Below, one piece after another: positions 1 through 28,690 of a stretch of 28,690 nucleotides of DNA. The position numbers were made by a program, and so were the translations under genes. The DNA is from a virus: positions 1 to 28,690 of IMG/VR virus record IMGVR_UViG_3300023181_000071, one strand, 5' to 3'. The notes below the pieces were generated by a model, which did no database searches, was not told where the DNA came from, and saw nothing but the letters and a program-made list of their open reading frames with translations. The first letter of the stretch is position 1. The number at the start of each line of letters is the position of its first letter.

Positions 1-2
1 TC

Positions 3-30
3 TGTAGTAGTTCCGATCTGATCTGACAGT
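3..30 (+). repeat. Left terminal inverted repeat of the IS
   Basis: It pairs with 1197-1224 (22 of 28 identical). A further inner match, GTTACCCGGTTTGA at 52-65, pairs with 1185-1198. At the right end this inner block directly adjoins the outer repeat, whereas at the left end about 21 extra bases (31-51) separate them. Confidence 0.85.
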
Positions 31-117
31 AAGGCCTTGCCAAAGGGGGGGGTTACCCGGTTTGATAGAGGTGCGAATCTTTATTAAACCAGCGCGTAAG
101 CGCCAAGGAGTAACCCC

Positions 118-1161
118 ATGAGCAGTGTTCCTCAAAGCGTCATCAAACACAAGGTCGGCTTGCTAAATTTGGCAACCGAGTTGGGTAACGTGTCCCGTGC
201 TTGCAAGGTGATGGGATTTTCGCGAGACACGTTTTACCGCTATCAATCGGCCGTCGAGGCCGGTGGCGTCGATGCTCTGATTGATGCCAATCGCAAGAAG
301 CCCAACCTGAAGAATCGCGTCGAAGAAGCCACAGAGAGTGCCGTTGTAGCCTTCTGCCTGGAGCAACCGGCCTTCGGTCAGGTCAGAGCCTCCAACGAGC
401 TACGCAAGCGTGGGATATTCATTTCTCCTTCCGGTGTTCGGTCGGTGTGGTTGCGCCGTGATCTGGAATCGTTCAAGAAACGGCTGACGGCGCTGGAGCG
501 CCACGTTGCGCAGACGGGTGACGTTCTGACCGAAGCCCAGGTTATCGCGCTTGAACGTAAGCAGGACGACGACGTCGCTCATGGCGAGATCGAAACAGCC
601 CACCCTGGCTACCTTGGTAGCCAGGACACCTTCTACGTCGGCACGATCAAAGGCGTGGGCCGTATCTACCAGCAGACTTACGTCGACACCTATTCAAAGT
701 GGGCTGCTGCAAAGCTCTACAACACCAAGACCCCGATCACTGCTGCCGATCTATTGAATGACCGCGTGCTGCCGTTCATGGAGGAGCAAGGCATGGGCGT
801 GATTCGTGTGCTGACCGATCGCGGCACAGAGTTCTGTGGCAAAGCCGAGTCGCATGATTATCAGCTCTATTTGGCACTGAACGACATCGAGCACACGAAG
901 ACCAAGGTCCGGCATCCGCAGACCAACGGCATCTGCGAGCGCTTCCATAAAACGATTCTGCAGGAGTTCTACCAGGTCGCGTTCAGGCGCAAGATCTATC
1001 GCAGCATCGAAGAGCTGCAAGCCGACCTGGATGACTGGATCGCCTACTACAACAACGAGCGCACGCATCAAGGCAAGATGTGCTGCGGGCGCACGCCGAT
1101 GCAAACTCTAGTTGACGGAAAGGAGGCGTGGCGCGATAAAATCACCACACTGAACAGCTGA
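118..1161 (+). CDS. IS481-family transposase (DDE integrase fold)
   Basis: Transposase of 347 aa. The N-terminal third is a helix-turn-helix region with the ACKVMGFSRDTFYRY motif (about 28-42), which should bind the element ends. The central and C-terminal part is an rve-type catalytic core. The likely catalytic triad is D170 (GSQDTFYVG), D234 (VLTDRGTEF) and E274 (GICERFHKT), with 39 residues between the second Asp and Glu. The YNNERTH motif near the C-terminus is typical of IS481/IS3-like enzymes. A ribosome binding site AAGGAG (105-110) lies 7 nt before the ATG. The frame is intact, so the enzyme is probably active. It is the only gene of the element and is antisense to the integrase it interrupts. 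Confidence 0.92.
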   Translation: MSSVPQSVIKHKVGLLNLATELGNVSRACKVMGFSRDTFYRYQSAVEAGGVDALIDANRKKPNLKNRVEEATESAVVAFCLEQPAFGQVRASNELRKRGIFISPSGVRSVWLRRDLESFKKRLTALERHVAQTGDVLTEAQVIALERKQDDDVAHGEIETAHPGYLGSQDTFYVGTIKGVGRIYQQTYVDTYSKWAAAKLYNTKTPITAADLLNDRVLPFMEEQGMGVIRVLTDRGTEFCGKAESHDYQLYLALNDIEHTKTKVRHPQTNGICERFHKTILQEFYQVAFRRKIYRSIEELQADLDDWIAYYNNERTHQGKMCCGRTPMQTLVDGKEAWRDKITTLNS

Positions 1162-1196
1162 ATTTGACCTGACAGTCGCAGGCTTCAAACCGGGTA

Positions 1197-1224
1197 ACTG
1201 TCAGATCAAGTCGCGATCACTACA
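1197..1224 (-). repeat. Right terminal inverted repeat of the IS
   Basis: Reverse complement of the left end. It supplies the last two bases of the truncated integrase's Val codon and its in-frame TAG stop (1220-1222). A second copy of CTGACAGT in the other orientation (1169-1176) could pair with ACTGTCAG at 1197-1204, so this end may form a hairpin or hold two transposase-binding boxes. Confidence 0.8.
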
Positions 1225-2227
1225 CCTGTTCGGTGTGCCCGAGCAGCGCGCTTGCGTCTGCCGCGTCCACGATCTCGCTGGCGGACTTGGCCCGAATGTC
1301 GCGGAACTGAAAGAGAGCAATCCGCTCGGCGAGGACGTGCTGCTCCGCCTTCTTGCATGCCTCGATAGCCGCTTTTCGGGCAGTGTCAAAGCGCAGGCGA
1401 AGATTCCACTTGTTCAGCTGCTGGCCGTCCGGCAATGATACCAAGTATGACCCGCGTTTGCGGCCTGGGCGAGCTTGAATACGCTCAATGACATTGGCCA
1501 GCTCTGATTTGATCTCGCCCTGGTACAGCATGATGCGCAACAGCTTTCCCGTCTTGGCTTGGCGGACAAGCAGTGCGTTGTTGCTGATGTCTAGGTCTGC
1601 CATCTTCAGCACGTCTGCCGGCCGCTGGCCAGTCAGATAGTTCAAGTCCATCGCGTCTCGCAGCTCGACGCTCGCATGGCGATAGACCGCGTCCCACACC
1701 GCTTTGTCCGCGTAGAAGTCGCGCGGCTTCTCCTTGTTCTTGCGGATGCCTCGGCAAGGGTTCTCATTGGTCGTGTAGCCCCATTCCCGCGCCATGTTGA
1801 AGATGTGAGAAAGCAGCGTCACCTCGCGGTTCGCGCGTACCTTGGCGGTGCGGGCGTCGCGATAGCTGGCGATGTGCTGTGGCGTCAGCGCGTCAATCGG
1901 CGCATTGCCGAACGCTTGGCGCAACTGCTTGATCGAGCCGTTGTTCTCCCGCTGCGTGTTGACTCCCTTCATCGGAAGAATGTCCTTGATATAGCGGTCG
2001 AAGACGAAAGCCATCAGCGTCGCGTCCGTGGGGATCGGTTTGCACTCCAGCTGCGCCCACTTGCGTTTCGCCTCGTTGAGATCGGTGCCCAGCGCGAACT
2101 CCTTGCGCTTGCCGTTCTCGTCGCGGCCGCTGTAGTAGTAGCCGATCCATATAGCGCCTGACTTGAGCTTTCGGTTTCGCTGGAGCATTCGCGGCGGCAG
2201 CTTCTTCCCTGTTGATTTTGGTCGCAT
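1220..2227 (-). pseudogene. int: Phage tyrosine recombinase (integrase), 3' end removed by the IS
   Basis: This would catalyse site-specific integration and excision of the prophage. The visible 335 aa hold an Arm/N-terminal region (1-60), a core-binding domain (about 65-160) and most of the catalytic domain. Conserved positions seen are R202 (TGQRPADVLKM), K225 (QAKTGK), R312 in FQFRDIRAK (the usual His of HxxR is R309, a variant I recall from related phage integrases) and H331 in LLGHTEQ. The frame then enters the IS end at 1224 and stops at TAG 1220-1222. The segment that normally carries the nucleophilic Tyr, roughly 20-30 residues further on, is therefore missing, and the product is probably inactive for recombination. 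It is the last gene of the leftward early operon, 9 bp after the DUF4224 gene. The missing end should lie left of position 1. Confidence 0.9.
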
Positions 2228-2236
2228 TGTCGTCCC

Positions 2237-2494
2237 TTACCGAACTTTAGAGGCATCGAACTGCCATCCGCCTGCTGCCGGCGCCGCGAGTGATGCGGGG
2301 TTGATGCCGGCCATCCGCAGCCTGGCGTACAGTCGCCCGACCTTTGGCGTGCCGGCGCGGTTTTGGAAGAATACCCATCCATTTTTTGTCAGCCATTCGG
2401 CCTGGTCGCTTTTGCGGATGCAGCCGGATATTTCGTTCACCTCTTCTTCGGTAAGCGTTTCGCTGCTGATCGACAGCTCAAACATGGCGCTCAT
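2237..2494 (-). CDS. DUF4224-like small phage protein
   Basis: 85 aa from the ATG at 2494, which is preceded by AGGTG and overlaps the upstream stop as ATGA. An upstream in-frame ATG (2557) would add 21 residues, but it falls inside the neighbouring gene and has no good ribosome site. The core TLTEEEVNEISGCIR (residues 14-28) followed by QAEWLTKNGW matches the DUF4224 pattern: an acidic 'T.EE..E..G' helix, then a 'Q..WL...GW' helix and a basic tail. Such proteins usually sit directly upstream of phage integrases. By position it may act as an excisionase or directionality factor, but that role is inferred. Confidence 0.75.
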   Translation of the reverse strand: MSAMFELSISSETLTEEEVNEISGCIRKSDQAEWLTKNGWVFFQNRAGTPKVGRLYARLRMAGINPASLAAPAAGGWQFDASKVR

Positions 2495-2673
2495 TGTTGC
2501 ACCTGGTTGCTTGTAGCGAATGGGCACTTCGCGCAAGCATGCGCTCCGTCGTCGCACTGATCGGCGTGTTCCTCGGTGTGGCCGGCCTGCTGTGCTGCTT
2601 CGTAGCAGGCCGCTGCGGCTGCCTCTTCGTGGTCTGCATATGCATTTTGAATTGGGATGATGTTGCGGTCCAT
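2491..2673 (-). CDS. Hypothetical small Cys/His-rich protein
   Basis: 60 aa. The start at 2673 is chosen for the GGAG 6 nt upstream; a longer frame up to 2763 would run into the ParB-like gene. The N-terminal half is Ala/Glu-rich. The C-terminal half holds H32, H36, C40, C47 and C50 (including CAKCP), which could bind a metal ion. I do not recognise a family. It is co-transcribed with the ParB-like gene upstream and the DUF4224 gene downstream (ATGA overlap at 2491-2494). The conserved operon position and ribosome site argue that it is real. Confidence 0.6.
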   Translation of the reverse strand: MDRNIIPIQNAYADHEEAAAAACYEAAQQAGHTEEHADQCDDGAHACAKCPFATSNQVQQ

Positions 2674-2683
2674 GTGGTGCTCC

Positions 2684-4864
2684 TTAGTTGCTCTGTTCGG
2701 TGGATTCTGCTGGGGTCGGCACGGTAAGCGTGCGATGCTTCTTGACCTTGATAACTGGACCATCTGCCGGCGTCTCGGCGCTGGTCGGTTTGATCTTCAG
2801 CTGGAGCTTGGGACGCTCAGCTTGTTGGCTGGCCTGGGCTGGCTCGACGGCGATTGTGGTGGCCGGCTGCTCGCTGTCGCATGCCTGCAACGTGTCGATC
2901 TTGTTCCATCCCGCGCTGCTGTAGCTATAGCCGGCTGCGGTCGCGGCCGCCTCCAGGATGCCAACGCGATCCGGGTAACTTGCAACGATCTCCGCCGCGA
3001 CATCGGGCAGGCATTGTGGCCGTGCGACAAAGAAAGCGCGCAATGCTTCCTCGGTGTCCAGCGAGGACACGCTAATGGAAGTCGAGTCGCTTTTTTTAGC
3101 CCTGGCAGGTTTGGCCGTCGTGGTGCGTAGCAAGTCGCCTTGCGCGGGGGGCTTCGTCTTTGCCGCCTTCGGCTTGGCCTTCTTCGCCTTGGCCTTTTCC
3201 TTCTCCTTCGCAGCCTTGACCAGCTCGTCCTTAATGCCGGCGGCGTCGATGCCGTGCGCGGCCGCTGCTGCGAGCAAGCGCTCAGGCGCTTCTGCTGCGC
3301 CGGTGTAGGTATTGACGCCCAAGTCGCGCACGAGGGTCATGTCACGGATTAGCTGGTGGACCTGTTCAGTCTCCATCGTGCGGATGTGCGCGCTGATCGC
3401 CTCCATGGTGCTGACATAGCGACGATCAACATATCCGCCTTCAAACTCCTTGCCGGTCCAGCCATACAGTTTGCGAATGAAACCGTCCTCCGAGCTTGGT
3501 GAATTTCGCACCAGCAGTACAGCGACTTCTCGCACGTCCCAAGGATCGCCTATGGGCACGCCGGCATCGTGTACGGCGGTGAAGAGGTTGCGGCGGTATT
3601 GACGTTCAATGGCCGCCTGTTGTTCCTGTTTCTTCTCCTTGGCCTTTCGCAATGCCTCCTGAGCTGCTGGCGTTTTGCCAGCGCCGGCCATCTCAGCCAT
3701 CAGCTCTTCCAGTTCGCTCGTCTTCGCGATCTCGATCAGTTTGCCGGGTTTGTACGGGTCTTCTAACAGCACCGTGCTCGCGATGCCTTTGCCCAACAGC
3801 TTGCGGTATGAGGTCTGTTGGCCACCGATGTGCATCGTGCTGTCGACGTCGGAATATCCGCTGCGCAGGTCGCTCGACGGATGCGGTTTGATCTTCTTCG
3901 CCGCTTCTCCGGTCAATACGGTTTGGCCGCGGTTTTCCGCTTGCTGCCTAGCTGTTGTGGAATGCGCGAGTTCCTTCTCGCGGAAGCAGGAAGGGTCCAT
4001 GCAAACGTTGCCGGTCTTTTCGTCGCTGTCGGCTTGGTTGCCGCTGCGTTTCGGGCAGGCCGTGCAAGGGCCGGCTGCGGGAAGCAAGCTCGCATCTTTG
4101 ATCGAGAACACGCAACCCTTCAGCTCTACGGTGTAGTGGTGACGCAGATGCTCTTTCACTGCTCGCACCGACATCGTCTCTCCCCGATAGTCCGGCTTCA
4201 AAATGTCCTTTGCTGCCTTCCTTTGCATCTCTGGACTCGGAAGTCGGGCCAACAACTCGGCAGTAGCCGCTTCGAATTTGCTGTCCATAAACTGCTCGCG
4301 GAGATCGAGCGCCAGGCGGCAGAGTTTCAATCGGTTGTACACGTAAGTGCGGCTATGCTTGAGGTCATTCGCCAGTTGATCGGCGGTATAGCCGTGAGTC
4401 AGCATCAAGCGCTCGAAGCCTTCAGCCTCCTCCATTGGGTGCGGGTCTTCGCGTTGAAGGTTCTCCAGAATTTGGAGCTTGGCTGCTTCCAAGTCGGTCA
4501 AAGAGCGACACATCGCTGGTATGCTGACGCAGCCGGCCATGATCGCCGCGCGATAACGGCGTTCGCCGGCGACCACCTCATACAGCTGCGGCGCCTCAGG
4601 CGTAGGCGTGACTGGGCGAATAAGGATAGGCTGAGCGAGGCCAATAGCTTTAATGCTCTCCGCCAGTTCGGTCAACGCTGGCAGGTTGAAGCGCTTACGG
4701 TTGGTGTAAGAGATTCGGATGTACGCCAAGTTGAAATGGCCGAACGCGGAACCGTCGTCCATCACAAGCTCGTTGACTACGATAGGTTGATCCGTCGTCG
4801 CCGGCAGTTGCGGTGGTGGCAGGATAGTGAGAGCTGCACTCACGGCTGAAGAAGTAGTTTGCAT
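2684..4864 (-). CDS. Large ParB/RepB/Spo0J-family protein
   Basis: 726 aa, far longer than a chromosomal ParB (about 300 aa). The N-terminal ParB/Srx domain (about 43-130) contains GERRYRAA at 100-107, the nucleotide (CTP) binding box of ParB proteins, and ENLQREDPHPMEEAEGF follows at 134-150. A helix-turn-helix lies at about 158-185 (ADQLANDLKHSRTYVYNRLK). Next comes a Cys cluster, C267-x2-C270 and C288-x4-C293, probably metal-binding. The second half has coiled-coil-like charged stretches, a Lys/Ala-rich linker around 545-600 and a basic tail. Family knowledge suggests DNA-binding clamp proteins that spread from a centromere-like site. No ParA ATPase gene is present in the window. It may act in prophage partition, DNA condensation or regulation; the role is open. 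Confidence 0.8.
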   Translation of the reverse strand: MQTTSSAVSAALTILPPPQLPATTDQPIVVNELVMDDGSAFGHFNLAYIRISYTNRKRFNLPALTELAESIKAIGLAQPILIRPVTPTPEAPQLYEVVAGERRYRAAIMAGCVSIPAMCRSLTDLEAAKLQILENLQREDPHPMEEAEGFERLMLTHGYTADQLANDLKHSRTYVYNRLKLCRLALDLREQFMDSKFEAATAELLARLPSPEMQRKAAKDILKPDYRGETMSVRAVKEHLRHHYTVELKGCVFSIKDASLLPAAGPCTACPKRSGNQADSDEKTGNVCMDPSCFREKELAHSTTARQQAENRGQTVLTGEAAKKIKPHPSSDLRSGYSDVDSTMHIGGQQTSYRKLLGKGIASTVLLEDPYKPGKLIEIAKTSELEELMAEMAGAGKTPAAQEALRKAKEKKQEQQAAIERQYRRNLFTAVHDAGVPIGDPWDVREVAVLLVRNSPSSEDGFIRKLYGWTGKEFEGGYVDRRYVSTMEAISAHIRTMETEQVHQLIRDMTLVRDLGVNTYTGAAEAPERLLAAAAAHGIDAAGIKDELVKAAKEKEKAKAKKAKPKAAKTKPPAQGDLLRTTTAKPARAKKSDSTSISVSSLDTEEALRAFFVARPQCLPDVAAEIVASYPDRVGILEAAATAAGYSYSSAGWNKIDTLQACDSEQPATTIAVEPAQASQQAERPKLQLKIKPTSAETPADGPVIKVKKHRTLTVPTPAESTEQSN

Positions 4865-4882
4865 TATGATTTTCTGGATGTG

Positions 4883-5395
4883 TTAATCGAGATCGTTAGC
4901 GGCTGCGCGTTTGCGGTCCATTGCGGCGGCACGGTGCGGATGCTTGCGCGCGTATGAGTGCAGGGCGATGTTTAGGGCAGGGTTCTTGAGGGCAGTCTCA
5001 AGCGTGCCGCCAATGCGCAGGCTTTGATGGGCCGCCATCAGTGAGCGGTCGTCGGGGGCGGCAGGCTGAACGGAAATGCTGCAAGGGGTGTCGCCTTGCT
5101 TGTCGGCCGCTGCCTCGTAGGCGTCATAGCTAGACGCCGCTTGTGCCTTGTATTGGGTGGTGTCGGCTTCGGTGCGGACCTTGACGTTAAACTCGGACAG
5201 CAAATGCTGCTGGCGAGCGATAGCCAGGCGCAGCTCGTCCGCTGTGTCGCCTGGCATGCCTGCGAAGCCTGCCGCCGTCAGCAGCTCAACCGCGTTGCCT
5301 GCGGCGATGGAAAGCGTGTGGAAGGATGCGGTGAGCGCAGCGGAGCAATCGTGGTAGCTGCCGTTAGCGAGGGTGAGGCGGGAGCTGGAAGTCAT
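4883..5395 (-). CDS. Hypothetical phage early protein
   Basis: 170 aa, with no recognised family. The sequence is soluble-looking, with Ala-rich helices (about 20-50), a charged middle part and a basic C-terminus (KHPHRAAAMDRKRAAANDLD). The start at 5395 overlaps the stop of the upstream gene as ATGA (5392-5395), which indicates translational coupling in the leftward operon. The downstream ParB-like gene starts 18 bp after its stop. Codon use matches its neighbours. It probably acts in the early leftward programme, but nothing in the sequence assigns a function. Confidence 0.65.
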   Translation of the reverse strand: MTSSSRLTLANGSYHDCSAALTASFHTLSIAAGNAVELLTAAGFAGMPGDTADELRLAIARQQHLLSEFNVKVRTEADTTQYKAQAASSYDAYEAAADKQGDTPCSISVQPAAPDDRSLMAAHQSLRIGGTLETALKNPALNIALHSYARKHPHRAAAMDRKRAAANDLD

Positions 5396-5601
5396 TTGCA
5401 GACCTCCGTTCCCGTTTCCAGACTGTTGTGTGCAGACGTCTGCACACGCGGAACTGGTTGTGAAAGGTTTCGTGCTTTGATGTAAGCATGACCTTTGAGG
5501 CCTGCATATGGATCGGCAGCGATGGCGCGAGTGCGGACTACCGGAGTTTCTGAGAGGCTAAGCGTTGTAAAACGAGTCGATTTAGATTCTTCTGTGACCA
5601 T
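5392..5601 (-). CDS. Hypothetical small protein, first gene of the leftward operon
   Basis: 69 aa, with no recognised domain. A good ribosome site (GGAG, 6 nt before the ATG) supports the start at 5601, and translation is coupled to the next gene by an ATGA overlap. The leader between the leftward promoter (-10 at 5635-5640) and the start codon is short. The gene contains a 20-bp perfect palindrome (5428-5447) whose core recurs twice elsewhere in the prophage; here it is read as part of RVQTSAH. Ser/Thr-rich and basic, it could be a small regulator, but that is only a guess. Confidence 0.6.
   Translation of the reverse strand: MVTEESKSTRFTTLSLSETPVVRTRAIAADPYAGLKGHAYIKARNLSQPVPRVQTSAHNSLETGTEVCK
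5428..5447. repeat. Palindrome copy 1 (GTGCAGACGTCTGCAC core)
   Basis: Perfect 20-bp palindrome GTGTGCAGACGTCTGCACAC. Its inner 16 bp (5430-5445) are identical to copies at 11851-11866 and 18616-18631. Confidence 0.85.
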
Positions 5602-5634
5602 GTCATGCTCCTATCAAGTAGTGATACGAGCAAA

Positions 5635-5663
5635 AGTATAGATAATCTATTCTTCAAAGTAAA
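5635..5663 (-). promoter_or_regulatory. Leftward early promoter (PL-like)
   Basis: On the minus strand, TTTACT (-35, 5658-5663), a 17-bp spacer and TATACT (-10, 5635-5640) lie upstream of the leftward operon that begins at 5601. The promoter is overlapped by both left operators, so repressor binding should block it. Confidence 0.6.
5636..5652. promoter_or_regulatory. Left operator 1 (GTATAG-N5-CTATTC)
   Basis: GTATAGATAATCTATTC matches the inverted-repeat consensus GTATAG-N5-CTATAC in 11 of 12 arm positions. Its centre is 23 bp from left operator 2. It covers the -10 box of the leftward promoter. Confidence 0.7.
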
Positions 5664-5675
5664 GAAAAACTATAC
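5659..5675. promoter_or_regulatory. Left operator 2 (GTAAAG-N5-CTATAC)
   Basis: GTAAAGAAAAACTATAC, flanked by AAA and TTT, matches 11 of 12 arm positions. It overlaps the -35 box of the leftward promoter. The A5 spacer is the same as in the middle and third right operators. Confidence 0.7.
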
Positions 5676-5699
5676 TTTGAAATGATGCGAAGTGTAAAT

Positions 5700-5963
5700 C
5701 TATCCAAATGTAACAACACTCATGAGCTGACTTACCTCTGCTGCCAATGTTGCCGCAAGCCACTTTGCATCCGATTTAATAGTATGATCCCAGCCGTCGA
5801 AGTCGCCGGATGTCAGGAGGTGGTTGAGGGCACTCAATTGAGCAGTCCGCATTTGCAGGTACTCAATTGCACTATCTTTTGCCACGACAACCTGAACCCC
5901 TGGGAACACGGAAGCGGTTCCAGTTTGTTCGTCTTCGAGTGCTTCTGTGTTATCAGTTTGCAT
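5700..5963 (-). CDS. DUF3077-like small protein
   Basis: 87 aa. The stretch from YLQMRTAQLSALNHLL (about 36-51) to DAKWLAATLAAEVSQLM resembles the small DUF3077-type proteins of proteobacteria, which have an 'L..L..LSALL' helix, a short acidic loop and a 'WL...LA.E...L' helix. Its function is unknown. The start at 5963 has GGA about 10 nt upstream, and a TATAAT lies about 35 bp upstream on the same strand. It reads toward the leftward operon, so transcripts could run through the left operators. It has lower GC than the structural genes. Confidence 0.6.
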   Translation of the reverse strand: MQTDNTEALEDEQTGTASVFPGVQVVVAKDSAIEYLQMRTAQLSALNHLLTSGDFDGWDHTIKSDAKWLAATLAAEVSQLMSVVTFG

Positions 5964-5997
5964 CTAGTGTTTCCACAAATAATTATTAAAGACTGCA

Positions 5998-6026
5998 ATT
6001 ATATGCGGATGGCTTCACCGTGTAGC
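5998..6026 (-). promoter_or_regulatory. Possible promoter of the DUF3077-like gene
   Basis: A perfect TATAAT on the minus strand (5998-6003) has a weak -35 GCTACA (6021-6026) at 17 bp. The divergent gap 5964-6063 is AT-rich and must hold start signals for both this gene and the Arc-like gene. No operator of the GTATAG type is seen here. Confidence 0.35.
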
Positions 6027-6063
6027 TATCGGGTATCGCTCCATTTATCTACACTGCTTTTCC

Positions 6064-6321
6064 ATGAGTAGAGACATAGCCCCATTTGGCCTGCGGATGC
6101 CTGCCGATTTAAAGCTGCGAATAGCGAAGCACGCGCGCGAGGGTGCGCGCTCCATCAATGCGGAGATTATCCACAGGCTCACCGACAGCGTGGAGGCAAC
6201 CGAGCGGCCGCTAGGCGACTATACGGATGGGGAACTGATTCGAGAATTGATGGACCGCTACGAACGTGGCGTCGTGTCAATACGGATAGGCCGGCCCGAC
6301 GACGAGGGGGGCGGCGTGTAG
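6064..6321 (+). CDS. Arc-family ribbon-helix-helix DNA-binding protein
   Basis: 85 aa. The N-terminal 45 residues fit the Arc/MetJ ribbon-helix-helix fold: a strand FGLRMPADLKLRIAKHA followed by REGARSINAEIIHRL, the classic 'R..S.N.EI..RL' signature. The tail is acidic. In phage P22, Arc represses an antirepressor operon; no antirepressor gene is visible here, so its target is unknown. It converges with the repressor gene (4-bp gap between the stops), so opposing transcription could matter. No clear ribosome site is seen before the ATG at 6064. Confidence 0.75.
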   Translation: MSRDIAPFGLRMPADLKLRIAKHAREGARSINAEIIHRLTDSVEATERPLGDYTDGELIRELMDRYERGVVSIRIGRPDDEGGGV

Positions 6322-6325
6322 GCTG

Positions 6326-6730
6326 TTACTTTTTACGGACAGGGCAAGTGTCTAGCAACGTTATGATCGTGCTTTGGATATGTGGCGGCACGTCGCGCTC
6401 TTTGAGCGCAGCGACGATATGTCCGAAGAAAAATTCATAGCCTGGCGCAGCAGGAACCTGTTCCAACACGCCCGTAGCGAAATCCCCCTCGCTGGAACTT
6501 TTCTCCAGTACTGACGGAGGCAATGGTTGCCCTGTGATCTTGCTCACTGCAATCAACTGGGAAATACTGGGCTGATGTTTGCCTAGCTCCCAGTGCGATA
6601 TATTCCCCTTTGTATTGCCGCGACTGGTCCTCAGCTCCAATGCGAGCTTGGCGCCTAGCGCCTCCCCGGATAGGCCAGCCGTCTTTCTGGCTGCCCGAAC
6701 CCATGTTGCTATTTCGTCTTTAATTTCCAT
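6326..6730 (-). CDS. Phage repressor, XRE helix-turn-helix family (CI-like)
   Basis: 134 aa. The N-terminal part (about 5-65) is an XRE domain: IATWVRAARKTAGLSGEALG, then GNISHWELGKHQPSISQLI as the recognition region. The C-terminal half is short and lacks an S24/LexA-type peptidase (no Ser/Lys dyad region), so it should not self-cleave like lambda CI. It reads leftward from the right operator region and is divergent to the Cro/YdaS-like gene, as expected of a lysogeny repressor. The three GTATAG-type inverted repeats next to it, and two more over the leftward promoter, are its probable binding sites. Induction may need another factor. Confidence 0.8.
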   Translation of the reverse strand: MEIKDEIATWVRAARKTAGLSGEALGAKLALELRTSRGNTKGNISHWELGKHQPSISQLIAVSKITGQPLPPSVLEKSSSEGDFATGVLEQVPAAPGYEFFFGHIVAALKERDVPPHIQSTIITLLDTCPVRKK

Positions 6731-6740
6731 GTTTGAGATC

Positions 6741-6757
6741 GTATAGGTTTCCTATAC
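6741..6757. promoter_or_regulatory. Right operator 3 (perfect GTATAG-N5-CTATAC)
   Basis: GTATAGGTTTCCTATAC has perfect 6-bp inverted arms. It lies 11-27 bp before the repressor start codon, where binding would affect the repressor's own transcription. Its centre is 24 bp from the middle operator. Confidence 0.75.
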
Positions 6758-6764
6758 CGATTAG

Positions 6765-6781
6765 GGACAGAAAAACTTGAC
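6765..6781. promoter_or_regulatory. Right operator 2 (degenerate)
   Basis: GGACAGAAAAACTTGAC keeps the A5 spacer and 8 of 12 arm positions of the consensus. It is supported mainly by its exact placement (24 and 23 bp from the flanking sites) and by its overlap with the -35 box of the rightward promoter. Confidence 0.5.
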
Positions 6782-6805
6782 TTAAAAGTATAGAAAAACT
6801 AGACT
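6777..6805 (+). promoter_or_regulatory. Rightward early promoter (PR-like)
   Basis: TTGACT (6777-6782), a 17-bp spacer and TAGACT (6800-6805). It lies within operators 2 and 1. Transcription would start about 22 bp before the ATG of the Cro/YdaS-like gene; that leader shows no Shine-Dalgarno sequence. Confidence 0.65.
6788..6804. promoter_or_regulatory. Right operator 1 (GTATAG-N5-CTAGAC)
   Basis: GTATAGAAAAACTAGAC matches 11 of 12 arm positions. It covers the -10 box of the rightward promoter. Confidence 0.7.
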
Positions 6806-6833
6806 TCGGCTCTGGCTTAATTTCCATAACCCA

Positions 6834-7079
6834 ATGAACACTACTCCATTAGACGAAGTCATAGCGCTTGTTGGCTCCATGCAGGCGGTCGCGGCACACC
6901 TCGGCGTTACTAAAGGCGCTGTCGGGCAGTGGAAATTGCCTGGCCGTCGAATCCCCGCAGAACACTGCCCAACGCTTGAAAAACTCGTGTCGGGCAGGGT
7001 CCGCTGCGAGGCTTTACGACCGGACGTCGACTGGGCCTATCTTCGGGGAACGGTTAAAGCTTCCGCGTCGCGTCATTGA
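6834..7079 (+). CDS. Cro/YdaS-like transcription regulator
   Basis: 81 aa. The pattern GSMQAVAAHLGVTKGAVGQW (about 14-33), then RRIPAEHCPTLEKLVSGRVRCEALRPDVDW, is the YdaS/Cro-type helix-turn-helix with its usual 'ALRPD.DW' end. As the first gene of the rightward operon, divergent to the repressor, it should act as the Cro counterpart and bind the right operators. The name 'YdaS antitoxin' is used for this family in databases, but the position here suggests a lytic-switch regulator, not a toxin-antitoxin role. No Shine-Dalgarno sequence is seen; the ATG lies close to the predicted transcript start. Confidence 0.8.
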   Translation: MNTTPLDEVIALVGSMQAVAAHLGVTKGAVGQWKLPGRRIPAEHCPTLEKLVSGRVRCEALRPDVDWAYLRGTVKASASRH

Positions 7080-7137
7080 TGGATCGAAGTGTAGTTCTGA
7101 ACGATGAATGTAAAAACCATAATTTCTAGGGAATAGT

Positions 7138-7629
7138 ATGGATCTCCGCAAAGCAGTAGTAAGAATGGTGAGTGCAGTAAATGGCGGCTGGACGGTTGCG
7201 GCTGCACACTTGGGCATGACCGAGAACGCGCTACGCAATCGCGTCTATGAAACCAAAGGCCAGACGCTGTCGACCAACGACAAGCTGACGCTGCAAGAGT
7301 TGTCGGGCACCACGTTGTTCGTCGAGGCGCTGGCGGCGGCCAGCGGTGGAACCTTCGTCCGTTTTCCGGACATCGGTCAGGTCGAGAATGAATCGGTTCA
7401 GCTGATGTTCAACGATATGTACGCCCAGCTTGGCGAGCACTTCAAGCTCTTTATGAAAGCGATTGAGGATGGCGTCATCGATACGACCGAGCGCACCGAT
7501 ATACAAGCGCACGGCGCGGAACTGCATCGCAAGGTCGAGCAATTGCAGGCGCTGATGTTCAGCATGTACTGCCGCAGTACCAACACGGTCAAAGTGAAAG
7601 CTCCTGCAGAGGAGGTGGCTCATGGCTAA
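7138..7629 (+). CDS. YmfL-like/CII-position phage regulator
   Basis: 163 aa. The N-terminal part is a helix-turn-helix: GGWTVAAAHLGMTENALRNRVYETKGQTLS (about 19-48), followed by LTLQELSGTTLFVEALAAASGGTFVRFP. This order matches the YmfL family of prophage regulators, found next to Cro/YdaS-type genes. The C-terminal part is helical and may mediate oligomerisation. It lies 58 bp after the Cro-like gene with an AGGGA upstream of the ATG, and overlaps the next gene by 8 bp. By position it resembles lambda cII, but its binding sites are not known. Confidence 0.7.
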   Translation: MDLRKAVVRMVSAVNGGWTVAAAHLGMTENALRNRVYETKGQTLSTNDKLTLQELSGTTLFVEALAAASGGTFVRFPDIGQVENESVQLMFNDMYAQLGEHFKLFMKAIEDGVIDTTERTDIQAHGAELHRKVEQLQALMFSMYCRSTNTVKVKAPAEEVAHG

Positions 7630-8053
7630 TCATGACCTCCCGCGCCGCGAAAGCTCCGCGCACGTTGCCCTCCGCGCGCTGCAGAACATCGGCGGCCATG
7701 CGCTGATTCCAGTCTGGATGCGTGTGCTGAATTGGAAGACGAAGCAAGCGGGCTTTTGCGGCCCGGTTGTCGATCGATTGGAGCGCGCAGAGTTGATCTC
7801 GGTTGAAGGCGCGCTTTGCACGGTCACAGCAGCTGGCCGCGCATACCTGGGAATCCCAAAGGCGGAGGCCCCGCAAGAGCCTGCTCTGCCGGCCGGTCCT
7901 CGTTATGTGCCGCCAATGCGCCCGCTGAACATCGCAAAGCATTTTCCCCCGCGCCCCCTGCGCCCGGAGGGCGACGAGTTCCGCGCGATCCCATCCCTGA
8001 TCGCCGATCAGCGTATCGCGTATCGCCCTGGAGTGGTTGTATCGAATGCCTGA
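7622..8053 (+). CDS. Hypothetical phage protein with winged-helix-like N-terminus
   Basis: 143 aa. A strong ribosome site AGGAGG lies 5 nt before the ATG, and the start overlaps the previous stop. Residues about 14-76 look like a winged helix: predicted helices, then a GPVVDRLERAELISVEG turn and a strand pair ending VTAAGRAYLGI. The C-terminal 65 residues are Pro-rich and probably extended. The gene sits immediately upstream of the replication protein and overlaps it by 8 bp (ATGCCTGA). It may help origin recognition or helicase loading, but this is inferred only from position. Confidence 0.65.
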   Translation: MANHDLPRRESSAHVALRALQNIGGHALIPVWMRVLNWKTKQAGFCGPVVDRLERAELISVEGALCTVTAAGRAYLGIPKAEAPQEPALPAGPRYVPPMRPLNIAKHFPPRPLRPEGDEFRAIPSLIADQRIAYRPGVVVSNA

Positions 8054-10625
8054 TTTCGCCGCTATTCCACAAGAGCTGCGTGAGCGGCCTCAATGGCTCG
8101 TCTGGCGTTTCGAGCCGAACCCGAACCCAGCGAAGCCAAAGCCGCTGAAGGTTCCGTATTGGGTGAACGGTAAGAAGCGCTACGGAGTGCAGGGCGACAA
8201 GGCCGACCGTAGCCGCCTCGTCACGCTCGACGTCGCCCTGGCCACGCTGGCGGCGTCCCAAGGCCACTACACCGGGATAGGCTTTGCGTTCCTCGCTGGC
8301 GATGGCTTGATCGGCGTCGACATCGACAAGTGCATCGACCTGGAGACGGGCGAGGTCACCGAGCTGGCCCTGCAAGCGATGGCCGGCTGTGATTCGTACA
8401 CCGAGTATTCGCCTTCGGGCACCGGTATCCACATCATCGTGGCCGGCGCCACCACGACCTTTAAATCGAATGAGATTGGCCTGGAGGTGTTTTGCTCCAG
8501 TCAGTTCTTCACCTTCACCGGCCGCCAGTTGTCCGGCTCGCCGTCCGCGATCAATCCGATTTCGGACGGCGAGCTTGACCGCCTGCGCGTCCTTGTCCGT
8601 GGCGCTCGCCCTGCTGCTACTCCAGCGCGTGCCAACACGTCGGCCCCCCTTCCCCCCGGCGCGAGCGACCTCCGCGCGCGTCTCGACGGCGCCCTGGTTC
8701 ATATCAGCCCGGAGGGCCATGACCAATGGATTCGCGTCGGTATGGCGCTGTACAGCGCCCTGGGCGAGAACGGCTTCCGCGTGTGGGATTACTGGTCGTC
8801 GCGCGCCGAAAGCTACGGCGGAGAAGAGGAGCTTAAAAAGCGCTGGGCGTCGTTTGGTAAACGTGGCGTCAACATCACCGAGGCGACTATCTTCAAGATG
8901 GCCCTTGATGGTGGCTGGAAGCCGCCGCGCTCAGTCCTTCCTCCTCCTATCAAGCCTGGTTCTTTGTCCCCCCGCCCCCCCGGCGCAAGCGAAGCCGCCC
9001 GCTCGTCCGACGCCCCCCCGCCCCCCGCTGGAAGCGACGGCGGCGTAATCAGCGCTGGGCACGCCCAGCGAGGAGAGGGGTTAATTCAAGCGGGGGCGAA
9101 GGCCCCCGAGAACGACGGCCAAGCCGTCGAAGTCGCAGTGGTCGACGCCGCTGACCCTTTCCCGGCCGCCGTCGAATCGATGGTGGCCACATACGACTAT
9201 CCGCTTGGCGACGACGAGAGCGAGCCGGCCGGGATGGACGACATTCCCTTTGGCGAGAGCGCGCCGCTTTTCGCCGGGGGGGAGGGGGCGGGCGCTGTCG
9301 TCAAGAAGGACAAGCCGAAGAAGATTTATGGCGCCGAACACTGGCTGGCGGTGGAGGACGTGCTCGACAACTTCATCCTGATCTACGGCGAAGACTTGGT
9401 TTGGGACTGCCGGCAGCGGATGCTCATGAAGCTATCCGCGATGCGCACGGTGGTGCAGAACAATGACGTCATGAAGTTTTGGGGCGGCGAGGCGCGCAAG
9501 TGGGTCCTGAAGAAAAACATCGTTTTCGATCCGACAGAGACGCCCAGTCCGGCACGCAGCGGGCCGACAGCGACAGTCAACCTTTTCAGCGGATGGCAGA
9601 TGACGCCGAAGGCGGGAAAGTGCATCCAGATACAGGCGCTGCTGCTTCACCTGGTCGACGGTAACGACGACATGTTCGACTGGATCGCGCGATGGCTGGC
9701 CTACCCGCTGCGCAATCCCGGCGCCAAGCTTGAGACGTCGATCATCATGCACGGCGATGAAGGCTCAGGTAAGAATTTCTTCTTCGAGAAGGTCGTCAAG
9801 GCGATCTACGGCGAGTACGGCTATGTGATCGGCAATCAACAGCTGGAGGCACCTTTCAATGACTGGGCATCCATGAAGCTGTTCATGGTGGCCGATGAAG
9901 TGGTGACGCGGGCCGAGCTGAAGCAGATGAAAGGCAAGCTGAAGTATTTGGTATCCGGCGACACGATCATCATCAATCCCAAAGGGTTGCCGGAACACAG
10001 CGAGCGCAATCAGATGAACTTCGTGTTCCTGTCGAACGAACTGCAACCGCTCGCGCTGGACAAGACCGACCGTCGCTACCTGGTTGTGTGGACGCCGCCG
10101 GCATTGACCAAGGAGTTCTACGTCAGCGTGGCGGAGGAGATCGCGCAGGGCGGGATAGAGGCTTTTTATCACTACCTGATGTACGAGTTGGACATGGGCG
10201 ACTTCAATGAACACACGAAGCCCATCTACAACGACGCTAAAGACAAGCTGATTGAAAAGAGCCTGGCGCCGGCCGAGCGCTTCTACCGCGAATGGTCGAC
10301 GGGCCTGCTGCCGCTGCCCTTTATCACGGTTGGCGTCACGCAGCTCTACGAGGCGTTTCAAACCTGGTGTACGCGTTCCGGCGAGTCGCGCTACACCACG
10401 CAGACGATGTTCAGCCCGTCCGTTGAACGCTACGCCGGCGCGGCGCTGAAGAAGCATCCGCTCAAGTACGAACTGGGGCATGTGGTCAAGCAGCGCATTG
10501 TGTTCCTGGTGGGCGAGCAACCGAAGGATAAGACGCTGAGGGACTGGGCCGAGCCGGCATGCGCGCTGTTCGAGTCCGCGCTCAAGACGTACAAGAGTAG
10601 AGGATTTGTCGATGTTGACGGTTAA
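8046..10625 (+). CDS. Phage replication protein: prim-pol, PriCT and SF3 (D5-like) helicase
   Basis: 859 aa from the ATG at 8046; a TTG three codons earlier is possible. The N-terminal primase-polymerase domain (about 1-190) has GVDIDKC (D92, D94) and YSPSGTGIHI with the conserved His. A PriCT-2-like domain follows (about 213-297). A Pro/Ala/Glu-rich linker (about 298-420) contains long C and G runs. The C-terminal superfamily 3 helicase of the D5/DUF5906 type has Walker A GDEGSGKN (570-577) and Walker B MVADEV (D617, E618). Such fused proteins prime and unwind DNA at the phage origin. The iteron-like region just downstream is a candidate target. Confidence 0.88.
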   Translation: MPDFAAIPQELRERPQWLVWRFEPNPNPAKPKPLKVPYWVNGKKRYGVQGDKADRSRLVTLDVALATLAASQGHYTGIGFAFLAGDGLIGVDIDKCIDLETGEVTELALQAMAGCDSYTEYSPSGTGIHIIVAGATTTFKSNEIGLEVFCSSQFFTFTGRQLSGSPSAINPISDGELDRLRVLVRGARPAATPARANTSAPLPPGASDLRARLDGALVHISPEGHDQWIRVGMALYSALGENGFRVWDYWSSRAESYGGEEELKKRWASFGKRGVNITEATIFKMALDGGWKPPRSVLPPPIKPGSLSPRPPGASEAARSSDAPPPPAGSDGGVISAGHAQRGEGLIQAGAKAPENDGQAVEVAVVDAADPFPAAVESMVATYDYPLGDDESEPAGMDDIPFGESAPLFAGGEGAGAVVKKDKPKKIYGAEHWLAVEDVLDNFILIYGEDLVWDCRQRMLMKLSAMRTVVQNNDVMKFWGGEARKWVLKKNIVFDPTETPSPARSGPTATVNLFSGWQMTPKAGKCIQIQALLLHLVDGNDDMFDWIARWLAYPLRNPGAKLETSIIMHGDEGSGKNFFFEKVVKAIYGEYGYVIGNQQLEAPFNDWASMKLFMVADEVVTRAELKQMKGKLKYLVSGDTIIINPKGLPEHSERNQMNFVFLSNELQPLALDKTDRRYLVVWTPPALTKEFYVSVAEEIAQGGIEAFYHYLMYELDMGDFNEHTKPIYNDAKDKLIEKSLAPAERFYREWSTGLLPLPFITVGVTQLYEAFQTWCTRSGESRYTTQTMFSPSVERYAGAALKKHPLKYELGHVVKQRIVFLVGEQPKDKTLRDWAEPACALFESALKTYKSRGFVDVDG

Positions 10626-10644
10626 GCGCCCACATCATCACAAA

Positions 10645-10857
10645 CCCCCCACATCGCAAACCCGCATGAATACTAGGGATGTTGGCGGTATGGGCAGTAT
10701 TGGCGGTTTTTGTTTCACTCACGCGCACGTAAAGGCTGAGCGACGGAAAGAAGTAGCAGGGCGGCGGGAAATTATTTATATCAATTCAAATTTAACTATC
10801 AACACTATCAATACTCTCAACAAAGCTAGTAAAAATCAGGCTCTCCGATGTGGGGGG
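10645..10857. repeat. Long-range inverted repeat CCCCCCACATCG / CGATGTGGGGGG
   Basis: The arms at 10645-10656 and 10846-10857 are perfect 12-bp complements with 189 bp between them. They enclose the AT-rich patch and the direct 9-mers. Confidence 0.7.
10797..10823 (+). repeat. Three tandem 9-mers (NNTCAACAC type)
   Basis: TATCAACAC, TATCAATAC and TCTCAACAA in direct abutting order. Two inverted members follow at 10860-10877. TGTTGACGG also occurs at 10614-10622, at the end of the replication gene. Confidence 0.55.
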
Positions 10858-10944
10858 TAGTGTTGACGGTGTTGAGGGTTTAGAAAAACGACATACCACA
10901 CTGGTCGGGCGGCAGTGTGGACCAAAACAGAGCATAGGATCGTG

Positions 10945-11406
10945 ATGAAAGAGTTTGAAGCGCGGATGGACAATTGGCGGCGGGTGGTGAGTGGCGGCAG
11001 CAGCGCGGCGTCGGCGTGTTGCGCCAGCTGGGCGAAGTGGTATGTGGCGCTGCGGACGTCGGAAGCACCGCCACCGCAGGATGTGCTCGAAGCGAAAATC
11101 AAGCCGCTGCGTGGCTTGGTGACCGCTGATCAATTGGACGGCTGGTTGATCGAAGCTGCCTACCGTCAGTTGGGTGATTTCAACGACCGCATGGCGTTGA
11201 AGTGCCGCCATATCTATGGGCTCGATGAGGCGCGTATCCGTATGAGATTGAAGGGTGTGCGCGGCCCGCACGTGCGCTTGGTGATCGCCCGCGCAGAAAA
11301 TAATCTCAAAGCCATCTTGAAAAAGCTGGACGAGGCGAATACCATTCGCTCTACAACTTGCCTGCCGGGGCGTCCCGTGCCTACTGTCGAATCGACGCTT
11401 CCTTGA
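10945..11406 (+). CDS. Hypothetical protein, possible late transcription regulator
   Basis: 153 aa from ATG 10945, with AGGAT 4 nt upstream; an upstream in-frame start at 10915 is less likely. The second half is helical: WLIEAAYRQLGDFNDRM, then ALKCRHIYGLDEARIRMRLKG and LVIARAENNLKAIL. This resembles the helix pattern at the end of small phage regulators of the Q/RinA kind, where a region-4-like helix-turn-helix binds DNA. Position also fits: it is the last gene before the HNH/terminase module, as late activators and antiterminators often are. I do not recognise a specific family, so the role is tentative. Confidence 0.5.
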   Translation: MKEFEARMDNWRRVVSGGSSAASACCASWAKWYVALRTSEAPPPQDVLEAKIKPLRGLVTADQLDGWLIEAAYRQLGDFNDRMALKCRHIYGLDEARIRMRLKGVRGPHVRLVIARAENNLKAILKKLDEANTIRSTTCLPGRPVPTVESTLP

Positions 11407-11432
11407 TGGAGGCGTTTGTTCGCCGGTATGAT
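11403..11432 (+). promoter_or_regulatory. Promoter of the DUF2158 gene
   Basis: TTGATG (11403-11408), an 18-bp spacer and TATGAT (11427-11432), about 38 bp before the ATG at 11471. Confidence 0.5.
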
Positions 11433-11470
11433 ACATTGCTCATTCGATACATATTTTTACTGGAGGGATC

Positions 11471-11638
11471 ATGAGCTTTGCGGTAGGTGACACAGTGATG
11501 TTGAAGTCCGGAGGCCCGACAATGACTGTCACATATGTTTTGAGTGATGGTGAAGTCAGGTGTGTTTGGTTCGTTGACGGCACTTCGGTAAGTAAGCATG
11601 ATTTTCCTTCACAGGCGTTACTGCTAAGTGAAAGCTAG
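11471..11638 (+). CDS. DUF2158 (YodC-like) small protein
   Basis: 55 aa. A ribosome site GGAGGG precedes the ATG by 4 nt. The protein starts MSFAVGDTVMLKSGGPTMTV and ends with CVWF plus KHDFPSQALLL. This is the full DUF2158 pattern: 'F..GD.V.LKSGGP.MTV', then 'C.WF' and a 'FP...L' end, and is of usual length. It probably folds as a small SH3-like barrel; its function is unknown. It has its own promoter and is followed by a strong terminator, so it appears to be a stand-alone unit set between the early and late regions. It might be expressed in the lysogen. Confidence 0.82.
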   Translation: MSFAVGDTVMLKSGGPTMTVTYVLSDGEVRCVWFVDGTSVSKHDFPSQALLLSES

Positions 11639-11671
11639 CACTGTTCAGTGCGATTAATCGTCGGATAACAG

Positions 11672-11702
11672 AGAGCCAGTCGAAGACGTGGCTCTTTTTT
11701 TT
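11672..11702 (+). terminator. Rho-independent terminator after the DUF2158 gene
   Basis: Stem AGAGCCA (11672-11678) / TGGCTCT (11689-11695) followed by a run of T. Confidence 0.85.
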
Positions 11703-11820
11703 CGTCCGGTGTTTCGCAAAAAAAAGCCGTATCAGTAACATCGCAGAATTCTCAACAGCGAAAGGCGGTGATCTGTCTCAATCCGCAACACAGCGGTGGA
11801 TTCCATATTGTTCGTTTCTT

Positions 11821-11845
11821 AGCCCGGTTCGCCGGGCTTTTCTTA
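11821..11845 (+). terminator. Rho-independent terminator before HNH
   Basis: Stem AGCCCGG / CCGGGCT with a TTCG loop (11821-11838), followed by TTTCTTATT. It lies upstream of the HNH start, so late transcription from the left must pass it. No clear function is seen in 11703-11820. Confidence 0.8.
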
Positions 11846-11850
11846 TTCAA

Positions 11851-11866
11851 GTGCAGACGTCTGCAC
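11851..11866. repeat. Palindrome copy 2 (GTGCAGACGTCTGCAC)
   Basis: Perfect 16-bp palindrome 15 bp before the HNH start codon and just after a terminator. It is identical to the cores at 5430-5445 and 18616-18631. Confidence 0.85.
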
Positions 11867-11881
11867 GGCACGAGGAGCGCC

Positions 11882-12244
11882 ATGCCGCGATCAGCACCAC
11901 GCCCCTGTACTCAGCTTGGCTGCAACGCCCTGGTGCGTGACGCCAGCGGGCGCTGCCCCAGGCATCCGCGTGAACCGTGGGTCAAGCCGGTCGCCGCGAC
12001 GAAGCGCATAACCGGCCGCCGTCTCCAAACGATGCGCGCGGCCCTGTTCGCTCGTTCGCCATTGTGCGCCGAGTGCGACAGGCAAGGGCGCGTCGCCGAG
12101 GCGACCGAACGTGACCACGTCATCCCCTTGGCTGAAGGTGGTCAGGACGAGGACGAGAACGTCCAGGGCCTGTGTGCCCCATGCCATGACGAAAAGAGTC
12201 GCGCTGAATCCGCGCGTGGTCGATGGCGTCCAGCCCTGCCGTGA
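11882..12244 (+). CDS. HNH endonuclease of the packaging module
   Basis: 120 aa. The start at 11882 has GAGGAG upstream; a longer frame from 11768 would run through the terminator. The nuclease motif is C62-x2-C65, then ERDHVIPLAEGG (D78, H79), N93, and C98-x2-C101-H102, a zinc-braced HNH fold. A further N-terminal set (C9, C14, C25) may bind a second metal ion. In many cos phages an HNH protein is encoded next to the terminase genes and is needed for cos cleavage by the large terminase; the position here matches. The gap to the terminase genes holds a candidate cos region. Confidence 0.88.
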   Translation: MPRSAPRPCTQLGCNALVRDASGRCPRHPREPWVKPVAATKRITGRRLQTMRAALFARSPLCAECDRQGRVAEATERDHVIPLAEGGQDEDENVQGLCAPCHDEKSRAESARGRWRPALP

Positions 12245-12405
12245 GGGGGAGGGCGGGTCAAAAGTCTGAGGGCTGCGCGGTGGAAACCGTCAGCTTAGGT
12301 CTATTTTTATGAAACTCGAAAACTACCCCCTGGGGGTTTAAACAGCAGTACCTCACCGCCGCGCACTTCGCGTTGTCGACCCTTCGTGCGGCTGAAAGAA
12401 ATCAC
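12245..12405. other. Candidate cos/packaging region
   Basis: A noncoding gap between HNH and the small terminase. It begins with a G-rich block (12245-12258), then GTCAAAAGTCTGAGGGCTGC and GCGGTGGAAACCGTCAGC. Further on CCCCCTGGGGG (12326-12336) stands in an AT-rich setting. In phages with HNH next to terminase, cos usually lies here. No cut site can be proven from sequence. Confidence 0.4.
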
Positions 12406-12888
12406 ATGAACCTAAAAGCGTACTTCGCAACGGCGCTCCCACCAGGTAGCGCGACCGTGCCCAAGCCGGGCCATGCACTTACCTCGCCGGCGCCACCTCC
12501 GTCTTTTGGTCTCAGCGGCGATGAGCTGGAGATCTACGGCTACATCTGCGAGCACCTCTGCATCGTTGGCATTGAGCATATGACGTCGGGCATCACCATC
12601 GCCGTCACGGCCCGGACGCTGATGCAGTATCACGCCGCATGCCGTGAGTGCGATGAGAAAGGCCGCTCTCAGACTTCGAAGACTGGATGGGCCACGCCGA
12701 CACCTTGGGCCGATGACGAAAAACGCCTCAAGATGGAGCTGGGCCAATGGCTACCCAAACTTTGCTTAACAATCCCTTCGCTGGCGCGGGTCCGCAAGGA
12801 CTCGGGGGAAAAGGCGGGGCAGGACGACCTGTTCGCCGACCTCGTAAACCACGGCACCAACTCACCAAGAAGCGCCTCGCTGAACTGA
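12406..12888 (+). CDS. terS: Terminase small subunit, P27 family
   Basis: 160 aa from ATG 12406; a TTG at 12373 in frame is less likely. Upstream GAAAGAA is a modest ribosome site. The core LSGDELEIYGYICEHL, then TARTLMQYHAACRECDEKG and KRLKMELGQWLPKLCLTIPSLARV, matches P27-type small terminases. These oligomerise on the packaging site and recruit the large subunit. The last 47 codons overlap the large-subunit gene in another frame (142 bp), which is unusually long. The C-terminal tail after LARVRKD is low-complexity and may be dispensable. Confidence 0.8.
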   Translation: MNLKAYFATALPPGSATVPKPGHALTSPAPPPSFGLSGDELEIYGYICEHLCIVGIEHMTSGITIAVTARTLMQYHAACRECDEKGRSQTSKTGWATPTPWADDEKRLKMELGQWLPKLCLTIPSLARVRKDSGEKAGQDDLFADLVNHGTNSPRSASLN

Positions 12889-14600
12889 CGCCGGCCGAGC
12901 TGGAGGAGTGGGACGAAGCGTACGGCTTGCCGGTGCTGCGCGGCGAGATCGTCACCGGCCGGTATGTCTACCTGGCGGTGAAGCGCCACTACGAAGACCT
13001 GGTGAACGGCGGCAAGCGCGGCCTGGTGTTCGTGCCGGCGCACGGCTGGCACATCATCCAATACATCGAGCGATTCTTCGTGCACATCAAGGGGCCGCTG
13101 GCTGGCAAGCCGATCCTGCTCGATCCGTGGCAGAAATTCTGGACGGCTGTGCTGTACGGATGGCGACGCGCCAGCGATGGCGGCCGACGCTTCAATCGCG
13201 GCTACGAGGAGGTGGCGCGGAAGAATGGCAAGAGCACGTGGAAAGGACCGCAAGGCGCCTATCTGTTCTCGATGGACGGCGAGATCGGCGCCGAGGTGTA
13301 CGCGGTGGCGACCACGCGGGCGCAGGCCATGACGGTATTCAAGCCAGCCTTCGACAATATCAAGCGCTGGGTACGGCGCTCGAAAGGCGTGGCGCGTTCG
13401 TTCAAGGTGTTCGCCGGCTTGAACCAGGAGAAGGTCGAGCTGGACGACAACTCGGTGTTCGCGCCGCTGCCGGCCAACGCGGAAAACCTCGATGGCCTGA
13501 ACCCCTCGGCGATTTTGTTTGACGAGCTGCACGCCCAAAAGCACCGGGACGTGTGGGACGTGATGGAGTCGGCGCTGGGCGCGCGCTTTCATCCGCTGCT
13601 GTCGGCGATCACGACGGCCGGCTTCATCTTGGACGGGATCTGCACGGAGCAACGCGCGTATCTGATTTCCGTCCTCGAAGGCAAGCGGATGGACGACGCC
13701 TATTTCGGCTACGTCTACACGCTGGACGCGGACGACGACCCGTTCAAGGAATCGAACTGGATCAAGGCCAATCCGGGCCTGGGCAAGTCGAAAACGCTGG
13801 AGTACATGCGCGGTATGGCCCGCAAGGCTGCTGCTTTGCCCGGTGCGCGGGCCAATTTCCTGACCAAAGACCTGAATATCTGGTGCAACAGCGCCGATGG
13901 ATGGTTCGATATCAGCGTGTGGGACAAGGGCGGCAAGAAATTCGACCCCGAAATACTCAAGGGCCGCAGGTGTTTCGGCGGTCTTGACCTCGCGTCGACG
14001 CGGGATTTGACCGCCTATTCGCTGGTTTTTCCGCCCGAAGAGGACGGCGGCGACTGGTATGTGCTGGTCTGGATGTGGTGTCCGAAGGAAAAAATCGAGA
14101 CGGAGGCCGACGAAGACGCCGCGCCGTACAAGGCGTGGGAGGAGGCGGGCTGGTTGACGGGCACGCCTGGCAACGTAACCGACTACGTTCCGGTCAAAGC
14201 GCGCATCTTGCAGTCGATGCAGGACTACGACGTGCAGGAGATCGGCTTCGACCGCTGGAACGCGCTGCAGCTGGCCAACGAGTTGCTGGAGCAGGACGTG
14301 CCGCTGGTCGAGGTGCCGCAGAACACCGGCGGCATGTACCCCGGCAGCAAGCGCCTGGAGGAACTGGTCTACGGACTCAAATTGCGGCACGGAGCAAATC
14401 CAGTGCTGCGCTGGTGCGCGGTCAACACGGCGCTGCTGTTCGACTCCAACGGCAACTTCAGGCCGGACAAGAAGAAGTCGAACGCCAACGGGCGCATCGA
14501 CGGCATCGTCGCCACCGTCATGGCTCTGAGCCGCGCCGTATCAGGCACCGAGGAAAGCAACCTCGATGACTTCATTTTCAACCGGGTAATCACGCAATGA
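12747..14600 (+). CDS. terL: Terminase large subunit (Terminase_1 type)
   Basis: 617 aa motor and nuclease that packages DNA into the prohead. A basic N-terminal tail (GRPVRRPRKPRHQLTKKR) precedes GEIVTGRYVYLAVKRHYEDL. The ATPase has the Walker A variant VARKNGKST (156-164) and Walker B AILFDELHA (D259, E260). The RNase H-like nuclease has D414 (FGGLDLASTRD), D502 (EIGFDRWN) and D585 (NGRIDGIVATVMAL), as expected for metal binding. The length is slightly above the usual 550-600 aa because of the tail. The ATG at 12747 has GGAG upstream and lies inside terS; the end overlaps the portal start by ATGA. Confidence 0.92.
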   Translation: MATQTLLNNPFAGAGPQGLGGKGGAGRPVRRPRKPRHQLTKKRLAELTPAELEEWDEAYGLPVLRGEIVTGRYVYLAVKRHYEDLVNGGKRGLVFVPAHGWHIIQYIERFFVHIKGPLAGKPILLDPWQKFWTAVLYGWRRASDGGRRFNRGYEEVARKNGKSTWKGPQGAYLFSMDGEIGAEVYAVATTRAQAMTVFKPAFDNIKRWVRRSKGVARSFKVFAGLNQEKVELDDNSVFAPLPANAENLDGLNPSAILFDELHAQKHRDVWDVMESALGARFHPLLSAITTAGFILDGICTEQRAYLISVLEGKRMDDAYFGYVYTLDADDDPFKESNWIKANPGLGKSKTLEYMRGMARKAAALPGARANFLTKDLNIWCNSADGWFDISVWDKGGKKFDPEILKGRRCFGGLDLASTRDLTAYSLVFPPEEDGGDWYVLVWMWCPKEKIETEADEDAAPYKAWEEAGWLTGTPGNVTDYVPVKARILQSMQDYDVQEIGFDRWNALQLANELLEQDVPLVEVPQNTGGMYPGSKRLEELVYGLKLRHGANPVLRWCAVNTALLFDSNGNFRPDKKKSNANGRIDGIVATVMALSRAVSGTEESNLDDFIFNRVITQ

Positions 14601-15877
14601 ATCTAAAGACCAAGGCCATCGCATGGCTGAAGAAATCCATCGCCGGGGCGGTCGCGACACTGTCCTCGGGCGGCGGAGGCGGCAGCTCCTATTCCGGCAA
14701 GAGCGTCAACGTGCAATCGGCGCTGCAGCTGGCGACCGTGTGGGCGTGCGTCAGGCTCATTTCGGAAACAATCGCCACGCTGCCGCTGAGCGTCTACGAG
14801 CGTGACGCGAAGGGGCGGCGCACGGTTGTGCGGGACCATTGGCTGTACACGCTGATCCACGATCAGCCTAACGCCAACATGACCGCCGTGGAATTTTGGG
14901 AGGCGGTGATCGCGCAGCTCTGCCTATGGGGCAATTCCTACTGCCTTAAGAGCTACGCGGGCGGGCGCATCGTGTCGCTCGACCCGCTGCGGCCGGATCG
15001 CATGACGGTCAAGACCGACGAGAACGGCGCGCTGTTCTATTCGTATGTGACCACGGCCGGCGTCAAGAAGTACACCGAGGACGAGATTTTCCACGTCAAG
15101 GGTTTTGGAATCGACGGCCTGATCGGACTATCGCCCATCGCCTACGCCCGCAACAGCCTGGGCGCGGCGATGTCGGCGGACGAGGCCAGCGGCAAGGTGT
15201 TCGCCAACGGCATGCGCGCCGGTGGCGCCTTGAAGATGAAGGAAATCCTCAAGAAGGAGCAGCGCAAGGAAATTCGGGAGAGCCTGCTGGAGGATCTGGT
15301 CGGCACGGCCAACACCGGCAAGTTGATGGTGCTCGAAGGCGGCGCGGAGTACGTGCCGCTGTCGATGAACCCGGAAGACGCGCAGATGCTGGAAACGCGC
15401 GCGTTCAACATCGAAGAGATTTGCCGCTGGTATCGCGTGCCGCCTTTCATGATCGGCCATAGCGAGAAGTCCACCAGCTGGGGCACAGGTCTGGAACAGC
15501 AAATGATCGGCTTCCTGACCTTCGCGCTTCGCCCTTACCTGACGCGCATCGAGCAGGGCATCAAGAAGAGCTTGCTCAAGCCGGCGGACCGCCGCCGTTA
15601 CTTCGCCGAATTCAACCTGGAGGGGCTGATGCGCGCCGACTCGGCCGCGCGCGCGGCGCTGTACGCATCGGCCGCGCAAAACGGCTGGATGACGCGCAAC
15701 GAAATCCGGGAGTTGGAGAACCGGCCGCCGCTCGAAGGCGGCGACGAGCTCACCGTGCAAAGCAACCTCGTTCCCCTGGGGATGCTGGGCAAGGTGACAT
15801 CGGCCGCGAAGGCGGCGAAACAAGCAATTTTGAACTGGCTGGAATTGCCGGCCTTTGAGGAGAGCAATGAAACGTAA
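14597..15877 (+). CDS. Portal protein, HK97 family
   Basis: 426 aa. It forms the dodecameric ring at the capsid vertex through which DNA passes. Recognisable blocks are ATVWACVRLISETIATLPL (about 48-66), WEAVIAQLCLWGNSYC, DEIFHVKGFGIDGLIGLSPI and the C-terminal FNIEEICRWYRVPPFMIGH, all typical of Phage_portal of the HK97 group. The length is normal for the family. Translation is coupled to terL (ATGA), and the stop overlaps the protease start by 11 bp. A Gly/Ser-rich stretch (about 24-33) near the N-terminus is probably flexible. Confidence 0.92.
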   Translation: MNLKTKAIAWLKKSIAGAVATLSSGGGGGSSYSGKSVNVQSALQLATVWACVRLISETIATLPLSVYERDAKGRRTVVRDHWLYTLIHDQPNANMTAVEFWEAVIAQLCLWGNSYCLKSYAGGRIVSLDPLRPDRMTVKTDENGALFYSYVTTAGVKKYTEDEIFHVKGFGIDGLIGLSPIAYARNSLGAAMSADEASGKVFANGMRAGGALKMKEILKKEQRKEIRESLLEDLVGTANTGKLMVLEGGAEYVPLSMNPEDAQMLETRAFNIEEICRWYRVPPFMIGHSEKSTSWGTGLEQQMIGFLTFALRPYLTRIEQGIKKSLLKPADRRRYFAEFNLEGLMRADSAARAALYASAAQNGWMTRNEIRELENRPPLEGGDELTVQSNLVPLGMLGKVTSAAKAAKQAILNWLELPAFEESNET

Positions 15878-16553
15878 GAACGCGGTATTCAAAATCCGCA
15901 GCTTTGACCTCGACGTCAAGGCGGTGTCGGAATCAGGCGTGTTCACCGGCTACGGCTCGGTGTTCGGCGTGGTCGACAGCTACAACGAGGTGGTGGCGCC
16001 CGGCGCTTTCAAGGCCAGTCTGGAGGAACTGGCCGCCAGTGGCCGCGCCATTCCCATCCTGTGGCAGCACCGCACCGGGGAGCCCATCGGCGCGTGGGCA
16101 TCGCTCAAGGAGGACGCGCGCGGTCTGCTGGGCGACGGCGAGTTGTGGCTGGACGAAGCGCCGTACGCACGCCTGGCATACAAGGGCATGCAGACCAAGA
16201 CCATCACGGGCCTGTCCATCGGCTACTACGTGCGGCGCAGTAGCTACGACGAGAAGACCGGCATCCGCACGTTGCTCGAACTGGAGCTGGTGGAAATTAG
16301 CATCGTCACCACGCCGGCCAACGACGACGCGCGCGTCGAAACGATCAAGTCGCGCATCGCACGCGGCGACTTGCCCGATGTATCCGACTTTGAGGAGTTC
16401 CTGGTTGGCGCGGGCTTCTCGAAATCTCAGTCCGCGGTGATCGCAAACCGTGGGCTGAAACATCTGCACCGGCCCGACGCCGGCAACGATGAAAAGAGCG
16501 ACATCGCCGCGCTGGTACAGCAGGCGAACAAATTTTCCCTTCCTACCTTTTAA
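15867..16553 (+). CDS. Prohead protease, HK97 (S78) family
   Basis: 228 aa from ATG 15867, chosen for GAGGAG 6 nt upstream. It processes the capsid protein during head maturation. The likely triad is H68 (ILWQHRTGEPIG), S117 (TGLSIGYYV) and E143 (LELVEISIVTTPAN), in the standard order for the S78 peptidases. The N-terminal YGSVFGVVDSYNEVVAPGAF block is also typical. The C-terminal 70 residues are less conserved and may be removed on self-cleavage. The major capsid gene follows after 9 bp. Confidence 0.9.
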   Translation: MKRKNAVFKIRSFDLDVKAVSESGVFTGYGSVFGVVDSYNEVVAPGAFKASLEELAASGRAIPILWQHRTGEPIGAWASLKEDARGLLGDGELWLDEAPYARLAYKGMQTKTITGLSIGYYVRRSSYDEKTGIRTLLELELVEISIVTTPANDDARVETIKSRIARGDLPDVSDFEEFLVGAGFSKSQSAVIANRGLKHLHRPDAGNDEKSDIAALVQQANKFSLPTF

Positions 16554-16562
16554 GGACGCAAC

Positions 16563-17804
16563 ATGAACATGAATACCCAAGACCGCACGATGCAACGCAA
16601 GAACGCGGGCCAGCGCGCGGACGACCAGCTGGAACTGAAGCAGTTGACCGACTCGCTGGAGCGCCGCGACACCGAGATCAAAGGCTGGTGCGAAAAGGCG
16701 ACAGCCGAAATCAAGGACCTGGGCAAGGTGAGCGCCGAGACGACCGCCGCGCTGCTCAAGCTGTCCGAGGGCGGCGTCGAGATGCAAGACCGCCTGCTGG
16801 AAGTTGAACAAAAGCTGGCGCGTCGCGGCAATCAGGACGGCGCCATCATCAAGTCGGTCGGCACCATGTTCTCGGAGTCGGACGACTTCAAGGCGCTGCT
16901 GGCCAAGGGCGGCCGTGGCACCGCGCGCATGTCGCTCAAGGCGGTGACCAGCATCAACAGCGGGACGACCGGCACCGGCGGCGTGGGCGCCGCCATCCGT
17001 CCGGACCGGCTGGAGGGCATCAACGCGCCGCCGCAACGCGAATTCACCATCCGCGACCTGATCATGCCAGGTCGCACCGGCTCGAACTCGGTCGAGTACG
17101 TGCGCGAAAGCGGCTTCCAGAACATGGCGGCCGCCGTCGCCGAGGGCGCGCGCCGCGCGCAGTCGGACCTGAGCTTCGACCTGGTCATGGCGCCGGTGCG
17201 CACCATCGCGCACTTCTTCAAGGCGTCGCGCCAGGTGCTGGACGACATCCCGCTGCTGCAAAGCTACATCGACGGGCGCGCCCGCTATGGTCTGAAGTAT
17301 GCCGAGGAAGAAAAGCTGCTGGGCGGCGACGGCGTGGGTCAAAACATCTTGGGCCTGATCCCGCAGGCGTCGACGTTCAACGACGCGCTGCGCAAGACCG
17401 GCGACACCCGCATCGACACGCTGCGCCGCGCGATCCTGCAATGCCGCATCGCCGAGTACCGCCCGAGCGCCGTCGTATTGAATCCGGTGGACTGGGCGGA
17501 GATCGAGTTGCAGAAGGACGACACCGGCCAATACATCTGGGTCAACGTCGGCACCGGCGCCGAACCGATGTTGTGGCGCCTGCCGATCATCGACACCAAC
17601 GCCATGCCGGACGGTCATTTCATGGTCGGCGCCTACAACATGGCCGCGCAGGTGTTCGACCGCGAAGAGGCGAACGTCGAGGTGTCGACCGAGGACGGCG
17701 ACAACTTCAAAGAGGGCATGGTGACGATCCGCGCGGAGGAGCGCCTGGCGCTGGCCGTGCACCGTCCGCAATCGTTCGTCTACGGCCCATTCGCCAAACC
17801 GTAA
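16563..17804 (+). CDS. Major capsid protein, HK97 family
   Basis: 413 aa. Residues about 15-85 form a charged coiled-coil delta domain that acts as built-in scaffold. After a linker (about 110-142, with GTTGTGGVG), the HK97-fold shell domain starts near APPQREFTIRDLIMPGRTGSN and includes ESGFQNMAAAVAEGA, TIAHFFKASRQVLDDIPLL and, near the end, VTIRAEERLALAVHRPQSFV. The protease encoded just upstream probably cuts in the linker near residues 110-125; the exact site is inferred. AAGGA before the ATG gives strong initiation. It should be the most abundant head protein. Confidence 0.92.
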   Translation: MNMNTQDRTMQRKNAGQRADDQLELKQLTDSLERRDTEIKGWCEKATAEIKDLGKVSAETTAALLKLSEGGVEMQDRLLEVEQKLARRGNQDGAIIKSVGTMFSESDDFKALLAKGGRGTARMSLKAVTSINSGTTGTGGVGAAIRPDRLEGINAPPQREFTIRDLIMPGRTGSNSVEYVRESGFQNMAAAVAEGARRAQSDLSFDLVMAPVRTIAHFFKASRQVLDDIPLLQSYIDGRARYGLKYAEEEKLLGGDGVGQNILGLIPQASTFNDALRKTGDTRIDTLRRAILQCRIAEYRPSAVVLNPVDWAEIELQKDDTGQYIWVNVGTGAEPMLWRLPIIDTNAMPDGHFMVGAYNMAAQVFDREEANVEVSTEDGDNFKEGMVTIRAEERLALAVHRPQSFVYGPFAKP

Positions 17805-17821
17805 TCTCAACCTGGGAAAGG

Positions 17822-17843
17822 GCGGGCAGGGAGACTTGCCCGC
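17822..17843 (+). other. Hairpin after the capsid gene
   Basis: GCGGGCA (17822-17828) pairs with TGCCCGC (17837-17843). No T run follows, so it may stabilise the capsid message or pause transcription, not terminate it. GGGAG (17829-17833) lies in the loop. Confidence 0.55.
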
Positions 17844-17852
17844 ACAAATAAT

Positions 17853-18206
17853 ATGGATATTGAAATCACCAAGTCGCACCAATCGGCCGGCGCGTGGGTA
17901 CATCCCGGCGCCGTACAGCGTGATGTGGACGAGGCCCGCGCGCAGGATTTGTTCCGCAACGGCCTGGCCCGACCGGCCGTGGTGCTGCGCGTGCGCACCG
18001 CCGACAGCAAGCCGGCATCCACGCCGCAGAATAAAGACGCCGCAAAGCCGTCCACGAAGGCCATCACGGCGAAACGGATCGAATCCGGCTCCAACACTCA
18101 GCCGGCGGCGGTAAAGGCGACTGAGGCCGTCTTAGGCGGCGCCGAAGGCAAAGACGCCGCCGAAGGTGGCGAGCAGGAGCAGGGCGATGCCGCTGGTCAG
18201 TCTTAA
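17853..18206 (+). CDS. Hypothetical small head-region protein
   Basis: 117 aa between the capsid and connector genes. The N-terminal 50 residues look folded (ITKSHQSAGAWVHPGA, then VDEARAQDLFRNGLA). The rest is Ala/Lys/Glu/Gln-rich and probably disordered. Small proteins at this point are common in HK97-like gene orders; their roles vary and none is recognised here. The ATG has no near ribosome site; a GGGAG lies about 20 nt upstream in a hairpin loop. It overlaps the next gene by 20 bp. Confidence 0.6.
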   Translation: MDIEITKSHQSAGAWVHPGAVQRDVDEARAQDLFRNGLARPAVVLRVRTADSKPASTPQNKDAAKPSTKAITAKRIESGSNTQPAAVKATEAVLGGAEGKDAAEGGEQEQGDAAGQS

Positions 18207-18531
18207 CCTGGCGCGCAAGCATCTGCATGTAGACGATCCGGAAGACGACGAGATGGTGCTCTTCTACCTCGCCGCCGCCGAGCAAGCGGCGTGCGACTTC
18301 ATAGACCGTAACGCTTATGTGGACTCGGCGGCGCTCGATGCGGCGGTCGCGGCGGGCACTGCCGGCGAGCGGCCGATGGTGGCCAATCCCGCCATTCAGG
18401 CGGCGGTGCTGCTGATGCTGGGGCACCTATGGGAAAACCGCGAGGACAGCGTCATCGGCGTGAGCGCCGTGGAGCTGCCCAAAGGCTCGCGCACGCTGCT
18501 TAATCCTTCCCGTATCGGGATGGGGGTCTGA
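18187..18531 (+). CDS. Head-tail connector protein (gp6-like)
   Basis: 114 aa from ATG 18187, with AGGAG nearby; a longer frame from 18166 is less likely. VSLNLARKHLHVDDPEDDEMVLFYLAAAEQAACDFI (read in two halves) is the signature of Phage_connect_1/gp6-type adaptors, which form a ring under the portal. The C-terminal ending NPSRIGMGV, after a LMLGHLWENREDSVIG helix, is also typical. It sits in the usual order before the head closure gene, with a TGATG junction. Confidence 0.85.
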   Translation: MPLVSLNLARKHLHVDDPEDDEMVLFYLAAAEQAACDFIDRNAYVDSAALDAAVAAGTAGERPMVANPAIQAAVLLMLGHLWENREDSVIGVSAVELPKGSRTLLNPSRIGMGV

Positions 18532-18863
18532 TGCGCGCGGGACGACTCAAGAAGCGCATCACGTTCCAGTTGCAGCTTGCCGGCAAGGACTCGGCCGGCG
18601 GCACCGCTTACACCAGTGCAGACGTCTGCACAGTGTCGGCCGGCGTGAAAAACCTGCCGAGCGACGAGAAGCGGCAAACGACCCACGGCGGCGAGCAGCC
18701 GATAGAGAAAACGGAATTCACCATCCGCTATCGGCGCGACATCAATTCAACGATGCGCATCGTCTACAAGAGCAACATCTTCAACATCATCCATGTGAAC
18801 AACGTGAACGAGGATAACGAAAAGCTGGTGATCACGGCGCACGCCGGCAGCGAGGTGGCGTAA
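18531..18863 (+). CDS. Phage head closure / head-tail adaptor protein
   Basis: 110 aa. It begins MRAGRLKKRITFQLQLAGKD and has TEFTIRYRRDINSTMRIVYK and NIIHVNNVNEDNEKLVI, as in SPP1 gp16-like (Phage_H_T_join) proteins that seal the portal after packaging. The length is usual. Start and previous stop share TGATG; the next gene starts directly after its TAA. The third copy of the 16-bp palindrome is embedded here (18616-18631), read as SADVCT. Confidence 0.85.
   Translation: MRAGRLKKRITFQLQLAGKDSAGGTAYTSADVCTVSAGVKNLPSDEKRQTTHGGEQPIEKTEFTIRYRRDINSTMRIVYKSNIFNIIHVNNVNEDNEKLVITAHAGSEVA
18616..18631. repeat. Palindrome copy 3 (GTGCAGACGTCTGCAC)
   Basis: Perfect 16-bp palindrome inside the head closure gene, identical to copies 1 and 2. 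Confidence 0.85.
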
Positions 18864-19382
18864 ATGGCGGAAAGGATTGAGGGACTTGGCGGCCTGCGCG
18901 CCGGCTTCACCGGCTTGGCGGAGAGCATGCGCACCAAGACGTCGCGCTACATGGTCGCGGCCGGCGGCGGGGTGCTGCGCAAGGAGGCGCGCAGCCTGGC
19001 GCAGGCGCAGGGTTTGAAGCTGACCGGCGCGCTGATTAAAAACATCGTCATCAAGCGTGACCGGACACCGGACGGCCTCACGCAATACAACCTGGGGGTG
19101 CGCCGTGGTCGTGATCTCGGCAAGAAGGCCGGGAAGATGCTCGTCGTCGGCAAGAACGGGCGGGTCACCAGCGTCTACCGGGACGATCCGTTCTATTGGT
19201 GGTTCCTGGAGAAAGGCAGGAACGTTTACATGGGCCGCAACCAGCGCCGACGCAACGGGTTAAAGCGCCGCGTGTCGGCGACGCCGTTCATCGCGCCTGC
19301 GCTGGAGAACAAGCGTGCCGACGCCATCGAGGCGATGGCGACGCGCCTGGCCACCGAAATAGCGAAGGCGAACAGAGCATGA
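18864..19382 (+). CDS. HK97 gp10-like head-tail/tail completion protein
   Basis: 172 aa. IEGLGGLRAGFTGLAESM at the N-terminus and the C-terminal PFYWWFLEKGRNVYMGRN ... SATPFIAPALE block are hallmarks of HK97-gp10_like proteins: a Y/W-rich 'FLE.G' turn, then 'A.PFI.PAL'. The proteins act at the head-tail interface or in tail completion. The gene order (adaptor, gp10-like, terminator, tube) is the standard one. ATGA overlaps the next gene. It is strongly basic in the central part. Confidence 0.85.
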   Translation: MAERIEGLGGLRAGFTGLAESMRTKTSRYMVAAGGGVLRKEARSLAQAQGLKLTGALIKNIVIKRDRTPDGLTQYNLGVRRGRDLGKKAGKMLVVGKNGRVTSVYRDDPFYWWFLEKGRNVYMGRNQRRRNGLKRRVSATPFIAPALENKRADAIEAMATRLATEIAKANRA

Positions 19383-19723
19383 CGATTGAGGAAATGGTCT
19401 ATCAAGCCCTGTTGACGGTGCTGGCGAACACGCATGCCGTGGAACTGCCGACGCGACCGAGTTGGCCAGCGCTGGTGTTTGAAATCGATTCGACGCCGGA
19501 AACCGGCTGGGTGCTGGGCGGCGGTTATGACCAGCATGAAATCGTGGTATCGACGCTGTCGAAATCGAAAGCGGAAATCGCCGTCCTGCGGCGCAAGACG
19601 CTGGACGCCATCGCTGCGCTGCCCGGTTTCATGGGTGACGAGTTTGCCGGCGACGCCGAGTTCGAAGGCGACGCGGGCGTGTATGCCTATGTGCAGAACT
19701 TCCGGGTACGCACCCGGCGATAG
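19379..19723 (+). CDS. Tail terminator / tail completion protein (DUF3168-like)
   Basis: 114 aa. It starts MTIEEMVYQALLTVLANTHA and has the motif WPALVFEIDSTPETGW, followed by QHEIVVSTLSKSKAEIAVLRRKTLDAI. This layout fits gp17/DUF3168-type tail terminators that cap the tail tube and bind the head connector. Translation is coupled to the gp10-like gene by ATGA. A strong terminator follows its stop. The family call rests on pattern and position; an alternative is a lambda gpU-like protein of the same role. Confidence 0.65.
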   Translation: MTIEEMVYQALLTVLANTHAVELPTRPSWPALVFEIDSTPETGWVLGGGYDQHEIVVSTLSKSKAEIAVLRRKTLDAIAALPGFMGDEFAGDAEFEGDAGVYAYVQNFRVRTRR

Positions 19724-19741
19724 AAAAATTTTGATGAATCC

Positions 19742-19770
19742 GGCCCGCCACGTGCGGGCCATTTTTTTTT
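19742..19770 (+). terminator. Rho-independent terminator between connector and tail genes
   Basis: GGCCCGC-CACGT-GCGGGCC (19742-19760), then A and nine T. Confidence 0.88.
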
Positions 19771-19779
19771 GGGAGCAAC

Positions 19780-19995
19780 ATGAAAACGAAACAGGATGCG
19801 ATGCGCCAAGCCGAGCCGGTGCGCGCCGATGAGTTGGTAACGGCGGTGGCGCCGGCAATCACCACCGAGCCGGCGGACGTGGCCGTCACGGATGAATTCG
19901 CGGGCCACGGTGGCAGCTACGTGTTCCATCCGGCCATCGGCCTGCGCACCCGCGCGGTCGCCGATGCCGACGCGGCGGTGGAGGTGGCGCAATGA
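19780..19995 (+). CDS. Hypothetical small protein before the tail tube gene
   Basis: 71 aa, with GGGAG 5 nt before the ATG. The C-terminal part GGSYVFHPAIGLRTRA resembles a short motif of unnamed small phage proteins found just before the tail tube gene. The N-terminal part is Ala/Val/Asp-rich and probably disordered. It overlaps the tube gene by ATGA and starts right after a terminator, so its expression needs read-through or antitermination. Function unknown. Confidence 0.6.
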   Translation: MKTKQDAMRQAEPVRADELVTAVAPAITTEPADVAVTDEFAGHGGSYVFHPAIGLRTRAVADADAAVEVAQ

Positions 19996-20924
19996 GCAAG
20001 GTGATGCGCAATGCGGTGCTGCTGTTCAAGCTGCAGCCGGTAGAAAAAGTGGATGCGGCGCCGACAGGCGTGCTCAACGCGGTGATGGCGATGAACATTT
20101 CGGCGCAGCCGGTGTCGGCGGAATTCGCCAAGCGCAACAACATCAAGCCGTACTTCGGCAACATGGGGAGCGTGCTGATCGCGGTGCATAGCGAGATCAG
20201 CTTCGACATCGAGCTGGCCGGCTCCGGCACGGCCGGCACCGCGCCCGCGTTCGGCGCGCTGCTGCGGGCATGCGCGTTCGCCGAAACCATCACCGTGGGC
20301 GAGAGCGTGGTGTACACGCCGATCACGGCAAGCCAGGAATTCGCCACGCTGTATTACAACCTCGACGGCGTGCTGTTCAAGATGACCGACGCGAAGGGCT
20401 CGGTGTCGCTGGAGGTCAAGGCGAAAGGCATCCCGGTGCTGAAGTTCAAGTTCACCGGCCTCTACAGCACGCCCTCCGATGCGCAACTGCCTGTCGGCGT
20501 CGATTACGCAGGCTTCAAGGACCCGGTCGCGGTGAACGCCGCCAACACGCCTGTGGCGAAACTGCATGGCGTCAGCGGCAAGGTGGAAAGCATCAGCATC
20601 GACATGGCCAACACGCTGGTGTATCGCAACGTGATCGGCGGCGAGAGCGTCAAGATCACCGACCGCCAGCCGACCGGCTCCTATGCGATGGAGCTGGAGA
20701 GCGTCGCGACGAAGGACTGGTACACCACCATCGTCAACGGCGTTCTCGGCCCCCTGTCGGTGGTGCACGGCAAGGTTCCCGGCAACATCGTTGAAATCGC
20801 GGCGCCCAAGGTGCAACTGCTGGACCCATCGTTCAGCGAATCGGACGGCCTGGCCGTCATCAGTCCCAAGTTGGACATCCAGCCGAACATCGGCAACGAC
20901 GAGGTCGTGCTGACATTCCGCTAG
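19992..20924 (+). CDS. Major tail (tube) protein
   Basis: 310 aa. It is rich in beta-strand patterns with ISFDIELAGSGTAG (about 73-86), AFGALLRACAFAETI and VSLEVKAKGIPVLKFKFTGLY, which are seen in siphovirus tail tube proteins of the 'phage tail tube' group. Hexameric rings of it would build the tube. It is longer than lambda gpV (246 aa) and probably carries an extra outer domain. Placed between the terminator protein and chaperones, as expected. Two strong hairpins follow. Confidence 0.8.
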   Translation: MSKVMRNAVLLFKLQPVEKVDAAPTGVLNAVMAMNISAQPVSAEFAKRNNIKPYFGNMGSVLIAVHSEISFDIELAGSGTAGTAPAFGALLRACAFAETITVGESVVYTPITASQEFATLYYNLDGVLFKMTDAKGSVSLEVKAKGIPVLKFKFTGLYSTPSDAQLPVGVDYAGFKDPVAVNAANTPVAKLHGVSGKVESISIDMANTLVYRNVIGGESVKITDRQPTGSYAMELESVATKDWYTTIVNGVLGPLSVVHGKVPGNIVEIAAPKVQLLDPSFSESDGLAVISPKLDIQPNIGNDEVVLTFR

Positions 20925-20934
20925 CAATACCCCC

Positions 20935-20953
20935 GACGCCAGCACCTGGCGTC
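20935..20953 (+). other. Hairpin after the tail tube gene
   Basis: Perfect 8-bp stem GACGCCAG-CAC-CTGGCGTC without a T run; probably a message-stabilising structure upstream of the true terminator. Confidence 0.6.
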
Positions 20954-20971
20954 ACCGCATACCTATTCCAA

Positions 20972-20995
20972 AGCCCGCGCCTGCGGGCTTTTTCT
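20972..20995 (+). terminator. Rho-independent terminator after the tail tube gene
   Basis: AGCCCGC (20972-20978) pairs with GCGGGCT (20983-20989), followed by TTTTTCTATTT. Confidence 0.85.
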
Positions 20996-21014
20996 ATTTG
21001 AAAGAAGAAAAGAC

Positions 21015-21341
21015 ATGGCATTCAAACTGGCAATCGCAAAAACCTACAAGTCCAAAATCATCGTGGAGATTCTGAACGCCCACGGCAAGCATGAAAAGTC
21101 GGACTTCATGGCCGAGTTCACCCACGTGAGCATGGACGAGCTGGACGAGCTGCGCAAACTGCCGCAGAAGGAAGTGCTGCAACAAGTGCTCGTCGGCTGG
21201 AGCGGCCTGCTGGACGAAGGCAACGGCGAAGTGTTCTTCAACGAGACGAACATGGCCGCGCTGCTGGCGATCCCGCAGGCGTTCGCGGCGTTGACGGAAG
21301 CGTTCTGGGCATCGATCTTCAAGGCGAAGGAAAAAAACTAA
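21015..21341 (+). CDS. Tail assembly chaperone (gpG-like)
   Basis: 108 aa zero-frame product. It is a short alpha/beta protein with FMAEFTHVSMDELDELRKL and an FNETNMAALLAIPQAFAAL helix, in the G position between the tube and tape measure genes. It should coat the tape measure protein during tail assembly. The gene ends in the slippery run A-AAA-AAC directly before TAA (21332-21341), so a part of the ribosomes can shift to the -1 frame and make the longer product. Confidence 0.82.
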   Translation: MAFKLAIAKTYKSKIIVEILNAHGKHEKSDFMAEFTHVSMDELDELRKLPQKEVLQQVLVGWSGLLDEGNGEVFFNETNMAALLAIPQAFAALTEAFWASIFKAKEKN

Positions 21342-21715
21342 AGGCGGCGGCGCGCTACTGGGCCGGTGACAGGCCGGCGGCGACCGCCATTGATGCCGAC
21401 GTCGTCGCCCAGCTGGAGCAGTTGGGCGCACCTCCCGAAGTGATCCAGGCGGCGCGCGACAAGTCGAAGCCCGTTGATCTGGACTTCCACGTGTGGGAGG
21501 AGAACTGGCCGGCGGTGTCGCTGTTCCTGGGGGTGTCGACGCAGTGGGTCGTGCAGCTGGGCATGGCGGGCCTCGTCTACCTTGGCCTGAACTATGTCGC
21601 CGTCAAATCGACGGTGGAACTGGAGCTGATCCCACAAGAGGAATGGCCCGATCTGTTCCATGGCCTGCGCGTCATGGAGCGCGCAGCGTTGCCGCTGCTC
21701 AATAAACGCGATTAA
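21015..21715 (+). CDS. Tail assembly chaperone GT-type fusion by -1 frameshift
   Basis: Joining 21015-21338 with 21338-21715 (-1 shift at A-AAA-AAC, 21332-21338) gives a 233-aa protein. The -1 frame is open from the shift without any stop: it reads LKAAARYWAGDRPAA and continues to TAA 21713-21715. It includes HVWEENWPAVSLFLGVSTQW and ELELIPQEEWPDLFHGLRVM. No good start codon or ribosome site supports separate translation of this frame. A GC-rich stem (GGCGG 21343-21347 with CCGCC 21384-21388, and an inner GCCGG/CCGGC stem 21362-21378) lies just downstream and could stimulate the shift. This is the lambda G/GT arrangement. Confidence 0.8.
21332..21338 (+). promoter_or_regulatory. Programmed -1 frameshift site
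   Basis: Heptamer A-AAA-AAC in the correct register (zero-frame codons AAA 21333-21335, AAC 21336-21338), one codon before the TAA stop, with a possible downstream stem. Confidence 0.8.
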
Positions 21716-21738
21716 GTAAAGCTTCACCCGCAACACCC

Positions 21739-21768
21739 GCCCGCCTGGCAAGTCTCGGCGGGCTTTTT
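21739..21768 (+). terminator. Rho-independent terminator before the tape measure gene
   Basis: GCCCGCC (21739-21745) pairs with GGCGGGC (21757-21763), followed by TTTTTATTT. Confidence 0.85.
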
Positions 21769-21781
21769 ATTTAGGAGGTGT

Positions 21782-24700
21782 ATGTCCGCATTAGGTTCAT
21801 TGGTAGTCAGGCTGGCCCTGGACTACGCGCAGTACACGCGCGGGCTGTCCCAATCCGACCAAGAGGCGTTGCGCTTCGCGCAGAACGTGCAGCGCAACTT
21901 CGACCGCGCCGGCGCGTCGAGCAGGGAGTTTCTGGCGAACATGGCGAAGACGGCCATCGGCGCCGTCGCCGCCTTCGCCAGCGTCAACGCGGTGGTCGAG
22001 CAGATGGGGCGGTCCATCGACAGCCTGGCCGCACTCGATGACCTGACGCAGAAAACCGGCTCGTCGGTCGAGAACCTGTCGCGCTTGCAGCAAGTGGCGA
22101 GTGCCTTCGGCGCCGACATGGGCGCCGTCGACGGTGCGCTGATCAAGCTGTCGAAGGGCATGGCCGGCGTCGATGATGAGACGAACAAAACGCACAAGGC
22201 GCTGACGGCCCTTGGCGTGTCCTCGAAGGACGCCGCCGGCAAACTGCGCGATCCATCCGAAGTGCTGGTCGACGTGGCCAAGCACCTGCAAAATTACGAA
22301 GACGGCGCGGCCAAGGCCGCGCTGATCAACGACATTTTCGGCAAGAGCGGCGCCGACCTGCTGCCTTACCTGAACGACGTGGCCGAGTCGGTCGATAAAT
22401 TCACCGGCGTCAGCGCCGAGGCTGCGGCCGAGGCGGCGCGCTACCAAGACCAACTGGGCCTGCTCAAGGTTCGGTACGAGAACATGTCGGTCGCGGTGAC
22501 CGGCGCCGCGCTGCCGGCGCTCAATGACCTGATCGGCGCGTTCTCGGACACGCTCAATGCCGAGAACGATCTCGACAAGGGCAAGGCTGCGGAGTGGGCC
22601 GACGATCTGGCGGTGGGCATCGCGCGCGTGATCGATGTGGCCAAGATCCTGCCTGGCATTTTCTCGGCCGTGACCGGGAGCTTAAAGGCCGTCAGCGCCG
22701 ACACGAAATTCCTGGTCACCGCAGCGGTTAACCTCAACCCCGCCATCGCGGCGGCGAAGCTCGCGCGGGGCGGCTCGCCTCTGGAGGATTTGAAGGCGGC
22801 GCTGGCCGAGCGCAACGCGGTGCTTGATGATGCAAACCGTCGTTACGACGAGCTGTGGAACAAGCCGGCCAATTTGATGGAGCAGGCCGTGCTCGCCCGG
22901 ATCGCCGCGCGCGGCAACGCGGCTGCGGCGGGTGCTGCGGCGCCGGCCGGGGACAAGGCCACACTGAAGTACACGGCCGGCACCGAGAAAAAAGCGGAGA
23001 AGGACGATTACGACGCGCTCAACAAAGCGCTGCAGGAAAAGATCGCCCTGACGCAGCAGGCGTTGGATTCGGACCGGACGCTGACGGAGGCGGAGCGCCA
23101 GATCGCTGCCATTACGCGCGGGCGCGCCGAGGGGACGATCAACCTGACCGACAAGGAGGCGAAGCTGCTCGAATCGGGCTTGATGCAACTGAGCCTGAAT
23201 CAACAATTGCTCATTAGCCGGGGCGAATCGGATCGGCTGGAGAAGGAAGCGCTGGAGACGAATCAGAAGAAGGTCGCCGCCGCGTTCGAGTCGGTCGACG
23301 CCATGCAGGCCGAGATCGACAACTACGGCAAATTGCCGGAACAGATCACCCGCGCGACCATCGCCAAGCTGGAGCAGCGCAAGGCCTCCCTGGAGGCGAA
23401 CGGCGGCCTGCAAACCGAGATTGACACCACCGAGGCGTTGATCGTCGCCAACGAGCGCCTGGCCGCGCTGCAGGGCAAGAAGACGCAGCTGGATAAAGGG
23501 TCTGATGTCGCCAACGCCAAGGAGCTGCTTGATGTCATGAGTTCGTTGGACGAGGTGGCGCAGTCGGCTGCGGCCGGCATGGCGAAATCGTTCGTCGCCG
23601 TGGGCAGCGCCATCGGCGGCATCACAACGGCGGTGTCGGGTTACGGCAAGGCGCAGGCGGCGGTGGCCGCCCAGTTGGCCGTCTCGCTCAAGGAGGCGGG
23701 GCCAGATCAGGCCAAAATCTTCAAGGCCAACGCGGCGGCGGCGTCGCAGAGCGCGCAAGTGCAGGTGCGCTCGTATGGCGACATGGCCGGGGCCGGCAAG
23801 GCGTTCTTCAAGGAGCATACGGCGGGCTACGCGGCGATGGATGCCGTCGAGAAAAGCTTCAGGGCGGTCGAGATGGCCATGGCCATCGAGAACATGCTCG
23901 CCAAGAGCGGCCTGTTGACCGCATTTACCGGCCTGTTCGTTGCGAGCAAGGCGACCGAGACGGCGGCCGACACCGCAGCGACGGGAACCTCCGTCGTCAA
24001 TTCGGGCATCCGCGCGGCGGCCGACGGTATCGCCGCGTTCGCCAAGACGCTCGCGTCGATCCCGTTCCCGTTCAACATCGCGGCCGGCGCCGCCGTTGTC
24101 GCGCTATTGGCGGGCATGGGGGTGAAGATCGCTGGCGGCGGTGGTGGTGGCGGTGTGTCCTCCGCCCAACGTCAGGAGCGCCAAGGCACCGGGTCGGTGT
24201 TCGGCGACGCGAATGCAAAGTCCGATTCCATCAATCGTTCGCTCGAAGAGGTGGCGAAGAACAGCGACATCGACCTGAGCTACACGCAAGGCATGCTGCT
24301 CGCGCTGCGCAGTATCGACTCCTCGCTGTCGGGCTTGGGCAACCTGCTGGTACGTCAAGCGGGACTGACCGGCGAAGCCGCGCCAGGTGGCGGTAGCGCC
24401 GCCGAAAATCTCGTCAACAACTCGAAGTTCCAACTGGTTTTTGGTGGGGTGTTTGGACTGGCCCTTAACAAGTTGGATCAGGCGCTGGGAGGCTGGGGCG
24501 GAAAGCTGGCCAGCTCCGTCTTCGGCGGCAAGACGACGGCGCTCGATACGGGCTTTACGATCAACAAGACCAACTTGGGCAGCGCCGCGTCGGGCAACGT
24601 GACGTCCAACCAATACACCGACATCAAAAAAGACGGTGGCTGGTTTCATAGCGACAAGTACAGCACGCAGACGAACGCGTTGGGCGCCGAAGCAGACGCC

Positions 24701-26650
24701 CAGTTCGCGAAGGTGTTGGCCAACCTGGGCGCCGGAGTGAGCGAAGCGGCGAAGCTGTTGGGTTTGGGTGGAACGGAATTTACCGACCGCCTCAATTCCT
24801 TCGTGATTGACATCGGCAAGGTCAGCTTGAAGGATATGAAGGGCGACGAGATCCAGAAGGCGCTGGAGGCGGTGTTCTCCAAAGTGGGCGATGACCTTGC
24901 CCGCTTCGGTGTCGGTGGCTTGGAGCAGTTCCAGCAGGTTGGCGAGGGATATCTCGAAACGCTGACCCGCATCGCGAGTAACTATGCAAATCTGGATTCG
25001 ATCTTGGCGGCGAGCGGTACAACGTTCGGTCAGACCGGCCTGGCAAGCATCGCCGCGCGCGAGCGTCTGATTGCAATGTCCGGCGGCATCGATGCGCTGG
25101 CCAGCAAATCCCAGTCGTTCAACGAAAACTTCCTGACGCAAGCGCAGCGCCTGGCGCCGGTCCAAAAATACGTCACCGAGCAGTTGGGGGCGATGGGCTA
25201 TGCCGGCATCGATACCCGAGACAAGTTCAGGGATGCCGTGCTTGGCTTGGCCAACAGCGGCGCGCTGGCGACGGAAGCCGGCGCCAAGACGTACGCCGGG
25301 CTGCTGGGCCTGGCTGACGCGTTTGCGCAGGTCTACGCCGCGAGCGAGAATCTGTCGAAGTCGCAAGAGGAGATCGCCGACGAGCAAAAGAGCCTGCAGC
25401 AGCAGTACAACGAGCTGACGATGACGTCGGCCGAGCTGCGCGCCCTGGAGCGAGCCGGTATCTCCGCCAGCAACCTGGCGCTGTTCGACAGCATCACGGC
25501 GCTGCAAAAAGCGGCCGACGCTGCTGATAAGGCTGCGGAAGCCGCAGACAAGGCTGCGGGCGAGCGAAACAGCCTGCAGCAGCAGTACAACGCGCTGACG
25601 ATGTCGGCGGCCGAACTGCGCGCGCTGGAGCGGGCCGGTATCTCGGCAAGCAACCTGGCGCTGTTCGACAGCATCACCGCGCTGCAACAAGTCGCGGACG
25701 CGGCGGATAAGGCGGCGAAAGCGGCTACGGACGCGGCGGCGAAAGTCGAGGCATCTAAAGCGGACCTCGCCACGGCCTACGAGCGGGAGGCGAATGCGCT
25801 CAAGGGCGTGATCAAAGCCAAACAGGATGAGGCTGAAGCGACCCGCAAGCAGATGGACGCCCTGAAGCTGGGGGCGGGATCGATTCTCTCCCCCGAACAG
25901 AAGCTGGCCGAAGCGCAGCGCCAGTTCAACGCCGCGCAGGGGGCGGAGAAAAACGCGTTGGCGGGAACCTATCTGGATGCGTTGCGCGGCTATTACGGCA
26001 GCACCAAAGAGTACGCCGACGCGTACGCGAAGGTGCAGGCCGCGCTGGCGATCTCGGCGGCCTCCGCCAGTTCGGAGGCGACCATCGCCCAGCAGCAGCT
26101 CGACAAGCTTGACCGTCAGGTTGGCGGCTTGCTGGCGATCGACAAGAGCGTCATCAGTGTGGAGAAGGCGATCTTCAATCTGAGCCGGGATCTGCTCGGC
26201 GCCGGTCGCGGCGCGGAGGCTGGCACCTCGCAGCGCGACGTCATCAACGGCTTGTATCAGCAGTTGCTTGGCCGCGACGGTGACGCCGCCGGTATCAGCT
26301 TCTGGAGGAAGCAGGCAAATTCCGGGCTGTCGTGGGAAAAGATGATCGAGGCGTTCAAGGCGAGTCCGGAGTATCAGGGCTTGCACGGTTCGCACCGCAA
26401 TGGCCTCGATTTCGTGCCCTTCGATGGTTACCGCGCCGAGCTTCACTACGGGGAGCGCGTGCAGACCGCGTCTCAGGTGTCGGGTGAGAGAACGATGAAC
26501 GCCGAGTTGGTGAAACTGCTTCGTGAAGTGGTCGACCAGCTTCGCGCTTCCAACGTGCAGCGCGGCGCGGTCGGCAACGGCACGCTCCAGTCGCTGGGGC
26601 GTGTCGAGCAGCGGCTGGCGAAACAACAACGAGAATTGGCGAGGGCGTGA
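21782..26650 (+). CDS. Tape measure protein with internal duplication and DUF4214-like end
   Basis: 1622 aa. It sets tail length and passes through the tube on infection. The N-terminal part (about 1-260) is helical, starting with LVVRLALDYAQYTRGLSQSD. Long coiled-coil-like regions follow. A hydrophobic zone (about 705-785) with LLTAFTGLFVAS and IAAGAAVVALLAGMGV ends in a poly-Gly run and may insert in the host membrane. Residues 1201-1260 and 1261-1320 are near-identical 60-aa repeats. A DUF4214-like segment (about 1486-1533: GLYQQLLGRDGDAAGISFW) precedes the HRNGLDFVPFDGYRAELHYG motif common in tape measure C-termini. AGGAGG lies only 3 nt before the ATG, a tight spacing. It overlaps the next gene by TGATG. 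Confidence 0.9.
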   Translation: MSALGSLVVRLALDYAQYTRGLSQSDQEALRFAQNVQRNFDRAGASSREFLANMAKTAIGAVAAFASVNAVVEQMGRSIDSLAALDDLTQKTGSSVENLSRLQQVASAFGADMGAVDGALIKLSKGMAGVDDETNKTHKALTALGVSSKDAAGKLRDPSEVLVDVAKHLQNYEDGAAKAALINDIFGKSGADLLPYLNDVAESVDKFTGVSAEAAAEAARYQDQLGLLKVRYENMSVAVTGAALPALNDLIGAFSDTLNAENDLDKGKAAEWADDLAVGIARVIDVAKILPGIFSAVTGSLKAVSADTKFLVTAAVNLNPAIAAAKLARGGSPLEDLKAALAERNAVLDDANRRYDELWNKPANLMEQAVLARIAARGNAAAAGAAAPAGDKATLKYTAGTEKKAEKDDYDALNKALQEKIALTQQALDSDRTLTEAERQIAAITRGRAEGTINLTDKEAKLLESGLMQLSLNQQLLISRGESDRLEKEALETNQKKVAAAFESVDAMQAEIDNYGKLPEQITRATIAKLEQRKASLEANGGLQTEIDTTEALIVANERLAALQGKKTQLDKGSDVANAKELLDVMSSLDEVAQSAAAGMAKSFVAVGSAIGGITTAVSGYGKAQAAVAAQLAVSLKEAGPDQAKIFKANAAAASQSAQVQVRSYGDMAGAGKAFFKEHTAGYAAMDAVEKSFRAVEMAMAIENMLAKSGLLTAFTGLFVASKATETAADTAATGTSVVNSGIRAAADGIAAFAKTLASIPFPFNIAAGAAVVALLAGMGVKIAGGGGGGGVSSAQRQERQGTGSVFGDANAKSDSINRSLEEVAKNSDIDLSYTQGMLLALRSIDSSLSGLGNLLVRQAGLTGEAAPGGGSAAENLVNNSKFQLVFGGVFGLALNKLDQALGGWGGKLASSVFGGKTTALDTGFTINKTNLGSAASGNVTSNQYTDIKKDGGWFHSDKYSTQTNALGAEADAQFAKVLANLGAGVSEAAKLLGLGGTEFTDRLNSFVIDIGKVSLKDMKGDEIQKALEAVFSKVGDDLARFGVGGLEQFQQVGEGYLETLTRIASNYANLDSILAASGTTFGQTGLASIAARERLIAMSGGIDALASKSQSFNENFLTQAQRLAPVQKYVTEQLGAMGYAGIDTRDKFRDAVLGLANSGALATEAGAKTYAGLLGLADAFAQVYAASENLSKSQEEIADEQKSLQQQYNELTMTSAELRALERAGISASNLALFDSITALQKAADAADKAAEAADKAAGERNSLQQQYNALTMSAAELRALERAGISASNLALFDSITALQQVADAADKAAKAATDAAAKVEASKADLATAYEREANALKGVIKAKQDEAEATRKQMDALKLGAGSILSPEQKLAEAQRQFNAAQGAEKNALAGTYLDALRGYYGSTKEYADAYAKVQAALAISAASASSEATIAQQQLDKLDRQVGGLLAIDKSVISVEKAIFNLSRDLLGAGRGAEAGTSQRDVINGLYQQLLGRDGDAAGISFWRKQANSGLSWEKMIEAFKASPEYQGLHGSHRNGLDFVPFDGYRAELHYGERVQTASQVSGERTMNAELVKLLREVVDQLRASNVQRGAVGNGTLQSLGRVEQRLAKQQRELARA
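25382..25720 (+). repeat. Tandem 180-bp duplication in the tape measure gene
   Basis: Two units offset by exactly 180 bp (25382-25561 and 25562-25720). Both encode SLQQQYN-LTM, AELRALERAGISASNLALFD and SITALQ. Identity is high over about 160 bp, with mostly silent differences. Confidence 0.9.
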
Positions 26651-28176
26651 TGATCCTTATCGAAATGGTGGGGGCTATCGACGCCGCCGGCACTACCCGG
26701 ACGGTCTTCCTGTCCGACTCGTCGTTTTGCACACGGCCGACCGACACGCCGCCGAACACCGCGTTTAAACAGGTGCTGCTCGATCCCGGCAGCATCGGGG
26801 TGCATGCGTATTCGGATGGGCGTACAACCGGCGGCGCCGCCAAGCTCGAGACGGGCGAGGTGGTGGTCATCAACGTCGACGGCCGCTTCGATGCATGGCT
26901 CGACTACGCCTTCGACGGCCGGCCGATCACCATCAGGCAGGGCGAGGCCGGCGCCTATCCGGCCGACTTCCCTGTGATCTTCAACGGCACAGTGGAAAGT
27001 ATCGAGGCGAACAAGGACACCACAGTGATCCGCTTGCGCGACAAGCTGTATGTCCTGACCGCGCCAATCCTGACGAATCGATATGCCGGCACGAACGTCC
27101 TGCCGATTGGCCTGGAAGGTAGTCCGGACGACATTCAAGGGCGGCTCAAGTGCCGCGTGTGGGGCACGGTGCTGAACATGGCGCCGGTGCTGGTGAATTC
27201 GGCCAAGTTGACGTATCAGGTGAACGATGGTGCCGTGGCCGATATCCCGGCCGTCTATGACCGGGGTGCGGCAGTGACCAAGGGGGTGAACTACGCCACC
27301 AGTGCGTTGCTGCAGGCGGTGACGCCGGCAGCGGGCACGTACGTCACATGCTTTGCCGAAGGTCTGTTCAGGCTCAACACCAGTCCTTCCGGCCAGATCA
27401 CTGCGGACGTCACCGAGGGCGCCAATGCGGCGGCGCGCACGGTCGGGCAGATCCTGAAGCGTATGGCAATCGCGACCGGCCTGCCGGCTGCGGAAGTGAG
27501 CGCGGCCGACGTGGCGGCGCTCGATGCGCTCAACTCGGCCGTGGTGGGAATCGTGGTCGACGGCGAGAGCGCGGGCCAGGCGGCAATGGATCTGGTCGCG
27601 GCAAGCATCGGCGCCTGGTACGGGTTCGACGGCCTGGGCCTGCTGCGCATGGGTGTCTTGACGGCGCCGGCGGGAGCGCCCGTCTTGGAGCTGTTCGAAT
27701 TCCACATCGGCGCCGAGATCGAGCGCCGGCCGGCGAGGGACAACGGCATCCCCGCATGGCGCGTGGTGGTGAACTACGCGCGCAACTGGACGGTGCAGAA
27801 CTCGGATATCGCCGGGGTCGTGACGCCGGCACGGCGAGGCTTCCTAAGCCTGGCCAACAGGTCGGCCAACGCTTCGGACGAGAAGGTGAGGGTGAAGCAT
27901 CTGCTGGCGGGCGAACTGACCGCCGACACGTTGCTGGCCAGCGCCGTCGACGCGCAGACCGAGGCGGATCGGCTCAAAGGTCTGTACTCGGTCCGTCGCG
28001 ACATCTTTGAGGTGCCGGTCGATGCTCGATTGCTGCAGCGCCGGCCGCTTTTCTTCATGGACGTAGTGCGGCTCACGTATGGGCGCTTCGGCCTGGACGC
28101 CGGAAAGCTGTTCAGGGTCATCGGTATTCGCCCTGAACTCAAAGAACAAAAAATCACTTTATCGCTATGGGGATGA
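26650..28176 (+). CDS. Phage tail-tip/baseplate structural protein
   Basis: 508 aa from ATG 26650 (TGATG junction with the tape measure gene; a GTG one codon earlier is possible). Beta-rich, with ILIEMVGAIDAAGTTRTVFL at the start, GRFDAWLDYAFDGRPITIR (about 76-94) and FNGTVESIEANKDTTVIRLR; the C-terminal part has VPVDARLLQRRPLFFMDVV and LDAGKLFRVIGIRPELK. This layout matches unnamed tail proteins found after the tape measure in Burkholderiales siphoviruses, which appear to take the place of the usual distal tail or hub protein. The exact role (hub or distal tail) is inferred from position. Confidence 0.65.
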   Translation: MILIEMVGAIDAAGTTRTVFLSDSSFCTRPTDTPPNTAFKQVLLDPGSIGVHAYSDGRTTGGAAKLETGEVVVINVDGRFDAWLDYAFDGRPITIRQGEAGAYPADFPVIFNGTVESIEANKDTTVIRLRDKLYVLTAPILTNRYAGTNVLPIGLEGSPDDIQGRLKCRVWGTVLNMAPVLVNSAKLTYQVNDGAVADIPAVYDRGAAVTKGVNYATSALLQAVTPAAGTYVTCFAEGLFRLNTSPSGQITADVTEGANAAARTVGQILKRMAIATGLPAAEVSAADVAALDALNSAVVGIVVDGESAGQAAMDLVAASIGAWYGFDGLGLLRMGVLTAPAGAPVLELFEFHIGAEIERRPARDNGIPAWRVVVNYARNWTVQNSDIAGVVTPARRGFLSLANRSANASDEKVRVKHLLAGELTADTLLASAVDAQTEADRLKGLYSVRRDIFEVPVDARLLQRRPLFFMDVVRLTYGRFGLDAGKLFRVIGIRPELKEQKITLSLWG

Positions 28177-28179
28177 TGG

Positions 28180-28690
28180 ATGGAAAATTGTATGTTGGGA
28201 TTTCCCAATCGCGCCGACAGGGCCACGCTCAGCGGTGGCGCCTGGACTTCGGGCCTGCCGCGCACGAACCTGCAGAGCCGGGAAATCGGCGAAGTCGCCC
28301 GGACCGCGAGCGCGGCGCTGGCCAGCACGCAGTTCGATATGGATCTGGGGCCATCGGGCAAGGTGCGCGCACTCAGTTTTCGCAAGCACAATTTTTCGTT
28401 GGCGGCGAGATACCGGGTGCGTGCGACGAACGCCGGGCAAAAAACAAATTTGCTGGTGTATCCGCGAAACTTCGATAACGCGGCCTGGACAAAAGCTCGA
28501 TGCTCGATCCTTCCGAACGTCGGTGTCGCACCATCGGGTTCGATGACCGCCGAAAAGCTGATCGAGGACACGACCACAGGCGGGCATTACGTGGAGCAGA
28601 TTCCCGTCATTGTTGGCGTTAACACGTATGAGCGGGCAGTGTTTGTGAAGGCTGCCGAAAAGAAAAAGGTGTACTTGGAATTCTACTCCC
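28180..28690 (+). CDS. Tail-fibre/receptor-region protein, 5' part
   Basis: Open from ATG 28180 through the window end (at least 170 aa); an internal ATG at 28192 is an alternative start. LGFPNRADRATLSGGAW, then LPRTNLQSREIGEVARTAS, is the usual N-terminus of tail proteins that follow the above gene. From about residue 100, NLLVYPRNFDNAAWTKA, then APSGSMTAEKLIEDTTTGGH and YERAVFVKAAEKKKVYLEF, resembles a carbohydrate-binding-like (jelly roll) module common in phage fibres. It probably binds a surface sugar. The start lies 3 bp after the previous stop. Confidence 0.7.
   Translation, partial: MENCMLGFPNRADRATLSGGAWTSGLPRTNLQSREIGEVARTASAALASTQFDMDLGPSGKVRALSFRKHNFSLAARYRVRATNAGQKTNLLVYPRNFDNAAWTKARCSILPNVGVAPSGSMTAEKLIEDTTTGGHYVEQIPVIVGVNTYERAVFVKAAEKKKVYLEFYS

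Follow-up and report, generated by a model that had tools for sequence, protein, structure and literature searches.

Introduction

The closest described relatives of the locus analyzed here are the chromosomal ParB-parS (Spo0J/ParB) and Noc-NBS systems, in which a protein with a ParB_N CTPase fold and a helix-turn-helix (HTH) is paired with a 16-bp palindromic site often located near or inside parB. The canonical parS site is TGTTTCACGTGAAACA. Our locus, a 28,690-bp stretch of viral DNA (hereafter the window), resembles these systems in protein and site alike, and its palindrome GTGCAGACGTCTGCAC has the length and the central ACGT in common with canonical parS. However, the half-site reads GTGCAG in the phage and TGTTTC in canonical parS, the phage sites are spread genome-wide whereas those of chromosomal ParB-parS lie near oriC, and the phage ParB lacks a ParA partner while carrying a Cys4 element and a long C-terminal part.

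A second parallel is KorB-OB of plasmid RK2, where a ParB-type CTPase of a mobile element, to which the phage protein is matched by Foldseek, is likewise paired with multiple dispersed 16-bp operators, including sites near promoters (PMC11790492). KorB-OB differs in that its site has another sequence and RK2 KorB also works with KorA, whereas the phage ParB resides on temperate phages. The best extended family match is PRTRC ParB (TIGR03734), which covers residues 52-308 including the Cys region but, at 123 bits, stays below the curated cut-off of 278.6; no PRTRC gene neighbourhood was seen in the window.

Orphan ParBs of prophages and plasmids, having the ParB-CTPase fold but neither ParA nor a ParA-binding motif, have been surveyed (PMC12704722), and the searched text of that survey mentions neither a palindrome nor any site for the window ParB family. 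The paper describing phage VarioGold, a relative discussed below, mentions neither parS nor palindromes, and the open-access literature searched (subscription papers were outside its scope) contains no mention of the 16-mer or its inner 14-mer. Orphan prophage ParBs as such are already known; the site and its layout appear to be unpublished in the open-access literature searched. We propose, with a probability of roughly 0.87, that GTGCAGACGTCTGCAC is a parS-type loading site for the temperate phage's own orphan ParB-like protein, because the site is phage-borne and present in multiple copies, its DNA sequence is itself conserved, and its presence follows the HTH type of the ParB. Binding itself is inferred from sequence comparison, without binding data.

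Results

The window is an IMG/VR phage contig without host sequence, and its gene content is that of a lambda-like temperate siphovirus. Its genes encode an integrase, an excisionase, the ParB-like protein, CI/Cro/CII-type regulators, a primase-helicase, HNH, terminase, portal, protease, capsid, connectors and tape measure; the features relevant here are collected in Table 1. The integrase gene (1220-2227) abuts, at its 3' end, a transposase gene (rve, 118-1161) with 14-bp matching ends bounding 52-1198. Its reading frame ends prematurely, following LLGHTEQV, so that a truncated integrase and an excision-defective prophage are probable. The tape-measure gene contains a direct duplication (25391-25664, 180-bp offset).

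Table 1. Palindrome copies and neighbouring features of the window
Feature	Position	Strand	Remarks
ParB-like protein, 726 aa	2684-4864	-	ParB_N CTPase fold, ParB HTH, Cys4 element, long C-terminal part
ORF170, 170 aa	4883-5395	-	directly upstream of parB; kept in relatives; phrog_6236, weak
Site 1	5430-5445	none	exact GTGCAGACGTCTGCAC; palindrome extends to 5428-5447
Terminator-like hairpin	11821-11838	+	just before site 2; consensus match only
Site 2	11851-11866	none	exact GTGCAGACGTCTGCAC; at head of packaging genes
HNH endonuclease gene	11882-12244	+	Pfam HNH 3e-12; downstream of site 2
Head-closure protein Hc1	18531-18863	+	phrog_25 2e-19; contains site 3
Site 3	18616-18631	none	exact GTGCAGACGTCTGCAC; inside head-closure (Hc1) gene

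The 16-bp palindrome, parS-type with its central ACGT, is present in exactly three exact copies, and tolerating up to three mismatches adds none. Shuffled versions of the window gave a mean of 0.21 matches, and 0 of 100 shuffles reached three. The scan thereby bears out the original prediction of three identical copies, in coordinates as well as exactness, and the extension to 20 bp claimed for site 1 holds for that copy only. Since GTGCAGACGTCTGCAC is palindromic it has no strand, and the earlier remark that two copies lie inside genes on opposite strands fails. The gene contexts first assigned are correct for site 2, which precedes HNH by 15 nt (start codon ATG at 11882; a GAGGAG Shine-Dalgarno lies in between), and for site 3, which lies within its gene in the frame SADVCT, 0.8 kb past the major capsid gene. 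The copy attributed to a frame reading RVQTSAH, site 1, instead lies 34 nt ahead of the ORF170 start codon (ATG) and is most likely intergenic, outside any gene; where two copies within genes had been claimed, only site 3 is clearly in coding sequence.

The window ParB matches Pfam ParB_N (5e-21), HTH_ParB (PF17762, 4e-15, the central HTH) and, in the PDB, Spo0J (4e-29), and it passes the ParB/RepB/Spo0J superfamily model TIGR00180 with 121 bits against a cut-off of 58. By Foldseek, its N-terminal fold matches CTP- or CDP-bound structures of ParB, Noc and KorB, and the GERR and ENxxR boxes are present in 79-80 of 81 ParBs of the family. CTP binding, hydrolysis and spreading from the site are inferred from these conserved boxes and the fold only. 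Downstream of parB, the annotated phages carry a gene of 317-380 aa of unknown family (L340:2004-3146, L341:26953-27987, L342:32971-33924) that is absent from the window; this gene of ~340 aa has no Pfam match.

We scanned public viral contigs and genome contigs for the 16-mer. Among the matches listed, many are intragenic and the gene's product contains CPKRTGNQPELFADVKSADVCTDPDC. This stretch is the Cys4 region of a ParB-like homologue of the window ParB, and the location suggested that the 16-mer is the site of the window ParB family. To limit circularity, we assembled a protein-first set of viral loci fetched by ParB protein only, although some circularity remains in that the seed alignment was built from motif-bearing loci; the window protein's nearest matches make up the 80 loci, and the rates hold for near relatives. 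In these loci (1.24 Mb) the 16-mer has 46 exact matches plus 83 with up to two mismatches, where the reversed-string control has 2, and its inner 14-mer, TGCAGACGTCTGCA, is the top palindromic 14-mer, found in 40 loci where the runner-up is found in 6. The site, with at most one mismatch, occurs in 41 of 50 ParB-selected records of at least 30 kb and its reversed string in 0 of 50. When long viral records were instead selected by the 16-mer alone, 40 of 45 encoded the ParB family, ParB_N being missing from five (one probably truncated). These phages are related, and p-values overstate their independence.

The same association is seen in 195 whole genomes from the family of Massilia polaris. 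The 16-mer is present in 16 and absent from 179 of them (control, 0), the ParB family (E<=1e-80) is present in 15, and both occur together in 12 (Fisher p 1.7e-13); of the four genomes with the motif but without the family, one (L350) carries a broken ParB fragment where the site lies. In multi-copy genomes the copies are mostly confined to one prophage-sized stretch of 15-40 kb, usually with parB in it, as in a 3.3-Mb genome with four copies within 22.5 kb, and elsewhere in the host genome the 16-mer is all but missing. Among the candidates of the original prediction, which also named a methylase, a nucleoid factor and a mobile or genome-wide repeat, co-occurrence in both directions, in phages and in host genomes, thus supports the ParB-like protein as the binder. 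An even and very high frequency over the host genome, named beforehand as the outcome that would refute the prediction, was looked for and the opposite was seen. Host-wide repeats, uptake sequences and methylase sites were ruled out by these counts, and 16 bp far exceeds the length of a methylase site. That the copies reflect chance, composition or any such repeat has no evidence in its favour, and with the inner 14-mer as the top palindrome of ParB phages we regard it as practically negligible.

Relatives often carry a copy of the site inside parB. There the alanine codon is GCA in 29 of 31 genes encoding ADVC, against 18% gene-wide (p 8e-20), and the aspartate, valine and cysteine codons likewise follow the palindrome. 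Outside parB, where 81 of 132 sites are found (protein-first loci plus window), the surrounding sequence is unrelated and conservation ends at the 16-bp edges. That the site is kept merely through a conserved SADVCT protein sequence is ruled out by this number together with the codon constraint. The tolerant form of the consensus is GTGCANACGTNTGCAC, in which N mostly completes GTGCAGACGTCTGCAC.

Presence of the site also follows the HTH type of the ParB. The recognition-helix pattern xxS[RKE]x[YH][IV][YF] is found in 62 of 63 site-positive but only 3 of 18 site-negative ParBs, albeit it was chosen after inspecting the data on which it was tested. In ParB and Noc, this region holds residues that set specificity for parS or NBS (PMC7383237). 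ParB relatives without the site include SQTR types (L279, L283, L285, L289, L294, L297, L306) and GKGR types (L284, L288, L302, L305), and no convincing replacement palindrome was detected for these clades. The site could in principle belong to another co-inherited DNA-binding protein of the phage, such as a repressor, a CII-like activator, HNH or terminase, as two of the recurrent sites lie next to regulatory or packaging genes. We consider this quite improbable, given the link to the ParB HTH type and given that in-parB copies occur where no similarity to the window primase, CII, HNH or TerL was detected (L293, L295, L303, L308, L315, L319).

Across about 30 phages, sites recur inside parB (+0.8 kb) and just upstream of the ORF170-parB operon, with a further recurrent site near HNH/terminase, 6-8 kb upstream, and looser positions elsewhere. 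A site just upstream of an ORF170 homologue is seen in about ten relatives, an equivalent of site 2 upstream of HNH in four (L244, L249, L267, L309), and a site just past the capsid gene, like site 3, in two annotated relatives. In L299, L314, L316, L317 and L318, a TTGCAGACGTCTGCAA-type variant or near-variant lies a fixed 150 bp before the TerL match. A similar arrangement is found in the annotated phages VarioGold and Aval and in a circular Comamonas element. Variovorax phage VarioGold, which has six copies or variants of the site, can be induced with mitomycin, uses a tRNA-Ser gene for integration and has cos packaging (VarioGold paper).

Overall, neighbouring sites on the phage genome are some 6-10 kb apart, a spacing more even than uniform placement would give (4 SD below the null in a combined statistic that does not correct for relatedness). 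This spacing bears on whether the ParB is a purely local transcription regulator of the KorB/VirB kind, for which only promoter-proximal sites would matter and the others would be incidental. Such a role would fit the sites that precede the parB operon and the HNH/terminase genes, and KorB, with its 16-bp operator, silences over kilobase distances by sliding; many conserved sites, however, are intragenic and far from likely promoters, which together with the over-even spacing leaves us doubtful of it.

With respect to ParABS, the locus meets the expectation of co-inherited parS-like palindromes but not those of a cognate ParA and a ParA-binding motif. ParA (PF13614) was detected in 0 of 50 ParB phage records, while the same search was positive in 14 of 14 control genomes, and none of 81 ParBs has an N-terminal ParA-binding motif, the window protein having only an internal LGKGI. 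Judged from gene content, integrated phages can apparently host a ParB/parS system that lacks its usual partner ParA. The sites might still form a dispersed centromere by which ParB partitions an extrachromosomal phage form with the help of a host ParA. Indeed, a circular 37-kb relative is deposited as a plasmid, and two contigs of one host genome (G010 contigs C1 and C6; L355, L356) apparently hold one prophage twice with identical site spacing, one of them as a separate 37,267-bp contig, which suggests an extrachromosomal or duplicated form. Against this stand the absence of ParA and of the binding motif in the phages searched, as well as the integrase and CI-type genes of these phages and the integration of VarioGold. 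Partition by a host ParA is thus unlikely, and less likely than a KorB-like regulator or a coat over the whole genome.

Discussion

If GTGCAGACGTCTGCAC is the loading site of the phage ParB, a mechanism can be sketched from the protein fold, in which a ParB dimer would bind the palindrome, load CTP, close as a clamp and slide into flanking DNA. The layout further hints that the site preceding the ORF170-parB operon may serve autoregulation and that the site before HNH/terminase may control late or packaging genes. With sites every 6-10 kb, clamps could reach the entire phage genome, and would mark or regulate phage rather than host DNA without ParA. Function beyond binding has no experimental support. 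We tentatively raise the possibility, which we hold to be less than even, that a ParA-free ParB clamp on evenly dispersed sites coats the whole temperate phage genome and acts as an identity tag of self versus host.

Prophages carry many orphan ParBs whose role has yet to be settled (PMC12704722). With a defined site this question becomes testable, and inducible isolated phages such as VarioGold allow the site to be studied. The palindrome also provides a 16-bp marker for finding prophages of the window ParB family, and the HTH types that go with or without the site form a natural paired set for the study of ParB specificity. Should the identity tag prove true, it would be used for genome-wide regulation, anti-silencing, protection or packaging, unlike the function of a centromere.
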